A stretch of DNA of 64,000 nucleotides, taken from positions 124,001 through 188,000 of the forward strand of contig JAJFGU010000024.1 of NCBI GenBank assembly GCA_021775955.1. The letters run 5' to 3'. Positions 1 through 64,000 of this stretch are shown one piece after another. Position 1 is the first letter of the stretch, and every line of letters begins with the position of its first letter. Position numbers and translations under genes: made by a program. This stretch comes from Alphaproteobacteria bacterium (GTDB lineage: Bacteria > Pseudomonadota > Alphaproteobacteria > Micavibrionales > Micavibrionaceae). The notes beneath the pieces were generated by a model. The model worked only from the letters and a program-made list of their open reading frames with translations, did no database searches and was not told the origin of the DNA.

Positions 1-746
1 TTGCCATGCTCCGGGTCCCAGGTTTCAACAACGACATCAATGCCGATGTCTTGCGTCAGCTTAATCAAATTGGCCTTGGCTCTGATGATATCCTTGTTGT
101 CATCTTCACCAGCATCAAGCGCAACGCGCAGAATACTTGCCTCAAGTTCTTCAAGGACGTCAGGTAGGTCTTTTTGAATGTTAAGCCCATGCATGCCGAG
201 GCAATAAACATCACCAAGGGCTGTGGCCACATCAGCCTTCAGAATTCCTTCCGTGATTCTGACGGTTGTTTGTTCCACTTCTCTGGCTGTGCCTTTGATG
301 ATGGGGCAATGTGTGGTTTGCCAGACTTTCTCGCCTTCAGGCTTGCCTGCGCTGGAAAAGGCCATATATTTTGGCCCTTTTTTGCCATCGTCTTTTCTGA
401 TGATCAAAGAAGATATTTTGCCGTTTAAGTCCCTGACAGGAATCAGCAAGCCCGTTGCGCCTGAGTGGCTTCTATGCCCTGTGTTCTCATCTTTGAAGAA
501 ACCGGGAATACCTTTGAGCTTGTCACCAAACTCATTAACCAGTGCCCCCAAAGCAGAGGATGTGTGGTTTGAATTGTTGGACTTCTTGGTGGCATAACGA
601 GCTTTATTGATGTGCTCACTAGTCAGGCCACGCTTAATCAGATGGCCCAAATGTCCGTTTTCAAGGCCAAGCTCACCAAGATATTTGGTGTACACCTGAT
701 GCTTCAGCGGCTCCGCTGCTGGTCTGGTGGGGTATGATTTGCTCAT
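1..746 (-). CDS. DUF3854/primase-like protein of the island (partial, 3' end beyond window)
   Basis: An open frame of 248 codons runs from an ATG at 746 off the left edge without a stop. The start MSKSYPTRPAAEP is followed by LGHLIKRGLTSEHI, then a region TGLLIPVRDLNGKI and RITEGILKADVATALG. This layout, a short helical N-terminus and then a Toprim-like segment with a conserved Glu-Gly, resembles DUF3854-containing replication or primase proteins of phages and plasmids. The start codon overlaps the excisionase stop by four bases (ATGA), so translation is probably coupled. The function is inferred from weak family resemblance; the missing C-terminus would settle whether a helicase domain follows. 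Confidence 0.6.
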   Translation of the reverse strand, partial: MSKSYPTRPAAEPLKHQVYTKYLGELGLENGHLGHLIKRGLTSEHINKARYATKKSNNSNHTSSALGALVNEFGDKLKGIPGFFKDENTGHRSHSGATGLLIPVRDLNGKISSLIIRKDDGKKGPKYMAFSSAGKPEGEKVWQTTHCPIIKGTAREVEQTTVRITEGILKADVATALGDVYCLGMHGLNIQKDLPDVLEELEASILRVALDAGEDDNKDIIRAKANLIKLTQDIGIDVVVETWDPEHG

Positions 747-940
747 GCCTGCCTCCCGTAATCAGCGGTAGATTGGAAAATTTGTGACTGGATATATTCT
801 TCCAGATCACACTGGCGGTACCTCACAGAGGACCCAATTTTCAGAAATTTGACGGGGCTCCCTTTTTGACGGTCCTTCTGCATTTTTGCAACAGAACAGC
901 CAAGGAACAGGGCGGCCTCTTTTTCATTTAACATCTTCAT
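743..940 (-). CDS. AlpA/excisionase-type helix-turn-helix protein
   Basis: A 65-residue protein that starts MKMLNEKEAALFLGCS and continues into a winged-helix pattern ending with RYRQCDLEEYI. This is the usual form of small AlpA/MerR-like DNA-binding proteins: helix-turn-helix, then a wing and a C-terminal D-L-E-E-Y/W-I. The ATG at 940 was chosen over an upstream TTG because AGGAGT lies 5-10 bases before it. Such proteins act as recombination directionality factors (excisionases) or activators of element genes; its position one gene after the integrase fits. It is translationally coupled to the primase-like gene downstream. The specific role (Xis or regulator) is inference. Confidence 0.75.
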   Translation of the reverse strand: MKMLNEKEAALFLGCSVAKMQKDRQKGSPVKFLKIGSSVRYRQCDLEEYIQSQIFQSTADYGRQA

Positions 941-1032
941 TGCCAACTCCTTTTCTTTGGTTGAAGTCAGCAAATCCTGTGATGAATTGTTACTGTTTGT
1001 CGCGTGACAAAATTACGCGTTTTTGTCCCGGC

Positions 1033-1524
1033 TTATATAGGCCACCCGGATTCACGCAATGTTTGAATGATTTTTTCCTTTTGGTCGTCTGAGAAGTCAG
1101 TGTAGTCCGATATATCTTCTTTTTTATCAGAGCTGGTTTTTGCGCCGTACTCTCTTTCATAAAACCACTTATAACGCCCGTAGTGTTTTTTGATTTTTTC
1201 AACCTCGGCATCTATCTGCTTTTTGTAATTGGATGATTTTGACATGTACCCGGTTTCAGGTTGAGGCAGGGTCCTCACAGCTATTTTTCTGGCAAAAGTT
1301 TCAATTCCATCACCGGAAAGAACGTGCTGGTGTAGAAGAACCATATCCGCAAACTCATACTCAGCAGGTGGCCTTACATATCTGCCTCTTTCAAAATTGC
1401 CGAATATAGCCTTCAGCGCGTCATGAAAACGCTCTTCGTCAGACTTCTCTTTTTTGTCGTCTTCAAAGGCAGTGTTTTCAATGACGCACTTCAAGATTTC
1501 TTCAAACCCGGTAAACAGACTCAT
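1033..1524 (-). CDS. Hypothetical island protein coupled to the integrase
   Basis: 163 residues, start MSLFTGFEEILKCVIEN, acidic and lysine-rich, with no signal peptide or membrane segment. I do not recognise the family. The ATG (1524) overlaps the integrase stop by four bases, so the two are read from one message. The middle has a hydrophobic stretch YEFADMVLLHQHVL, and the C-terminal third is charged and helical (EVEKIKKHYGRYKWFY). It may be a cargo or accessory gene of the element. Nothing in the sequence points to a catalytic site. Confidence 0.7.
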   Translation of the reverse strand: MSLFTGFEEILKCVIENTAFEDDKKEKSDEERFHDALKAIFGNFERGRYVRPPAEYEFADMVLLHQHVLSGDGIETFARKIAVRTLPQPETGYMSKSSNYKKQIDAEVEKIKKHYGRYKWFYEREYGAKTSSDKKEDISDYTDFSDDQKEKIIQTLRESGWPI

Positions 1525-2681
1525 TCCACTTGCTCCAAAATGTATTCAGCGATGCGATCAACAGGGCCGCGCAGCCGCTCTGCATCCATGATGATATAGC
1601 TTCCGGTTATATCTGTCATCCGGTGGTTAATCAGGCGTTTCAAAGCGAAGGCACTAATATCAAGACTTTCTGCAATCGTGATGAACGTCCGGCGCAGGTC
1701 ATGGCAGGTGAATTTCACTCCTGAATGAGCAATCACCTTATAGACGCTCTTTTTAGGCTCGGCCAGAAACCCGTGCTTGCCGGGGCCGGGGAAGACAAAC
1801 GCATAGTTGCCGTAGCGTTTGCGCCGACGCTCAAGCATATTGAACAGGAATGTGCTGAGCGGCAAGATCAGGGGATCACCGTTTTTGGTTTTGTGAATGG
1901 TGAGCGTGCGGTCATTAAAGTCAATCTGATCCCAGCGGAGCGACGCTGCCTCGGTGCGGCGCAGCCCGGTCAACAAAAGCAGCAGCAGGAAGTCGCGCTG
2001 CGTATCGCTGCCAAGGGAATGTACGCCTTCCCACCATGCCTTGAGCTGATGCGGCTTCACATAGCTGCGTCTGCGCTTTTCGGGGTACCATGCCTTGACC
2101 CTGGAGAGATAGGACACAGGGTTTGCAGGGCAGATGTCGAACTGCACATGCGCATGGTTAAACAGTGCCCTTAGAACCCGCATCGTTCCATTGGCTACCC
2201 GTTTGCCGTTGTTTTCACCAATCTCTGAGTGACGGGCCAAGATCATGTTCTTGTCAATCTCGCTCATCAGCAGATCAAGCCAGTCCGGCAAATATTTTTT
2301 TATGTAGTAGCGGTAATCGCGTCTGGTGCGCTCATTAAGGTTCTTGCGCGTATCACAATAACTCATCAGAACCATGGCCAGTGTGATATGCCTTGCGCGT
2401 TCTTCCTTGTCCTTGATGTTTGGATTAACGCCAAGGGCCATCATATAAAGTTTTTCCTTGGCAATATAACGGGCTTCATCAGGTGTGAAGTGTCCGTAGC
2501 GGCCAATGGTGTAGCGCACCGTTCGTCCGTGAATATCTTTCTGGGCGATGAAGGTCTTGGCTCTCTGGCCAAAAATGACGCCAAATCCTGACTGTTTGCC
2601 GTCCCAGTATGTGATCTGGCCGCCTTCAGGATGAGGTGTGTTTTCAATGAATGATTTGGTGATGTTATTTACAACAGGCAT
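1521..2681 (-). CDS. Tyrosine recombinase / integrase
   Basis: 386 residues in the order expected for tRNA-targeting phage-type integrases: an N-terminal arm-binding domain (about 1-90, with GKQSGFGVIFGQRAKTFI), a SAM-like core-binding domain (about 100-200) and a C-terminal catalytic domain. Visible catalytic elements are the first Arg in LLTGLRRTEAASLRW, the H-x-x-R box HDLRRTFIT, and INHRMTDITGSYI with the nucleophilic Tyr. All look intact, so the enzyme should be active. Start 2681 has AAGGAG nine bases upstream. It presumably catalyses integration into the tRNA-Thr gene whose 3' scar is at 6167-6211. The gene lies about 3.5 kb from that scar, with the R-M cassette between. Confidence 0.93.
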   Translation of the reverse strand: MPVVNNITKSFIENTPHPEGGQITYWDGKQSGFGVIFGQRAKTFIAQKDIHGRTVRYTIGRYGHFTPDEARYIAKEKLYMMALGVNPNIKDKEERARHITLAMVLMSYCDTRKNLNERTRRDYRYYIKKYLPDWLDLLMSEIDKNMILARHSEIGENNGKRVANGTMRVLRALFNHAHVQFDICPANPVSYLSRVKAWYPEKRRRSYVKPHQLKAWWEGVHSLGSDTQRDFLLLLLLTGLRRTEAASLRWDQIDFNDRTLTIHKTKNGDPLILPLSTFLFNMLERRRKRYGNYAFVFPGPGKHGFLAEPKKSVYKVIAHSGVKFTCHDLRRTFITIAESLDISAFALKRLINHRMTDITGSYIIMDAERLRGPVDRIAEYILEQVE

Positions 2682-2845
2682 TACTCAGTCTCCTTAAATT
2701 AAAATTGTTGTTTAAAGAGGCTTCTTAACTGGTCAATTCGAAAAGTAAAACAAAAAACTTCAATTCTGTGCACAAAATCAATGGCTTATACCAATGCATC
2801 CCAGGCCATACCATGCGATACAAAACAACTGTTCACTTTTTGTTC

Positions 2846-2873
2846 TTGATCTTTGTTGTGTGTAACGTATAAT
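2846..2873 (+). promoter_or_regulatory. Putative promoter of the methyltransferase operon
   Basis: TTGATC at 2846-2851 and TATAAT at 2868-2873 are separated by 16 bases, a good sigma-70-like match. Transcription would begin near 2880, directly at the inverted repeat at 2882-2900 that probably serves as operator. This is read by eye only. Confidence 0.55.
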
Positions 2874-2881
2874 CAGCCGTA

Positions 2882-2900
2882 AGAATCTGGGTCAGATTCT
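2882..2900. promoter_or_regulatory. Inverted repeat, putative operator for methyltransferase autoregulation
   Basis: AGAATCT at 2882-2888 and AGATTCT at 2894-2900 form a perfect 7-bp inverted repeat with a 5-bp spacer, just after the putative -10 box and 39 bp before the methyltransferase ATG. C5-methyltransferases of the SsoII/EcoRII group carry an N-terminal helix-turn-helix that binds such an operator and represses their own gene. The encoded enzyme has this N-terminal domain, so autoregulation is a reasonable inference. Confidence 0.55.
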
Positions 2901-2938
2901 GCCATAATGTCAAAAAAGTTCCCCCCGGAGTGTCCTTC

Positions 2939-4198
2939 ATGCCAGATATTGCAATCAATGAATTTGCTGATTTACGCCTTAAAAGCGGCCTGTCACCTGA
3001 ACAGGTTTCTGCCGAGCTTGATGTTTCAACGCGAACCATCAGACGCTGGGAGACAGGTGAAACGCCGTATCCCAAAATGGCACTGACCAGCATGAAAGGG
3101 CTTGCAAAAAAAGCAAAGCTGAATGGCAAACATATGCGCCAAAGTCATCACGACTTTACATTCATTGATCTCTTTGCCGGTATTGGCGGTTTCAGAAAAG
3201 GTTTTGAGTCCGTGGGTGGCAAATGTGTTTTTACCAGCGAGTGGGACAAATATTCCCAGCAAACATATTTGGCCAACTTTGATTGCGACCATGAAGTTGC
3301 AGGGGACATCACAAAGATTGATGAAAAAGATATTCCTGCGCATGACGTGCTTCTTGCGGGATTTCCCTGTCAGCCTTTTTCAATAGCCGGGGTTTCAAAA
3401 AAGAATGCGCTGGGCCGCAAACATGGCTTTGCCTGCGAGGCACAGGGAACACTGTTCTTTGATGTTGCACGCATAATCAAGCACCATCAGCCCGCAGCAT
3501 TTGTTCTTGAGAATGTTAAAAATCTGAAGAGCCATGACAAGGGCAATACTTTCCGTGTAATCATGGACGTTCTTCAAAACGAGATGGGTTACACGGTTCA
3601 GGAGCGCATTATTGATGCCAAGGGTTTTGTCCCCCAGCACAGGGAGCGTATTTTTATTGTCGGTTTTCGTGAGGATGTTGGTTTTGATTTTGGTGCACTG
3701 AATATTCCTGCATCTTACAAGGGACCCAAAATGTCATCGATTTTGCATCCTGAAGACGGGACCGAGGAAATTGAAGATCCTTTTATCTGTGGCAATATTG
3801 GCCGTGTGAACAAGAAATACACCCTGTCTGACAAGCTCTGGAATTATCTTCAAAACTATGCAGCCAAGCACAAGGCCAAAGGCAATGGATTTGGTTTCGG
3901 GATTTGCGGCCCTGAAGATACAGCGCGGACGTTGTCTGCGCGTTATTACAAGGACGGCTCTGAAATTCTGGTTAGGCAAAAGGGTAAAAACCCGCGCCGC
4001 CTTACCCCGCGTGAATGTGCCCGTCTTATGGGCTTTGATCAGGGGGAGGACAAAATGAACATTCCTGTTTCGGATACACAAGCCTACAAGCAGTTTGGCA
4101 ATGCGGTGGTTGTTCCGGTTGTTCAGGCTGTCGCCGAGGGCATAAAGCCCTTCATTATGCAGGTCATTCAGGGCACGCGAAAAGACAGGGCCGCGTAA
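2939..4198 (+). CDS. DNA (cytosine-5-)-methyltransferase with N-terminal HTH
   Basis: 419 residues. The first 65 form a Cro/Xre-like helix-turn-helix (LSPEQVSAELDVSTRTIRRW). The rest carries the m5C methyltransferase motifs: I (DLFAGIGGFRKGFES), IV with the catalytic Cys (GFPCQPFSIAG), VI (ENVKNL), VIII (QHRERIFIVGF), the target-recognition region (KGNGFGFGI, TARTLSARYYKDGSEIL) and X (QFGNAVVVP). The recognition region resembles Dcm, M.EcoRII and M.SsoII, so the target is probably of the CCNGG/CCWGG type. The ATG at 2939 was chosen because CCGGAG lies 8 bases upstream; a GTG at 2930 is the alternative. The stop lies one base before the vsr ATG. It protects the host against the endonuclease two genes on. 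Confidence 0.93.
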   Translation: MPDIAINEFADLRLKSGLSPEQVSAELDVSTRTIRRWETGETPYPKMALTSMKGLAKKAKLNGKHMRQSHHDFTFIDLFAGIGGFRKGFESVGGKCVFTSEWDKYSQQTYLANFDCDHEVAGDITKIDEKDIPAHDVLLAGFPCQPFSIAGVSKKNALGRKHGFACEAQGTLFFDVARIIKHHQPAAFVLENVKNLKSHDKGNTFRVIMDVLQNEMGYTVQERIIDAKGFVPQHRERIFIVGFREDVGFDFGALNIPASYKGPKMSSILHPEDGTEEIEDPFICGNIGRVNKKYTLSDKLWNYLQNYAAKHKAKGNGFGFGICGPEDTARTLSARYYKDGSEILVRQKGKNPRRLTPRECARLMGFDQGEDKMNIPVSDTQAYKQFGNAVVVPVVQAVAEGIKPFIMQVIQGTRKDRAA

Positions 4199-4199
4199 C

Positions 4200-4718
4200 A
4201 TGGCTGATGTTGTCTCACCGCAAAAACGCAGTGAGATGATGGCAGGAATCCGCGGCAAGGACACAAAACCCGAACAGTTTATTCGCAAGGCTCTGCATTC
4301 CAGAGGGTTTAGATATAGGCTCCACGCAAAGGATATACCGGGTAAGCCTGACCTTGTTCTTCCTAAATATCGTGCCGTTATATTTGTTCACGGCTGTTTC
4401 TGGCACAAACATGATTGTCATTTATTCAAATGGCCTAAATCCCGCCCTGATTTCTGGCGTAAGAAGATCCTTGGCAACCGGGCCAATGATGAAAAAGCCC
4501 TTGATGCGCTGGAGGCTGAAGACTGGCGTGTACTGATCGTGTGGGAGTGTGCTATCAAGGGCAAAGAAAAGCTTAAGCCCGAATATTTAATCGATCAGAT
4601 TACGGGATGGCTGTTTTCAGATGAGGTATATTGCGAGATAAGAGGAAAGCAGACTGGTGGCAGGAAACGACATGGACATTGTAAAACTGAAAGCCATGAT
4701 GCAGGAGGCGGGAGCTGA
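4200..4718 (+). CDS. vsr: Very short patch repair endonuclease (Vsr)
   Basis: 172 residues, slightly longer than typical Vsr (about 150). The hallmarks are visible: MVSPQKRSEMM-like start (VVSPQKRSEMMAGIRGKDTK), the PDLVLPKYRAVIFVHGCFWH segment with the catalytic Asp and zinc/active-site residues, then DCHLFKWPKSRPDFWRKKI. Vsr nicks 5' of the T in T:G mismatches that arise when 5-methylcytosine deaminates, so it offsets the mutagenic cost of the methyltransferase encoded immediately upstream. The 3' end overlaps the restriction endonuclease gene by about 47 bp, which accounts for the unusual basic C-terminal tail; this overlap suggests an established operon. Confidence 0.93.
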   Translation: MADVVSPQKRSEMMAGIRGKDTKPEQFIRKALHSRGFRYRLHAKDIPGKPDLVLPKYRAVIFVHGCFWHKHDCHLFKWPKSRPDFWRKKILGNRANDEKALDALEAEDWRVLIVWECAIKGKEKLKPEYLIDQITGWLFSDEVYCEIRGKQTGGRKRHGHCKTESHDAGGGS

Positions 4719-5982
4719 CCGCCTCTATGTGAAGCGTTTATCGCCGAATGATAACAGTAAGAACCAGCCTTATTTTGGCGGTGATTTTTCTGTCCTGAAC
4801 ATTTTGCCTTATGGCGAGGTAAATTCAGATCATCTGGGCAAACGTCCTAACTTCAAGGCAAAAACAAATTTCTTCTGGTTGCTTGATAACGGTTTACTTG
4901 AACACGCCTCTCATGCCCAGTTCATATTGTATCCCAAATATCCGGAGGTGCGTTTCTCCGGTTTTCTTAAAGGGTGTCGCCATGCGCCAAATCACCTGAT
5001 GAATACCCGTGATGAAGGCCGCCTTCTCTTTATGGGTGTAACCAATGACGAGCGCATTATAGGTTACGCTACATCTGCGGACACAAATCTTGCCCGGTCT
5101 TTTGATGCGTTGGGCAAACTTTCACAGGTTGGTGTCTTTGAGCAGGTGCCACTGGATGTTTCAGAGCTTGATACACGCAGTGTGCTTTTAAAGGAATTGC
5201 GGCGCATTCATATGCTCGGCTGGATACGCTCCAAAAAACTGACTGGTCCGGGCGAGTATGGTCCGTGTGAAGCCCCCCATTGCGGCGGCATGACGCTGGA
5301 GGCAGAGCTGGGGGTGATGCCCAACGGTTTTTCGGAGCCGGACTTTCATGGCTGGGAAGTCAAGCAGCATACAGTGAACAGACTGGAAAAACCCGACACA
5401 GGCATTTTGACTCTGATGACGCCTGAACCTGTAGGCGGTTTTTACAGGGATGAAGGTGTTGAGGCATTTATCCGCAAGTACGGCTACAAGGACATGCTTG
5501 GCCGCCCTGACAGGCTTAATTTTGGCGGTGTGCACAAGGTTGGTGAGGAGCATGCCAGAACGAAGCTCACCATGGTTCTTGATGGTTATGATATTGATAC
5601 CGGAAAAATCACCAATCCGGACGGCGGAATTGTTTTAAAAGACAGGAAGGATAGAAACGCTGCGGAGTGGAAATTCACCGCGGTGTTTACTCACTGGAAA
5701 AAGAAACATGCGCAGGCCGTTTATGTGCCATCACAAAAGGATACAGATCCTCTGCGCTACAGATATGGCCATCTTGTGCGTCTGGGTGTTGGAACAGATC
5801 CGCTTAAGTTGCTTGAGGCCATGGCCAGACAGGCTGTCTATTATGATCCTGGCATAAAGCTGGAAAATGCCTCCGGCCCAAATCCCAGAACGAAAAGGCG
5901 CAGCCAGTTTCGTGTTCATGTAAAAAATCTGGCAGCTCTTTACAATGACATGGAACAGGTTGACCTGACAGAGGCCGTCTGA
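4672..5982 (+). CDS. MvaI/BcnI-family type II restriction endonuclease
   Basis: 436 residues from the ATG at 4672 (AGGAAA six bases upstream; a GTG at 4657 with GAGGAAAG is the alternative). Recognisable features are the N-terminal ADRLYVKRLSPNDNSKNQPY and FSVLNILPYG, and the catalytic core around GMTLEAELGVMPNG, FHGWEVKQH and TGILTLMTPEP, where the E...E-V-K arrangement matches the PD-(D/E)XK-type active site of the MvaI/BcnI group. Members of this group cut CCWGG or CCSGG as monomers. That agrees with a Dcm/EcoRII-like partner methyltransferase. It is the third gene of the cassette, consistent with expression after the protective methyltransferase. Confidence 0.85.
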   Translation: MDIVKLKAMMQEAGADRLYVKRLSPNDNSKNQPYFGGDFSVLNILPYGEVNSDHLGKRPNFKAKTNFFWLLDNGLLEHASHAQFILYPKYPEVRFSGFLKGCRHAPNHLMNTRDEGRLLFMGVTNDERIIGYATSADTNLARSFDALGKLSQVGVFEQVPLDVSELDTRSVLLKELRRIHMLGWIRSKKLTGPGEYGPCEAPHCGGMTLEAELGVMPNGFSEPDFHGWEVKQHTVNRLEKPDTGILTLMTPEPVGGFYRDEGVEAFIRKYGYKDMLGRPDRLNFGGVHKVGEEHARTKLTMVLDGYDIDTGKITNPDGGIVLKDRKDRNAAEWKFTAVFTHWKKKHAQAVYVPSQKDTDPLRYRYGHLVRLGVGTDPLKLLEAMARQAVYYDPGIKLENASGPNPRTKRRSQFRVHVKNLAALYNDMEQVDLTEAV

Positions 5983-6002
5983 GGCACGTACACTCGCCAT
6001 TT

Positions 6003-6024
6003 TAATAAGGTAGTAATAAGGTAG
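6003..6024 (+). repeat. 11-bp tandem direct repeat near island end
   Basis: TAATAAGGTAG occurs twice in immediate succession (6003-6013, 6014-6024). It lies in the 184-bp non-coding stretch between the restriction gene and the tRNA fragment, about 145 bp from the presumed crossover core. Short direct repeats beside att cores are typical integrase arm-binding sites, but two copies alone are weak support. I see no gene between 5983 and 6176. Confidence 0.5.
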
Positions 6025-6166
6025 AGGGGTCATAAGGGGTGCATACGCATCCTGTTCTGTCCTAATGGCCGCCTGCTCTGGAAGCCTTCAAAACCCTATA
6101 TTTTTCGTGCGCTATACCACAAAATCATGCTCAGTCCCGAGGCGTACGATTTGGGGGACCCTTTAA

Positions 6167-6211
6167 TTTGTAATCATCAGGTCCCGGGTTCGACTCCTGG
6201 TTGCGGCACCA
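6167..6211 (+). other. tRNA-Thr(UGU) 3' fragment, island attachment-site scar
   Basis: The stretch reads as anticodon loop TTTGTAA, a 3' anticodon-stem strand, variable loop, T-arm CCGGG-TTCGACT-CCTGG (with one G-U pair), acceptor strand TTGCGGC and ACCA. No matching 5' acceptor strand (GCCGCAA), D-arm or 5' anticodon-stem strand lies upstream, so it is not a functional tRNA. It is best read as the tRNA segment duplicated when the island integrated. The ABC-F gene on the other strand uses a stop codon inside this fragment. Confidence 0.8.
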
Positions 6212-8030
6212 TCCTTTCTTCCTCCAGCTCCAGCCAGCGAGTTTCATAGCGCTCCAATTTGGTTTGCGTCTCGGCCAGGGCTTTGGTGACATCGTGAAAA
6301 CCGTCAGGGTCGCGCTGGTAGAAATCATTGTCAGCCAGTTGTTCCGAGAGTGCGGCGATCTCTGCTTCGGCTTTTTGAATTTTTTGGGGAAGCTGGTTTA
6401 ATTCCCGCTCCAGTTTGTAGGTTAGTTTTTTAAGCGGTTTCTTTTCTGGTTGTGGTTTTGAAGGGGATTTCTTTGTTTTTTCAAGGGGTGGTGTTTCAGT
6501 TTTTCCCTGTTTCATTTCAAGATAATCACTATAGCCGCCAATGCAGCTGTCAATTTTCCCATTTCCTTCAAATGCCAGAATTTTGGTTACGGTCTGATCC
6601 AGAAAATCCCGGTCGTGCGATACAACCAAAAGCGTGCCCTGATATTGGGAGAGGATGTCCTCCAGCATATCAAGTGTATCCATATCCAGATCGTTTGTTG
6701 GTTCGTCAAGGATCAGGCAGGTTTTCGGGTTTGCCAGGATTCTCGCCAGCATCAGGCGGTTTTTCTCTCCGCCGGAAAGTTGAGACACTTTGTCCTGCGC
6801 TCTGGCGGGATCGAAGAGAAAAGCCTTCAAATAGCCGCAGACATGGCGCTGTTTTCCCATGACATCAATGTAATCACCTCCGCCGGGGGCCAGGGTTTTT
6901 CGCAAGGAGTCTGTAGGGTCAAGATCGCGGCGCTTTTGATCGAAATACGAGAATTCCAGCTCTTTGCGGGTTTTGACGCGGCCCTGATCGGCCTCCAGCT
7001 CGCCCAGTAACAGCTTCAGGAAAGTGGTCTTGCCGGAGCCATTCTTGCCAAGAATTCCAATGCGATCCCCACGCTGAATGCGCATCGAGAATTTATCAAG
7101 GATATTGATGCGCTTTCCATCTTCTTCGAAAGCTTTGTGGGTATTATAAAACTCGGCGACGATTTTCGAGCTGGCTTCAATGTCCTTGAGCGGGTTTAAT
7201 TCAATCTTGGCCGTGGCCCGTTTGTGGGCCGACTGATCTGCCTTCAGTTTATCACGCATTTCGCGCATTTGGTCTAACCGGCGTATGTTGCGTTTACGCC
7301 TTGCTTTCACGCCGCGACTGGCCCATTCAACTTCTAAGGCGACAGCCTGTTTGCGGTTTTTCAACTCGCGCTCTTCCTGCTCCAACAGTAGCGTTGACCA
7401 TTCATCAAAATATTTGAATCCACGCGGGCTAACCCTTAGCTGGCCACGATCCAGCCAGAAAACCTGCGTGGTAACATTGGCTAAAAATGCCCGGTCGTGA
7501 GAAATACAAAGCAGCGTGCCGCGATAGGCATTCAGATACCCCTCCAGCCATTCAATCGCTTCTAAATCCAAATGGTTTGTCGGCTCATCAAGCAGCAGGA
7601 TATCCGGTTCCTCAACCAGCGCTCTGGCTAATCCGGCGCGGCGTAGCTGTCCACCGGACAGGATTGTCATCTGCGTTTGCACATCCAGATGGAGCGCTTC
7701 GGCGATAATATCGACCTTATAGGTATGAAGCTCGCGCTCATCATGCTTAATTTCGGAGAAAATGTAATCAAAAACGCTTTGGCCCTCTTGCGGGATGATG
7801 TCCTGGCGCAAATAGCCGATTGAGACGCCAAATTCTTCCCAACGCTCGCCCTCATCCAGATCCTGCACGCCGGTAATGATGTTCATCAGCGTTGATTTGC
7901 CGGCACCGTTCTTGCCGACCAGCGCAATGCGACTGCCGGCATGGATGTTGAAGGATAAATCCTCAAAGACCGGCAATTCGCTATAGCGAACCATGGCGTC
8001 TTTAACCGATAATAATAGTGGCGGTGGCAT
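6177..8030 (-). CDS. uup: ABC-F family ATPase (Uup-like)
   Basis: 617 residues with two ABC domains and no membrane segments. Walker A motifs are GKNGAGKSTLMN and GKNGSGKTTFLK; signature motifs are LSGGQLRRAGLARAL and LSGGEKNRLMLARIL; both have ILDEPTNxLD-type Walker B boxes. An ABC-F linker and a C-terminal coiled coil (about 545-605) match Uup, which acts on ribosomes or branched DNA and lowers precise transposon excision. The last residues (VPQPGVEPGT) are encoded antisense to the tRNA-Thr fragment, and the stop lies in it, so the natural end of this gene already overlapped the tRNA. The assignment to Uup rather than another ABC-F subgroup rests on the C-terminal coiled coil. Confidence 0.88.
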   Translation of the reverse strand: MPPPLLLSVKDAMVRYSELPVFEDLSFNIHAGSRIALVGKNGAGKSTLMNIITGVQDLDEGERWEEFGVSIGYLRQDIIPQEGQSVFDYIFSEIKHDERELHTYKVDIIAEALHLDVQTQMTILSGGQLRRAGLARALVEEPDILLLDEPTNHLDLEAIEWLEGYLNAYRGTLLCISHDRAFLANVTTQVFWLDRGQLRVSPRGFKYFDEWSTLLLEQEERELKNRKQAVALEVEWASRGVKARRKRNIRRLDQMREMRDKLKADQSAHKRATAKIELNPLKDIEASSKIVAEFYNTHKAFEEDGKRINILDKFSMRIQRGDRIGILGKNGSGKTTFLKLLLGELEADQGRVKTRKELEFSYFDQKRRDLDPTDSLRKTLAPGGGDYIDVMGKQRHVCGYLKAFLFDPARAQDKVSQLSGGEKNRLMLARILANPKTCLILDEPTNDLDMDTLDMLEDILSQYQGTLLVVSHDRDFLDQTVTKILAFEGNGKIDSCIGGYSDYLEMKQGKTETPPLEKTKKSPSKPQPEKKPLKKLTYKLERELNQLPQKIQKAEAEIAALSEQLADNDFYQRDPDGFHDVTKALAETQTKLERYETRWLELEEERMVPQPGVEPGT

Positions 8031-8097
8031 ATGGCTTTCCTCTAAAAGAAGCGCGTTATATCATAGCTTTACAATATTACACAGGTGAAGGTTGGAA

Positions 8098-8340
8098 ATG
8101 AACTGGGTCGTTTATATTTTGGAATGTACGGATAAGAGCCTGTATACGGGCATCACCAATGATCTGGATAAACGTCTCACAGCGCATGAAAGCGGCAAAG
8201 GCGCAAAATATACCAAAGGGCGTGGACCTTTTACGCTCTTATACCGTGAAGATTGCGAGACGCGCAGCGAAGCATCAAAGCGTGAAATGAGCATTAAAGC
8301 CTTAAGCCGGGAAGAAAAACTGAAACTCTGCGCGGGTTAA
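8098..8340 (+). CDS. GIY-YIG nuclease superfamily protein (UPF0213/YhbQ type)
   Basis: 80 residues, a single-domain GIY-YIG fold. The motifs are WVVYILEC (VYI strand) and LYTGITNDLDKRLTAHESG, where TGIT takes the place of YIG and the Arg of KRL is conserved; KYTKGRGPFTLLY and a Glu-containing C-terminus (SEASKREMSIKALSR) follow. The usual length for this small family is 80-100. The ATG at 8098 has GAAGG six bases upstream. The gene sits on the plus strand between minus-strand slyX and uup, and its stop overlaps the slyX stop by four bases. Its substrate is unknown. Confidence 0.88.
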   Translation: MNWVVYILECTDKSLYTGITNDLDKRLTAHESGKGAKYTKGRGPFTLLYREDCETRSEASKREMSIKALSREEKLKLCAG

Positions 8341-8543
8341 TAATGCGGTGGTTTCTTATCGGCAGGAATGTCTGAGTCGGTTGTACCCTCAAGAACACCA
8401 ATTTTATCTTTCATCTTGGAGAGGTCCTTTTTTAGCGTGTCAATTTCGTCGCCCTGGCGGGTCACCATATCGCTCAAATCATGAATTTGCTGCTCCTGAT
8501 GGGTGAGGAGTTCCTCGATGTGGTTTAAATTATTTTCCGGCAT
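8337..8543 (-). CDS. slyX: SlyX family protein
   Basis: 68 residues, almost entirely a heptad-type coiled coil (IEELLTHQEQQIHDLSDMV, then IDTLKKDLSKMKDKIGVL), ending in PPHY. That C-terminal PPHY is the SlyX hallmark. SlyX proteins are short coiled coils of unknown function. The gene starts 11 bp after the stop of the formyltransferase-like gene and is probably cotranscribed with it. Confidence 0.88.
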   Translation of the reverse strand: MPENNLNHIEELLTHQEQQIHDLSDMVTRQGDEIDTLKKDLSKMKDKIGVLEGTTDSDIPADKKPPHY

Positions 8544-8554
8544 AATTTTTTGCC

Positions 8555-9394
8555 CTAAGTCGCTTGTAGTTCGTGAAATTCTTTTAGGCAGACAAACCCG
8601 TCTTTGGCGGCAATGATAATCTGTCGGCTAAGACGGCAGGCGATTTCGCCAGGTTCGAATTCGTGATCTTCTTTCCAGGCTTTGTAATCATAGACCACCC
8701 ATAACAGATCATCAAAGCGCGCCAAGGCCCCGTAGCGGCCAAAGGCTCTGCCGGTTTTATCGATGTCCTCAACTGTTTTTTCCCAGTCAAAGCTGCGCAT
8801 TGTCTCGTCCGGCGGTGGCCAATGACTGGCGTCCATTTCCCTTTGTTGCTCCGCGTTCTTCCAGTAATAAGAAAGCTTGGACATGACCTCCGAGATAAGC
8901 TGTGGCGCGTGCATAGCAATGCGGGCGGAAAGCGTTTCCACATCTTCATCCTTGCGCACGGGAAGAGGTTCCTGATGCAAAATATCACCCTTGTCGAATT
9001 CTTCAGCAAGTTTGTGCAAGGTCATGCCGGAGGCACCGGGGTCTTGCATAATAATATAAGGCGTCGGCATAAGGCCACGCCCTTTCGGCAGCATGGACGG
9101 ATGGAAATTGACGCCATAGGCTTTGTTTTCATCAATAGGTGGAATTTTATAAGGATAACCGGCAGCCAGGAAACATTCCGCGCCTTTGCCGATGAAGTCA
9201 CCAATATGCGCCGCCGTGATTTTATCAAGAATGACGGGAATATCGTTCTGCACGCCATAGGCTTGAATGCGGGTGTTGAAGTTAAAGATGTTGTCGCATT
9301 CAAAGCTGACGATCGCCATGATTTCATGTCCGTCGGCGACCAGGCGCTCAAGCGTATCCATCATGAAGTCATAGCTAAAGAAAACAATTTTCAT
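8555..9394 (-). CDS. Formyltransferase family protein
   Basis: 279 residues from an ATG at 9394, giving the canonical start MKIVFFSYDF. It has the Rossmann-like formyltransferase domain with the Asn/His pair in VNFHPSMLPKGRG and the Asp in FDKGDILHQEPLPV, so the Asn-His-Asp triad that takes the formyl group from 10-formyl-tetrahydrofolate appears intact. It is shorter than Met-tRNA formyltransferase (about 315) and its C-terminal region is different, so it is probably a paralogue acting on another amine such as a sugar nucleotide. The substrate is unknown. A palindromic repeat (9398-9505) lies directly in front of its start codon. Confidence 0.78.
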   Translation of the reverse strand: MKIVFFSYDFMMDTLERLVADGHEIMAIVSFECDNIFNFNTRIQAYGVQNDIPVILDKITAAHIGDFIGKGAECFLAAGYPYKIPPIDENKAYGVNFHPSMLPKGRGLMPTPYIIMQDPGASGMTLHKLAEEFDKGDILHQEPLPVRKDEDVETLSARIAMHAPQLISEVMSKLSYYWKNAEQQREMDASHWPPPDETMRSFDWEKTVEDIDKTGRAFGRYGALARFDDLLWVVYDYKAWKEDHEFEPGEIACRLSRQIIIAAKDGFVCLKEFHELQAT

Positions 9395-9397
9395 GAC

Positions 9398-9505
9398 TAT
9401 AGTCGCTTCCTTTTGCCTTTGCACATCGTTGCTGCGCTCCTAAAGTAGGCTAAAACTACTCGTCGTCGCTTGCGCCTTGTGCAAAAGCAAAATCAAGCGA
9501 CTATA
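9398..9505. repeat. Palindromic dispersed repeat, copy A
   Basis: A 108-bp imperfect hairpin. The ends TATAGTCGCTT (9398-9408) and AAGCGACTATA (9495-9505) are perfectly complementary, and the arms continue inward (TTTTGCCTTTGCACA against TGTGCAAAAGCAAAA, one mismatch). The related copy B is at 14542-14646. Both lie within 3-4 bp of the start codon of a minus-strand gene. It behaves like a small non-autonomous mobile repeat (MITE/REPIN-like); no mobilising enzyme is visible. Confidence 0.8.
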
Positions 9506-9553
9506 TCAGGTTAGTCACAATAGGATAGATCACAAGTTATAAATAAGAAAATA

Positions 9554-9967
9554 TCAGGCTTTTTTGTCGAGGATACGGAAGAGTTCCTTGTCAAGCTCGC
9601 TCGCCGCTTCGAGGGCTTTGAGGTTGGCCTTGAAGGTAATCTCGGCCAGGTTCAGGTTCACAGCTTCTTCCGCCAGATTGATGTTGGGAATGCCAATCAC
9701 GCCGTTTGCATCGGCAAAAGGCGAATCCGGTGAAAAGGCCGGTACGAAAGGCGTTTTCTTAGGCACTACCTGAGTGATGACTCCTGCGGCTTCACCATCG
9801 CCCACCGTTTGCGCGGAAGAGGTTGTGGTTAAAGCGCTGAACGGCGCCTGGCCGCCTTCTTCGAGTGAGCCGACCGTTTGCAGATTGGCGATATTAGCCG
9901 CGCTCGCAGCCAGTTTCTGGGTGCTGGATTGTAAACCGCTTAAGGCTATGGATATGGCGCTTGTCAT
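9554..9967 (-). CDS. Flagellar basal-body rod domain protein (FlgC-like)
   Basis: 137 residues. The start MTSAISIALSGLQSSTQKLA followed by SAANIANLQT is the Flg_bb_rod N-terminal motif (S-G-L-x-A...A-x-N-I-A-N), and the C-terminus has the rod-type amphipathic helix INLAEEAVNLNLAEITFKAN. Rod proteins FlgB, FlgC, FlgF and FlgG self-assemble in the periplasmic flagellar shaft; the length fits FlgC. No other flagellar gene is nearby, so it could be an orphan copy. It is separated from the formyltransferase gene by the palindromic repeat. Confidence 0.8.
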   Translation of the reverse strand: MTSAISIALSGLQSSTQKLAASAANIANLQTVGSLEEGGQAPFSALTTTSSAQTVGDGEAAGVITQVVPKKTPFVPAFSPDSPFADANGVIGIPNINLAEEAVNLNLAEITFKANLKALEAASELDKELFRILDKKA

Positions 9968-10042
9968 ACTTTATGATACCATGAAAAGGGTTAAAATCGT
10001 ATTGAAAATGAGGAGTTTTTTATATTGAAAGGGGCGGAAAAT

Positions 10043-10498
10043 ATGCGTTTTTTGAGTGTTTGGATTGTTTTTGCAGCGCTTGGTCTTTTTCTGGTGCTGA
10101 CGGGTTGTGACAGCATTCGGCCAAACAATAAGGATCATTCGGAAGTACAGCCTTATCTTGAAGAGGCCAAAACCCCGCATAATATCCAGTGGGATGATGA
10201 TGACTGGACGCCGGAAGACTGGATTGCCTCTAGAGGAACCGCCAAGAATGTCATGGACGGATTTTACGCCAGCGATATTATCACCAGGCAATTTGTCGGC
10301 ACCAATGATATTCCCGTCCTCGAAGTAGGGCAGGGTTTTATGCAGCTATCGACCCATGAAAAACGCCGTGTGGTTGTCTTTGTTGATCATGTTTTTGAGG
10401 TGACAGCCAGCAGCCCCAACGGCTCGTTTTTTATCCGCCACGCCCGCTCCGGCGATGCTGTCGGACTTTATACGCGGCAAGGGCTGCAGCTGCAGTAA
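10043..10498 (+). CDS. Putative lipoprotein of unknown function
   Basis: 151 residues from an ATG at 10043 (AGGGGCGGA just upstream). The N-terminus MRFLSVWIVFAALGLFL leads to a lipobox LVLTGC, so it is probably a membrane-anchored lipoprotein with Cys22-23 as anchor. The mature part begins with an acidic segment (IQWDDDDWTPEDW), then a small beta-rich region (RRVVVFVDHVFEVTA). I do not recognise the family. It is convergent with the DUF3179 gene, with stop codons only two bases apart. Confidence 0.75.
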   Translation: MRFLSVWIVFAALGLFLVLTGCDSIRPNNKDHSEVQPYLEEAKTPHNIQWDDDDWTPEDWIASRGTAKNVMDGFYASDIITRQFVGTNDIPVLEVGQGFMQLSTHEKRRVVVFVDHVFEVTASSPNGSFFIRHARSGDAVGLYTRQGLQLQ

Positions 10499-10499
10499 A

Positions 10500-11486
10500 T
10501 CACTCAACATGAATTTTTCCATCCGGCTGGAACGCCATAAAGGCGAAAGCGAATGTGACATCGTGCGCGACGTCCTCTAAATTTCTGTCCGCGTTTTTCT
10601 TCTGCACCGAGACAAAACCGATATCGCGCCCGGTTTCGATGCGCGCTGTATCAAGCGCTGAATTCATACCGCCGCGCCATGTGATAATAATATCTTCGTA
10701 TTGAATCGTTCCTTTTTCGCGCACAGTTGCCAGCGGCCAGGCATCCTTTCCGACCGTAACAACATAAGCCAGCGGCGGCACAGGGCCGTCATAATCGCCG
10801 TTATAGAGAAATGGTTTTTCCAGAGAGTCATAGCCGGCGTAAGGATTGGCGCCGTAATCGCGTATGGCAATACCGGGCACCAGTACGCCTCCATCCGGAT
10901 GGGCGGTTTTGAATTTGCCAAATGGTTCAACCCGTGAGGGAATCATTTTTAATTGCTTGCCCGTCATCTCGCCGATAATGCCGAGTCCTAAAAATTGCTG
11001 CCACCAGCTTTCGCTCTGACGGTCATACATTACCATGTCGGAATAGCGCAGCTTGCCGCTCACACCAAAATCCAAAACTTTGCCATCGATCCGCCGGTCA
11101 AAAACAATTGCGGCATTACACAGCGGGCAATAGGTCACGGTCACCGGCACATCGCCAATCACGTCATTGGCAATTTCATGCCACATCAAAACGCGCAAAG
11201 GGTACGCTTTGGCGATGCCGCCGTGCTCCACTGTGATGACGGGCTCTTGATCACCGATGTTTTTAATTTCGCTAGCCGGTTTAAAGCGCGGATTGTCAAT
11301 CGCCGGAATGCCGTCTTTTGGCGGGCCGCCGGACAGGATGTCGTCAAAATCAACGGAAGATTTGGTGAAATCTGTGTTCGGCCATTCGCTCTGCCAGTGC
11401 GCGGGATCGGCCTGGCTTTGGGTGCTGCTAAACATCACGAGTGCCAATAAAATCAAAAAAAGGCGCATTTTCTTCCCTGTTTTCAT
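10500..11486 (-). CDS. Secreted DUF3179 domain protein
   Basis: 328 residues with a signal peptide (MRLFLILLALVMFSSTQSQA; start at 11486 or internal Met at 11468). The mature protein matches DUF3179: KDGIPAIDNPRF, EPVITVEHGGIAKAYPLRVL, HEIANDVIGDVPVTVTYCPL with CNAAIVFDR, and VSGKLRYSDMVMYDRQSESW followed by WQQFLG. The family is widespread in bacteria and archaea and has no established biochemical role; the conserved Cys-x-x-Cys and His residues suggest a metal or redox site. It is probably periplasmic. No functional partner is evident nearby. Confidence 0.88.
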   Translation of the reverse strand: MKTGKKMRLFLILLALVMFSSTQSQADPAHWQSEWPNTDFTKSSVDFDDILSGGPPKDGIPAIDNPRFKPASEIKNIGDQEPVITVEHGGIAKAYPLRVLMWHEIANDVIGDVPVTVTYCPLCNAAIVFDRRIDGKVLDFGVSGKLRYSDMVMYDRQSESWWQQFLGLGIIGEMTGKQLKMIPSRVEPFGKFKTAHPDGGVLVPGIAIRDYGANPYAGYDSLEKPFLYNGDYDGPVPPLAYVVTVGKDAWPLATVREKGTIQYEDIIITWRGGMNSALDTARIETGRDIGFVSVQKKNADRNLEDVAHDVTFAFAFMAFQPDGKIHVE

Positions 11487-11542
11487 GCTAGAAATGTATT
11501 CGTACCGATTCCGCCAAATGTTACCAATTTAAAGAGGCACCA

Positions 11543-11953
11543 ATGGTTACAGGACTTTACGCTGCACTGTTTGCCCTGATGCAAATCTGGCTGACGATCC
11601 AGGTGGCGCTGCGCCGCAAAAAACACAGCATTGCTTACGGCCATGGCGATAATGAAGAACTGGCGCGTCATATTCATGTCTCCGGAAATTTCGCCGAGAC
11701 GGTGCCGATGGCGCTGTTTCTGATGTTGATCCTGGAAACCGGCGGGCTCGATTACTGGGTTATTCATGCGCTCGGTTTGACCATGCTGGCCTCGCGGATT
11801 TTGCATGCCGCCGGGATTTTGAGCGGGGGTGGGCAAGCGATTCTCAAACGCGCTTCGGTCTGGATCACGCTTGGCGTTTATGCGCTGGCGGCGATTTTGT
11901 GCATCATGATGTGGTTGCCGGTTGATATCGGCCTGCCGATCCAGTACGGCTAA
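11543..11953 (+). CDS. MAPEG family membrane protein
   Basis: 136 residues with four predicted membrane helices (about 2-22, 55-72, 77-95 and 110-128). The MAPEG pattern is clear: an early ALFALMQIWLTIQVALRRK helix, then the loop ARHIHVSGNFAETVPMALFL with the conserved N-F-x-E motif. MAPEG proteins include glutathione-dependent membrane enzymes, and bacterial members are of uncertain substrate. It is divergent from the DUF3179 gene and convergent with ilvC (14 bp between stops). Confidence 0.85.
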   Translation: MVTGLYAALFALMQIWLTIQVALRRKKHSIAYGHGDNEELARHIHVSGNFAETVPMALFLMLILETGGLDYWVIHALGLTMLASRILHAAGILSGGGQAILKRASVWITLGVYALAAILCIMMWLPVDIGLPIQYG

Positions 11954-11966
11954 AGCCGAAAAAGAT

Positions 11967-13052
<1,086 letters not shown>

Positions 13053-13186
13053 TTAAAAGCGAGGCCGACATTACGGCGAAAGGCGCGAAAAGTATAGTGT
13101 TTTTTGTGTTGTGTTGACATAAGTTCTTGTTTTGTATATTACTCTCGTTTTGGTATAAAAATACAAATCTATAAAAGTGAGTAACC

Positions 13187-13768
13187 ATGATACTGATTGG
13201 CTTTACAGAAAACTTGCAAAACAAGTTCCACTCTGCTTCTTTCGATTTAACCTGGCGGGAAATAGAAATACTTGAATGTTTCATGAATAACGATCCGTTT
13301 GAGACTATCGCAGGAGAATTTTCAACTGACGATCTTTCTGTGAGCGAGAAGAATGTGAAGGATTTTTTAGATCAGGTATGCCAGAAATTTGGAGTAGGGG
13401 CAGAATCCAAAGCTGGGGCAAGAAAAAAATCCGATATGGCAAAACAATCTTTGCTTATAGCCCATATATTTAATCACTATCAGGACGGTATCTCGGTTCA
13501 AGATAAGGACAATGAACTAGACGGGGTTAGGAAGGGTTATATCAGTACACCAGAACATTTAATGAAGGTTACAAATTGTTTGATGGAAACTGGCGAGGGC
13601 CCAGAGGTTATAAGCGAGACAACGGGAACGGCGAAGAACTCTGCTGCTGCTTATTTGAATCAGGTCTATCAACAACTTAGAGTGCATGGGCGTAGAGAGG
13701 CTGTGATTGCTCTGAATGCTATGAGAATAAAAACCCCTGAGATATTTGAATCCGTCACATCAATTTAA
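13187..13768 (+). CDS. Putative protein with two GerE/LuxR-like HTH segments
   Basis: 193 residues. Two segments have the spacing of LuxR-type helix-turn-helix domains: [20 protein letters not shown] then [20 protein letters not shown] (about 23-75), and [20 protein letters not shown] then [20 protein letters not shown] (about 125-180). The second halves match the T-V-x-x-H-x-x-x-I-x-x-K-L-x-V pattern only loosely. No sensor domain is visible. It may be a transcription regulator with duplicated DNA-binding domains. It is divergent from ilvC, so it might act there, but this is speculation. Its stop overlaps the neighbouring hydrolase stop. Confidence 0.6.
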
Positions 13769-14538
13769 GCCGCTTGCTCAACCTCATAACCAACATAGCG
13801 GCTGGCCCAGGCGGAAATGACATGCGCGGCGTATTCGGCGTGCTCCTTTTTGCTCAATAAATGATCCGCATCATCAAGCGAGACAAAGCTTTTCGGGTGG
13901 CGGGCGTGTTTGAAAATATGCTCGGCATTTTCAATACCGACGGTGGAATCCAGCGGCGCGTGCATCACTAAAAGCGGGCGTTTTAAGCCTGCAATCGCTT
14001 TGTCGACGCTTTGCGCCTCAATATCTTCAAGGAATTGTTTTTGAATGCGAAATGGCCGCCCAACCAGCTGCACCTCGGCTTCGCCCTTTTCCATGATTTC
14101 GTCGCGGTCACCCGCAAAATGATGGGCAACATGGGCGGCATCGGCAGGAGCGGCCAAAGTCACGACAGCTTTGACGTCCGGTATCTGCCCGGCGGCCATC
14201 AGCACCGCTGCGCCGCCAAGCGAATGACCGATGATGATGGAGGGCGCCTGTAAATTCTCGCGCATGTAATCGGCGGCTTTGACCAGATCCTGTACATTGG
14301 AGGTAAAGTTTGTGTTGGCGAAATCACCCTCGCTGGCGCCCAGCCCGGTGAAATCAAAGCGCAAAACGGCAATCCCGTCTTCATTTAGCGCCTTGGCGAT
14401 GCGGCCGGCTGCGTAAATATCCTTGGTGCAGGTAAAGCAATGGGCGAACAGAGCGTAGGCTTTGGGCGTGTCTTCAGGGCTGTCCAAACGAGCAGCGAGT
14501 TTGTGTCCCTGAGAGCCTTCGAATTCAATCTTTTCCAT
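13765..14538 (-). CDS. Alpha/beta hydrolase
   Basis: 257 residues from an ATG at 14538 ([18 protein letters not shown]). An alpha/beta-hydrolase fold with nucleophile elbow GHSLGGAA, oxyanion/strand region [20 protein letters not shown], acid Asp in [20 protein letters not shown], and His in [10 protein letters not shown]. It resembles the hydrolase half of the bifunctional hydrolase/OsmC proteins, but no OsmC domain follows. The substrate is unknown. A longer upstream reading frame would translate the palindromic repeat at 14542-14646 and is unlikely to be used. Confidence 0.85.
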
Positions 14539-14541
14539 GTC

Positions 14542-14646
14542 TAGTCGTTCCCATTTGCCCTTGCACAGCGTTATTTCGTCGCTCACGTACGGAAGTGTGT
14601 ACGCTTCGCTCCTTATGCCTTGTGCAAAGACAAAGCGAAACGACTA
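14542..14646. repeat. Palindromic dispersed repeat, copy B
   Basis: About 105 bp with complementary ends TAGTCGTT (14542-14549) and AACGACTA (14639-14646). The inner arms pair imperfectly (TTGCCCTTGCACA against TGTGCAAAGACAA). Organisation, length and arm sequence match copy A at 9398-9505, including the position directly before a minus-strand ATG. The loop differs and has its own small inverted repeat (GTACGGAAGTGTGTAC). Confidence 0.75.
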
Positions 14647-14674
14647 TATATATTCGTCGAATTCTACCAAACCG

Positions 14675-15181
14675 TTACCGGCCCATCGCCCGTTCGACGG
14701 TTTCGGTGAGTTTTAAATGATCCTTGAAATCGCCGAGCACTTTGCCGTCTTTTTGGCCGTAGGTCTGGCCGTTGACCTGAATCTGGTAAATCGTTGTATC
14801 GTGAGTGGCATTCAGGAAACCAAAGCTCTCAACAAAAATGCATTGATAGTCCTTGTCGACATCAAGCCAGCCATCGGATTCAATGGCTTTTAAAGTTACA
14901 TGGCGGTAACCGGCACCTAGTTTGGCGTCGTCTTTGAAGATTTTGTTCTTGATCTCTTTGATTTTGAATCCTTCATCGAGGAATATTTCAACCCCGGCGG
15001 CGCAGCCGCGCGCTATACGGGCATCGGCCTGTTCGCGGGTGATACAGCCGGTGAGGGTTGCTGTGCACAAAAATAACAATAATGCTTTCCCTGCGTAAGC
15101 AGGGATCTTTTGAGGTTTGGATGCAAGGTCCCCGCTTTCGCGGGGAAGACATGTTTGGTTTTTGTTTTTTGAAAAAATCAT
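14675..15181 (-). CDS. Putative lipoprotein with a repeat element translated in its N-terminus
   Basis: 168 residues. The ATG at 15181 overlaps the ilvN stop by four bases. Residues 1-33 are unusual: after MIFSKNKNQT they are encoded by a palindromic repeat (15089-15145) and read LPRESGDLASKPQKIPAYAG. Only then comes a normal hydrophobic stretch ALLLFLCTATLTGC with lipobox LTGC. The mature part (ITREQADARIARGC...) is not a family I recognise. The repeat probably inserted at the 5' end and now lengthens the signal peptide, or the true start is different and uses none of it. An outer-membrane or periplasmic location is likely if the lipobox is processed. Confidence 0.7.
   Translation of the reverse strand: MIFSKNKNQTCLPRESGDLASKPQKIPAYAGKALLLFLCTATLTGCITREQADARIARGCAAGVEIFLDEGFKIKEIKNKIFKDDAKLGAGYRHVTLKAIESDGWLDVDKDYQCIFVESFGFLNATHDTTIYQIQVNGQTYGQKDGKVLGDFKDHLKLTETVERAMGR
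15089..15145. repeat. Short palindromic element inside the lipoprotein gene
   Basis: A 57-bp element bounded by two hairpins: CCCTGC-GTAA-GCAGGG (15089-15104) and CCCCGC-TTTC-GCGGGG (15130-15145). Such double-hairpin repeats are scattered through many alphaproteobacterial genomes. Here it is in frame within the coding sequence, in the manner of Rickettsia palindromic elements. Confidence 0.75.
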
Positions 15182-15747
15182 ACGGATCCTCCTATTGCAG
15201 TTTCACCCCGAGCCAGAGCGGCGACGCCGGTTCTGCTGGCATCGACAAGACCCAGCGGGCGCATCAAATCGATAAAGGCATTTATTTTTTCAGTTGTTCC
15301 TGTGACTTCGAAGATAAAAGACTCCAACGAGGAATCAACAACGCGTGCGCGAAAGATATCAGCGATACGCAACGCTTCGATCCGTTTCTCATTTTTGCCC
15401 GTGACTTTAATCAAAGCAAGCTCACGATCGACATAAGGACCATAGGTGGTGAGGTCGCGCACGTTTTTGACCGGGACCAGACGCCCGAGCTGGTTTTTGA
15501 TCTGCTCGATCACCATCGGCGTGCCGGAGCAGACAATGGTGATGCGTGACAGGTGTTTGTCATGATCGGTTTCGGCAACGGTGAGGCTTTCAATGTTATA
15601 GCCGCGCCCGGAAAACAGCCCAACCACGCGCGCCAACACTCCGGGTTCATTTTTCACGAGGATGGCGAGGGTGTGCGTCTCGACCGCCACATCCTTGGGA
15701 CCGGGGGCGTAGACCGATTTGCTCTTTTTTCGTCGTGGGGCAGCCAT
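15178..15747 (-). CDS. ilvN: Acetolactate synthase small (regulatory) subunit
   Basis: 189 residues. The N-terminal ACT domain is evident (THTLAILVKNEPGVLARVVG, LFSGRGYNIESLTVAETDHD), followed by the second ferredoxin-like domain and VKNVRDLTTYGPYVDRELAL. It is the valine-binding regulator of IlvB, needed for full activity and feedback inhibition. The length is close to other alphaproteobacterial IlvN proteins, with a basic N-terminal extension MAAPRRKKSKS. It lies 38 bp after ilvB and is cotranscribed with it. Confidence 0.95.
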   Translation of the reverse strand: MAAPRRKKSKSVYAPGPKDVAVETHTLAILVKNEPGVLARVVGLFSGRGYNIESLTVAETDHDKHLSRITIVCSGTPMVIEQIKNQLGRLVPVKNVRDLTTYGPYVDRELALIKVTGKNEKRIEALRIADIFRARVVDSSLESFIFEVTGTTEKINAFIDLMRPLGLVDASRTGVAALARGETAIGGSV

Positions 15748-15785
15748 AGAAACGGTTTAGCAGAGTTTTTGGCGCGGGTGAAGGG

Positions 15786-17594
15786 TTAAACCAGCTTTTT
15801 ATCGAACTTCTCGGCTTGGGGCGACATGATCATTTCGTTATGGCCCTTGCCGGACGGGATCATCGGGAAGCAGTTTTCTTTCTGGTCAACGCGCACATCG
15901 ACAATGGTGACTTTGTCGGTTTTCAGCATTTGGTCAATCACATCATCGAGCTCATCCGGCGTGTCGGCGCGCAGGCCGATACCGCCATAGGCTTCGGCAA
16001 GCTTTACAAAATCGGGCAGGGAGTCGGTATAGCTTTCGGAATAGCGCTCACCATGCAGCAGCTCCTGCCACTGGCGCACCATGCCCATCCATTGATTGTT
16101 GAGAATAAAGATTTTCACCGGCAGACGGTATTGCACGGCGGTGCTCATTTCCTGGATATTCATCAGGATCGAAGCCTCGCCGGCGACATCAATCACCAGG
16201 CCCTTGGGGTGGGCGATCTGCGCGCCGATGGCGGCAGGCAGGCCGTAACCCATGGTGCCGAGCCCGCCTGAAGTCATCCATCGGTTCGGTTTGTTAAACG
16301 GCAGGAACTGCGCCGCCCACATCTGGTGCTGGCCCACTTCCGTGGAGATAAATTGATCGCGCTTGTCGTTTTCAAGGGCCGCACGCAGGCGCTCCAGCGC
16401 ATATTGCGGCTTGATGATTTTGCTGCTCGGTTTGTAGGCCAGACAATTAATCCCGCGCCAATCGTCGATCTGTTTCCACCATTTCTTCAATGAGCGCGCG
16501 CGTGGTTTGTGGCTTTTGTCTTTCCAAATCTTCAGCATGGCCTCAATCGCTAGCTGCGCATCGGCAACGATCGGCAGATCTATATGCACGTTTTTGTTAA
16601 TCGAGCTGGGGTCGATATCGACATGAATTTTTATTGAGCCCGGTGAAAACTTATCGATACGTCCCGTAATGCGGTCGTCAAAACGCGCGCCGATACAAAT
16701 CATCACATCGCAATCATGCATCGCCCAGTTGGCTTCGAACGTGCCGTGCATGCCGAGCATGCCCAGCCATTTATCATCATTCGCCGGGAAGGCCCCCAGA
16801 CCCATCAGGGTTGAGGTGACGGGAAAGCCGGTCTCTTTTACGAGCTCGCGCAGGGCTTTGCTGGCAGACGGGCCGGCATTGATGATACCGCCGCCGGTGT
16901 AGAAGACGGGTTTTTTCGCCTGTGCCATGAGCTCGACCGCTTCCTCTATCGCGCTCATATCCGGCGCGGTTTGGGGGTTGTAGCTTTGCGCCGCCGGTTT
17001 GGCTGCCTTTTTGTAATCGCCTTCGGCGAACTGGATGTCTTTGGGAATATCAACCACGACGGGGCCGGGCCGTCCGGTGCGCGCGACATGAAACGCCTCA
17101 TGAATAGCCTCGGCCAGCTCGTTCTGATCGCGGATCAAAACATTATGCTTGGTGCAGGGCCTTGTTATTCCTGTCGTGTCGGCTTCCTGGAATGCATCGG
17201 TTCCAATGAGGAAGCTTGGCACCTGGCCGGTCAGGCAGACAAGCGGAATCGAATCCATGAGCGCATCGGTCAGGCCCGTCACAGCGTTGGTCGCGCCGGG
17301 ACCGGAAGTGACCAGCGCTACGCCGACCTTGCCGGTGGAGCGTGCATAGCCCTCGGCAGCGTGGAGTGCCCCGCCTTCCTGGCGCACCAGAACATGTTTG
17401 ATTTTGTCTTGTTTGAAAATTTCATCATATATGGGGAGCACCGCCCCGCCGGGATAGCCGAAAATCACCTCGACGCCCTGTTCGATCAGCGCCTGTATGA
17501 TGATCTCCGCACCGGTCATTTTGTCCGGCGCGGCTTTTTCAATTTTTTCGGGCGGCGATTTTTTCGCCTGTTTTTTTGAGTCTACTGTGCTCAT
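15786..17594 (-). CDS. ilvB: Acetolactate synthase large (catalytic) subunit
   Basis: 602 residues, a thiamine-diphosphate enzyme making acetolactate and acetohydroxybutyrate from pyruvate (and 2-oxobutyrate). Visible motifs are the activating Glu in VRQEGGALHAAEGYAR, SGPGATNAVTGLTDALMDS, QVPSFLIGTDAFQEADT, and the ThDP-binding GEASILMNIQEMSTA...LNNQWMGMVRQWQ. The first 30 residues (KKQAKKSPPEKIEKAAPDK) are an extra charged extension. Expression probably starts at a promoter near 17768-17797 and passes a terminator-like hairpin (17621-17682) before the gene. It forms the IlvBN holoenzyme with the next gene. Confidence 0.95.
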   Translation of the reverse strand: MSTVDSKKQAKKSPPEKIEKAAPDKMTGAEIIIQALIEQGVEVIFGYPGGAVLPIYDEIFKQDKIKHVLVRQEGGALHAAEGYARSTGKVGVALVTSGPGATNAVTGLTDALMDSIPLVCLTGQVPSFLIGTDAFQEADTTGITRPCTKHNVLIRDQNELAEAIHEAFHVARTGRPGPVVVDIPKDIQFAEGDYKKAAKPAAQSYNPQTAPDMSAIEEAVELMAQAKKPVFYTGGGIINAGPSASKALRELVKETGFPVTSTLMGLGAFPANDDKWLGMLGMHGTFEANWAMHDCDVMICIGARFDDRITGRIDKFSPGSIKIHVDIDPSSINKNVHIDLPIVADAQLAIEAMLKIWKDKSHKPRARSLKKWWKQIDDWRGINCLAYKPSSKIIKPQYALERLRAALENDKRDQFISTEVGQHQMWAAQFLPFNKPNRWMTSGGLGTMGYGLPAAIGAQIAHPKGLVIDVAGEASILMNIQEMSTAVQYRLPVKIFILNNQWMGMVRQWQELLHGERYSESYTDSLPDFVKLAEAYGGIGLRADTPDELDDVIDQMLKTDKVTIVDVRVDQKENCFPMIPSGKGHNEMIMSPQAEKFDKKLV

Positions 17595-17620
17595 CGTTTT
17601 TAGTCTTTTGGGTTGTTTAT

Positions 17621-17682
17621 CAAAAACTTAAAGCGCGATGGCTAAGTCCTTTACCGGAGGGACGTTAGCTCATACGCGCTTT
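17621..17682 (-). terminator. Terminator-like hairpin (possible attenuator) upstream of ilvB
   Basis: Read on the minus strand, AAAGCGCG (17682-17675) and CGCGCTTT (17637-17630) form the base of a long stem; inside, AGCTAACGTCC pairs with GGACTTAGC with one bulge. A U-run (AAGTTTTTG) follows directly. The structure lies between the promoter and the ilvB start, the normal place for an attenuator. The only nearby leader ORF (17670-17693, MWPLKRV) is not rich in Ile/Leu/Val, so classical peptide-controlled attenuation is not proven. Confidence 0.5.
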
Positions 17683-17767
17683 AAAGGCCACATTTTTGTG
17701 GCAGGTTTCCTGTTCAGCCTAAAAGGAGCACATATCACAATTGTAATTCTTTAAGGTCTACATCTCT

Positions 17768-17797
17768 ATTATGCGCATAATAGTTCCGATAAGTCAA
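17768..17797 (-). promoter_or_regulatory. Putative ilvBN promoter
   Basis: On the minus strand TTGACT (17797-17792) and CATAAT (17773-17768) are 18 bases apart. The start point would be near 17760, giving a leader of about 165 nt that holds the terminator-like hairpin. This matches the 248-bp non-coding stretch between ilvB and miaA, where I see no gene. Confidence 0.5.
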
Positions 17798-17842
17798 GAC
17801 AAAATGTAATAATATTACTTAAAACGAAATGATATTATAATT

Positions 17843-18715
17843 TTAAAGCTGATTTCTAAACCACGTGACTTGGCGCTTGGCGTAGCGGCGGGTTTCGCCC
17901 TGGGATGCGGTGATGGCTTCATCCTTGCTGATATTGCCGTGCTGATATTCACGTAGATGATTAAAGCCGAGGGCTTTGGTTAGGGGGACATGGGATTCCA
18001 CCTCTCCGTTTTCAACTTTCTGGCCCAGCGCGGCGACTTCTTCCAGTGCGCCCATCTCGAGCATTTGGATAAAGCGATCATTGCAGCGTTTATATAGTTC
18101 CTCGCGCTCCGGCATGATGATTTCGACCTCGAAATTCCAGTTTTCCGGCGGCGCCTCTTTGTCCTGTGCCTGCCACTCGGACAGTGATTTCCCTGTGGCC
18201 TCTAACACTTCCCAGGCGCGCACCAGCCGCGCCGTATTGGAGGGGTGCAGCCGCTGCGCCATCACAGGGTCGCGCTTTTCCAGCTCTGCGTGAAAGGCTG
18301 GATTGCCAAGTTCTTTTTGTTTTTGAATGGCGGTCTGGCGGATGTTTTCCGGGATATCGGGAATGGGGGACAGCCCCTCCATCAGCGCCTTGATATACAG
18401 CCCCGTGCCGCCGGTAATAATCGGGCTCTGGCCGGATTCCAGCACCTCTTCAATCACCGGTTTGACGATTTCACACCAGTTCCCGGCGGAGCAAATATCA
18501 TTGGGATGTAGCGCGCCGTAAAGCCTGTGCGGGACTTTTCCCTTGTCTTCTTCGGTTGGCTGGGCGGTGAGAAGGGGTAGCCCGTCATAAAGCTGCACCG
18601 AGTCACAATTGATAATGACGCCGTCTTTTTGCTGCGCCAGCTCGATAGCCCTTGCCGATTTGCCGCTGGCCGTCGGCCCGGCGATGATGTGGATGTTTTG
18701 TTTTGCTGCGCTCAC
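17843..18715 (-). CDS. miaA: tRNA dimethylallyltransferase
   Basis: 290 residues. It adds the dimethylallyl group to A37 of tRNAs that read UNN codons. The P-loop IAGPTASGKSARAIELAQ, INCDSVQLYDGLPLLTAQPT, LYGALHPNDICSAGNWC and ITGGTGLYIKALMEGLS are family hallmarks, and the C-terminal R-R-Y-A-K-R-Q-x-T-W-F-R-N signature (TRRYAKRQVTWFRNQL) is complete. The gene is translationally coupled to degP (ATGA overlap at 18712-18715) and ends the hflK-hflC-DUF2065-degP-miaA run. Confidence 0.95.
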   Translation of the reverse strand: MSAAKQNIHIIAGPTASGKSARAIELAQQKDGVIINCDSVQLYDGLPLLTAQPTEEDKGKVPHRLYGALHPNDICSAGNWCEIVKPVIEEVLESGQSPIITGGTGLYIKALMEGLSPIPDIPENIRQTAIQKQKELGNPAFHAELEKRDPVMAQRLHPSNTARLVRAWEVLEATGKSLSEWQAQDKEAPPENWNFEVEIIMPEREELYKRCNDRFIQMLEMGALEEVAALGQKVENGEVESHVPLTKALGFNHLREYQHGNISKDEAITASQGETRRYAKRQVTWFRNQL

Positions 18716-20172
18716 TGCTCTGTTAGGCGCAACGCGACAAAGCGGACATCGCCTTCACGGTTGACCAGAAGCAGCACAGAAGATCGACCATTGGCCTGCG
18801 CCTTGTCGATAATCTCGACTGCCTTGTCCGTCTCTGTTACGGGTTGCTGGTTAATCTCGACAATAACGTCACCTTCGATCAGACCTTTTTTCGATGCCTC
18901 GGAAAGATGCTTGACCGATGTAATGACGACACCGTTCACATCGTGAGGGGCGGCGTATTCCTGGCGCAGGGTTTCATTCATTTTGCTGAGCTTGAGGCCG
19001 ATGCTTGGCACTTCTGTGCCTTCGCTGGTCGCGCGCGGGCCGGTGGCCAGCAGCCCTTCATCTTCGGCTTTTTCCAGCTCACCGATTTTTACCTTGGTTT
19101 TCTTTTCTTTGCCGTCACGCCAGTAAATCAACTCCGCCTTTGAATCAATCGAGGTTTCGGCGACAATGCGTGGCAAAGCGCGCATGGTATCGACCTCTTT
19201 GCCATTAAATTTCAAAATGATATCACCGGCTTTAAGGCCCGATTCCTCTGCCGGGCCACCCTTTGTGATGCTGGCCACCAATGCGCCTTTGGCTTTTTCG
19301 AGGCCGAGACTTTCGGCGATTTCATCGGTAACGCTTTGAATGCGCACGCCGAGCCAGCCACGCCGCGTACGGCCATATTGGATGATCTGATCGACAACCG
19401 GCTTGGCCAGAGACGAGGGGATGGCAAAGCCGATACCGACCGAGCCGCCGGACGGGGAGAAAATCGCGGTGTTAATGCCGATCACATTGCCGTCCAGATT
19501 GAACATCGGGCCGCCGGAATTGCCGCGATTGATCGAGGCGTCGGTCTGGATGTAATCATCATAAGGCCCGGATTGAATGTCGCGCTGGCGGGCCGAAACG
19601 ATGCCGGCCGTCACAGTGCCGCCCAGGCCAAAAGGATTGCCGATGGCGACAATCCAGTCGCCGACGCGCAGGGTTTCGCTTTCACCGAATTGCACGGCCG
19701 TGAGTTTTTTGTCCGTTTCTATTTTTAAGACGGCTAAATCCGTTTTCTCGTCATGGCCGATGATTTCGGCGGGGACGGATTCATCGTCATGCAGGATGAC
19801 ACGGATTTCATCAGCGTCTTTGACCACATGGCCGTTGGTGATGATATAGCCTTTTTCTGCATCGATAATAAAACCGGAGCCCAGTGAGGCCGAGGGGATG
19901 GCGGGCATGCCGTGGCCGCGGCGTTCCATAAATTCTTCGAAGAAATCTTCAAATGGGGAGCCGTCGGGGAATTGCGGGAGCTCGGGAAAATCTTCGGCCT
20001 GCTCGATTTTCTGGGTTGAGGAAATATTGACCACGGCGGGCAGGAGGTCTTCCACCAGATCGGCAAAGCTGCCTGTCTGTGCGCCCAGCGGCGGCGCTTT
20101 TTTGGCGGCGGCCTCGATGGGCGTGTAAACCAGACAAAAACTCAAAAGCAGAAATGATATTAATATGCGCAT
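18712..20172 (-). CDS. degP: Periplasmic serine protease DegP/HtrA family (Do)
   Basis: 486 residues from an ATG at 20172 (AAAGG 8 bases upstream). It has a signal peptide MRILISFLLLSFCLVYTPIE, a trypsin-like domain with the His of TNGHVVKDADEIRV, the Asp of DEKTDLAVLKIE and the Ser of INRGNSGGPMFN, then two PDZ domains (about 290-375 and 400-480). The catalytic triad is complete. The protein degrades or refolds damaged periplasmic proteins. Placement directly after the FtsH modulators HflK and HflC is a known alphaproteobacterial arrangement and points to a shared membrane-quality role. Confidence 0.95.
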   Translation of the reverse strand: MRILISFLLLSFCLVYTPIEAAAKKAPPLGAQTGSFADLVEDLLPAVVNISSTQKIEQAEDFPELPQFPDGSPFEDFFEEFMERRGHGMPAIPSASLGSGFIIDAEKGYIITNGHVVKDADEIRVILHDDESVPAEIIGHDEKTDLAVLKIETDKKLTAVQFGESETLRVGDWIVAIGNPFGLGGTVTAGIVSARQRDIQSGPYDDYIQTDASINRGNSGGPMFNLDGNVIGINTAIFSPSGGSVGIGFAIPSSLAKPVVDQIIQYGRTRRGWLGVRIQSVTDEIAESLGLEKAKGALVASITKGGPAEESGLKAGDIILKFNGKEVDTMRALPRIVAETSIDSKAELIYWRDGKEKKTKVKIGELEKAEDEGLLATGPRATSEGTEVPSIGLKLSKMNETLRQEYAAPHDVNGVVITSVKHLSEASKKGLIEGDVIVEINQQPVTETDKAVEIIDKAQANGRSSVLLLVNREGDVRFVALRLTEQ

Positions 20173-20218
20173 TGCGGTGGACCTTTCCCGGGATCTTTTC
20201 CTGAAGACGGCTGATAAC

Positions 20219-20419
20219 CTACCAAGCCTGCAGCAGCCACACAAGGCCAAACCCGGTGGCGGCCATAACCAGGCCAAATAGACGCAGTTTTTCGCTGGGC
20301 ATTTGTATGGCCATGGCCATCATTTTACGTACCGAGTCCGGGAATAGAGCATATATAAGGCCTTCAATAACGAAGACAAGGGCGAAAGCCGTGAGGATAT
20401 AGAGGCTGAAAGACTCCAT
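20219..20419 (-). CDS. DUF2065 family small membrane protein
   Basis: 66 residues with two predicted membrane helices (about 6-24 and 45-64) and a short loop YALFPDSVRKMMAMAIQMPS. The pattern F-V-x-E-G-x-x-Y-x-x-x-P followed by L-R-x-x-G identifies DUF2065, which is regularly found behind hflC in proteobacteria. It starts nine bases after hflC ends. The role is unknown; a part in the HflKC/FtsH membrane complex is plausible but not shown. Confidence 0.88.
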   Translation of the reverse strand: MESFSLYILTAFALVFVIEGLIYALFPDSVRKMMAMAIQMPSEKLRLFGLVMAATGFGLVWLLQAW

Positions 20420-20428
20420 GGGTTTATA

Positions 20429-21391
20429 TTAGGGGTTGCTGCCCGGCGGTTGGAAATGTTTGAAAAACTCGCTGTCCGGGGACAGGATTAGCCGCGTTTC
20501 CGGATTGGCCATTGTCTTGCGGTAAGCTTCCATAGAACGGATGAAAGAATAAAACTCTTTGTCTTTGTTAAAGGCCTCAGCGTAGATTTTAATCGCGGTC
20601 TTGTCGCCTTCCCCGCGCAGCATCTGGGCATCGCGCTGGGCTTCGGCGATTAATACGGTGCGCTCTTTTTCCGCTGTCGAGCGGATTTTGAGCGCCTGTT
20701 CTTCCCCCTTGGCGCGGGTTTCCGTCGCGCGCTCTTTGAGCTCGGATTTCATTCGCTGCACGGTGGAGGTGCGCAGCTCCGCCGTCAGATCGGCGCGCAC
20801 GATACGCACATCGACAATTTCAATGCCGAGCTGGTCCTGATGAATATTTCTGTTCACGCGGTCGCGGATTTCGGTCATGACCTGAGTGCGCTGCGAGGAG
20901 AGAAGCTCCTGCAATGTGGTGCGGCCGAGCACGGTTTTCGTGGCCGATGAGAGGATATTCTGAATGCGGGAATTGGCGTTGTAAATTGTGCCCAATGCCT
21001 TCAGGAATTGCAGCGGGTCGGTAATTTTATAGCGCGCAAAGGTGTCGACGATAATCGGCTCGCCGCTGACATCTTCTATTCTCGGTCCATCTTTAAGACC
21101 TCCTTCAGCCTCCGTCTTATCTGTCTTTTTTTTCGGGCGGGTAACGGTAAAGCTGGAAATCACCATCTGTTCTGGCTGCGGGTCGACAGACAGCACACGG
21201 CGGTCGAAATAGCGTATATCCTGGATGAACGGGATTTTGGTATGTAGACCGGGGCTGCGCGGCTCGCCTTTGGGTTGGCCGAGTTGCAGGACAATGGCCT
21301 GCTCGGTCTGCTCAACCGTAAAAAATGCCTGTGAAGCCAGGATGAGTCCCACGGCCACAACGGCAAGAATAGAAAGAAGCGCTTTGTTCAT
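20429..21391 (-). CDS. hflC: HflC, FtsH modulator (SPFH/band-7)
   Basis: 320 residues: an N-terminal membrane anchor (LLSILAVVAVGLILASQAFF), the SPFH domain opening with TVEQTEQAIVLQLGQPKGEP, a long coiled coil (ERATETRAKGEEQALKIRST) and the C-terminal FYSFIRSMEAYRKTMANPET characteristic of HflC. With HflK it forms a large periplasm-facing cage around the FtsH protease. The start codon overlaps the hflK stop by one base (TAATG), so stoichiometric translation is expected. Confidence 0.95.
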   Translation of the reverse strand: MNKALLSILAVVAVGLILASQAFFTVEQTEQAIVLQLGQPKGEPRSPGLHTKIPFIQDIRYFDRRVLSVDPQPEQMVISSFTVTRPKKKTDKTEAEGGLKDGPRIEDVSGEPIIVDTFARYKITDPLQFLKALGTIYNANSRIQNILSSATKTVLGRTTLQELLSSQRTQVMTEIRDRVNRNIHQDQLGIEIVDVRIVRADLTAELRTSTVQRMKSELKERATETRAKGEEQALKIRSTAEKERTVLIAEAQRDAQMLRGEGDKTAIKIYAEAFNKDKEFYSFIRSMEAYRKTMANPETRLILSPDSEFFKHFQPPGSNP

Positions 21392-22506
21392 TATTGTCCC
21401 GTCCTCTTTTGTCCGGTCTTTAATTCGTTTAGCGGCAGATAAGGCACAACGCCCTGTTGGTTGTCGCCACCCAAAATAATTTTTTGTGCATTGCCGAGTA
21501 CGTCTTCCATGGTTTCAATGAAAATCCGCTCTCTGGTCACGTCTTTGCCGCTTAAATAGGCTTCATAAACCGAGGTGAAACGATCAGCATCCCCGCTGGC
21601 CTTGGCGACCTGCGATTGCTTATAGGCCTGGGCTTCCTGCATCATCTTAATGGCTTGCCCGCGCGCCTTTGGGATAATGTCATTGCGATATTGATTGGCG
21701 CGGTTCTGGACGTCTTCGGCATCCTGTTTGGCTGATTGGACGTCCTGAAAGGCGCCCTGAACATCAGGATGGACTTCCGCCTTTTCAACCAGGATCAGCG
21801 TAATGTTGACACCGGAATTATATTCATCGAGGTTCTTCTGGATGATTTCTTTTGTCCGATCGGCGACGACTTCGCGGCCGCTGGTGATAATCGAAAACAT
21901 GTCGGTTTGTCCTGCGACTTCGCGGATCGCGCTTTCAGCAACTTTTTTAATTGTGTTTTCCTGGCCCTGAATTTCAAACAGGAATTGCTCGGCAGATTTT
22001 ATATTCCACTGAATGACCAGATAGAGGTCGACAATATTGCGATCCGAGGTCAGCATCAGGCTTTCTTCGGGAATGTCCTGCTTCTGGCTGGCGCCGCTAC
22101 GTGCAACACGTTCGGTAAAGCCGATATTCATGCGGCGGATGGCGTTGACATTGACCTTGCTGGCTTTTTCAATCGGTGTGGGCAGGTGATAGCCCAGCCC
22201 TTCCACGGTTTGTGTGCGGTCCCATTTGCCAAAGCGCTGGATAACGGCATGCTCTCCGGGGTTTACGATGTAAAAGCCACTGGCAAACCACAGCGCCAGC
22301 ACGCCAAGAAATATAAGGACTATGATTTTGCCGTTGCCGAAATCACCAGGCATCATGTCGCGGAAATTGTCCTGGGCCTTGCGCAGAATTTCGTCAATGT
22401 CGGGCGGTTCCTGCCCGCCACCATTGCCGCCCCATGGCCCTCGGTCACCGTCATCATTGCCGGGTGCGCCCCAAGGGTTCTTTTTCGATTTGTCGTCGCG
22501 GCCCAT
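21391..22506 (-). CDS. hflK: HflK, FtsH modulator (SPFH/band-7)
   Basis: 371 residues from the ATG at 22506 (MGRDDKSKKNPWGAPGN). A Gly/Pro-rich cytoplasmic tail, a membrane helix (IIVLIFLGVLALWFASGFYI), then the SPFH domain (VNPGEHAVIQRFGKWDRT), a coiled coil (AKQDAEDVQNRANQYRNDII) and the C-terminal YLSGKDVTRERIFIETMEDV. It pairs with HflC. It is the first gene of the operon and diverges from mrp; the 85 bp between their likely starts must hold both promoters. Confidence 0.95.
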   Translation of the reverse strand: MGRDDKSKKNPWGAPGNDDGDRGPWGGNGGGQEPPDIDEILRKAQDNFRDMMPGDFGNGKIIVLIFLGVLALWFASGFYIVNPGEHAVIQRFGKWDRTQTVEGLGYHLPTPIEKASKVNVNAIRRMNIGFTERVARSGASQKQDIPEESLMLTSDRNIVDLYLVIQWNIKSAEQFLFEIQGQENTIKKVAESAIREVAGQTDMFSIITSGREVVADRTKEIIQKNLDEYNSGVNITLILVEKAEVHPDVQGAFQDVQSAKQDAEDVQNRANQYRNDIIPKARGQAIKMMQEAQAYKQSQVAKASGDADRFTSVYEAYLSGKDVTRERIFIETMEDVLGNAQKIILGGDNQQGVVPYLPLNELKTGQKRTGQ

Positions 22507-22590
22507 GTGTTTTTGCTCTATCTTTGCGCTTGCTTTTGAAAAGAGATATAACAATATTCTTTTTGCAACGGAAAGCAAGGACTGAAGGCC

Positions 22591-23631
22591 ATTTTAACGC
22601 AGGAAAAAATTCTAACCACGCTTAGTGGTGTCGACGATCCGGATAGCGGCGGCGATATCGTCAGCCGCCATATGGTGTCGGGCGTGCAGGTATCCGATAG
22701 CGGCGAAGTGTTGTTTATGATCGAGGTTGATCCGCAGCGGGGCCCGAAACTCGAGCCGTTAAGACAGGAAGCCGAGCGCGCCGTACGTGCGCTGCCCGGT
22801 GTCACCAAAGTGACGGCGGTGCTGACGGCACAAAAATCGCAGGCGGTGAATGATCCGCATGGCATGGAAAAGAACCCAAAGCTCGATTTGCCTATTCGCC
22901 ATATTATCGCGGTGGCCTCGGGAAAGGGCGGTGTCGGTAAGTCAACAATAGCAACGAATTTAGCGATTGCATTGGCCAAGAGTAGCCAAAACTCAAAGCT
23001 CAAGGTGGGCCTGCTTGATGCCGATATTTACGGTCCTTCGCAGCCGAAGTTGTTTGGGGTTGAAGAGCAAAAGCCGGAGCAGGAAGGCGGCAAGTTGATC
23101 CCGCTCATGGCACGAGGCGTACGGATTATGTCCATTGGGTTTATGATCGAAAACGAAGCGCCGCTGGTCTGGCGCGGGCCGATGGTGCAGACCGCGATTT
23201 ACCAGATGTTGCGTGATGTTGATTGGGGCAGCGAGGACGACCCGCTCGATGTGCTGGTGGTTGATATGCCGCCGGGAACCGGCGATGCGCAATTGACGCT
23301 GGCGCAGAAAGTGCCTGTGACCGGCGCGGTGATTGTTTCGACGCCGCAGGATATTGCGCTGATCGATGCGCGCAAGGCGGTGGCGATGTTCGAAAAGGTT
23401 GATGTTCCCGTGCTCGGAATTATTGAGAATATGAGCACCTATCAATGCTCCAATTGCGGCCATGAGGATCATATCTTCGGCCATGGCGGCGCGCGCAAAG
23501 AGGCAGAAAAGCTCGGCGTCCCGTTCCTGGGTGAGATTCCACTGCGCGCAGATATCCGCGAAAAATCAGACGCGGGCGAGCCGTTCGATTTTAACCCCGA
23601 AATCGCAGCACAAATCCTCTCTGTGCTTTAA
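22591..23631 (+). CDS. mrp: Mrp/NBP35-type iron-sulfur carrier ATPase, non-ATG start likely
   Basis: A deviant Walker A (ASGKGGVGKSTIATNLA), DADIYGPSQPKLFG, DMPPGTGDAQLTLAQ and the CSNCG Cys-x-x-Cys that bridges a 4Fe-4S cluster identify the apo-carrier Mrp. The first ATG in frame is at 22672, but that would cut into the N-terminal MIP18/DUF59 domain, whose codons continue upstream (ILTQEKILTTLSGVDDPDSG). In-frame upstream candidates are ATT at 22591 (AAGGA nine bases before) and CTG at 22582 (GGAAAG before). I annotate from 22591 (346 residues), so initiation probably uses a rare codon. It is divergent from hflK and convergent with the peroxiredoxin-like gene. Confidence 0.85.
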   Translation: MLTQEKILTTLSGVDDPDSGGDIVSRHMVSGVQVSDSGEVLFMIEVDPQRGPKLEPLRQEAERAVRALPGVTKVTAVLTAQKSQAVNDPHGMEKNPKLDLPIRHIIAVASGKGGVGKSTIATNLAIALAKSSQNSKLKVGLLDADIYGPSQPKLFGVEEQKPEQEGGKLIPLMARGVRIMSIGFMIENEAPLVWRGPMVQTAIYQMLRDVDWGSEDDPLDVLVVDMPPGTGDAQLTLAQKVPVTGAVIVSTPQDIALIDARKAVAMFEKVDVPVLGIIENMSTYQCSNCGHEDHIFGHGGARKEAEKLGVPFLGEIPLRADIREKSDAGEPFDFNPEIAAQILSVL

Positions 23632-24170
23632 CCCTTAATTGCTTCGATAATGGCCTCGACAGGCGGGCGTTTTTTGTAGCCTTCTTCGGCCAGCTTGTTC
23701 CTGATAACGCCATGCCTATTGACCACAAAAATGGTCGGATGCGGAACGCCGTAATAGCTTGAAGCCGGATCCATATCCGTGTTCAAAATGTCAAAAGCCT
23801 TGATGATTTCCGAGCCTTTATCCGACAAAAGCGTATAGCCAAAGCCGTATTTCGTGCTGAAGGCTTTGAGCTTTTCGATATCGTCATAGCTGATGATGAC
23901 CAGAGAATAGCCGAGGCTTTCAATCTCCGAAGCGCGGTTCCCCAGATCAATCAATTGCGCCTGACAAAACGGACACCAATCCGCCGAGCGTATAAAAACC
24001 AGAACTGCTCCCTTTTCGCCCTTCAGCGTATCAAAGCTTTGCAGCGTGCCATCTTGATTGGGCACTTCCAGTTTGTGCGGGATATTGTCACCGATTTCAG
24101 CAGCGGTAGCAGGCTGGGCAATCATAAAAACAGCAATCAGGCAGAGGTAAAGGCGAATATGTTTAAACAT
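23628..24170 (-). CDS. Secreted peroxiredoxin-like (AhpC/TSA) protein
   Basis: 180 residues with a signal peptide (MFKHIRLYLCLIAVFMIAQP...AAA). The thioredoxin-like fold is recognisable from GEKGAVLVFIRSADWCPFCQ, where the C-x-x-C lies at the active-site position, and from YYGVPHPTIFVVNRHGVIRN with the cis-Pro. The pattern fits redoxin-domain proteins that face the periplasm and act as peroxidases or disulfide reductants. Its partner is unknown. It follows folA on the minus strand by 15 bp and may be cotranscribed. Confidence 0.85.
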   Translation of the reverse strand: MFKHIRLYLCLIAVFMIAQPATAAEIGDNIPHKLEVPNQDGTLQSFDTLKGEKGAVLVFIRSADWCPFCQAQLIDLGNRASEIESLGYSLVIISYDDIEKLKAFSTKYGFGYTLLSDKGSEIIKAFDILNTDMDPASSYYGVPHPTIFVVNRHGVIRNKLAEEGYKKRPPVEAIIEAIKG

Positions 24171-24185
24171 GGTTTTGTTCCTTAT

Positions 24186-24788
24186 CTAAGAGTTCTTTTT
24201 ACGGTCAAGGGTAAAAAACGTAAAGGCCGGCCCATCATCTGACGAGCCGTCGTGTTTTTCTTCTGATATAATGCTCCAGTCTTCCCAGTCAAATTCCGGG
24301 AAGTATGTATCACCTTCATACTCACGGTGGATGAGCGTGATATAGAGTCGGTCGATCACTGGCAGGGTTTGCTTGTATATCTCGCCGCCGCCGGTGATAA
24401 AAATATCGTCTAACCCTTGTTCTTCCACCATTTCCCGCGCTGCCTCAATGCCGTCTTCAATCGAGGCGTACAGGAATGGGCCGTCCTCATTTTGCGGCTC
24501 GACCTTATGGGCAACCGCTTCCATGCCCTGATGAATTTCGCTCGGGGCATTGGAAGGCAAATCCTTGTAAGAGCGGCTGATCACGATATTGGCGCGGCCC
24601 GGCAGCGGTTTGCCCAGGGATTCATAGGATTTACGGCCCATGAGTATCGGTTTGCCGATCGTTGTGCGCTTGAAATGCTTGAGGTCCTCGGGCAAATGCC
24701 AAGGCATACCGCCATCTTTGCCGATCACATTGTTTTCGGCCATCGCCGCTATGGAGCTTATCCTCACTCTGGGTTTGATTTCACTCAT
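24186..24788 (-). CDS. folA: Dihydrofolate reductase
   Basis: 200 residues from the ATG at 24788. It reduces dihydrofolate with NADPH. The core AMAENNVIGKDGGMPWHLPE has the substrate-binding region, RTTIGKPILMGRKSYESLGK the NADPH-binding segment, FITGGGEIYKQTLPVIDRLY and YFPEFDWEDW the rest. It is longer than E. coli FolA (159) because of an insertion around residues 85-110 (IHQGMEAVAHKVEPQNEDGP). An upstream ATG at 24806 is possible but would overlap folB. There is almost no room for a promoter: folB starts 17 bases away on the other strand, so transcription probably comes from thyA through folB or from inside folB. Confidence 0.92.
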   Translation of the reverse strand: MSEIKPRVRISSIAAMAENNVIGKDGGMPWHLPEDLKHFKRTTIGKPILMGRKSYESLGKPLPGRANIVISRSYKDLPSNAPSEIHQGMEAVAHKVEPQNEDGPFLYASIEDGIEAAREMVEEQGLDDIFITGGGEIYKQTLPVIDRLYITLIHREYEGDTYFPEFDWEDWSIISEEKHDGSSDDGPAFTFFTLDRKKNS

Positions 24789-24804
24789 AGCTTCTATATA
24801 AGTC

Positions 24805-25200
24805 ATGAGCATGAAAAAAGACAGTCACGTAAAGATCATTCTGAAAGACATGGCGGTGGATATTCGTATCGGCCTGCTTCCGCATGAAAAGGAAGGCGGG
24901 CGAAAACAGCGCGTGATCGTCAATGCCGAGCTTCTCGCCGGACCGGTTGGTTACCTGAAAGATGTCAGCCCGGATAACATCATTGATTACGGTGTGCTGT
25001 TGGCGGCGGTGAAAAGCTGGGAAGAGAAACCACATACGGAACTTCTTGAGACATATATCAATGAGTTTCTGGATGTCAGCTTTAAAGATCCGCGTATTGA
25101 GGCCTGCCGGGTGTCGATTTTGAAGGCCGAAATTTGCGAAGAGGCCGAAGGCGCCGGCGTTGAGGTTTTTATGAAGCGCGAGGATTGGGACAAACACTAA
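24805..25200 (+). CDS. folB: Dihydroneopterin aldolase family protein
   Basis: 131 residues. The FolB pattern is visible: [54 protein letters not shown] and [15 protein letters not shown], covering the T-fold with its conserved Glu (LLPHE) and Tyr-Gly. It cleaves dihydroneopterin in folate synthesis. The gene lies on the plus strand exactly in the 408-bp gap between the minus-strand genes thyA and folA: its stop overlaps the thyA stop by 4 bp and its start is 17 bp from the folA start. All three act in folate metabolism. Confidence 0.85.
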
Positions 25201-25991
25201 ACCGCCACTTTGCCTTTGATATGCGGGTGGGCCTCGTATCCGACCAGTTCGAAATCCTCGAACTTAAAGTCAAAGATATTCTTCACATGCGGGTTTAAAT
25301 GCATCTCGGGCAGCTTGAAGGGCTGGCGCGAGAGCTGCAATTCCACCTGCTCGAGATGGTTCGAATACAAATGCGCATCGCCCAAAGTGTGGATGAACTC
25401 GCCGGGCTGGAGCCCCGTAACCTGCGCCACCATCATGGTCAGCAGCGCATAAGAGGCAATGTTAAACGGCACGCCCAAAAAGATATCGGCGCTGCGCTGG
25501 TAAAGCTGGCACGACAGTTTCCCATCGGCGACATAGAACTGGAAGAAGCAATGACAGGGCGGCAGCGCCATCTTGCCGATTTCGCCGACATTCCACGAAC
25601 ACACAATTAGGCGGCGATCATCGGGGTTGGATTTGATGCGCTCGATCACGTTTGAGATTTGATCAATATTGTGGCCATCTGCGCTGGGCCAGGACCGCCA
25701 TTGATGGCCGTAGACAGGGCCGAGATTACCATCCTCATCGGCCCATTCATCCCAGATGCGCACGCCGTTTTCCTTGAGGTAGGCGATATTGGTGTCACCG
25801 GTCAGGAACCAGAGCAGCTCATGCACAATCGATTTCAAATGGCATTTCTTGGTCGTGACCATCGGAAAGCCTTCGGCCAGATCAAAGCGCATCTGATGGC
25901 CGAAAACGCTGAGCGTGCCGGTGCCGGTGCGGTCTTCTTTTTTGGTGCCATGGTCGCGCACGTGGCGCATGAGGTCTAAATATTGCTGCAT
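25197..25991 (-). CDS. thyA: Thymidylate synthase (ThyA)
   Basis: 264 residues, the length of the E. coli enzyme. It converts dUMP to dTMP with methylene-tetrahydrofolate. The catalytic Cys is in [13 protein letters not shown]; the dUMP/phosphate-binding parts are [36 protein letters not shown] and [30 protein letters not shown] is also intact. It consumes folate made by FolB and regenerated by FolA, both encoded right beside it. No gene lies in the 326-bp stretch between its start and the next gene on the right. Confidence 0.96.
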
Positions 25992-26126
25992 AGGTTACTC
26001 CTTTGTCCCGGCATTATATGGTGATTCCCTCCTGATAAGGGAGATAGATCGACTTCGCGCCATGGCAAAATCCGGGGACAAGTCATTTTTACGCGGAGTT
26101 CCGGAGGAGCGGAGTATCTTGCCTTC

Positions 26127-26257
26127 CTTGTCACCCCGAACGCCGCCTTGTCCGTCCGAAGCTGCGCAGCAGCGAAGGCGGAAGGCGGAGGGATCTCCTG
26201 CAACATGAGATTTCTCGCTATCGCTCGAAATGACAGGAAGGGAAATCTCCGGCTCTC
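26127..26257. repeat. Long dispersed palindromic repeat (Gln-rich-type GCC/CGG arms)
   Basis: Runs from CTTGTCACCCCGAACGCCG to CGCTCGAAATGACAGG. The outer ends TGTCA/TGACA are complementary, and an inner GC-rich inverted repeat (CCGCCTTGTCCGTCC, CGAAGGCGGAAGGCGG) is visible. A shorter piece of the same GC-rich motif, in opposite orientation, lies at 28265-28297. It fills the 326-bp gap between thyA and the next gene, where no CDS is evident. Confidence 0.65.
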
Positions 26258-26317
26258 CGCGTTTAATAGTCCGTTGGTCATTTTTTTCTGTAGATTCTCT
26301 AACCTTTTGTTTTTTCA

Positions 26318-26599
26318 TCATTTTTTTTCGCCGAATAATAGTTTGTTTGTTTTTCGTAACGTTCCTGGATTGCCTTCAGTGACGATTTTCAGCGCCAATT
26401 GCCGCAATTCTCTGTTGAGCCTGAAAAGCCGCCGGTAATCGTCGTCGATCCGGCAGCGTGCACCTTCTTTAATGGCGTTGATCGAGCAGCGGCCCTTGCC
26501 CTCTTCCGTTCTCGGGCCGGTCGATTGTTCCCATGGTTTCCAACGTTTTATTGCCTCAGATTGTTTTCTTTTTTCTTCCTCGGTCCATTTTCTTGCCAT
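26318..26599 (-). CDS. Small conserved protein with a W-x-P-W...STGPRT motif
   Basis: 93 residues from the ATG at 26599 (AAGGA five bases upstream). The first half is highly basic: MARKWTEEEKRKQSEAIKRW, then KPWEQSTGPRTEEGKGRCSI and NAIKEGARCRIDDDYR. The P-W-x-x-S-T-G-P-x-T-x-E-G-K...N-A-x-K-x-G pattern recurs in a family of small uncharacterised alphaproteobacterial proteins, often near mobile or phage genes. The function is unknown; the charge pattern suggests nucleic-acid binding. It is isolated, between a dispersed repeat and the HAD-like pair. Confidence 0.7.
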   Translation of the reverse strand: MARKWTEEEKRKQSEAIKRWKPWEQSTGPRTEEGKGRCSINAIKEGARCRIDDDYRRLFRLNRELRQLALKIVTEGNPGTLRKTNKLLFGEKK

Positions 26600-26733
26600 T
26601 GTCATTCCTTACGCAGTATGCAAAAATAAAGCTAGATTGTAGGATATTATTCCTTATTTGTCAAGGAAGCGGGCGCAAATTTGCTTTTTAGGCCCAGGCA
26701 GGTCTATATTACGGAAAAATAAAGGTTTTGGTT

Positions 26734-27240
26734 ATGCAAGAAATTAATACTTCAGAATTGATACGTGTCTTGGTTGATAAGCGCGAGTTTTGTAAGCCTC
26801 ACGTGGTTTGCAATTTGTGGGGTGGCTTGTTTGTATCTAATGAGAACGAGCCAGAACATAATAAAGACGGCTCTGGAATTAAGTTCAGGGCAGATTTGTA
26901 TCAGTGTTTGCGCGATCTACGTCGGCTAGGGTTCTCTGTTATGTTATCGGATCCTGCAAATGAAGGAAGGGATTTCGAGCTTACTAAAGGCTTTGCTTCC
27001 AAGATGATGGCTAGACGCTGTAGAGATTACGAAATTCCCTACAGTCCCGGGATCAGGGTATTTCCCGAACACAGATTTGAACAGATGCCCATCGGTGTAT
27101 TGATAGATGGCAACCCGCCTCAGGTACTTAAGGACAATTCATATCTTGTTCTGGAGCCGGATGATCCGGCTTTGAATGAATTTTTGCAGCGCTATGCGGT
27201 GCTTAATCAGAATCCTGAATTACTGCCAGATATTGGTTAA
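26734..27240 (+). CDS. Hypothetical protein, degenerate relative of the next HAD-like gene
   Basis: 168 residues from an ATG at 26734 (AAAGG 8 bases upstream). I do not recognise it outright. It shares landmarks with the next gene: a hydrophobic segment HVVCNLWGGLFVSNE where a HAD hydrolase would have D-x-D-G-T, a mid region VMLSDPANEGRDF, and IGVLIDGNPPQVL, which matches VLIDNDPPKDV of the neighbour. If this alignment is right, the nucleophile Asp is replaced (Asn) and the second Asp is absent, so it would be non-catalytic. Both genes have similar upstream sequences with ATTACGGAAAA, so they may be a diverged duplication. Confidence 0.6.
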   Translation: MQEINTSELIRVLVDKREFCKPHVVCNLWGGLFVSNENEPEHNKDGSGIKFRADLYQCLRDLRRLGFSVMLSDPANEGRDFELTKGFASKMMARRCRDYEIPYSPGIRVFPEHRFEQMPIGVLIDGNPPQVLKDNSYLVLEPDDPALNEFLQRYAVLNQNPELLPDIG

Positions 27241-27332
27241 AATCATTATATTTCAATGGCTTAACTTAAAAACCTTGCGTCGTGGCGGCGGACGGTATAT
27301 AAATTACGGAAAACAAATGGGAGTTTTTTAAT

Positions 27333-27830
27333 ATGTCCGATGAATACACAAAGGCTTTTCAACAGGTTACTCAATATGAGGCAGAGAAAAGCCCCGCGCC
27401 CGGTGTAAAAAAGGTGCTTGCTATTGACTGGGATGGCACTTTGGATAGGCAGGGTCAGAAATTTGGTTTTGACCCTTTGATTTTGGATATTTATAGAACG
27501 GCTCGTGAAAAGAATGTTGATGTCATTATTGCTACAACGGTTTCACCGCAGAACTTTGTAGATATGCAGCTGAGACTTTCAATGGTATTGGATGTTGAAG
27601 ATTACACAAGTCTGACGGTTGAGCCTAAAGATCTTTATATGGGTTCAGATAAACCAACTCTTGCTGTCCTGATCGATAATGATCCGCCAAAAGATGTGAA
27701 TGCTGTTGTCATGGCACATCCTGATCGTGATCGTGCATGGCTTGAGGGTTTTCTGGTTGATTTAAAACAAATGCCTGCATGTGAGGGAGAAAAAGGGCTT
27801 CCTGTGCCCCCGCCGCCCGAAAATGACTAA
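27333..27830 (+). CDS. HAD-like hydrolase family protein
   Basis: 165 residues. Motif I of HAD hydrolases is explicit: VLAIDWDGTLDRQG (nucleophile Asp and the D-x-D-G-T form). Motif II may be VIIATT with Thr, and the acidic motif IV may be LAVLIDNDPP. A motif III Lys is not obvious (candidates near SDKPTLAVL). The C-terminus is Pro-rich (VPPPPEND). No cap domain is visible, so the substrate could be a macromolecule or a small phosphate. GGGAG lies nine bases before the ATG. It is 40 bp upstream of the tmRNA transcript. Confidence 0.65.
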   Translation: MSDEYTKAFQQVTQYEAEKSPAPGVKKVLAIDWDGTLDRQGQKFGFDPLILDIYRTAREKNVDVIIATTVSPQNFVDMQLRLSMVLDVEDYTSLTVEPKDLYMGSDKPTLAVLIDNDPPKDVNAVVMAHPDRDRAWLEGFLVDLKQMPACEGEKGLPVPPPPEND

Positions 27831-27836
27831 CTTTCT

Positions 27837-27865
27837 TTGAAATTTAAGATTTTGTGCCCTATAAT
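27837..27865 (+). promoter_or_regulatory. Promoter of the tmRNA gene
   Basis: TTGAAA (27837-27842) and TATAAT (27860-27865) with the ideal 17-bp spacing; transcription would begin near 27872, at the hairpin GCCGGGC-TT-GCCCGGC (27873-27888) that opens the acceptor piece. The promoter lies at the end of the HAD-like gene region. Confidence 0.7.
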
Positions 27866-27870
27866 GGGAA

Positions 27871-28190
27871 TTGCCGGGCTTGCCCGGCTATGACGCTAAA
27901 CGTTTGACGGAATAAGCGTTGTGGACCCGGGGGCAGTACCCGGCGACTCCACCATTTAAGATCTAAGGCTTGTCAGGATAAGATTTGCGGGTTCTTAGAG
28001 TATGGGGTCGAAACAGGATCGACACACGTAGTAAAGGTTATAACTTGCGTCCGGCATGGTATCCACCGTTACCGGGCTATACACATAGTTGCAAATGACA
28101 ACTTTGTCGTAGCGAATGATAACTTCGCCACTGGTGAAGCTATCGCTGCTTAGTTTTCTAAGTAGGTATTAGCTACAAACTAATTCCTGT
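27871..28190 (+). ncRNA. ssrA: Transfer-messenger RNA, circularly permuted two-piece form
   Basis: The gene order is inverted, as in other alphaproteobacteria. The acceptor piece comes first and ends CGACTCC-ACCA (27944-27954); a processed spacer follows, then the coding piece begins GGGGTCG (28004-28010), which pairs with CGACTCC to close the acceptor stem. The tag reading frame begins at a GCG resume codon at 28112 and ends with TAG at 28151-28153, giving ANDNFATGEAIAA after the charged Ala, a typical ClpXP/SspB degradation tag ending in AA. tmRNA rescues stalled ribosomes. The adaptor SspB is encoded just downstream. The exact 3' end of the coding piece is approximate. Confidence 0.92.
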
Positions 28191-28217
28191 TCTCTAGACA
28201 AGGACAGGTGGGGTTTG

Positions 28218-28255
28218 GCCAGTTTCCTCGCAACAGAAAACTGGCCGTTTTTTTA
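28218..28255 (+). terminator. Rho-independent terminator of tmRNA
   Basis: GGCCAGTTT (28218-28226) and AAACTGGCC (28239-28247) form a perfect 9-bp stem with a 12-nt loop, followed by G and a T-run (28249-28255). It ends the tmRNA transcript. Confidence 0.8.
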
Positions 28256-28264
28256 CGGCGGCAC

Positions 28265-28297
28265 CTTCCGCCTTCGCCGAGGCTACGGCGGACAAGC
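28265..28297. repeat. Fragment of the GC-rich dispersed repeat
   Basis: CCTTCCGCCTTCGCC and GGCGGACAAG match, in inverse orientation, the inner arm of the repeat at 26127-26257. It lies right after the tmRNA terminator. The rest of the 236-bp gap up to sspB (28298-28491) shows no gene; TATAAT near 28460 may be the sspB -10 box. Confidence 0.5.
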
Positions 28298-28491
28298 GCA
28301 ACAGAAGCTACCCATTTTCTTTTACCTGCCACTGTAACGCCGGGCAAAAACACCAGTCTTTTCCACAATATTGTGAGGCCGGGATGTCAATGCGCTGGCC
28401 TTGCGGGTGAGAACTATGTCATTGATAGAAAGTGGGTGTTGTTAATCGATTTCCTTCCCTATAATCTGTTCAGATAAAACGTTGATATATT

Positions 28492-28989
28492 ATGACTGAA
28501 GAAGATGAAATTTTGCGCTACGACAAGATGGTCGAAGGTGCCCTGCGCGGTGTCGTGCGCCGCGCTGTCGAGGAAGTCATGGAGCACGGCCTTCCCGGCG
28601 ATCATCATTTCTACATTACATTCCTGACCGATTATCCCGGCGTCAAAATCCCCGATTACCTGCGGGATCGTTATCCGGGTGAAATGACCATTGTTTTGCA
28701 ATACCAGTTTTCTGATCTCAATGTCGATGATGAGAATCTGGGTGTTACGTTGTCGTTTAACAATGTGCCTGAGCAGCTGGTGGTGCCGCTCGCTGCGATT
28801 AGTATTTTTGCCGACCCGTCGGTCAATTTCGCTCTGCAGTTCCAGCCGATGGATGAAGAACTGGATGAGAGCGATTTTATTCTCGATGAGGATGACGGTC
28901 CCGATGATGACGGCAGCGGCGGCGGCAAGAAAAAAGCCGAAGACAAAACCGGCGAGGTTGTCTCCCTCGATAAATTCCGCAAAAAATAG
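28492..28989 (+). CDS. sspB: ClpXP adaptor SspB, alphaproteobacterial type
   Basis: 165 residues. The SspB-alpha fold is recognisable: YDKMVEGALRGVVRRAVEEV, HHFYITFLTDYPGVKIPDYL, RYPGEMTIVLQYQFSDLNVD, then a flexible acidic linker (residues ~125-150) and the C-terminal ClpX-binding tail GEVVSLDKFRKK. It binds ssrA-tagged proteins and delivers them to ClpXP. The tagging RNA is encoded 300 bp upstream, so the tag source and its adaptor are neighbours. A GTG-start hydrolase gene begins seven bases downstream and is probably in the same message. Confidence 0.93.
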   Translation: MTEEDEILRYDKMVEGALRGVVRRAVEEVMEHGLPGDHHFYITFLTDYPGVKIPDYLRDRYPGEMTIVLQYQFSDLNVDDENLGVTLSFNNVPEQLVVPLAAISIFADPSVNFALQFQPMDEELDESDFILDEDDGPDDDGSGGGKKKAEDKTGEVVSLDKFRKK

Positions 28990-28995
28990 ACGACT

Positions 28996-29907
28996 GTGAT
29001 CTCCCCCGATAATGAACCCCATAAAGTGCTGCTGAAACGCGGCGAGTTCGTTGATGATGCGCGCGATGGCCGCATTGTTCCCTATAAGATTTATCATCCC
29101 ACAGAGCATGGTCAGGAAAACCTGCCGGTGGTGCTGTGGAGCCACGGGCTTGGTGGCAATCGCGATGGTGCGTCTTTTATCTCGCGCTTTGTGGCGAGCC
29201 ACGGTTATGCGGTGGTGCATCTCACTCATATCGGCACGGATAGCAGCCTGTGGGAAGGCAAGGACGAGCATCCCTGGGATGTTATGAAGAAGGTCAAAAT
29301 ATCGCGCGAGACGACGCTGGCGCGGATGCATGATGTGCCGTTTGTGCTGGATCAGTTGCATCACTGGGCGGCAGAGAATTCGGATATTCCGCTTGATTTA
29401 GCGAATGTCGGTATGTCGGGCCATTCCTTTGGCGCAATGACGACGCAGGTGATGGCCGGGCAGATGATGCCGGATGTGGATGAAAATCTGATCTCGTTTA
29501 AAGAGGCGCGGATCAAAGCGGGAATCCTCTACAGCCCGGTGCCGATTGATCATCTCACCGATGCGCCGCATGAGCAGATTTACGGGCCGATTGATATTCC
29601 GCTGTTTCATATGACCGGGACGGAAGATGACTCGCCGCTGGGCGGGTATCAATATGAGCAGCGCCTGTTGATCCATGAGCATTCCGGCCATGAGGACAAG
29701 CATTTGATGGTCCTGCAGGACGGCGATCACATGGTCTATAACGGCACGCGCGGCAAGCTCGATAAAAACCCCAACCGCGAAAAGCATGAGGACCTTATCA
29801 AGGTGTCCTCGCTGGTCTTTTGGGACGCCTATCTGAAGAACGACGAAAAAGCGAAGGAATGGCTTAACAAAGGTGGGATGGAGACCTATATAGATCAACA
29901 TGGATAA
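28996..29907 (+). CDS. Alpha/beta hydrolase (dienelactone/PAF-acetylhydrolase-like)
   Basis: 303 residues from a GTG at 28996, six bases after sspB. Features of a large alpha/beta hydrolase: LPVVLWSHGLGGNRDGASFI (oxyanion hole), the nucleophile elbow GMSGHSFGAMTT, an Asp-containing region PLFHMTGTEDDSPLGG, and a terminal His in LQDGDHMVYNG. No signal peptide is visible, so it is probably cytoplasmic. The substrate is unknown. The last eight bases overlap the start of the ABC ATPase gene. Confidence 0.82.
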   Translation: MISPDNEPHKVLLKRGEFVDDARDGRIVPYKIYHPTEHGQENLPVVLWSHGLGGNRDGASFISRFVASHGYAVVHLTHIGTDSSLWEGKDEHPWDVMKKVKISRETTLARMHDVPFVLDQLHHWAAENSDIPLDLANVGMSGHSFGAMTTQVMAGQMMPDVDENLISFKEARIKAGILYSPVPIDHLTDAPHEQIYGPIDIPLFHMTGTEDDSPLGGYQYEQRLLIHEHSGHEDKHLMVLQDGDHMVYNGTRGKLDKNPNREKHEDLIKVSSLVFWDAYLKNDEKAKEWLNKGGMETYIDQHG

Positions 29908-30826
29908 CGCCGTTGAAATTTCCGGGCTCAGCAAAACCTACCGCGCATCGGGCAAAAGCCCGGCGACGGTGGCGCTGACCGATGTCGATCTGACCATTCC
30001 CAAAGGCTCGATTTTCGGCCTGTTGGGGCCAAACGGCGCGGGAAAGTCGACGATCATCAATATTATGGCCGGGTTGGTGGTCAAAAGTGCCGGCAGCGTT
30101 AAAATCTGGGACATCGATATCGATAAGGATGCGCGCAACGCCAAATCCGCCATCGGCGTGGTGCCGCAGGAGATTAACGCCGACTGGTTTTTCAGCCCGG
30201 GGCAAACGCTGAATTTGCAGGCCGGAATGTATGGCGTGCCCAAAGCCGAACGGCGGACAAAGGAAATTCTGAAGATGGTTGGGCTGGCGGATAAGGAGCA
30301 TGCCTATTCCCGCTCTTTGTCCGGCGGGATGCGGCGGCGGCTGATGATTGCCAAGGCAATGGTGCATAATCCGCCGATTCTGGTGCTGGATGAACCGACC
30401 GCCGGGGTCGATGTCGAGCTGCGGCGGCAGCTTTGGGACAATATCCGTGAGCTGAACAGGAAAGGGGTGACGATTTTGCTGACCACCCATTATCTGGAAG
30501 AAGCCCAGGAGCTGTGTGACCGGATTGCGATCATCGATCACGGAAAGGTGGTTGTATCGGAGGAGACGGAGGTCTTGCTCGGTCGTATCGATAACAAAAC
30601 CATCCGCTTTCGTCTTGATCGCGAGATTGATGATATTCCGGATAATTTAAAGGATATGTGCAGCAAAAAGGAAGGGCGAAGGACGTTGGTCTTTTGCTAC
30701 AGCCCCGGTGAGCAATCGGTTGGGGAAATTATCGAAAAAATCCGGGACTCGGGGTTTGGAATCAGTGACATCTCCACCGAGGAGAGCGATCTTGAGGATG
30801 TGTTCCTCCAGCTAACTGGCAGCTAA
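29900..30826 (+). CDS. ABC transporter ATP-binding protein (ABC-2 type)
   Basis: 308 residues. Walker A LLGPNGAGKSTIINIMAGLV, Q-loop VVPQEINADWFFSPG, signature SLSGGMRRRLMIAKAMVHNP, Walker B ILVLDEPTAGVDVELRR, and H-loop LLTTHYLEEAQELCDRIAII. A C-terminal extension after residue 220 is typical of DrrA/CcmA-like subunits. The partner permease is not within this window next to it, which is unusual; it starts eight bases before the end of the hydrolase gene and ends before a CBS gene. Its substrate cannot be told. Confidence 0.9.
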   Translation: MDNAVEISGLSKTYRASGKSPATVALTDVDLTIPKGSIFGLLGPNGAGKSTIINIMAGLVVKSAGSVKIWDIDIDKDARNAKSAIGVVPQEINADWFFSPGQTLNLQAGMYGVPKAERRTKEILKMVGLADKEHAYSRSLSGGMRRRLMIAKAMVHNPPILVLDEPTAGVDVELRRQLWDNIRELNRKGVTILLTTHYLEEAQELCDRIAIIDHGKVVVSEETEVLLGRIDNKTIRFRLDREIDDIPDNLKDMCSKKEGRRTLVFCYSPGEQSVGEIIEKIRDSGFGISDISTEESDLEDVFLQLTGS

Positions 30827-30940
30827 TCGGCTCTGAATAAGGGGTTTGGGCTATATTAGGTCTGCACGATTTGTCTTTTTCTCCAAAATATGCTTTGATA
30901 GCGGCTCAGTTCATAAAAAACAAAGAAAAGGAGGTCCGCA

Positions 30941-31405
30941 ATGGCCGAAATACGTGATGTGATGTCTATCAATTCTATCTGGGTGCCGCCCGAAACGACA
31001 CTGCTCGAGGCTGCTCATATTATGCGCGAAAAAGATATCGGCTTTTTGCCGGTTGGCGAAGATGACCGTCTGGTCGGTGTTGTAACCGACCGCGATATGA
31101 CGGTACGCGCCGTAGCGCAAGGGTACCACCCACAATCTGATACGGTACGTGCCATTATGACACCGGCCGTATATTACTGTTATGACGACCAGAGCGTTGC
31201 GGAAGTTTGCGACAGTATGGCGACGGCCAAAGTGCGGCGCATGCCCGTGGTCAATCGTGATAAGCGCCTGGTCGGCGTGGTTTCAATCGGTGATCTGGCG
31301 CAGGTTTGCGGCAAAGGTCAAATTGGTGAAACTGTTACCAAAATTACATTTAATGGTACCCGCTTCATGGAAGAAGTCAGGGCTGCTAACACCAAGGCCG
31401 CTTAA
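30941..31405 (+). CDS. CBS-domain pair protein
   Basis: 154 residues made of two CBS domains: VMSINSIWVPPETTLLEAAH with MREKDIGFLPVGEDDRLVGV, then IMTPAVYYCYDDQSVAEVCD with AKVRRMPVVNRDKRLVGVVS. These pairs bind adenosine nucleotides or similar ligands. A perfect AGGAGGT lies 7 bases before the ATG, so it is probably well expressed. No effector domain is attached, so it may regulate another protein. A terminator follows at 31456. Confidence 0.9.
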   Translation: MAEIRDVMSINSIWVPPETTLLEAAHIMREKDIGFLPVGEDDRLVGVVTDRDMTVRAVAQGYHPQSDTVRAIMTPAVYYCYDDQSVAEVCDSMATAKVRRMPVVNRDKRLVGVVSIGDLAQVCGKGQIGETVTKITFNGTRFMEEVRAANTKAA

Positions 31406-31455
31406 GTTTTTTTGCGTAAAATATTTTGTAATCCTGTCCTAGGTTGACATGTAAG

Positions 31456-31490
31456 CTGCGCTCGGTTTTTACTGCCGGGCGCAGTTTTTT
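31456..31490 (+). terminator. Rho-independent terminator after the CBS gene
   Basis: CTGCGCTCGG (31456-31465) and CCGGGCGCAG (31475-31484) pair over ten positions with minor mispairing, followed by a six-T run (31485-31490). Confidence 0.75.
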
Positions 31491-31531
31491 ACTGCCATTT
31501 TAATTTCTTCAGCTATATGTTGGTTGATGAA

Positions 31532-31608
31532 GCGCCCGTAGCTCAGTTGGATAGAGTGTTGGTTTCCGAAGCCAAAGGTCGCAGGTTCGAATCCTGCCGG
31601 GCGCACCA
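31532..31608 (+). tRNA. tRNA-Arg (anticodon CCG)
   Basis: A full 77-nt cloverleaf with encoded CCA: acceptor GCGCCCG / CGGGCGC, D-arm with GCTC...GAGT, anticodon stem TTGGT / GCCAA around loop TTCCGAA (anticodon CCG, reading CGG), and T-arm GCAGG-TTCGAAT-CCTGC. The LamG gene on the opposite strand ends four bases after the CCA. Confidence 0.95.
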
Positions 31609-31611
31609 TCC

Positions 31612-34600
31612 TTACGGCGTGATAGAAAATACAACAACTGCTGCCGACGCATCCCTGGCCGTTGTCCAGCTTGCAGTGCTTTCTTTTGCGCCCGCGCTGG
31701 TGTCGTGGGAATAACCGGTATAAATACCGATGCTGCCGCTGGCCGTGTCGCCAAGTTCATTTGCCACCCCATTTGTCCAGGTTGGCGCGGTGGCCGGGGC
31801 GTCTCTGGTGACCAGACCGGTAATCACCAGTGAATCGGCCGTGGCGGATGCGGCTGTGGTGCCGGAGCTAATTGATGTAACATCCACCGTGCCTCCTTGC
31901 GTTTCCGCCGTGACATCAAAGGCGACCGTGCCGCCGGTGATGGCAAATTCCTGAACAATAAGGCGGCTGCTGCCGTTACTGATATCGGTGGTAATGGCCG
32001 TCGGTTCGGCGGCGCCGGCGATCTTGCTCCAGATTGCCAGGTTTCGGCGGTTGGTTGCATTGCCGCTAAGGGCATCAAAATACACATGCTGGGTCCAGCC
32101 GGTGCCGGAAATGCTGTTATCTCCGGAATCAGCGCGACCCGCTGCAATGGCGACCAGAAGGTTGCCCTCGACCGGCGTCGAGGCAAGCGTAACACTTGCC
32201 GGGTTTGTACTTGTGGAAATTTGGGATTGCACGCGTGCAACACTGATCGGCGCGCCGTCCAGATCGGCCGTCGTCTGGGGGCAAGCACTGGCCTGGGATA
32301 ATTCGGCGATTTCGGCGGCGCTCAAGGCGCGATCATAAACCCGCATATCGTCAAGCATGCCATCAGGCCTAAAGTTAGAATTATCTCCTGAATTATAACC
32401 CATGAGATGGGTATTACCCGATGGCGATATGGTTCCGACGCCGTCATTATCCTCTTCCACGCCGTTGATATATAGTCTCTGCGTTGTTGCATCCCAGGTG
32501 CCGGCCACGTGATACCATGTGTCTTCAGCCATCGTAGTAGTGGATATTGAGTTAACAGCATTCATAACGAGTCTAAATTTGCCGTCTGAGGTGTTTCTGT
32601 ATATAGAGGGATCGTGCGAATTGGCGCCGCTGGCGGAAAAGAAATATTCGTTACTAGGGAATATACTATCAATATTGGCCCAGAAGGATATTGTTCCCGC
32701 CGCGGCTGATAGCTGGTCCGCGAAATCTGTTGCTATGATCTTGTCATCGCTGCCGTCGAAATCGAGCGCGCCGCCACGGATGCCGGGGATCCAGTCGGTT
32801 GCGGGATCCATACTCGTGAGCAAACCAGTATTGCTGTTGGCAGAATAATCATTGGCCGTGGTGCTGCCTGTACCGTCTTCAAATTTCCAGTGTGCGATCA
32901 GACCATCCGTGGTGCCGCCGGAACAAAAGCGCCCGATCGCCACCCATTTCGCGCCGTCGCAATATTGCATCATGTTGAAATCTGAATTGTAAATCATCAC
33001 GCCTTCATCCCGCGCCGGGTTGGTGCAGCCCGCACCGCCGGTGCCGGGGTTCGGCCCCATCGCGTGCCAGGCCTCGCCGTCGCAATATTGCATGACGTTT
33101 TGATCGTCGTTATAGACGAATGCGCCACGCTGGCCCACCGGGGATGTGCAGCCATAGATAACGGCGATTTCCGTGGGGGCGAGCGCACGGTCATAAACCC
33201 GCACATCGTCGATTTTACCAAGGAAGGGGAATTGTCCGGTACTAAGGGCCCCTATCGATGCAGGGCTGCTGCTTGAAACGGAACCAAATGTACCAGACAT
33301 GGCATTTGTATCCCATTCTGCCCCATCGACATAGACGTAATGCGTATCAGATGACCGATCGATAACCGCAAATAAATGAACCCACTGATCGTTGATGGGT
33401 GCTCCATTAAAGCTAAGAACTTCATTCTCATCGCCGTCGGAAATCCCTGAGGCCCAGTTTCCGGTTCCGAGCTCCATATCATAGCCAGCGCTGCCGGCGC
33501 TGGAGCCACCTTTCCACCAAGGCATATCAAAGCTGCCGGCATTATTGGGTGCGTAAACCCACATGCCGTAACTAAAGGAGCCGGAGCCGAAATCAAGGCT
33601 GCCGTCGCCGGGATCGCCGATATCAACGCGGTCATTGGTGGCGTCCGCGCCAGTATCACCGCTGAATTCCAACGCGCCGCCGATAAGGCCTCCGCTTTGC
33701 GTTGGGCTGTTGGTATAGGTGCCGTCATTTGTGGCCGAGCCGACATCCACGGCCGTTGTGCCGGTGCCTTCATCCAGCTTCCAATGCCCGACCAGCCCGC
33801 GTGTCGGGTCCGGGCCCATCGAGGCGAGCTGGGTGATTTCCTTTTGTGAAAGAATGCGGTTATACACCCGCGTATCATCGATTGGGCCGTCAAAAGTGCG
33901 GCCACCATTGGTGTTGTTTCCAATATTCAAATTCTGTGAATCGGTAAAGCCCCCGTCCCCGTCCACGCCGAAATCATAACTGGCCTCGACCCCGTTCACA
34001 TAGATATGAACATTGGTGTAATCCGTTCCCATATCCCAGGTTGCCAGCACATGTTGCCATTCATTCAACGTGATGGCATTGGTGTTGGTTCGGCGAGTCA
34101 TATCGGTTGTAGCAAACTCGCCATCAAATTTAAGCCTGTTACAGCAACTGCCGCTATCAGAGATGGTAAACCTCCAACCATTACGTGCGGCCGAATTGTC
34201 TGATTTGTCGACAATGCGCCCTTCACCGGCTTCGCCATCAGTTTGGGGGTATATCCAGGCCGACACCGTCATTCCGGTGAAATTATCAGCATCGATTGAG
34301 GCCGCGTTGGTGACACGGACATAATCATTCGCACCGTCAAAAGTGATGGATGTATCGACATAGCCGTTGGCCGTTTCCTCGGTCACGTCATTGTTGACCG
34401 CGTCTGTCCATGTACCATTGTTGCTTCCTGCGGAATCATTGATCGTTGCGCCACTGGTTTCATCAAGCTTCCAATGCCCGACCAGGCCGTTATCCAGTGC
34501 ATCGCCGCTAAAAGCCGGGCGCATGGTGACCCAGGCCGTGTCATTGCAATATTGCGGCACGCGCCATTGTTCGTTGTAATAGACATCGCCCGCGCTGCCC

Positions 34601-34986
34601 ACCGGATTGGTGCAGGCGGCATGGGCAGATGCTGTTGCCAGAAGACAGAAGACAGAAAGCAGAAGGGTGCAAATTCCCCTCACCCGGCTTCGCCTTTGGC
34701 TCAGCCACCCTCTCCCCTGGGGAGAGGGATGCGCAGGGTTGGCGAGGCAAAGCCCGAGCCTTACCCGCAGCTGGGTGAGGGGAATAAAAATGCCAAAATG
34801 GTAAAACGCTCTTTTCATCCACCTGCCGTCATCGCCTGAATTTGCATCGCCTGAATTTGCATCGCAAATTCTAGGGCGATCCATACCATACCCATGGATT
34901 CCCCTAGGATTTCCTCGCAGAAATCCGGGGAATGACGGAATATGAGTCCGTACAAAATTCACAAAATGTAAAAACGTTTTTTTCAT
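31612..34986 (-). CDS. Secreted protein with three LamG domains and C-terminal beta domain
   Basis: 1124 residues from the ATG at 34986 (GTAGGAATAG upstream); a start at 34818 is also possible. Residues up to about 103 are low-complexity, encoded by dispersed repeats; the signal peptide core is about 104-120, ending ASAHA|AC. Then comes CTNPVGSAGDVYYNEQWRVP, a Cys/Trp module, and three LamG (concanavalin-like) domains, each opening with GL(V/I)xHWK and closing with VYDRxLxxxEI. Further C(D/N)GxxW modules sit between them (QYCDGEAWHAMG, QYCDGAKWVAIG). A C-terminal region of about 210 residues, Thr/Ser-rich and beta-like, is of unknown family. It probably binds glycans or proteins outside the cell. 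Confidence 0.8.
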   Translation of the reverse strand: MKKTFLHFVNFVRTHIPSFPGFLRGNPRGIHGYGMDRPRICDANSGDANSGDDGRWMKRAFYHFGIFIPLTQLRVRLGLCLANPAHPSPQGRGWLSQRRSRVRGICTLLLSVFCLLATASAHAACTNPVGSAGDVYYNEQWRVPQYCNDTAWVTMRPAFSGDALDNGLVGHWKLDETSGATINDSAGSNNGTWTDAVNNDVTEETANGYVDTSITFDGANDYVRVTNAASIDADNFTGMTVSAWIYPQTDGEAGEGRIVDKSDNSAARNGWRFTISDSGSCCNRLKFDGEFATTDMTRRTNTNAITLNEWQHVLATWDMGTDYTNVHIYVNGVEASYDFGVDGDGGFTDSQNLNIGNNTNGGRTFDGPIDDTRVYNRILSQKEITQLASMGPDPTRGLVGHWKLDEGTGTTAVDVGSATNDGTYTNSPTQSGGLIGGALEFSGDTGADATNDRVDIGDPGDGSLDFGSGSFSYGMWVYAPNNAGSFDMPWWKGGSSAGSAGYDMELGTGNWASGISDGDENEVLSFNGAPINDQWVHLFAVIDRSSDTHYVYVDGAEWDTNAMSGTFGSVSSSSPASIGALSTGQFPFLGKIDDVRVYDRALAPTEIAVIYGCTSPVGQRGAFVYNDDQNVMQYCDGEAWHAMGPNPGTGGAGCTNPARDEGVMIYNSDFNMMQYCDGAKWVAIGRFCSGGTTDGLIAHWKFEDGTGSTTANDYSANSNTGLLTSMDPATDWIPGIRGGALDFDGSDDKIIATDFADQLSAAAGTISFWANIDSIFPSNEYFFSASGANSHDPSIYRNTSDGKFRLVMNAVNSISTTTMAEDTWYHVAGTWDATTQRLYINGVEEDNDGVGTISPSGNTHLMGYNSGDNSNFRPDGMLDDMRVYDRALSAAEIAELSQASACPQTTADLDGAPISVARVQSQISTSTNPASVTLASTPVEGNLLVAIAAGRADSGDNSISGTGWTQHVYFDALSGNATNRRNLAIWSKIAGAAEPTAITTDISNGSSRLIVQEFAITGGTVAFDVTAETQGGTVDVTSISSGTTAASATADSLVITGLVTRDAPATAPTWTNGVANELGDTASGSIGIYTGYSHDTSAGAKESTASWTTARDASAAVVVFSITP
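34676..34782. repeat. 107-bp palindromic repeat, copy 1
   Basis: Begins CCCCTCACCC and ends GGGTGAGGGG, with an inner palindrome (CTCTCCCCTGGGGAGAG). A nearly identical copy is at 37413-37519. It is translated within the N-terminal region of the first LamG gene (residues about 68-104), directly before the signal peptide core. Confidence 0.9.
34830..34871. repeat. 15-bp tandem repeat in LamG gene 1 N-terminal region
   Basis: CATCGCCTGAATTTG occurs at 34830-34844 and 34845-34859, followed by a partial third copy. It encodes the repeated DANSG. An adjoining palindrome (GGATTTC...GAAATCC, 34907-34926) belongs to another dispersed element. Short tandem units of 15 bp keep the frame when their number changes. 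Confidence 0.8.
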
Positions 34987-34993
34987 TCTATTC

Positions 34994-37552
34994 CTACAAG
35001 CACCCGCCACCATTCGCCAAATTGGTGATTTCATCGGCACCCAAAACCCGGTCGTAAACCCGCACATCGTCAATGATACCGTCGAAAGTTCTAACCGGTG
35101 TGTCTATATTGCCAATATATAAATCCCACGTATCCGTAAAAGTTCCGACGCCGTCCGTAGCTGTAAGATAAGAAGGGACTTCCGTACCATCCACATATAT
35201 TTTGGCATTGGTAGCAGTTGTCGATTTATCCCAGGTGACGAGTACATGCTGCCAGGTATTGAGAGTGATCACATTGTCTCCGGATCTATGATAAAGATCT
35301 GTTGTCGAAAATTCGCCGGTAAACGAAAGTCTGTTTGGTCCGCCGCCATCGCCGAGTTGAAATCTCCAACCATCATGTAATGCGCCGGTGTTATCTGATT
35401 TATCAACAATACGCCCCTCACTATTTTCTCCGGTGGTTCTGGGGTATATCCAGGCAGAGGCCGTTAATCCGGTGAAATTGTCAGTATCAATAGCCGGATC
35501 GTTTGTAACAGTTACAGTATCATCGCCGCCATCAAAATCCAGCGCACCGCTTTTGGTGCCCGTGACCCAGTCGCCGGGCGGGGACATATTGGTCAGTGTA
35601 CCGTCATTGCCGTTGGCGGTGGCGTCAGCGGCGTTTGTACCGGAGGTTTCATCGAGTTTCCAATGCCCGACCAGTCCATTTGTCGGGCCGGAGCAGTACT
35701 TGCTGGCGCCCAGTGGCACCCAGGCCGCGCCATCGCAATATTGCATGATATTAAAATCGGCGTTGTAGATCATTGCGCCTTCGTCTTTTGTTGGGCTGGT
35801 GCAGCCCGCACCGCCCGCGCCGGGCACCGGACCCATGGCCTGCCACGCTTCCCCATCGCAATATTGCATGACGTTTTGATCGTCGTTATAGACAATCGCG
35901 CCACGTTGGCCCACCGGCGCGGTGCAGCCGGCAAGAACGGAAATTTCGGTAGGGCTCAGGACGCGGTCATAAACCCGCACATCATCGACGTAACCGTCCA
36001 TGGGATGATTACCGCTATCTGTTGCGCCGATAGCGGCATTATTGGTGCTGGATAAAGAGCTGACTGTACCCGCAATGGCGGATGTCGGACCGGCTGTACC
36101 GTCCAGATAGGTGGTTACGAGATCAGCCGTACGGTCAACCGTAACAAACAAATGCACCCATTGGTTAAGCGGTGTTGAAGAAAATTGCGTACAGAAATTC
36201 TCATCACCGTCCCCCTGACAGGCATTCCAGCTTCCTGTGCCAAGTTCCATATCATACCCTGCGTTAAGGGCGCTTCCACCACCTTTGTACCATGGCATGT
36301 CCCATGTTCCAGCATCCGTGCGGCCGTAATACCACAGGCCGTAGCTGAAATCTCCGGTACCGAAATCGAGGCTGCCGTCGCCAGGATCGCCAATGTCAAC
36401 GCGGTCATGGAGGGCGTCATTGCCCATCTCGCCATCAAAATCGAGCGCGCCGTTAACAATGCCGCCTGCATAGTTTGGTGTGTTCTCATAGGTGCCATTA
36501 TTGCCGCCTGAGCCGGAATCATAGGCGGTGGTGCCTTGCCCTTCATCCAGTGGCCAATGCCCGACCAGGCCGCGGGAGGGGTCGGGGCCCATAGAGGCAA
36601 GCTGTGTCATTTCACCGGCGCTTAAAGAACGGTCATAAAGCCGGACATCGTCAATGAGACTGTCATGGAGCGTAGTGGCAAAGCTCGTGTCTCCACCGAT
36701 ATTAAAAGATTGCCCGGTATCAGGGTTTTGAAGATCAAAGGTCATGGTTTTGGTGGTGCCGTCCTGCACCCCGTCGACATAAAAATGCAAATCGGGATAA
36801 TTAACAACAGCCGCAACATGGTGCCATTGCCCGTCCGCAATAACGGTAGTGGCTGTAAAGATTTCGTCAGTGGCACCATCGCCATGCCTGAATCCAAGAA
36901 TGCCATCGTCAAAGTGTAGGTCGTAATTTCTCTCAACATTTCCATCTGCTTCGTACACAATCTCGTTTTTCTCAGAATCCATCACGCTTGTCTTGATCCA
37001 TGCGGCGATAGTCAGATGATCGCCCAGCACTTCGAAAAGCGCCCTTTCTGCAACGCTGTCAAATTGTATGTGATGGGTAGCGCCATCAAAGTCGAACGCA
37101 CCGCCGACAATTCCACCTGTAGGGAGCCAGGCCGCCACTCCTGCTACATCCCCGGTTGTGCTTCCGACAGAATCGCTTGCTATGATACCGGCACTTTCAT
37201 CCAACTCCCAATGCCCGATCAGGCCTCTATCCAGTGCGTCGCCTCTGAAATTGCGGCGCATGGAAACCCAGCTCGTATCGTTGCAATATTGCGGCACGCG
37301 CCATTGCTCATTATAGCGTATTTGCCCGGCTGTGCCGGTCGGGTTGGTGCAGGCGGCATTTGCGGGGCTGGAGGACAGAAGGAAGAAGCCGGAAATCAGA
37401 AGGGTAAAAACTCCCCTCACCCGGCTTCGCCTATGGCTCAGCCACCCTCTCCCCTGGGGAGAGGGATGCGCAGGGTTGGTGAGGCTTTCGCCGAACCTTA
37501 CCCGAAGCTGGGTGAGGGGACTCATATATTTGCAAAAAAAGATAGATTGCAT
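34994..37552 (-). CDS. Secreted protein with three LamG domains
   Basis: 852 residues from the ATG at 37552; ATG at 37525 or GTG codons nearer the signal peptide are alternatives. Residues 10-47 are encoded by the 107-bp repeat; a hydrophobic core at about 48-60 ends SSSPANA|AC, a likely signal-peptidase site. The mature protein opens CTNPTGTAGQIRYNEQWRVP and has three LamG domains (about 90-300, 310-545, 610-845), each starting GL(I/V)GHW and closing VYDRxLxxxE. QYCDGEAW and QYCDGAAW modules lie between. It is a paralogue of the next gene and shares its repeat and N-terminus, so one arose by duplication. The gene lies directly after the giant fibre gene on the same strand. Confidence 0.82.
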   Translation of the reverse strand: MQSIFFCKYMSPLTQLRVRFGESLTNPAHPSPQGRGWLSHRRSRVRGVFTLLISGFFLLSSSPANAACTNPTGTAGQIRYNEQWRVPQYCNDTSWVSMRRNFRGDALDRGLIGHWELDESAGIIASDSVGSTTGDVAGVAAWLPTGGIVGGAFDFDGATHHIQFDSVAERALFEVLGDHLTIAAWIKTSVMDSEKNEIVYEADGNVERNYDLHFDDGILGFRHGDGATDEIFTATTVIADGQWHHVAAVVNYPDLHFYVDGVQDGTTKTMTFDLQNPDTGQSFNIGGDTSFATTLHDSLIDDVRLYDRSLSAGEMTQLASMGPDPSRGLVGHWPLDEGQGTTAYDSGSGGNNGTYENTPNYAGGIVNGALDFDGEMGNDALHDRVDIGDPGDGSLDFGTGDFSYGLWYYGRTDAGTWDMPWYKGGGSALNAGYDMELGTGSWNACQGDGDENFCTQFSSTPLNQWVHLFVTVDRTADLVTTYLDGTAGPTSAIAGTVSSLSSTNNAAIGATDSGNHPMDGYVDDVRVYDRVLSPTEISVLAGCTAPVGQRGAIVYNDDQNVMQYCDGEAWQAMGPVPGAGGAGCTSPTKDEGAMIYNADFNIMQYCDGAAWVPLGASKYCSGPTNGLVGHWKLDETSGTNAADATANGNDGTLTNMSPPGDWVTGTKSGALDFDGGDDTVTVTNDPAIDTDNFTGLTASAWIYPRTTGENSEGRIVDKSDNTGALHDGWRFQLGDGGGPNRLSFTGEFSTTDLYHRSGDNVITLNTWQHVLVTWDKSTTATNAKIYVDGTEVPSYLTATDGVGTFTDTWDLYIGNIDTPVRTFDGIIDDVRVYDRVLGADEITNLANGGGCL
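37413..37519. repeat. 107-bp palindromic repeat, copy 2
   Basis: CCCCTCACCC...GGGTGAGGGG, same organisation and near-identical to 34676-34782 (differences in the central region around CTTTCG versus CAAAGC). It lies in the N-terminal region of the second LamG gene, directly before the signal peptide. Confidence 0.9.
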
Positions 37553-37562
37553 TCTTTGTTCT

Positions 37563-40500
37563 CTAACTCTGATCGCGTCTACGGGCTCTGAGTATACCAC
37601 CAAAGACGAAGAAGAGTGAAGACATGCCGAGCATGAATAATGCGGCCACCATCACCCAGCTTTCCATCGAGGCTTTGCCGACATTGTTGCCTGCGGCCTT
37701 GTTGAGTAGCTCGACCTGTTTGGTCAGATTGCTCACCGCATCATGGACTTTGGCGGTTTCGGTCTTCATGGATGACAGTTCGGTGCGCAGGACGGCGTTT
37801 TCTTCGCGAAGCTCGTTGGTGGCCTCGATCAGCGGCGCGATAAAGCCCATGTAATTGACCGATTTGGTGCCCATTTCATCCTCGGCGGTTTTAACCAGCT
37901 CGGGGAAGGCTTTTTCAACCTCCTGCGCCATGACGCCAAGCTCGATGCGGTCCGTTGGGTCATCTTTCATCGTAAAGCTGTAAGTGTCGATCCGGCCCAG
38001 ACGCTCGATAATGTCATCGGCATCCAACGGGGTGATGTTGTCTTTCAGGCGCCTGTCCGATACGTCGGTGATGGTGCCGGTAAATTCAATATCGCCCGTG
38101 ACATCCAGTTCAACATCCGGATCGGTCATGCCGATACCGACATGGTGGACGCCGGAATTGTAGTAAATGTCATCGCCCGTGCCAGCCGTCCAGACCGAGC
38201 TTCCGCCGCCGCCGATCAGGTCCTGCCATGAGCCGGCCTGATAGCCTTCAAATTTATCGCCTGTAGAGTTATAACGGATGAGGCCGTTTTCAAGTGTAGC
38301 AGGGCGCTCGCCATCGGTTCCCGCTGGAATACGCAGGGCCCCTGTGCCGGACATGAATATATCGTCATCGGCCCGGATTGTCATGGCTATGCTTCCTGCG
38401 CCGGCTTCCAGGACCCTGAATTTCAGCTGGCCAGAATTGTCGGCGCCATCACGAGCGGCACCGATGTTGGCTATCTCATTTATGACGCCAGCATCATCCT
38501 GGATATTAAAGGCAATATCGGTTCCGAAGTCATCACCCATATTGGTGGTTTTGGTGGCAAGAATTCTTAAGGCAGACCACATAGCGTCTGTGGTTCTGTT
38601 GGTACGCTCCATTAAAGGCAGATCAGCAAAATCCGGTTCGGGCACATGGAGAAGACCTTCCGGCGTTGCCGTGCCGATACCAACGTTGCCCGCATTGTCG
38701 ATTACGAACGGTGTGGTGTCGGGATCGGAATCCAGCACGACGAAAGAATCGCCGTTACCGGCGTTGATAATCCCCAGAGGCTCGGCTGTTGAGCCTGGCA
38801 ATGTTGCAATATTAACAAGTGGTTGCCATGTTGTGCCGTTCGTGGATGCGGTGCTCTCTTCAAATACCATGCCAGCGGTATCATCAACTGTTAATTGCCA
38901 CTGCCATGTTTGTTCATTCGCGCCGTTGGCGATTGTGCTGCCCGCCGTTGCTGCGGTGATGTCGGATAAAGCACCACTACCACCGCCGCCGATCATATTG
39001 GCCCAGGCACCGGCTTCGTAGCCTTCGAATTTACTGGTGGTCGAATTATAGCGGATCATACCGTTGGATAATGAGGCCGGTTGTTGCCCGGTTGTCCCTA
39101 GCGGCACGGTCAGCGCGCCGGTATTGGCGCCGGTCAGGACAAAATTCGTGCCGTCAAACACCACGCCGTCGCCGACATTGGCGCCGGAGGCCACAACATT
39201 ATCCAGATCATCCAGCGTCATGCCGGTTGGTGCTGGTGCGCCGGTGACGCTTTCGATGCTTGAGTTGGTGAATTCCAGAGCCGTCGCGCCGCTATTGACG
39301 CGGACAAACATACCGCCGCTGGTATACGCGCCCGGTGTGTCGGTGAGGCCGGTGAAGCTTCCGCCGCCGCCGATCAAATCGGCCCAGGCTCCGGCTTCGT
39401 AACCTTCGAATTTGTCGTTGTCGGAATTGTAGCGGATCAAACCGTTGGATAGCGATGCCGGACGCTCTGCGGTTGTGCCGAGGGGCAAGAGCAGGGCGTC
39501 CGTGTTGGCGCCGAGGTCAAGCGAGACGATTGGTGTAGTGCTGCCGATACCGATGTTGCCGCCATTTTGAATATATATATGATCTGTATTATTTGTGCCT
39601 ATGCCCAGATCATCCCCGGCGCCAGTCCTGAGATAAGCTACAGCTGCGGCAGATGTTCCAAGTTTAATGTCTATAGCATCCGCATCGTTTCTGAGATGCA
39701 GCATTTGTTGCAGTGAGGTTCCTGTCTTAACATGCAAGGTTGAGGTCGGCGTAGTTTCTCCGATACCCATGCGCCCATTGGCATCATCCCAAACAAATGT
39801 TTCGTGCGTGCCGAAGGCACCGCTGGAGTTAAACTGAATTTCCGAATTGGCGCCCGCCGCTGTGCCCCCGGCGGTAATAATGTCGGTCCATGCACCGGCT
39901 TGGTAGCCTTCGAATTTGCCGTTATCACTGTTATAGCGCAGCATACCGTTGGAAACGCCGGCCGGGCGTTGCGCGGTTGTGCCTAGCGGAACAATAAGCG
40001 CGTCGGTATTGCCGCCGGTTGTCACCCAGTTGGTGCCGTCAAAGACAACGCCGTCACCAAGATTGGCGCCTGCGGCGGCCACGTCATCAAGGTCGTCAAA
40101 CACCATACCGGCCGGAGCAGGAGCACCAGTGACGGCTTCAACCGTAAGGTCGGTGAATTCCAGAGCGTTTTCAGCGCTGTTAATTCTTACATAGCGGCCA
40201 CCGCTGCTGAATGCGCCCGGTGTGTCGGTGAGAGTAAGGAAGTCAACTGCGCCAGCCCCGACCAAATTCGCCCAGGCACCGGCTTCGTAGCCTTCGAATT
40301 TATCGTTGTCGGAATTGTAGCGAATCAAACCGTTTTCTAGAGCAACCGGGCGCTCGCCGTCGGTTCCCGCCGGAACGCGCAGCGCGCCGGTGCCGTACAT
40401 GAATATGTCGCCTTTGTTGTCGATGCGCATGCGGTTTGCTTGTGACGTGCTGCCGTCCGGTACTGTCCAAAAATCAAATCGGCCCGGCGTGTCGTTCGCG

Positions 40501-43500
40501 CCCGGCGTACCATCGACCGAAACGATCATGGAAGCACTTTGTCTGTAGGCTGTTCCGTCATAGGACTGGAAGCCGTAATGGGCGATTTCATCTTGCGCGG
40601 CGACAATTGCTTTGGCCGCATCGGTTTCGCCGGTGGCTTTTCTATATAGGAGTACAGCACCTTCTGCATTGGTGCCATTAAAGGACTCAACCGTTAATCC
40701 CGTGTCACTTAAATCGCCAGCCAGGTGCAGTATAGATATCGGCGTCGGCGTGCCAATACCGACATTGCCATCGCTTTTGATCACCATTTCTGGTGCGTCA
40801 TCATTGTAATCGACAACACCGCCATCTTGAGCAACATGAAATTCCATACGGGCCGGCATATCACCATCGCCGGGCGTGTTGTCTACGATTGTAGAGATGA
40901 TGGATGCCTCTTCCCAGGTGTCGCCGTCATATCCGAAGATACGAAATGTTCCCAGGAAATCATCGTTTTGAACAACGGTTGGTCCAGCCATCGTGCCGCG
41001 CGCCCTACGCAATCCGTAATCCGGTTTATGGGGGTCCGCACTGTCACCATAGCTGTAAAGGTTCATATCGCCCGCGCCATCTTCACCTTCCATGACGAAA
41101 GTGCTCGCGGTGTCCTTAATGTGGAGGCTTGCGGTTGGATCGGTTAAGCCGATCCCAACCTGTGGAGCTGTGCCGGAGTTGTAATAGATGTCGTCGAATG
41201 ATCCGGCCGTCCAATGCCCGCCTTGACCGGTGGCGAAATTGATCCAGCCGCCATTTTCGTAGCCTTCGAATTTGGCGTTGTCACTATTGTAGCGGATCAA
41301 ACCGTTGGACAGGGATGCCGGACGCTGCGCATCCGTTCCCAGCGGGACCAATAAGGCGTCGGTATTGGCGCCAAGATCAAGGGATACAATTGGGTCAACT
41401 GTACCGATCCCGACATTGCCTGCATCGGTAAGAGTCATATGCGGCGTTGCCAGAGAAGTTCCGCCTGTCAGTCTTAGGCTGCCGTCATCTTCCTGTCCGA
41501 TTCCAGCCCAGTTCACGGTGCCGTCGGTATCAAGAGCGAACCATTGCTGGGCTTTTCCGCCCGTTCCCACATCCGCGGCAGAGGTTATGTATTCGTAAGA
41601 GTTGACTTGGGCGTGAACCTGCATCGTAACACTTGCATCATAAGGCGTATTCACACCGATTGCCATTTGACCGGTCGACGTATAGATAAAGTTCGCATCC
41701 GCGGCCATTGTGTTGCCGGAATTAAATTGTATCCCGCGGTCGGGAGCAGCGGCGATGGACGCGCCGGTGAGGATATCCTGCCAGACACCGGCCTGAAACC
41801 CTTCGAAGCGGTTATTGTCGGAGTTATAACGCAGCATACCGTTATCGGGCACGGTCGGTCGTTCGGCGGTTGTTCCGGCGTGAATGTCGATAGCGCCGGT
41901 TCCATAGAACAAAAGATCGCCATCAGATGTTAGGCGCATGCGTTCAACGCTTGTTGTATCTGTCGCTTCGCGTGTGTCGAAGCGCAGGTGCGTCGGTAGG
42001 TTTTCATTGGCAGGTGTTGCCCCTGCATCTATGTACGCCAGTATCTGGGCGCCCCGCTCGTATTGTGTGCTATCCCAGGCATAGTAGCGAGGCCCACCAA
42101 GTACATCATTAGCTTGAACGACGGCTTCCGCGCCTTCGGATCCGCGCGCAAAGCTGAAATCATAGTTGGCATCATCGGAAGTGTAGGCATAGTGCACTAC
42201 TTCGTTGGTGCCGCCAGAAATTGTCAGGATATCAGTTGGGTTTGCCGTGCCGATCCCGAGGTGGTGGTTTGTGTCATCCCAGACGAATGTCTCGTGCGTA
42301 CCGAAGACGCCATTGGAATTGAACTGAATTTCTGAATTGACGCCTGCCGCTGTGCCGACTGCGGCTCCCGTTGTAAAGTCGGTCCAGGCACCGTTCTCGT
42401 AGCCTTCAAATTTGTCGCTGTCGGAATTGTAGCGGATCAGGCCGTTGGACAGCGATGCCGGACGCTCGGCGGTTGTTCCGAGCGGTGTCAAAAGCGCGTC
42501 GGTGCGGCCACCCAGATCGAGCGATACGATCGGAGATGTTGTGCCAAGCCCAAGACCTGCGCTGGTGTAAACAAAATTCGCATCCGCCGCGAGTGTGTTG
42601 CCGGAATTAAATTGTATCCCGCGATCTGGGGCGGCGGCGATGGACGCGCCGGTCAGGATGTCCTGCCACAAACCGGCCTGGAAGCCTTCAAAGCGGTTGT
42701 TGTCGGAATTATAACGCAGCATGCCGTTATCGGGCACGGTCGGGCGCTCTGCGGTTGTACCGGCCATGATGTCAATCGCGCCGGTGCCTTTCAGGTAAAC
42801 GTCGCCGGTATCGTACTCCATACTCAGATGGCCCGTCCACGTTGCGCCGTCCCAGTATGCAAACAACATATCTTCACGCTCGCTTACTGTGGCGTAGGCG
42901 TCACCATAGGCTTCTATAGCCCAACCCTTGGCTTGGGCATCACCGACTGAGGCAGCGTCACCTGCTGTAAGAAGATGTAGGGCTGAGCCACCTGTCTCGT
43001 CTCCCTCTGCAACAAGTGAGCCCCAACCGGAACCATCGTAAATATGAAGGTCTATGGCCGGCGTTGTCGTGCCGATGCCGACATTACCATCACTGTCAAT
43101 GCGCATGCGCTCGACCCATGACGTGTCTGTGGCAGAACGTGTGTGAAAGCGCAGATGTGTCGGTATATCCTCGTCGGCAACGGTGGCACCTGTATCGACA
43201 TACATCTCAAAACCGGCGGCTAGCTCATATTGTGTGCCATCCCATGCTCTTGCACGGAATCCGCCGAGTTTATCATCGGCAGCCACAGGGTTGGGGGCAG
43301 CCTCGGTATTGCGGGCTCTGAGAGTTTCGAAATCAGCGCCTTCATTGGCGGTGTCAGAGTATGAAATATTCTCTATTTCCGATCCGTCAGTGGAAACAAC
43401 CGATAGAATGTTTGTTGGCGCCGTCGTGCCGATCCCAACTTGTGGCGCTGTGCCGGAGTTGTAATAGATGTCATCGAATGAGCCGGGTGTCCAGATGCCG

Positions 43501-46500
43501 CCACCGCCCGCGCCAGCTGTAACAAAATCCGTCCATGCACCGGCCTCATAACCTTCGAATTTGGCGTTGTCACTGTTGTAGCGGATCAAACCGTTGGATA
43601 AAGAGGCCGGGCGCTCCGCGACCGTGCCGAGCGGTAACAGGAGGGCGTCTGTATTGGCGCCGAGGTCGAGTGATACGATTGGATCAACTGTCCCTATGCC
43701 AACATTGCCCGTTCTTTCCAGGGTCATTATCTGCGATGTGGTTGCAATGTCGCGGAAAGTAAGATCATTGTTGCTTGCGTCATAGAACATTTCCACGCCA
43801 TCGGCACCAAGCCCTTCTCCGATCCTTAGGGAAGAGTCCTGGCTGTCATCAACCGTATCGGGTGCAATAATCACGACCGGGCTGCGGGTCAGGCCTCCGG
43901 AAACATGTAAATCTACAGTGGGGGTTGCCGTGCCGATCCCAACTTGTGGCGCTGTGCCGGAATTGTAATAGATGTCATCATCAGAGCCGGGTGTCCAGAT
44001 GCCACCACCGCCCGCGCCGGTGGTGACGAAGTCGGCCCAGTCGCCATCTTCATAGCCTTCGAATTTGGCGTTGTCGGAGTTGTAGCGGATCAAACCGTTG
44101 GACAAAGAGGCTGGACGCTGCACGTTCGTGCCGAGTGGCACAAGCAGGGCATCTGTGCGGCCGCCAAGGTCGAGTGAGACAACCGGCGATGTTGTGCCGA
44201 GGCCTAATCCAGCGCTGGTGTATACAAAGTTTGCATCCGCGGCCATCGTGTTGCCGGAGTTGAACTGAATCCCGCGATCGGGTGCGGCGGCGATGGACGC
44301 GCCGGTCAGGATGTCCTGCCAGATACCGGCCTGGAAGCCTTCAAAGCGGTTGTTGTCGGAATTGTAACGCAGCATGCCGTTATCGGGTGAAACCGGGCGC
44401 TCGGCGGTTGTGCCAGCGTTAATGTCGATCGCGCCGGTCCCCCTTAGATAAAGATCACCTGTGTCATATTCCAGCAAAAGTTGCTGCGAGGCTGTGGCAC
44501 CATTCCAGTATGACATGAAAAAATCGTTTTGTTCAGAGGCGGTGGGGTGGGTATCACCTCTTGCACCTAGAGACCAGCCAGTCGCATTCGCAGAAAGAAT
44601 CTGACTCGCGCCATCTCCTGAGGTTAGTAACTCTAGTATTGTGTTGCCGCTTTCATCACCTTCAAGGATAACAATGCTGCTGGCTGCGTCATCATATATA
44701 TGCAGATCACTGGCCGGTGATGCTGTGCCGATACCAATATCGCCGCCTGCTTCGATGCGCATACGCTCATCAGTTGTGGCCCGGCCTCCGGTGTAAAAAC
44801 GCATATCGGCAGAGGCATCGGCTGCGATCAGGTCAAGACCTGCCGCAACGCCGCCATAAGCACTGGAGGCTGCATCGCTGGCCAAAACGGTGAAGCGGTC
44901 GGCAAAATGCGCACCGAGAAGTGTGCTGTTGTCCGGCCATGCCCCAGTACCACCTTCGGATGTTGCGGACACAACCCATGTTCCGGCGCGTGCATTGGCG
45001 CTGTCCGTCGTGTTTTCGATGAAAGTAAAGGTGCCAACATCGCCGTCACGTTTGATGTGAAGGTCGGTAATTGGGTCAGTAATGCCGATACCGACGAAAG
45101 GGTTGGTGCCGGAATCGTAATAAATGTCGTTATCGGAGCCGCGGGTCCAGATACCGCCCCCGCCGCCGGTGGTCACAAAGTCGGTCCATGCACCAGCCTC
45201 ATAGCCTTCGAATTTGGCGTTGTCGGAGTTGTAGCGGACCAAACCGTTGGACAATGATGCCGGGCGCTCCGCCGTTGTGCCGAGCGGGAGGCCTACAGCA
45301 TCTGTGTTGGCGCCGAGATCTAATGATACGATGGGGTTGGCCGTGCCGACACCCATGAGGCCCGCATTGGTGAAGACAAAATTGGTGTTCGTGTCTATGA
45401 CTCCATTGGAGTTGAATAAAATTTCACGATCAAGTCCCGGCACTGTGTTGTTGGCGACATCGGAAGCAAGGAAGCAATTGTTCCCGGCCGCGTCACAATA
45501 ATTGGTTGCGCCGAGATCGCCGGTAACATCAACTTCGAGATCCTGCTCTCCGCCGGTGGTCAGAGTTGCCGAACCGACCGCGATGCCGCCAAGATTAAGG
45601 GCGGTCAGCGTATTGGCATTATTGCCGATGGTTAAGACCTCTTCGAGATTCTGGTCGTCAAAAGCGCTGGCCGAAACATATTCAAGACCGGTCGCGCCTG
45701 CATTGACACGCAGAAAGTCGAGGGCGACACCGGTGTAATCCGCAGGTGTGTCATTCAGATCGAGGAAAGTAATGCCGCCAGCCCCGGAGGTAATAATGTC
45801 CGACCATGCCCCGCCTTGGCGGGCTTCGTATTTGTTTGTGACTGTGTTGTAGCGCATCATGCCGTCAACTGGTGCGGCCGGTCGGTTGGTACCGTCACCG
45901 CGCGGGAAGAGGATCGCGTCCGTGCCCGTGACGTCGAGTGCGGCTAACGGCGTGTTTGTACCAATACCCATCAGTCCGGTGCTGGTGAAGACGAAATTGG
46001 CATCTGTGCCTGCGACACCGTTCGAATTAAACAGCACTTCACGATCAAGCCCCGGCACGGTGTTGTTGGCGACATCGGTGGCAAGAAAACAGTTGTTGCC
46101 GTCAGCATCGCAGTAATTGGTGGCACCGATGTCGCCGGTCACATCCACTTCGAGGGTCTGGTCGCCGGCGCTTACGGTTGTGTCGCCGATAAGTAGTTGT
46201 CCAGCTGCGGTGACGCGCATTTTCTCTGTGCCTGCCGTCGCAACGCCGATAGAATCGGCGGCGGCCCGGAACAGGCCAGTGGTCGCGGAGTTTGTAAAGG
46301 TAAGAGAAGGGTCAGCGGCGCTGCCGTCCTTAAGTTGTGCATCATTGGTAAAGGTTGCGATTCCGGTCACGCCCAGTGAACCACCGACTGTCGTGGCGCC
46401 GCTAATTGCAGCCGTGCCTGTGACATCCAAAGTCTGCGCCGGGGCGGCATTGCCAATGCCTATTCTTCCGGTGCTGGTAAAGACAAGGTTTGTGTCCGTG

Positions 46501-49500
46501 CCAAGCACGCCGCCGGAATTAAAGATCATCTCACGGTCCAGGCCCGGCGCACCGGTGGAGCCACCAGCAATATCGGCAGCGGTAAAACAGGTGGCGAGAT
46601 TTTCATCACAATATTTAAAGGTGCCAACGCGCGGGTCGAGGCCGGTTCCGGTTTCACCGAAGAGTGTGTCCCCTATATTAATGTAGTTGCTCGTAGCGGC
46701 CAGCGGTACATCGGCCTGGCGACCGATGATGATATTGCTAGCACCCGTCGTTAAAGTGGCAGCTGCATCCGTGCCGATAATCGTATTGTCGTCAGCGCCG
46801 GTCAGAATATTCTCGGCAGCTTGACGGCCAATAAAGACATTCTCTGATACATCGCTGGAAGCGGCTACGCCTTCTCCGGCAGCATAGCCCAAGACCGTAT
46901 TCCAACGGCCGGTTTCATTGTTGTTGAGGGTAAAACCGCCAAGCGCAGTATTTTGTGCGCCGGAAACAAGATCGCCCATCGCGGCTGAGCCAATGGCCGT
47001 GTTGTAGTTTCCTGATGCGCTATTGTTTAGGGCACCGTCCCCAACAGCGACCATGTCAGAAGCTGTTGTAATTGCATCGCCGGCTGAAGCGCCTACTACG
47101 ACGTTTCTGGCGCCACTTAGAGTCTCGTTCCCGCCCGAAATAAAGACATTGCTGTTGCTGCTAAATACAAGGCGGTTATTGGAGGTAAAGGTAAAGCCTG
47201 GCTCCGCATGGAAGGCGCCGTTTGAATTAAAGATGACTTCGCGGTGGCTGCCGGGTGCATTGCCGTTATTGGCGACGGAGGCGGCCGTAAAACAGTTATT
47301 GCCAAGCTCATCACAATATTGAATGGAGCCGGTATTGCCTTCCACATCAAGGAAGAGCTGCCCGCCTGTGCCGGTATCGGGTGATGTTTCATTAATGCCG
47401 ACATAGCCGTTGCTCGTAACTCTTAACCGCTCGGCGCCATTTGTAGAAACGCCTATCGTATCGGCGCCGATAGAATAAAGTCCGGTATTGGTATCATTGA
47501 TAAAGCTGAGGCTTGGTATTCCGGCTGTGCCGTTGCCCGCACGCAAAATATCTGTGCGCGTCGTGCCGGTGACATGAAGCGCTTCGCTTGGTGCGGTATT
47601 GCCGATTCCGACTTGCGGCGTGCCGGAGTTGTAATAGATGTCGGCGCCAGGGCCTTGCGTCCACAGTCCGGCGCTGCCGCCGAGAATGTCAGCCGCGGTA
47701 AAACAGTTTGTAAGGTCGGATTCGCAAAACTGGTTGGCGCCCAGCAGGTCGAAGTCTTCGGCGTCCTGTCCTTGGGCGTCATTGCCTTCGGTCAAAACAT
47801 CATCAAGATTTTGACCGCCGCCGCCGCCGCCGGAGCCCAAATCGGTTTCACAAGACCAGCCGACGCCATTGGTCCATTCCAGTTTTTGCGTGGCCGTATT
47901 ACAGTTGAGTGGTGGGCCGAGCTGATCGCCATTTACAACCATAGTGCTGCCGGCTGTAACATTTCCCGCAGTGGCAACAATATTGCCTGTTGTCGATGTA
48001 ATTCCGGTTCCGGCCGTGATGGTTGTTGTGATATCGGCGCTTCCTAAAACGTCCAGCGCATCGTCAGGAGCGGCCACGCCAATACCGATACGATCATTGG
48101 CAAGATCGCCGTAAAGCGTGTTGCCTATATTAAGGTAGTCACTGGTTGTGGCCAGAGGCACATCCGGTGGGGTAGCGCTGGAGCCGATGACGATATTATT
48201 GTCTCCAGTTGCCAAAGTCGGCGCGCCGCCATTGCCGATGACTGTATTATAAGTGCCTGTTGTTAATGCATTGCCTGCGCTACCGCCAACGATTGTATTG
48301 TTGTCCCCTGTGACCAGGGAGCCTGCGCCGCCACCGACCAGGATCGAACCGCCCATGGTGTTGTCTGTGTTCAAGACGGTGATGCCGTCGATTTTATAAT
48401 AACTATCGGCGTCAATCGCACCGGCGACATCCAGAGCGTCATTGGGGTTGGCAACGCCAATTCCGACATCGCCGTCATTTTGAACCAGTAATAAAGAAGT
48501 TGTGCCGCTGTCTCTTATATGTAGGGCGTTCTCGGTGTCGTCAGCTGTGGCACCTTGCACCAGTAATGTGTTGGTTGCAACCGCTGCCGTTCCGATACCG
48601 ACAATGTCCGGGCCGATATTGATCTCTACACCCGTACCGCCATTGGCATCAAGCTGCAGCACACCTGCATTGCCAAGCACTTGTGAGCCGGAGCCCCAGA
48701 CAATAGATTGACCATCGGTCATCATCGCATTGCCCGAGAGCTCTATATTGCCGGTGACGTCGAGGGCTTCCGAAGGATTATCGTTAAGGACACCAACCTG
48801 TCCGGTCCCACCACTGCTAAAGTGAATGCGGTTGCCTCCGAGGTCGGTCCATAGGTTGGCTCCGGGTGCACCGTCGGCAACGGATACCCAGCCATTGGGA
48901 TTATCACAAATTTGTAGGTGGTCAGGGTCGGACAATGTGTTGACCCTTAAGAGTCCGTGATTGGCTCCATTACAGGTTGTTAATACGCCCTGATCAGGAA
49001 ACAACATGGAGGCTGCGCCGAGTTGCAGGGCTGCGGTGCTGGTGGTCAGGTCAATCCCGGCGGTAAAAGAAGCGCCGCCTGTGACTTCGATGTCTTTGGC
49101 GATCTCTGCTGTATCCGGCGCGCCGGTTTTGATGTTCCAAAGACCGCCCGTAGCCGCTGCCGCGCCCTGATAATTAAATTCCATGACAAGATCGTCACCA
49201 CCTCTTGTGATAAGCCCGGGATGGTCGGTACAGGTGGCCTGGAAGGTTCTGTCCGGTCCGGCGGAGATAATGGCTATCATCGTATAGCCCGGGTCATCAA
49301 TGCCGTTACCGGCCAGACGTGTTTGGCCAACGCCGCCACAACCGGCGTCATCGACGATTGGGCCCGCATCCCATACGCAGTATCCGTAATCCGAGCTCCA
49401 CGGGTCCTGTCTGTTGGTGCCGATGGTGGCGGGCAGTGTACCACCGCCTGTCAGGCCCGCGATATTGGCAGCGTATTCCAGGGGTTCAACATAACCGTCA

Positions 49501-49745
49501 GAATCACAATCACCACTCAGGGCCTGCGCCGCTGATTCCAGCATGGCAAGCTTGGCGGCGATAGACATATGGCTTTCGGCCTGGGTGCGGCGGTTAACTT
49601 CGACCATCGTGCTTAAGGGGCCACGCATAGTGGCCATGATCCCGGCACCCAGAACACCGACGATCGCGACAGCGCCGAACAATGTAAAAAAGACATTGCC
49701 TCGTTCTGATCGCCTGCTCCTTAGCGTCGTTTTATGGTCCCTCAT
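37563..49745 (-). CDS. Giant pseudopilin-anchored, repeat-rich fibre protein with S74 self-processing domain
   Basis: About 4060 residues. N-terminus: RGNVFFTLFGAVAIVGVLGA is a prepilin-like helix; next comes a pseudopilin-like segment with DPWSSDYGYCVWDAG and IAIISAGPDRTFQATC. Residues ~200-3850 are tail-fibre-like repeats: the module (E/Q)RPxxLxNGxIRYNSDNxKFEGY(E/Q)AGxW occurs 14 times, between VGIGT and QYC(D/N)...NCF modules. Two stretches (~466-540, ~880-1023) have YadA-head-like repeats (NTAIGSAAMGDLVSGAQNTA). SDRRLKDNI (Ser ~3896) opens a peptidase S74/ICA domain, followed by a coiled coil and a C-terminal membrane helix with basic tail (GILRARRRDQS). ATG 49745 was chosen (GGAG 11 bases upstream); TTG 49781 is the alternative. 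Surface fibre is the likely role. Confidence 0.85.
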   Translation of the reverse strand: MRDHKTTLRSRRSERGNVFFTLFGAVAIVGVLGAGIMATMRGPLSTMVEVNRRTQAESHMSIAAKLAMLESAAQALSGDCDSDGYVEPLEYAANIAGLTGGGTLPATIGTNRQDPWSSDYGYCVWDAGPIVDDAGCGGVGQTRLAGNGIDDPGYTMIAIISAGPDRTFQATCTDHPGLITRGGDDLVMEFNYQGAAAATGGLWNIKTGAPDTAEIAKDIEVTGGASFTAGIDLTTSTAALQLGAASMLFPDQGVLTTCNGANHGLLRVNTLSDPDHLQICDNPNGWVSVADGAPGANLWTDLGGNRIHFSSGGTGQVGVLNDNPSEALDVTGNIELSGNAMMTDGQSIVWGSGSQVLGNAGVLQLDANGGTGVEINIGPDIVGIGTAAVATNTLLVQGATADDTENALHIRDSGTTSLLLVQNDGDVGIGVANPNDALDVAGAIDADSYYKIDGITVLNTDNTMGGSILVGGGAGSLVTGDNNTIVGGSAGNALTTGTYNTVIGNGGAPTLATGDNNIVIGSSATPPDVPLATTSDYLNIGNTLYGDLANDRIGIGVAAPDDALDVLGSADITTTITAGTGITSTTGNIVATAGNVTAGSTMVVNGDQLGPPLNCNTATQKLEWTNGVGWSCETDLGSGGGGGGQNLDDVLTEGNDAQGQDAEDFDLLGANQFCESDLTNCFTAADILGGSAGLWTQGPGADIYYNSGTPQVGIGNTAPSEALHVTGTTRTDILRAGNGTAGIPSLSFINDTNTGLYSIGADTIGVSTNGAERLRVTSNGYVGINETSPDTGTGGQLFLDVEGNTGSIQYCDELGNNCFTAASVANNGNAPGSHREVIFNSNGAFHAEPGFTFTSNNRLVFSSNSNVFISGGNETLSGARNVVVGASAGDAITTASDMVAVGDGALNNSASGNYNTAIGSAAMGDLVSGAQNTALGGFTLNNNETGRWNTVLGYAAGEGVAASSDVSENVFIGRQAAENILTGADDNTIIGTDAAATLTTGASNIIIGRQADVPLAATSNYINIGDTLFGETGTGLDPRVGTFKYCDENLATCFTAADIAGGSTGAPGLDREMIFNSGGVLGTDTNLVFTSTGRIGIGNAAPAQTLDVTGTAAISGATTVGGSLGVTGIATFTNDAQLKDGSAADPSLTFTNSATTGLFRAAADSIGVATAGTEKMRVTAAGQLLIGDTTVSAGDQTLEVDVTGDIGATNYCDADGNNCFLATDVANNTVPGLDREVLFNSNGVAGTDANFVFTSTGLMGIGTNTPLAALDVTGTDAILFPRGDGTNRPAAPVDGMMRYNTVTNKYEARQGGAWSDIITSGAGGITFLDLNDTPADYTGVALDFLRVNAGATGLEYVSASAFDDQNLEEVLTIGNNANTLTALNLGGIAVGSATLTTGGEQDLEVDVTGDLGATNYCDAAGNNCFLASDVANNTVPGLDREILFNSNGVIDTNTNFVFTNAGLMGVGTANPIVSLDLGANTDAVGLPLGTTAERPASLSNGLVRYNSDNAKFEGYEAGAWTDFVTTGGGGGIWTRGSDNDIYYDSGTNPFVGIGITDPITDLHIKRDGDVGTFTFIENTTDSANARAGTWVVSATSEGGTGAWPDNSTLLGAHFADRFTVLASDAASSAYGGVAAGLDLIAADASADMRFYTGGRATTDERMRIEAGGDIGIGTASPASDLHIYDDAASSIVILEGDESGNTILELLTSGDGASQILSANATGWSLGARGDTHPTASEQNDFFMSYWNGATASQQLLLEYDTGDLYLRGTGAIDINAGTTAERPVSPDNGMLRYNSDNNRFEGFQAGIWQDILTGASIAAAPDRGIQFNSGNTMAADANFVYTSAGLGLGTTSPVVSLDLGGRTDALLVPLGTNVQRPASLSNGLIRYNSDNAKFEGYEDGDWADFVTTGAGGGGIWTPGSDDDIYYNSGTAPQVGIGTATPTVDLHVSGGLTRSPVVIIAPDTVDDSQDSSLRIGEGLGADGVEMFYDASNNDLTFRDIATTSQIMTLERTGNVGIGTVDPIVSLDLGANTDALLLPLGTVAERPASLSNGLIRYNSDNAKFEGYEAGAWTDFVTAGAGGGGIWTPGSFDDIYYNSGTAPQVGIGTTAPTNILSVVSTDGSEIENISYSDTANEGADFETLRARNTEAAPNPVAADDKLGGFRARAWDGTQYELAAGFEMYVDTGATVADEDIPTHLRFHTRSATDTSWVERMRIDSDGNVGIGTTTPAIDLHIYDGSGWGSLVAEGDETGGSALHLLTAGDAASVGDAQAKGWAIEAYGDAYATVSEREDMLFAYWDGATWTGHLSMEYDTGDVYLKGTGAIDIMAGTTAERPTVPDNGMLRYNSDNNRFEGFQAGLWQDILTGASIAAAPDRGIQFNSGNTLAADANFVYTSAGLGLGTTSPIVSLDLGGRTDALLTPLGTTAERPASLSNGLIRYNSDSDKFEGYENGAWTDFTTGAAVGTAAGVNSEIQFNSNGVFGTHETFVWDDTNHHLGIGTANPTDILTISGGTNEVVHYAYTSDDANYDFSFARGSEGAEAVVQANDVLGGPRYYAWDSTQYERGAQILAYIDAGATPANENLPTHLRFDTREATDTTSVERMRLTSDGDLLFYGTGAIDIHAGTTAERPTVPDNGMLRYNSDNNRFEGFQAGVWQDILTGASIAAAPDRGIQFNSGNTMAADANFIYTSTGQMAIGVNTPYDASVTMQVHAQVNSYEYITSAADVGTGGKAQQWFALDTDGTVNWAGIGQEDDGSLRLTGGTSLATPHMTLTDAGNVGIGTVDPIVSLDLGANTDALLVPLGTDAQRPASLSNGLIRYNSDNAKFEGYENGGWINFATGQGGHWTAGSFDDIYYNSGTAPQVGIGLTDPTASLHIKDTASTFVMEGEDGAGDMNLYSYGDSADPHKPDYGLRRARGTMAGPTVVQNDDFLGTFRIFGYDGDTWEEASIISTIVDNTPGDGDMPARMEFHVAQDGGVVDYNDDAPEMVIKSDGNVGIGTPTPISILHLAGDLSDTGLTVESFNGTNAEGAVLLYRKATGETDAAKAIVAAQDEIAHYGFQSYDGTAYRQSASMIVSVDGTPGANDTPGRFDFWTVPDGSTSQANRMRIDNKGDIFMYGTGALRVPAGTDGERPVALENGLIRYNSDNDKFEGYEAGAWANLVGAGAVDFLTLTDTPGAFSSGGRYVRINSAENALEFTDLTVEAVTGAPAPAGMVFDDLDDVAAAGANLGDGVVFDGTNWVTTGGNTDALIVPLGTTAQRPAGVSNGMLRYNSDNGKFEGYQAGAWTDIITAGGTAAGANSEIQFNSSGAFGTHETFVWDDANGRMGIGETTPTSTLHVKTGTSLQQMLHLRNDADAIDIKLGTSAAAVAYLRTGAGDDLGIGTNNTDHIYIQNGGNIGIGSTTPIVSLDLGANTDALLLPLGTTAERPASLSNGLIRYNSDNDKFEGYEAGAWADLIGGGGSFTGLTDTPGAYTSGGMFVRVNSGATALEFTNSSIESVTGAPAPTGMTLDDLDNVVASGANVGDGVVFDGTNFVLTGANTGALTVPLGTTGQQPASLSNGMIRYNSTTSKFEGYEAGAWANMIGGGGSGALSDITAATAGSTIANGANEQTWQWQLTVDDTAGMVFEESTASTNGTTWQPLVNIATLPGSTAEPLGIINAGNGDSFVVLDSDPDTTPFVIDNAGNVGIGTATPEGLLHVPEPDFADLPLMERTNRTTDAMWSALRILATKTTNMGDDFGTDIAFNIQDDAGVINEIANIGAARDGADNSGQLKFRVLEAGAGSIAMTIRADDDIFMSGTGALRIPAGTDGERPATLENGLIRYNSTGDKFEGYQAGSWQDLIGGGGSSVWTAGTGDDIYYNSGVHHVGIGMTDPDVELDVTGDIEFTGTITDVSDRRLKDNITPLDADDIIERLGRIDTYSFTMKDDPTDRIELGVMAQEVEKAFPELVKTAEDEMGTKSVNYMGFIAPLIEATNELREENAVLRTELSSMKTETAKVHDAVSNLTKQVELLNKAAGNNVGKASMESWVMVAALFMLGMSSLFFVFGGILRARRRDQS

Positions 49746-49781
49746 TCTTATTTTGGCTCCGTCTACGCGTTTCCTGCACAA

Positions 49782-50218
49782 TTATTAGGTAAGAACTCAA
49801 GTGGGAAGTCAGACACAAAGATAGATGTCCGGTCCTTGTTAGCGGACCGTAAATACGCAAAGCTATTTGTAGCTTTCTTATTGCTCATTTAGAGATTGGG
49901 CCCCCCAGCCTCAAAACACGTGATTTCCCACCTCTTATGATTATCGCTTATAACTCCTTTATAAATTGTTATCGTCCGGGTGTTTTTTTTGAGGTGGATT
50001 CCTGGGTCGGATTTCTGGGGATATAAGGGTTTTATTTCATAACTCCCGAGTCGTTTTTCAGCCATTTTCCCATATTTTGAAGAAGGGCTTTTGTTATCCA
50101 CAGAATCGGGTGCGTTTTGGTGTAGCAGGAAAAGTGGGGCAATGGGTGCTGTTGATTACCCCGGGAGGCACATAAATACTATTTATTAACAGCTGTTTAG
50201 CCAATATTATCCAATTAT
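49782..50218. other. Non-coding stretch upstream of the fibre gene, with one DnaA box
   Basis: About 437 bp without a convincing gene. It holds two small hairpins (GGTCC...GGACC at 49830-49848; AAAGCTA-TTTG-TAGCTTT at 49859-49876), which would lie in the 5' leader of the fibre transcript, and a perfect DnaA box TTATCCACA at 50094-50102. A possible weak reading frame (49889-50101, minus) has no ribosome binding site. A single DnaA box is not evidence for an origin. Confidence 0.5.
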
Positions 50219-51580
50219 TTAGGCAGCCAGCGGGACATCAAACTGATTGAGCGCAGCCTTTTGTCTGGCGCGCAAAGATTCAAGGTCAAAATCGGCAATG
50301 AGCTCATTAAAAACCCGGTACCAGTTAATTTCAGCCTTGAGGTGTAAAAAGACAGAGCCCAGACCCAGGGCTGCGCGGTCCATAAACACAAATTCACGCG
50401 GAACGGAAATTCCTCCCGTGCTTTTATTGAGTTCACGCAGCTTTTGATGGACTTTTTCAGCGGTTTCGCGGCCGTAAACCCCGCCGGAAACCTCGCCTAT
50501 GGGACGAATTTTATCTTCCATTACAGGGCCATAGAGGAAATTCGCCCAGATATTGAGAGTTTCAATTTGATCCTTGCTTAAATCGTGAAAACCCCATGTC
50601 TCATAGGCGTGAACCGCCAGGGCGATATCGTCATTGGTCAAGGCATTGTAAAGATCAATCACACCGCCGATAAATTCCGGCTGAAAAACGCGGACGCAGC
50701 CGAAATCGAGCAGATTTATAGAATTATCGCGGCGCACCGTGTAATTACCCAGATGCGGGTCACCGTGAATAATGCCGTAGTGGTATAGCGGCACATACCA
50801 GGCCCGGAACATATTCATCGCCAGTTCGTTGCGCTGATCCGGGTGGGCATCGACAAAATTTAGAATCTTTTCACCCTCCAGCCATGTACCGGTCAGGAGC
50901 CTGCGCGTTGACAGATTGTCGATAATTTCAGGGACATGGACGTTCGGCTCGTCCCGTAACATATAGGTGTAGAGCTTGCTATGTTGCGCCTCAAGCCCGT
51001 AATCGAGCTCTTCAAAAAGCCGCGCGGAGAGCTCGTCATGGATTTGTCCGGTCTTGATAGCTTTGTCATAGCGTTCATAGAGCGAAAAAATGATCTTGAG
51101 CTGGCTTAAATCCGTGCTGATGGCCGATTGCATGTCGGGGTATTGCAGCTTGCAGGCGAGCATCTGTCCGTCATGCGCGGTGGCCTTGTGGACCTGGCCG
51201 AGACTGGCGGCTGCCGCGGCTTCCTTTTCAAAGGAGGCGAATTTTGAGCCCCAGTCCGGCCCCAGCTCCGCCTTCATCCGGCGCCTGACAAAGGGCCAGC
51301 CCATAGACGGGGCGTTGGCCTGTAGCTCCTGAAAAGCACGGGCATATTCCGGTGGCAGGGCTTCAGGGATAGTGGCCAGAATCTGCCCGACCTTCATCAG
51401 TGGCCCTTTGAGGTTACCCAGTGCCTGCATAAGTTGCTCGGCATGATCTTCGCGTTCAATCCTCAGTCCGAGATATTTTTCTCCGGCCAGCCGGGCGGCC
51501 AGTCCCGCCATAGTGCCCGATACTTTTCCGTATCGCCTGATTTTTCCGCCGACTGAGTTTTGATCCAGCTTGTCTTCCAT
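50219..51580 (-). CDS. ABC1/UbiB (AarF) family atypical kinase
   Basis: 453 residues. The ABC1 signature LKGPLMKVGQILATIPEALP (KxGQ motif), the A-rich loop EAAAAASLGQVHKATAHDGQ, the catalytic-loop-like IIHGDPHLGNYTVRRD and LLDFGCVRVF are visible. UbiB/COQ8 proteins support ubiquinone synthesis; COQ8 has weak ATPase activity. The E. coli UbiB has two C-terminal membrane helices, and I do not see them here, so this is nearer to the AarF/ADCK3-like soluble members. Its start is divergent from the DotI-like gene. Confidence 0.85.
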   Translation of the reverse strand: MEDKLDQNSVGGKIRRYGKVSGTMAGLAARLAGEKYLGLRIEREDHAEQLMQALGNLKGPLMKVGQILATIPEALPPEYARAFQELQANAPSMGWPFVRRRMKAELGPDWGSKFASFEKEAAAAASLGQVHKATAHDGQMLACKLQYPDMQSAISTDLSQLKIIFSLYERYDKAIKTGQIHDELSARLFEELDYGLEAQHSKLYTYMLRDEPNVHVPEIIDNLSTRRLLTGTWLEGEKILNFVDAHPDQRNELAMNMFRAWYVPLYHYGIIHGDPHLGNYTVRRDNSINLLDFGCVRVFQPEFIGGVIDLYNALTNDDIALAVHAYETWGFHDLSKDQIETLNIWANFLYGPVMEDKIRPIGEVSGGVYGRETAEKVHQKLRELNKSTGGISVPREFVFMDRAALGLGSVFLHLKAEINWYRVFNELIADFDLESLRARQKAALNQFDVPLAA

Positions 51581-51707
51581 AGCTTTTTAAAAAGCCTTTA
51601 TTATCTTAAATGTCCAGAGGTGCTTTTAAAAATGCCAGAGGCCGGTATAGACAGGGAGATAGAAAATGTGATGCAATTGGGTAACGCTGTGAGAAGGTTT
51701 AAAAATA

Positions 51708-52382
51708 GTGATACGCGTTCGATTTTTTATTTTAGGTGTTCTGGCTGTTGCATTGGTGTTTGGCAGCCCTCCCGTTCATGCGAAGACGGTATTTGAAGCG
51801 CTGATGTCTGCTTTCTCAAAAAAGGGTGATGGTGAGCCAGGCCCTGAAGACACGCTGCAAGCACCGTTTTCCTACGAGGCGCCGGTTGTGGAAGGGCAAA
51901 GCGACGCGGCCAATGAGGCGGCTTTGGACACCATTCACAGGAGAACCGAGGAGATTGGAGAGTGGTTGATGACGGTGGCTTCTGAAGTGCTGACTTTTGA
52001 TGGTGAAGATTATAATGCGGATATAAAGGAAGCGGCTGGGTATTTTGATGCTAAAGGGCAAAAGGAATATACGGCTTTCTTACAACAGGCGGGTTTGTTA
52101 AATACTTTGGACTCGGAGCAATATCAGGTGCGCAGCTTTGTACAAGAAGCCCCCCTGCTGCTTAATGAAGGGGCTGTCGATAAGCGGTATCGCTGGCTTT
52201 ACAGAGTAAGGGTCATGACCAGCTATTTGCCGCGCGGCGCCAGTGATTACAAGGAAATGAAGCCGATTAACCGGACTATGGTCGTAACTCTGCAGGTTGG
52301 GCGTACGGATAAAGCCGATAACGAGCACGATATTTTGATTGAGAGTTGGAGCGGAAAAGTCGAAAAATGGGATAAGAAGTAA
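51708..52382 (+). CDS. DotI/IcmL-like secreted protein
   Basis: 224 residues from a GTG at 51708 (AGAAGG ten bases upstream), with a signal peptide (MIRVRFFILGVLAVALVFGS...VHA). The mature half resembles the DotI/IcmL periplasmic domain: EIGEWLMTVASEVLTFDGED, IKEAAGYFDAKGQKEYTAFL, an RYRWLYRVRVMTSYLPRG strand and RTMVVTLQVGRTD. In Legionella, IcmL is part of the Dot/Icm type IVB secretion core, with homologues (TraM) in conjugation systems. No other secretion gene is nearby, so it is an orphan here. The N-terminal membrane helix of true DotI is replaced by a cleavable signal. Confidence 0.6.
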   Translation: MIRVRFFILGVLAVALVFGSPPVHAKTVFEALMSAFSKKGDGEPGPEDTLQAPFSYEAPVVEGQSDAANEAALDTIHRRTEEIGEWLMTVASEVLTFDGEDYNADIKEAAGYFDAKGQKEYTAFLQQAGLLNTLDSEQYQVRSFVQEAPLLLNEGAVDKRYRWLYRVRVMTSYLPRGASDYKEMKPINRTMVVTLQVGRTDKADNEHDILIESWSGKVEKWDKK

Positions 52383-52464
52383 ATAGAGCCAAAAAACACT
52401 TATCCGTAGCCCATATTTCATTACAATTTTTCCATTACGAATCATAAGCAAGGAGTGAAAGACA

Positions 52465-52770
52465 ATGTCAGAAAACGTGGCAAATTTCCCGCAATCCTCA
52501 GATGAAGAGGGCAGCGGTGAAGGAGAAAAAGGTGAAGGCAGTGTGGCGGGCAAGCGGCTCATTTCCTTTCTGGAGCGTGTTGAAACGCTTGAAGAGGAAA
52601 AAACGGCGCTCGCTGATGATATCAAAGAGGTTTATGCAGAGGCCAAAGGCGTGGGGTTTGATGTCAAAATCGTTCGCCGTATTGTTAAGCTGCGCAAAAT
52701 GGAGCCGGAAAAACGTCAGGAAGAGGACGAGCTTTTGGAGCTTTATAAGTCAGCCATCGGCATGGCTTAA
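52465..52770 (+). CDS. gapR: GapR-type DUF2312 nucleoid-associated protein
   Basis: 101 residues. The helical core SVAGKRLISFLERVETLEEE then IKEVYAEAKGVGFDVKIVRR and IVKLRKMEPEKRQEEDELLE matches DUF2312, represented by Caulobacter GapR, which clamps overtwisted DNA and stimulates topoisomerases. A Glu/Gly-rich N-terminal tail (about 30 residues) is longer than usual. AAGGAG lies 9 bases before the ATG. A 167-bp stretch up to the next gene (52771-52937) shows no gene. Confidence 0.9.
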   Translation: MSENVANFPQSSDEEGSGEGEKGEGSVAGKRLISFLERVETLEEEKTALADDIKEVYAEAKGVGFDVKIVRRIVKLRKMEPEKRQEEDELLELYKSAIGMA

Positions 52771-52937
52771 CCACTGCTAAAAAGTTCGATAAATGGCCTG
52801 CAAACTCTGAATTTCTGCGCTTCCACTTCTCAAATACACCAATGTATTCTGCGATGCGGTTCTCGAAATCCAGAGTTTTCGGCGCATTTCTCTTTCTTTG
52901 TTAACAGCGGTTGGTTCTCAGTAAGACTTGTATAGCA

Positions 52938-54887
52938 ATGAAATTTGACCTGAAAAAAGCCCTGTCCTTTCCATGGATCATATCTGTTCCATTATTGCTT
53001 GGCGGGTTTGTGCTGAGCGTATTTTTTCGCGGTACAGATAGTGTTTTATTTGCGCCAGCGATTTTTTGTCTTCTGGCGTTTGCGGGCGTAGCGCTTTATC
53101 CGAACTTTAAAAAATCATGGAGCGTTCCAAAGACAGCAACGGTATTGTTCGTGGCTTTGTTTTGGATGTGGCTGGTGCTAAGCCATTTTTGGTCGAGTAT
53201 CCCTTATATTGCTACATTTTTTACCGTTCTCATCAGCATATTGCCGGTGTTGTTTCTGGCGTTAATTTTGACTCCGGAGGCAGAAAAATCGGTAAAAATT
53301 TATGCGTTGGCGATTGGGGCTGCGATTTGCGGTTTTGCGCTATGGGCGCTGGTGCAGTTCTTTTTTCTCTACGATCTTTATGGTCCGCGTATTCATCATC
53401 CGATGCTCAACCCCAATAATCTGGCCGGAGTATTTGCAATGGGGCTATTGCCCTCTGTTGGGATGTTTCTAATGGCTAAAGAGCGGCGCCCGCTCGTTTT
53501 ATCAGCCCTTGTCATGGTTCTTTTGTATACGGCTTTGGTGATTACCCAAAGTCGTGGGGCGTTTTTATCCTGTGCTATTGCCGGTTTTGTGCTGCTTGTT
53601 TTTGCGGCTTGGACAAGGCCTGTTCCTTGGCAAAAAATTGCCGCTGTTGCCGCTCTGGCCCTTGCTATTCCGTTTTCAATTAATTTTTACGGTAGCGGGG
53701 TGCTGAACGAGAACCTGATGAGTCCCACAGATGTGATGGGGCTGCGCAGCGTTCTCGACCGTGTAACGCTCTGGCAATCAACGCTGGAAATGGCACTGGA
53801 CAATGTGTGGCTGGGAACCGGGCTCGGCAGTTTCTTTTATTACTACACCAATTACCGCCAGATGTCGGATTTGAGCGATGGATTCTTCGCTCATATGGAC
53901 CCGCTTCAGTTCTGGGCGGAAATGGGCATCATGGCGCCGGTTTTGTTTTACGGCGTTTTGATTTGTGTTTTGCTGCAGACGGTCAAGGCGGTTCGCGCCA
54001 CCGGGGACCGGGGTTTAAAACTGCAGATTATGGGTTTGTTTTGCGGCATGCTGGCTTTGGCGCTGCACACCCATATTACCTTTCATCTTTATATGCCGGG
54101 GATTTTGGTGCCGCTGGCGACCTTGATGGCGTTTTGGTATGTCAGCACGGAAAAAGCCCTGGGTGGTGAAGGGGTACGATTCCAGTTCCAGCCTTCGCGT
54201 AAAATATTGATGGCCGGCGGTGCGCTGGTTTTGTTTGCGGCGTTGTTGGTGACTGGTTGGTGCGCGCGCGCGGCGGTATCCGTTCATCTGATGAACCGGA
54301 TTATGGCGCAAGTAGCCGACGGGAAGATGGAAGAGGCTTCAAAAACCACAGATTTCCTCGGGCATTGGGCGCCCGACAGCTATGCCCGCTATCCCGAATA
54401 CAAGGCGCGGTTTGTAATTGATCGCCTATGGTTTAATGCCAAAAAAATGCCGCCCGAGCAGGCCACAGCGCTTTTCCAGGAAGCGACGTATTACCTGAAT
54501 GAGACAGAAGAAAAAAATCCAGCCCATACGCGGGTCTGGGATTTGCGCGCGCGGATGTATCTGGCGCTCGATAATGTGATTGTCGACCAAGGTGAAGAAA
54601 AGGCGATCCTGCTGTTTCGAAGAGTGCTAAATGCCAATCCGCTGGCGGTGGATTCGCGGGTGATGCTGGCCAATATTTATCGCTCGAACGGCGAGCAACA
54701 AAAAGCGCTGGCGCTGCTTGAGGAAGGTACGCGCTGGCCCGCTGTGAAAGGGCAGCAGGATATTAATTTCCTGGTAGCGATGGCCCAGCTGCGCCTTGAG
54801 ATGGGTGATAGAGATATTCATGACCGCATTATCGAGGAGGCGCGACGTAGAGCGAAGCGGTATGGGCTGATTACGAATGGGAGGTAG
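52938..54887 (+). CDS. O-antigen ligase/polymerase-like protein with C-terminal TPRs
   Basis: 649 residues from the ATG at 52938. About ten membrane helices in the first 440 residues, with the Wzy_C/O-antigen-ligase core around TQSRGAFLSCAIAGFVLLVF and GTGLGSFFYYYTNYRQMSDL. The C-terminal 200 residues are soluble and TPR-like (RRVLNANPLAVDSRVMLANI, GEQQKALALLEEGTRWP). Ligases of this group join glycan chains to lipid or protein carriers in the inner membrane, facing the periplasm. The specific donor and acceptor cannot be told; bactoprenol-linked glycans are typical. It has no glycan genes around it. Confidence 0.82.
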   Translation: MKFDLKKALSFPWIISVPLLLGGFVLSVFFRGTDSVLFAPAIFCLLAFAGVALYPNFKKSWSVPKTATVLFVALFWMWLVLSHFWSSIPYIATFFTVLISILPVLFLALILTPEAEKSVKIYALAIGAAICGFALWALVQFFFLYDLYGPRIHHPMLNPNNLAGVFAMGLLPSVGMFLMAKERRPLVLSALVMVLLYTALVITQSRGAFLSCAIAGFVLLVFAAWTRPVPWQKIAAVAALALAIPFSINFYGSGVLNENLMSPTDVMGLRSVLDRVTLWQSTLEMALDNVWLGTGLGSFFYYYTNYRQMSDLSDGFFAHMDPLQFWAEMGIMAPVLFYGVLICVLLQTVKAVRATGDRGLKLQIMGLFCGMLALALHTHITFHLYMPGILVPLATLMAFWYVSTEKALGGEGVRFQFQPSRKILMAGGALVLFAALLVTGWCARAAVSVHLMNRIMAQVADGKMEEASKTTDFLGHWAPDSYARYPEYKARFVIDRLWFNAKKMPPEQATALFQEATYYLNETEEKNPAHTRVWDLRARMYLALDNVIVDQGEEKAILLFRRVLNANPLAVDSRVMLANIYRSNGEQQKALALLEEGTRWPAVKGQQDINFLVAMAQLRLEMGDRDIHDRIIEEARRRAKRYGLITNGR

Positions 54888-54953
54888 TTGACATAAGGTT
54901 TGTTTCTCTGTAGGGTCAACTCGTTTTTTAATGCTGCGTATAAGGAGATTTCA

Positions 54954-55385
54954 ATGGAGCAGGGTAATTCACTTGTCGAACAAATGAATCAGGCCACTGA
55001 GGGTAATGCCGATTGGCGGATAAGAGATGGGATTCTAATAACAGAGCATCCTGAATGTAGAGCTGATGGTTACTTGCTGGTTTTTCAGGAAGCTGCAAAG
55101 AAGGCCGGTTTGCAATCAGAAAGTATTACAAAATGTGTTACAGGTGAGGGCAGCGAAAATCCTGCTGCTACTCCGTTTGTGAGTGAAGAAGAAAGCGGGT
55201 GGTTTGCAACAGAAATAGCCGTTCCCGCCGATTTCGCTTTGAATCAAATATTTTTGAATGAAGTCAAAGCAAGAGCGCGGCAGCTCACAGGTGCCAGAGT
55301 AATGCAGTTTGATGATTTAAGAGAGGTTTTGGCATCTTTGCAACGAACTAATCTGGGTGCATTAAGCAGAGATGAGGTGGGTTGA
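54954..55385 (+). CDS. Hypothetical protein
   Basis: 143 residues from the ATG at 54954, which has AAGGAG seven bases upstream (an earlier start at 54900 lacks one). Start MEQGNSLVEQMNQATEGNAD. Predicted to be soluble and mixed alpha/beta, with a region AADFALNQIFLNEVKARARQ-like helix (FALNQIFLNEVKARARQ) near the C-terminus. I do not recognise the family. It is convergent with acs: its stop is adjacent to the acs stop. Confidence 0.65.
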   Translation: MEQGNSLVEQMNQATEGNADWRIRDGILITEHPECRADGYLLVFQEAAKKAGLQSESITKCVTGEGSENPAATPFVSEEESGWFATEIAVPADFALNQIFLNEVKARARQLTGARVMQFDDLREVLASLQRTNLGALSRDEVG

Positions 55386-57311
55386 TCAAGCTTCTTGCCT
55401 ATTCTCAATCAGTTCATCCACCACGGCCGGATCGGCAAGGGTAGAGGTGTCACCCAGATTTTCAAATTCATTGGCGGCGATTTTTCGCAAAATGCGGCGC
55501 ATGATTTTGCCCGAGCGCGTTTTCGGCAGACCGTTTGCGATTTGAATAACATCCGGCGTGGCGATGGGGCCAATGATCCGGCGCACGGTTTCGATGACTT
55601 CTTTTTTTAGCTCGTTGCTCGGCTCTGCGCCTTCAATCAAGGTGACATAAGCGTAGATGCCCTGGCCTTTCACATCATGCGGGTAGCCCACAACGGCGCT
55701 TTCGGCGACGTGTTCGTGCTCATTAATTGCGCTTTCGATCTCGGCGGTCCCGAGGCGGTGGCCGGAGACATTGATCACATCGTCAACCCGGCCCGTAATC
55801 CAGTAATAGCCGTCTTCATCGCGGCGGGCACCGTCTCCGGTGAAATACAGACCCTTAAAGGTGGAAAAATAGGTTTGGATAAAACGATCATGATCGCCGA
55901 ACACGGTGCGCATCTGGCCGGGCCAGGAATCGGCGATGCACAAAGCCCCTTCGCAGGCACCCTCCAGTTTTTTGCCCTCGCCATCGACGATAACAGGCTT
56001 GATACCGAAAAACGGCTTGCTGGCTGAGCCGGGCTTTAATTCATGACAAGGAAGCGGCGTAATCATGTGCCCGCCGGTTTCGGTTTGCCACCATGTATCA
56101 ATTACCGGGCAGCGTCCTTCGCCAACCACATCGTGATACCACATCCAGGCTTCATGGTTGATCGGCTCACCGACTGTGCCGAGAATGCGCAAGGTTTTAC
56201 GTTTAGTTTTTTTGACGAAATCGTCGCCTTCACGCAAAATCGCGCGGATCGCCGTCGGAGCGGTATAGAAGATATTGACGTGGTGCTTGTCGACAATCTG
56301 CCAGAAACGTGACCAGTCCGGGTAATTCGGAACGCCTTCGTAAACAAGGCTGATTGCGCCATTGGCCAGCGGCCCGTAAACGATATAGGAATGCCCGGTG
56401 ACCCAGCCGACATCGGCGGTGCACCAGTAAACCTCGCCCGGTTTGTAGTCGAACACGACTTCATGGGTCAGTGACGTGTAGACCATATAACCGCCGGTGG
56501 TGTGGAGCACACCTTTCGGTTTTCCTGTTGAGCCGGAGGTGTAGAGAATAAAGAGCGGGTCTTCGGCGTTCATTTCCTCGCACGGGCAATCGGGAGATTG
56601 CTCATTGACCAGAGAGCCTTCGACATCGCGGTCTTCATGCCAGTCGATATCGCCGCCGCTATGGCGCAGGACCAGAACCGTATGCACATTGGGGCAGCTT
56701 TCCAGGGCTTTGTCGGTATTGGCTTTGAGTGGAATTGTTTTGCCGCCGCGCAGGCCTTCATCGGAGGTAATCACCATGGCTGATCCGCAATCAAGAATAC
56801 GATCCTTGAGCGATTCCGGCGAAAACCCGCCAAAGACCACGGAATGCACGGCACCGATACGGGCGCAGGCGAGCATGGAATAAACCGCTTCCGGCACCAT
56901 CGGCATATAAATTGTAACGCGGTCACCTTTTTTGATGCCGCGTTCTTTCATTAGATTGGCCAGGCGGCAAACCTCTTCATGCAACTCGCCATAGGTAATC
57001 CTTTTGTCCTGGCCTGGTTCGTCACCTTCCCAGATCAGGGCCGTGCATTTTGCTTTTTCTGCCAAATGGCGGTCGACGCAGTTATAACAGGCGTTCAAAA
57101 CGCCATCTTCGTACCATTTGATCGAGACGTCGTCCTTGAAACTCGTATCCTTAATTTTTGTTGGCTTTTGAAACCAGTCGAGACGCTCCGCCATGTCGCC
57201 CCAAAACCCTTCCGGGTCGTCAACCGAGCGTTTGTACAATTCCTCGTATTTTTCTTCCGTAATGGTGACGTGGCTTAAGATATCTTTGGACGGCTTGAAT
57301 GTCTCTGCCAT
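55386..57311 (-). CDS. acs: Acetyl-CoA synthetase (AMP-forming)
   Basis: 641 residues, standard length. It makes acetyl-CoA from acetate, ATP and CoA by way of acetyl-AMP. The adenylation motif [20 protein letters not shown], the [20 protein letters not shown] core, [17 protein letters not shown], and [20 protein letters not shown]-type hinge ([20 protein letters not shown]) are present. The C-terminal [16 protein letters not shown] holds the catalytic Lys that is regulated by acetylation. The 192-bp gap to the next gene on the right has no visible gene and probably holds divergent promoters. Confidence 0.96.
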
Positions 57312-57503
57312 GGTTTTCCTGCTTTTTTCCTGCCGAAGTTCAACTCTGGCGGTTTAGCATAAACTGTTGTAAAAGCAAAGTGTTGCGCCATGACTTATTG
57401 CATTATCTATTAAGAATCATGATAAAATTTGACCTACGCACTATAATTATGTAAATTATAAGCCGGAAAGATAAATCAGCTAACAAGCGAGGTTTTTGAG
57501 TTT

Positions 57504-58337
57504 ATGTCTAAAATACTAAAAGATTTGCCGATTATAGCGCCAGCAGAAGACTTAAACAGGCGAGAAGAATCATTGGCGTCTTGGCGTGACACGCTTAATC
57601 TTTTATGTGGATTTCAAAAAAATGCTTGGGAGAAGACACATGAGGTTGAGCCGCCTGAGCCTTTTCCTCCCTGGAGTCTTGAGGTTTTAGAGACTGCGCT
57701 TCAAAATCCAGAATATTTAAGTCTTCAAAGAGCGTCAAATAAGTTCGGCCTAACCTTAAAGGATGTTGTTGGGTTTAGGCCAAAAGGTTTAAGGCCAGGA
57801 GGATATTTTTTAAAAAGAATTCACTTCAGTGGGCAGAATTTATCTGGTTGGAGTTTTTTGCGTTGTGATATGGAAGAGGCCAACTTATCGCTCGTCAACG
57901 CTATAGGAGCCAATTTTGGCAGTAGTAATTTAAAGGGCACCCAATGCCATGGCGGCGATTTTCGTCAGAGCATTTTCTTTGGTGCAAATGTCGATAAAGC
58001 AACTTTTACATCCGCAAAATTACCGCTGGAAAGTTTTTTCTGTACCCAAAATTATCAAACGGCCTGTTTGGAAGATGTAAGTTTTTATCTTCATGATGGG
58101 CGTCGTGTGGTTGGAATTTTGCTGGATGAACAGAACCACCCTTATGAAGATCCTAACTATCCAGTGCGAGATAGTTTTAATTTACTAACATCCTTTGAAA
58201 ATAAAGCAAAAGAGGAAGGTGTTGTTCGTTTTTCTGAGATTGTTACACATCAGAGCTTACGGGAAGCTTATGGCCTTCCAGAGCCTGTTAGGGCTGATGT
58301 AATTCAGTTGGGGGCGTACCGAAGTGAAATTGCTTAA
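57504..58337 (+). CDS. Pentapeptide-repeat protein
   Basis: 277 residues. Residues ~105-175 are a run of A(D/N)LxX-type pentapeptides: HFSGQNLSGWSFLRCDMEEA, NLSLVNAIGANFGSSNLKGT, GGDFRQSIFFGANVDKATF, which should form a short right-handed quadrilateral beta-helix. The flanking parts are unknown: an N-terminal helical segment with a Pro-rich stretch (PPEPFPPWSLEVL) and a C-terminal alpha/beta piece. The function is unknown; some pentapeptide proteins mimic DNA and protect gyrase, but this one has other domains. GAGG lies 11 bases before the ATG. Confidence 0.75.
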   Translation: MSKILKDLPIIAPAEDLNRREESLASWRDTLNLLCGFQKNAWEKTHEVEPPEPFPPWSLEVLETALQNPEYLSLQRASNKFGLTLKDVVGFRPKGLRPGGYFLKRIHFSGQNLSGWSFLRCDMEEANLSLVNAIGANFGSSNLKGTQCHGGDFRQSIFFGANVDKATFTSAKLPLESFFCTQNYQTACLEDVSFYLHDGRRVVGILLDEQNHPYEDPNYPVRDSFNLLTSFENKAKEEGVVRFSEIVTHQSLREAYGLPEPVRADVIQLGAYRSEIA

Positions 58338-58340
58338 CTC

Positions 58341-58751
58341 CTAAACCCCGCCCATCTCGCAGACGGTTTCCCACTCTTCTTCGCTCACCGGGGAAACGGA
58401 GAGGCGCACCTGCTTCACCAGTTTCATGTTTTCCAGCGCAGGATGGGATTTGATTTCTTTCAATGTGACGGGTGTTTCTAAAGGCTTTACCGGTTTGACA
58501 TCGACGGTGACGAACTTGCCGGTCTCATCATCCGGATCGGGATAGGCCTCGCCAGTTACCTCAACAATACCGACGATTTCCTTGCCCTCATTGGAATGAT
58601 AGAAAAACGCCTGGTCGCCTTTTTTCATCGCCTGCAGATTGTTGCGCGCCTGATAATTGCGCACACGTTTTTCCCAGCGCCCGTCGCCTTTTTTGCATTG
58701 GTCATCCCAGGAAAACTTATACGGCTCCGATTTGACCAGCCAGTACGCCAT
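58341..58751 (-). CDS. EVE domain protein
   Basis: 136 residues, a single EVE (PUA-like) domain: MAYWLVKSEPYKFSWDDQCK, RVRNYQARNNLQAMKKGDQA, FFYHSNEGKEIVGIVEVTGE and the C-terminal VRLSVSPVSEEEWETVC. EVE domains bind modified bases in RNA or DNA and often accompany restriction or antiphage systems; this stand-alone form is common in proteobacteria and may be an RNA-modification reader. It begins two bases after the gpsA stop and is cotranscribed with gpsA and tsaD. Confidence 0.9.
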   Translation of the reverse strand: MAYWLVKSEPYKFSWDDQCKKGDGRWEKRVRNYQARNNLQAMKKGDQAFFYHSNEGKEIVGIVEVTGEAYPDPDDETGKFVTVDVKPVKPLETPVTLKEIKSHPALENMKLVKQVRLSVSPVSEEEWETVCEMGGV

Positions 58752-58753
58752 TT

Positions 58754-59752
58754 CTATGCCCCCGTCATTTCATAGCTGAAAGGGCGGTTCAGCATATCTT
58801 CAATCGCTTCATCAATGCTGATACCAAGATGGACGCATTTGTTTACGGCCTCGGTGATTGGCATATCGACGGCGTGTTTTTTCGCCAGATCGAGCGTGGC
58901 TTTGGCTGTGTGCACGCCTTCTGTGACTTCTTTGCGCGGCCCCAGAATTTCCTCCAGCGGTTTTCCTTCGCCCAGCGCAGCGCCGAGTGAAAAATTGCGC
59001 GATTCCATCGAGGAGCAGGTGAGCATCAAATCGCCGATCCCGCACATACCGAGCAGCGTTTCCTTGTTTGCGCCCATCGCCACACCGAGCCGCGCTATTT
59101 CAGCCACACCGCGTGTCAGCAGGGCTGCCCTCGCGCTTTCCCCCAGTTTGCGGCCATAGACCACGCCACAGGCAATGGCGATAACGTTTTTGATAGCGCC
59201 TCCAAGCTGCGCGCCGACCACATCATCGGTGATATAGGGGCGAAAGCGTTTTACACCGAGCGCTTCCTGCAATTCCTGCGCGACATCCTTGTCGGCGGTT
59301 GCGATCGTGACGGCGGCGGGTAGACCTTTGGCAACTTCATGGGCAAAAGTAGGCCCGGTTAAAACCGCGATGGTTGCGCCGGGCACGACATCTTCGGCGA
59401 CTTGCGTCAGAAGCAGGCCGCTATCGATCTCAATGCCCTTGGAGCAAATCACGACCGGCTTGCCGTCGACGATCGAGCCTTTAAGGCTTTTCAGCGTCGC
59501 CCTGACATGCTGCGCCGGAGTGACCACCAACAAGATATCGCTCTCACCAACTTCACTGAGACTTTCGGTGGCTTTGAGATTTTTATCCAAAGGAATACCG
59601 GGCAGAAAGACAGGATTTTCATGTTTGGTGTTGATGCTTTCAACAACTTCAGGCTCCCGCGCCCAGATGGTAACGCTGCGCCCGTTTTTGGAAAGGATTT
59701 GCGCCAATGCGCTTCCCCAGGCTCCGGCACCGATAACACCAATGGTTTGCAT
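58754..59752 (-). CDS. gpsA: Glycerol-3-phosphate dehydrogenase [NAD(P)+]
   Basis: 332 residues. It reduces dihydroxyacetone phosphate to sn-glycerol 3-phosphate for phospholipid synthesis. The N-terminal Rossmann GVIGAGAWGSALAQILSKNG, CSKGIEIDSGLLLTQ, LTGPTFAHEVAKGLPAAVTI and the catalytic Lys in QLGGAIKNVIAIACGVVYG are visible; the C-terminal helical domain (MCGIGDLMLTCSSMESRNFS) is complete. It sits between tsaD (48 bp upstream) and the EVE gene (2 bp downstream). Confidence 0.96.
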   Translation of the reverse strand: MQTIGVIGAGAWGSALAQILSKNGRSVTIWAREPEVVESINTKHENPVFLPGIPLDKNLKATESLSEVGESDILLVVTPAQHVRATLKSLKGSIVDGKPVVICSKGIEIDSGLLLTQVAEDVVPGATIAVLTGPTFAHEVAKGLPAAVTIATADKDVAQELQEALGVKRFRPYITDDVVGAQLGGAIKNVIAIACGVVYGRKLGESARAALLTRGVAEIARLGVAMGANKETLLGMCGIGDLMLTCSSMESRNFSLGAALGEGKPLEEILGPRKEVTEGVHTAKATLDLAKKHAVDMPITEAVNKCVHLGISIDEAIEDMLNRPFSYEMTGA

Positions 59753-59800
59753 GAAACATCCCTATCGTTTTTACGTTTTTCTTTGCTTACGCTTTAACGC

Positions 59801-60889
59801 TTATTTATTTGTTCTGGCACCTTGCCTTGGCGCGGTCCCAAGGTCAATAGAGCGGTCAAGGGGCCAGCGCGGCCTGGCCTTAAAGTCAAAATCGTCGGTG
59901 AGGCCTTTTTGCAGGCGCTCTAGACCCGCCCAGGCAATCATCGCGGCGTTATCAGAGCATAATTCCAGCGGCGGTGCATATAAATCCATGCCGTGATGGC
60001 TCGTTAGGGCCTGCAAAGCCTTGCGGATCGCCATATTGGCAGAAACTCCGCCGGAAATCACCAGAGTCGGTGTTTTGGGCTTATATTGCTGCAAAAAGCC
60101 TTCAATTGCCTGTTCACAACGGTCGACCAGGATTTCACCCATTGTGATCTGAAACGCACAGGCCAGATCGGCTATATCTTCGGGTTGCAGTGGGCCTTCT
60201 GGGAGCTTTTCCACATGGTTGCGGACAGCTGTTTTCAGGCCGGAAAACGAAAAATCACAGTTCTTGCGCCCTTTCATGGGCAGGGGTAGCGGGAATCGCG
60301 CAGCGGCTTTTTCGGGGTCCGCGCATTTTTCCGCCATTTTCTCAAGTTGCGGCCCGCCGGGATAAGGCAGCCCCATCAGCTTGGCGGATTTATCAAAACA
60401 TTCCCCGGCGGCGTCATCCAGTGTTGTGCCGAGGCGTTTATATTTACCAATATCTTCTGCGACCAGAATTTGTGTATGTCCGCCAGAGATCAGCAGCAGC
60501 AGATAGGGGAATGCGAGATCGTCGGTCAGGCGCGGGGTGAGCGCGTGACCTTCAAGATGATTAACAGCGATAAAAGGTAAATCGTGGGCAACGGCAATGG
60601 CTTTGCCGGCCATCATGCCGACCATCACCCCGCCGATTAGGCCCGGGCCGCAGGTGGCTGCCACGCCGTCCAAGTCTTTGAAGCCTAGCCCGGAATCGCT
60701 CATCGCCGCGCGGATTAGGGTATCCAGATGATCCATATGAGCTCTCGCGGCAATTTCCGGCACGACGCCGCCAAAGGCTTCGTGTTCTTTCAATTGGCTG
60801 AGGACGTGATTGACGACAATGGTGCGCTTGTCGTCGACAATCGCCACCGAGGTTTCATCACAGCTTGTTTCTATGCCCAAGACGTACAT
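59801..60889 (-). CDS. tsaD: tRNA N6-adenosine threonylcarbamoyltransferase
   Basis: 362 residues. It transfers threonylcarbamoyl to A37 of ANN-reading tRNAs, together with TsaB and TsaE. The ASKHA fold is evident from VLGIETSCDETSVAIVDDKR, the metal-binding HxxxH in PEIAARAHMDHLD, LLLISGGHTQILVAEDIGKY and DDAAGECFDKSAKLMGLPYP, ending with ELCSDNAAMIAWAG. It is the first gene of the tsaD-gpsA-EVE run; with miaA elsewhere in the window, two distinct A37 modifications are covered. It diverges from hemC by 26 bp. Confidence 0.96.
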   Translation of the reverse strand: MYVLGIETSCDETSVAIVDDKRTIVVNHVLSQLKEHEAFGGVVPEIAARAHMDHLDTLIRAAMSDSGLGFKDLDGVAATCGPGLIGGVMVGMMAGKAIAVAHDLPFIAVNHLEGHALTPRLTDDLAFPYLLLLISGGHTQILVAEDIGKYKRLGTTLDDAAGECFDKSAKLMGLPYPGGPQLEKMAEKCADPEKAAARFPLPLPMKGRKNCDFSFSGLKTAVRNHVEKLPEGPLQPEDIADLACAFQITMGEILVDRCEQAIEGFLQQYKPKTPTLVISGGVSANMAIRKALQALTSHHGMDLYAPPLELCSDNAAMIAWAGLERLQKGLTDDFDFKARPRWPLDRSIDLGTAPRQGARTNK

Positions 60890-60915
60890 AATAGCCCCTG
60901 ATATAGGGAGAAATC

Positions 60916-61839
60916 ATGAGTGTCAAACCCATAAAGATCGGAACCCGTGGCTCGGCGCTGGCTTTGAGGCAGGTGGAGATGGTTCGGGATGCGCTCGGCC
61001 CGGAGGTTGAAACCGAAACCGTGGTGATCAAAACTTCGGGCGATTGGAACCCGGCCGATGGGGAGGTGCGCCTGCCCGAAGGTGGTGGTGGGAAGGCTCT
61101 GTTTGCCAAGGAAATCGAGGAAGCGCTTTTGGCGGGCGCCATCGATTGCGCCGTGCATTCGATGAAGGACATGGACTCTGGCCTGCCTGCGGGTTTGATG
61201 ATTGAGCATATGTTGCCGCGGGAAGACCCGAGAGATGCCCTGATTTCAAAAAGTGGAGCCACGCTGGCTGATTTGCCGGAAGGGGCGACTGTAGGAACCA
61301 CAAGTATAAGGCGGCAGGGGTTTTTGCTCAGGCAAAGAACGGACCTTAAAATCGTGCCGTTTCGCGGCAATGTCGGGACGCGTCTGGAGAAGCTCAAAAA
61401 TGGTGAGGTCGATGCGACGTTACTGGCGGTGGCGGGTCTAAGGCGCCTGGGGCTGGAAAGTGAGATTACAGAAATACTCGAGCCGGAGGTTATGTTGCCA
61501 TCTGCCGGTCAGGGCGCTGTCGGTATAGAGTTACGTGAGAGCGATAATAAATTGATAGCCATTTTTAGCCAATTAATATGCAAAGAAACTGTGCTCTGTG
61601 TCAGTGCGGAGCGGGCGGCGCTGGCCGCATTGGGTGGTTCCTGCCATACCCCTGTCGGAGCCTATGCGATACTCGAAAATGGAGAGATTTACTTACGCGT
61701 ACAGCTGGTCTCGCCGGACGGAAAACAGGATTATTTTGAGGAGGCGCGGAGGGCTGTGACTGATATGAATGAAGCTGTGGCTTTGGGCAGGCAGATCGGG
61801 GAGGCCTTAAAGCCGGGCATTCCAAAGGAGCTGTTATAA
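60916..61839 (+). CDS. hemC: Porphobilinogen deaminase (hydroxymethylbilane synthase)
   Basis: 307 residues. It assembles four porphobilinogens into hydroxymethylbilane on a dipyrromethane cofactor. The N-terminal IGTRGSALALRQVEMVRDAL, AVHSMKDMDSGLPAG with the catalytic Asp region, VGTTSIRRQGFLLRQRTDLK, RGNVGTRLEKLKNGEVDATL, PSAGQGAVGIE, and the cofactor-binding Cys of LAALGGSCHTPVGAYA are all present. The start is 26 bp from the tsaD start on the other strand, so the two genes share a divergent promoter region. It is the first of the heme genes here, immediately followed by hemD. Confidence 0.96.
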   Translation: MSVKPIKIGTRGSALALRQVEMVRDALGPEVETETVVIKTSGDWNPADGEVRLPEGGGGKALFAKEIEEALLAGAIDCAVHSMKDMDSGLPAGLMIEHMLPREDPRDALISKSGATLADLPEGATVGTTSIRRQGFLLRQRTDLKIVPFRGNVGTRLEKLKNGEVDATLLAVAGLRRLGLESEITEILEPEVMLPSAGQGAVGIELRESDNKLIAIFSQLICKETVLCVSAERAALAALGGSCHTPVGAYAILENGEIYLRVQLVSPDGKQDYFEEARRAVTDMNEAVALGRQIGEALKPGIPKELL

Positions 61840-61840
61840 G

Positions 61841-62605
61841 ATGGCAGGAAAGAACCTCATTCTTGTGACCAGACCGGCGCAAGCCATTGAAGAATTTTGT
61901 GCAGCTCTTGAGCCGGAAGGTTTTGAAACCTTTTCCGAGCCGATGCTTGAGATTGTTCCCGAAGATTTTGTCTGCCCGGATTTGAGTGATTATCAGGCTT
62001 TGATCTTTACCAGCGCCAATGCCGTACATGTCTTTGCCGCGCGTTGCCCGGAGCGGGATATTGACGTTTATTGCGTTGGTGATAATACCGCTGAACAGGC
62101 CCGGGAGTACCAATTTAATATTTTATACAATGCAAAAGGGGGTGGGGAGGAGCTGGCTTCCTTGATTGTCTCTCAAAAGGGTGATGGGAGAAAGTTTCTC
62201 CATATCCGTGGGGCGCATGTCGCAAAACCGATTGATAGAATGCTGGCGGCGGAAGGGGTGCAGGTCGACACGTTGGTGGTTTACCGGGCGGAGAAGGTCA
62301 GCGAATTAAGCGCCGATTGTATCTCTGCAATTAAATCCAGTGCCATTGAGGCCGTCACTTTTTTCTCCAGACGTACGGCTGAAAACTTTATATATCTGGC
62401 TGTAAACAATGGCTTAGAGGATGATCTGAAAAATATAAAGGCCTTGTGTATCAGTGAGCGCGTGCTAGAGTACGTACGCACATATGCATGGGCAGATACG
62501 TACGCCGCCGGAAGCCCTGACAGGAAAGGGATGCTGGCGTTGGTGAAAGATACATGTTTGTCCAATCTGGGGAACGATCAAGATTTAAGGAGTGGGACAT
62601 CATGA
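61841..62605 (+). CDS. hemD: Uroporphyrinogen-III synthase
   Basis: 254 residues. It cyclises hydroxymethylbilane with inversion of ring D, the next step after HemC. The family is weakly conserved, but VTRPAQAIEEFCAALEPEGF, YQALIFTSANAVHVFAARCP, FLHIRGAHVAKPIDRMLAAE and VTFFSRRTAENFIYL follow the expected two-lobed pattern with its conserved Tyr region (YCVGDNTAEQAREYQF). It starts two bases after the hemC stop, and its stop overlaps the mitofilin start by ATGA. Confidence 0.92.
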   Translation: MAGKNLILVTRPAQAIEEFCAALEPEGFETFSEPMLEIVPEDFVCPDLSDYQALIFTSANAVHVFAARCPERDIDVYCVGDNTAEQAREYQFNILYNAKGGGEELASLIVSQKGDGRKFLHIRGAHVAKPIDRMLAAEGVQVDTLVVYRAEKVSELSADCISAIKSSAIEAVTFFSRRTAENFIYLAVNNGLEDDLKNIKALCISERVLEYVRTYAWADTYAAGSPDRKGMLALVKDTCLSNLGNDQDLRSGTS

Positions 62606-64000
62606 GCAAAGCAGACAACAACGCGATTGCGGATGCCGAAAAAGTCATTGAACGATTTGGCGGCATAAGGCCGATGGCCAGCAAGATGGCTGTGCCGGTA
62701 ACAACGGTGCAGGGCTGGAAAAAGCGCAATGTCATTCCGGGAACGCGCCTGGACGATCTTTTGAAGGCGGCGAAAAGCCATGATGTTGAAATTGAGGATC
62801 TGGTGCAAAGAGCCGAGATCGCCAATGAAAACGAAAAGAAGGAGCCAAAGAGCCCGCAAACACAAACCCGTATCGTGCCTGAGGTTAGGGCCACTGCATC
62901 CTCTTACAGAGCCGCGGAAGAAAAGAGTGCTAAAAAGAGTGACAAAAAAGGTGGTGGTAGCAAGCCGCCCCATCCTCATGATGCTGATTTTGAAGAGCAA
63001 CTTCTGGCCGCGGAGAAAAAGGCCGTGAGCCAGTCTACGTTTATCAATGTCCTGCTGATTGCGATCGCGCTTGGCGCCATTGTTGCCATTATGTGGCCCA
63101 AGGTTGAAAAAGTTGCGCAGATCGAAATGCAAGTTGAGCAAGTGCAGGAACAGCAATCCCTTATTCGCAATGTGCTCCCCGACGGTCTGGAAGAGCGCAT
63201 GGGCGCGTTGCAGGAACAGGCCAAAGCGGCGCAGGAAAGCGTTGGTCTGGCCCTGGAGGCAGCGCAGACGATTTCCAATGATGTGCTGGCTGAAGATGCG
63301 GGTACCATGGAAGAACGTATGATTAGGCTGGAATCCCATGTCGCCGATCTGACAGGCGGCTCGCCGCAAATGGCAGCGCTGATGGGGCACGTTCGGAAGC
63401 TGCGCGAGAGCGTGAGTGGTCAGGAGCAGCTTCTGCAATCGGTTGCCGAGTTAAGCGCTCTGGTTGGCGGGCTGGATGGCGACATGGAAGGACTTGATGC
63501 GGCGCTGGATCAGGCGCGTGGGCAAAGCGAAGCTTTGAACCAAACCTTTGAGAATGTGCCGCAGGAAGATTTAAAAGCTGCGGCGTTATTGCTCGGCCTG
63601 TCACAATTCCGCAGCTCTCTAGGCCGTGACAACCAATCCTTCGAACAGGATCTTGCGCTTTTGATGAAGCTTGCCGGAGAAGAAAATGTGGGGCTAAAAA
63701 CCTCTTTAGAGCAGCTTGCGCCCCATGCCAAAGACGGCGTTTTAACCCCGGATGGTTTGTCGGAGGAATTCAGAGGTTTGGCCGGTGATATTGTTGTTGC
63801 ATCGCTCAAAGGCGAGGATGTTTCAGTGCAGGAAAAGGCTAAAGCGCGTTTCAATCAGGTTTTTCAGGCTGAACAAGAAGGCGAACCTATCACCGGAACC
63901 GATACGGAATCGAGCGTTGCCCGTGCGCAAAAATATCTCGAGGACGGAAATGTTGAGGCGGCTATGGCGGAGTTGCAGAGCCTTGAGGGGCCGGCCGCCA
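62602..64000 (+). CDS. Mitofilin/Mic60-like inner-membrane protein (3' end beyond window)
   Basis: 466 codons are visible and the frame is open to the edge. The first 55 residues form a small helix-turn-helix-like domain (FGGIRPMASKMAVPVTTVQG, WKKRNVIPGTRLDDLLKAAK), followed by a charged linker, a single membrane helix (FINVLLIAIALGAIVAIMWP, ~152-171), and long coiled coils (VEKVAQIEMQVEQVQEQQSL onward). The C-terminal third (~300-466) is the helical segment typical of alphaproteobacterial mitofilin. Such proteins shape membranes and are encoded beside heme genes in alphaproteobacteria, as here. The ATG overlaps the hemD stop (AAGGAG upstream), so all three are one operon. Confidence 0.85.
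   Translation, partial: MSKADNNAIADAEKVIERFGGIRPMASKMAVPVTTVQGWKKRNVIPGTRLDDLLKAAKSHDVEIEDLVQRAEIANENEKKEPKSPQTQTRIVPEVRATASSYRAAEEKSAKKSDKKGGGSKPPHPHDADFEEQLLAAEKKAVSQSTFINVLLIAIALGAIVAIMWPKVEKVAQIEMQVEQVQEQQSLIRNVLPDGLEERMGALQEQAKAAQESVGLALEAAQTISNDVLAEDAGTMEERMIRLESHVADLTGGSPQMAALMGHVRKLRESVSGQEQLLQSVAELSALVGGLDGDMEGLDAALDQARGQSEALNQTFENVPQEDLKAAALLLGLSQFRSSLGRDNQSFEQDLALLMKLAGEENVGLKTSLEQLAPHAKDGVLTPDGLSEEFRGLAGDIVVASLKGEDVSVQEKAKARFNQVFQAEQEGEPITGTDTESSVARAQKYLEDGNVEAAMAELQSLEGPAA

Follow-up and report, generated by a model that had tools for sequence, protein, structure and literature searches.

The 64,000-nucleotide window analyzed here encodes a giant fiber protein of 4,060 aa, in which a pilin-like N-terminal domain, a long modular body, a Peptidase_S74 (ICA) domain, a probable coiled coil, and a C-terminal membrane helix follow one another in a single chain. 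We lean towards reading it as a surface adhesion or recognition fiber of the modular-pilin kind that would be anchored by both its ends in the inner membrane, trimerized through its S74 domain, and cut free of its C-terminal tether; this topology, together with the trimerization, cleavage, export, and adhesive role, is what we infer for the protein. More tentatively, we propose that an S74 domain with a membrane helix of its own acts as a release checkpoint, at which trimer-dependent self-cleavage licenses the export of a quarter-micrometer, pilin-borne fiber.

The reading frame runs uninterrupted on the minus strand from an ATG at position 49745 to a stop codon at position 37563; an alternative TTG start upstream would add 12 aa. 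The parts of the gene and its two downstream neighbors are as follows.

37563..49745, minus strand: giant fiber gene (open reading frame, 4,060 codons)
49698..49745, minus strand: short basic leader ending RRSERG, class III-like (residues 1 to 16; sequence, Gly16 conserved)
49530..49697, minus strand: pilin-type long helix including the membrane segment (residues 17 to 72; AlphaFold helix 18 to 72 and hydropathy)
49131..49511, minus strand: pseudopilin-like beta domain with DPW, SAGPD, and DD motifs and four cysteines (residues 79 to 205; alignment and model)
38076..49085, minus strand: fiber body of tail-fiber-like modules (residues 221 to 3890; sequence motifs)
48156..48314, minus strand: YadA-head-like stretch 1 (residues 478 to 530; motif scan)
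46701..47123, minus strand: YadA-head-like stretch 2 (residues 875 to 1015; motif scan)
38226..45854, minus strand: array with 14 RYN..G.W modules (residues 1298 to 3840; motif scan)
37890..38060, minus strand: Peptidase_S74/ICA domain (residues 3896 to 3952; PF13884 match, Foldseek)
38058..38060, minus strand: predicted nucleophile Ser3896 (alignment; partner Lys3901 at 38043-38045)
37695..37853, minus strand: long helix after S74, probable trimeric coiled coil (residues 3965 to 4017; model)
37599..37658, minus strand: C-terminal membrane helix (residues 4030 to 4049; hydropathy and model)
37566..37598, minus strand: basic tail GILRARRRDQS, predicted to be cytoplasmic (sequence)
34994..37603, minus strand: LamG-repeat protein with a Sec-type signal (by reading), downstream of the fiber gene (Pfam scan)
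31612..35073, minus strand: second LamG-repeat protein of the same kind (Pfam scan)

A sequence-only reading of this DNA had listed a prepilin-like N terminus, a pseudopilin segment, repeated modules, YadA-head-like stretches, an S74 motif, and a final membrane helix, and all of these sequence features were confirmed in their places: 'RGNVFFTLFGAVAIVGVLGA' corresponds to residues 15 to 34 and DPWSSDYGYC to residues 114 to 123, SDRRLKDNI begins at residue 3896, and the hydropathy profile has two peaks, at residues 18 to 36 and 4031 to 4049. An assembly error caused by the repeats is unlikely, because Tandem Repeats Finder detected a single small array within the gene (25 bp x 2) and giant frames are also present in relatives (4244, 4747, 4765, 5036, 5041, 5186, 5544, and 5730 aa); the frame is intact.

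The fiber body has a high content of Gly, Ala, Thr, Asp, and Leu and contains, in addition to the 14 RYN...(F/Y)E...G.W modules, 22 modules of the form VGIG..P..LxV; the protein as a whole has 182 Lys and Arg residues versus 504 Asp and Glu residues. Its length can be estimated roughly at 0.26 micrometer, using the per-residue length of Bd3182 (about 550 Å, cut at residue 782). Seven YadA-head-like motifs form two clusters, with starts at residues 483 to 517 and 881 to 1004. Such stretches would suit a YadA-type trimeric autotransporter adhesin, but a Pfam scan detected no YadA anchor family at E values of up to 1 and the C terminus is made up of S74 and one alpha-helical membrane segment, and we regard this reading as very improbable. 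The downstream pair of LamG genes recurs in 5 of 75 named loci. A shared YN...QYC...W motif was noted in the first LamG protein, which probably starts further downstream than the mechanical start of its open reading frame.

The N-terminal domain and its family

Structure prediction and conserved motifs suggest that the N terminus of the fiber protein is pilin-like. An AlphaFold model, for which a 79-row alignment from the window and the named loci was used as input, consists of a helix at residues 18 to 72 and then a beta-sheet (pLDDT 87.3, pTM 0.76), and the trait of the type IV pilin superfamily, a long N-terminal helix on a beta-sheet, is present in it; the N terminus thus models as the helix plus beta domain that the sequence-only reading had led us to look for. 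A Foldseek search with this model returned no match under an E value of 1e-3. A second structure aligner (31 chains) listed seven PDB entries with Z scores of 6.9 to 5.4, where scores below 8 can reflect a common arrangement and 6.9 is middling; these entries are five major pseudopilin structures (E. coli, V. vulnificus, PulG twice, and EpsG), a model of the XcpGHIJK pseudopilus, and a type IVb pilus.

Within the beta domain, DPWG, SAGPD, and DD occur in this order, and we take them to be pseudopilin motifs; their order and conservation make a chance likeness of fold less likely. D114, G163, and D184 are present in all 79 rows of the alignment and W116 and D185 in 78 of 79, while among the cysteines, C123 and C172 are found in 79 of 79 rows, C80 in 67 of 79, and C136 in 66 of 69 ungapped rows. 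The domain shares its predicted fold and its ordered motifs with the major pseudopilins GspG and PulG but differs from them by its four mostly conserved cysteines, the lack of Glu5, and the giant C-terminal extension. The Ca loop of 3G20 reads PGPDGVPNTEDD (PMC3396595); in the fiber protein, by comparison, a longer, Cys-bearing loop separates the two motif parts, ahead of DD.

A search of PDB sequences with query A1 returned nothing at E values of up to 1, the Pfam family T2SSG (PF08334) gave no match over its cutoff (one of 26 members reached an E value of 0.3), and an hhalign comparison of the domain with one PulG sequence reached a probability of 25%, over the helix only. At the leader, Gly16 is kept in all 77 ungapped rows of the 79-row alignment. 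None of these 77 rows has Glu at position +5 after the Gly, which is occupied instead by T (36 rows), A (25), M (12), or L (4). The N_methyl class III profile (PF07963) has no match in the fiber protein, and the 11 N_methyl places in its own genome exclude the fiber gene.

When the first 220 residues were used as the query, the domain was matched in 90 of 193 related genomes, with a few weaker rows covering the helix only. Named records yielded 75 loci with 86 frames, mostly from Micavibrio or unplaced alphaproteobacterial MAGs; the closest carriers are Micavibrio and "Alphaproteobacteria bacterium" MAGs, which marks the source of the window as Micavibrio-like and so as related to bacteria that prey on others, and further carriers belong to Nitratireductor, Hyphomicrobium, Methylobacterium, Stappia, Stella, Mesorhizobium, and Microvirga. 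When 385 genomes were sampled evenly across the class, 15 had a match at an E value of 1e-3 or better, many of them weak. Among 105 stronger rows, a set that excludes second pieces, fragments of less than about 100 aa, and weak helix-only rows and in which many frames are cut by contig ends, 28 frames have at least 2000 aa and 9 at least 4000 aa, the longest having 5730 aa. The tails behind the domain vary and were read as S74 fibers or as RCC1-like, LamG-like, or other tails, and some genomes have three copies of the domain in a row. Recognition of this domain provides a handle on about a hundred, often giant, frames.

The distribution also bears on whether the gene is a prophage or plasmid tail-fiber gene, as its S74 domain, its tail-fiber-like modules, and the 142 phage records that match its S74 part might suggest. 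The N-terminal domain had no match in 50,697 phage records or in 72,556 plasmid records, 69 candidate viral stretches also lack a relative of it, and the window's genes for an ABC1 kinase, DotI, and an acetyl-CoA-synthetase-type protein recur near the fiber gene in 30, 26, and 23 of the 75 named loci, respectively (BLAST checked, with neighborhoods that reach 10 kb only). A phage or plasmid origin of this kind is highly unlikely.

The S74 domain and the membrane helix behind it

The PF13884 profile matched residues 3896 to 3952 over positions 1 to 58 of 58 with an E value of 1.2e-15 and 57.9 bits (cutoff, 22). A Ser-x4-Lys dyad, S3896/K3901, is present in 18 of 18 rows of the S74 alignment and in 79 of 79 S74 domains of relatives. 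The Lys lies five residues after the Ser in MyRF (S587/K592) and endoNF (S911/K916) as well (PMC8326128), and Ser3896 is the predicted nucleophile. A C-terminal model of modest confidence (pLDDT 74, pTM 0.46) places a helix of 53 residues behind the S74 domain and then another one, which contains the membrane segment. The best Foldseek matches of the S74 model were three MyRF ICA chains (7dc3; E values of 9.5e-7 to 4.5e-6), followed by the phage ICA structures 3gw6 and 3gud.

A membrane helix after S74 is widely kept among relatives. It was found in 49 of 79 S74 proteins of related genomes, in 15 of 17 complete named members identified by the S74 motif, and in 25 of 30 relatives with S74 and the N-terminal domain in one frame (26 of 31 with the window's gene), where one frame means the same genome and frame length for both matches; the last two sets partly share genomes. 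The five same-frame members that have no such helix come from two genomes (four from G114 and one from G111). The 17 named members are those in which a closed frame has the motif close to its end, so that members missed by the pattern are uncounted; L072 and L088 have no helix, and the same perhaps applies to L112, whose motif the pattern missed. The tail carries a charge of +2 or more in 44 of 48 relatives.

The 79 proteins derive from 91 rows, of which 4 belong to the window's own genome and 80 were taken, with one of these (L142, which runs into N) then dropped; the rows left out were G124:C301 (stops), G188, G074, G141, G107, G140, and G187. Borderline values were called as no helix for L168 (1.46) and L193 (1.53) and as a helix, possibly amphipathic, for L192 (1.66) and L132 (1.69). 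Two controls were compared with this sample. Elsewhere in the phylum, a helix follows S74 in 1 of 26 proteins, the positive one (L271, 1.67) looking amphipathic; this control comprised 29 loci, the best one from each of 29 among the 53 other matching genomes; 3 loci were too short, and one of the 26 measured (L266) looks misread. Among viral proteins the count was 0 of 72, from the best 80 of 411 viral relatives after the loss of 7 without a readable motif and 1 that was short. The excess in relatives over the phylum and viral controls gave Fisher P values of 5.5e-8 and 4e-19, respectively, with kinship ignored. The 142 phage records that match the S74 part all cover less than 80% of the query, and the 15 phage matches listed end at or before query residue 134, just ahead of the helix.

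The 5' ends of 20 S74 genes outside the same-frame set were read as Sec type in 11 cases, classical prepilin in 3, and unclear or internal in 6. Two of these genes, L210 and L214, have an apparent Sec signal yet encode a helix after S74, and the helix is therefore not tied to a pilin-like start. Among the four S74 proteins of the window's own genome, only the window's has the helix (the other three by reading). With a membrane helix behind it, a phage folding trick may have become a switch for release, and the layout of the eukaryotic MyRF is now paralleled in bacteria.

Proposed release and export, and the machinery

From the N-terminal helix and from the C-terminal helix with its basic tail, the chain is predicted to have both ends in the inner membrane and a periplasmic body. 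We propose that Sec would insert the chain such that the pilin-like helix sits in the inner membrane, the 3,670-residue body lies in the periplasm, and the chain ends with the ICA domain, the coiled coil, and another helix in the inner membrane, the basic tail of which is left in the cytoplasm. The ICA domain and coiled coil would then trimerize three chains, and a correct trimer would allow Ser3896 and Lys3901 to cut the chain before Ser3896. After the cut, the ICA domain, coiled coil, and C-terminal helix would stay in the membrane, while the outer end of the fiber, freed in a MyRF-like manner, would leave the periplasm C-terminal end first, on its pilin base. A long trimeric fiber could not leave as long as its far end is tied down, and trimer-dependent self-cleavage would untie it. 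Trimer-dependent self-cleavage is described for MyRF and self-cleavage for Bd3182 (PMC8326128, PMC10769870). If such a checkpoint exists, it would be a bacterial counterpart of MyRF in which a leash does the job of a separate chaperone or of a protease for quality control; an order of bacteria presumed to be predatory would use it to contact prey.

Double anchoring and C-terminal release, as put forward in the sequence-only reading, fit this anatomy and the wide retention of the post-S74 helix. The further suggestion that a pilin-like machine places the fiber outside has so far found no support, given that the protein has neither an N_methyl match nor Glu5 and that Stella, a carrier whose record may not hold the whole genome, showed no T2SSE ATPase and no A24 peptidase. 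A true type IV filament tip, with the leader cut after Gly16 by a prepilin peptidase and the fiber pushed through a secretin by a filament that a T4P-, Tad-, or T2SS-like machine assembles beneath its trimeric pilin base, is possible, if doubtful. It would be in keeping with the pilin-like model, with the invariant Gly of the RRSERG leader, and with the missing Glu5, which the tip pseudopilin GspK is not known to have either. The window's own genome (2.3 Mb in 25 contigs) has six T2SSE matches and three A24 peptidases; by size and order we read these as a PilB/PilT/PilU group with an A24 peptidase (C12), a Tad-like group (C14), DotB (C3), and a T2SSE-secretin cluster (C15) that also encodes two GN/GS-type pilin-like proteins. 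Among other carriers, T2SSE matches were found in 7 of 8, all 8 outside Micavibrio, and an A24 peptidase in 11 of 12. However, these 8 carriers have 15 T2SSE matches altogether, and for 12 of them the best match is the Tad-like C14 ATPase; one matches DotB, the remaining two, which are the weakest, have no BLAST match, and PilB is the best match of none. No machine gene except DotI was recognized among the commonest neighbors of the named loci. Because the ATPases of these carriers have the Tad-like ATPase or DotB as their best match or are unplaceable and Stella showed neither component, we give tether and release more weight than the pilus step.

DotI is also the only machinery gene that adjoins the window's fiber gene, as the second gene upstream, where the ABC1 kinase gene is located too. 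Export run by a T4BSS was considered and set aside: DotI is present in 141 of 193 relatives versus 90 of 193 for the N-terminal domain, and as a near core gene of the order, it says nothing specific on export.

The findings in Stella are what would be expected if the N terminus were a pilin-derived but plain inner-membrane anchor, the fiber spanning the periplasm or being slowly released without forming a filament. Stella, a Mesorhizobium (L079), and a Rhodospirillales MAG (L096) have an additional hydrophobic stretch ahead of the pilin helix, a poor fit to prepilin processing, and the lack of Glu5 and N_methyl points the same way. A fiber of about 0.26 micrometer is, however, too long for the periplasm, and many Micavibrio relatives allow a short, basic, prepilin-like leader, although several frames permit longer ones (e.g., L018 and L025); we consider an anchor of this sort rather unlikely.

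The preferred reading, a modular-pilin fiber released from a C-terminal tether, has company in the same genome. Seven of the 11 N_methyl places lie in frames of 421 to 820 aa, six of which have VGIG..P-type modules (by reading). Three further S74 genes are present: one encodes 727 aa and joins S74 to a start of the classical prepilin type (GFTLIEL), one is truncated where a contig ends, next to DotD, DotC, and DotB, and one is phage-like (by reading). Given the modular N_methyl frames and the 727-aa prepilin-S74 protein, this bacterium probably produces a whole set of modular pilins, and the giant fiber is the largest one seen in its genome.

Relation to described systems

The sequence-only reading knew of no described system with this order of parts. 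The combination was not met in the literature searched, but a prepilin with S74, S74 fibers, and S74 with a membrane helix are each in print (PMC8179133, PMC10769870, PMC8326128), and the statement needs qualifying to that extent. In searches of the open literature, we found no account of this pilin-like domain family, of a membrane helix after a bacterial S74, or of Micavibrio fibers as large as this one.

Modular type IV pilins (Raynaud et al. 2021, PMC8179133) likewise combine a pilin module with large added domains, and the architectures named in that survey include N_methyl with S74 (as a predicted peptidase) and with the lectin domain PF13385. The survey required N_methyl, which the fiber protein does not have; its most extreme multidomain case has 860 residues versus 4,060 aa here, and those parts of it that bear on such architectures do not mention a C-terminal membrane helix, which the fiber has. 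The mosaic adhesive trimer (MAT) fibers of the predator Bdellovibrio are also S74 ended, trimeric, mosaic, self-cleaved at SDxxxK, and surface displayed (PMC10769870). As described there, they have a signal peptide and a beta-rich N-terminal domain of ~130 aa and are typically ~1,000 aa long, whereas the protein described here starts with a pilin-like membrane anchor, is 4,060 aa long, and continues beyond S74 into a membrane helix; "Transmembrane" and "Micavibrio" do not occur in the main text of that paper. What holds MAT fibers on the cell is said there to await study (PMC10769870), and a pilin-like base would be one answer to this question, in another lineage including predators.

In MyRF, the best fold match, the Ser and Lys of the ICA domain are spaced alike, and a C-terminal coiled coil and then a membrane helix follow, but a transcription factor is released on the cytoplasmic side (PMC8326128), whereas a fiber, presumably periplasmic, would be released here; the C terminus is likened to MyRF in layout only, with no claim of descent. 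PilV shufflon adhesins of IncI plasmids (PMC9045228) share with the fiber a pilin joined to C-terminal adhesins, which are swappable in PilV, and a T4BSS is present in the window's own genome as well. They differ in that the fiber gene has chromosomal neighbors and no plasmid match and that no cassette-like inverted repeats were found in four tested carrier loci. Switching by a shufflon or invertase was set aside, as L066 and L067 have no inverted repeats of at least 18 bases and the pairs in L082 and L105, four per locus, do not resemble cassettes. Serine-recombinase-like genes (by reading) lie near five carriers outside Micavibrio, namely, L066, L067, L082, L096, and L105.

Modular prepilins and small pilin-like proteins

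The genome from which the window derives encodes several classical prepilins of 417 to 809 aa, in the loci extracted as L240, L241, L242 and L243, and most of these contain tail-fibre-like modules and have C-termini that vary. Together they make up a modest repertoire of modular pilins. Some matches to the classical prepilin profile N_methyl lie at contig ends, perhaps because the repeats broke the assembly. Locus L237 encodes a further pair, close to genes for a T2SSE ATPase and a secretin:

4095-5602 of L237, two pilin-like proteins of the GN/GS type, both small (242 aa and 254 aa)

No Pfam match was obtained for either member of this pair. Small proteins of this type might mark the machine of the fibre. 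They are similar to the helix of the fibre, and a third is encoded in locus L010.

A Dot-type gene set and an adjoining S74 gene

Two loci of the same genome (contig C3) carry type IVB secretion genes, one of them with an S74 gene directly adjoining those of the DotD, DotC and DotB types:

L239 and L006, DotB-type ATPase, T4SS_TraI/DotC, DotD, TrbI-like, DotH, DotI and TcpQ
L006 4939-6021, truncated S74 protein, at a contig end and lacking its N-terminus

DotI was found in 141 of the 193 related genomes searched. This prevalence and the set described here contrast with the Micavibrio aeruginosavorus genome paper (PMC3189940), which reports no sign of a type IV secretion system.

Other features of the window

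27862-28244, tmRNA (ARAGORN, flagged with an asterisk)
34673-34785, REP-like palindromic element, copy 2, ahead of the second LamG gene
37412-37520, REP-like palindromic element, copy 1, just past the end of the fibre gene
52911-54887, Wzy_C O-antigen-ligase-type protein with TPRs, near the fibre locus

Wzy_C O-antigen-ligase-type proteins can glycosylate pilins, and such a gene lies beside the fibre in 4 of the 75 named loci. The predicted tmRNA tag, ANDNFVVANDNFATGEAIAA, contains ANDNF twice. The arms of the two REP-like copies measure 31 and 30 nt, with 80-81% complementarity, and both copies fall within the starts of the LamG ORFs as mechanically called.
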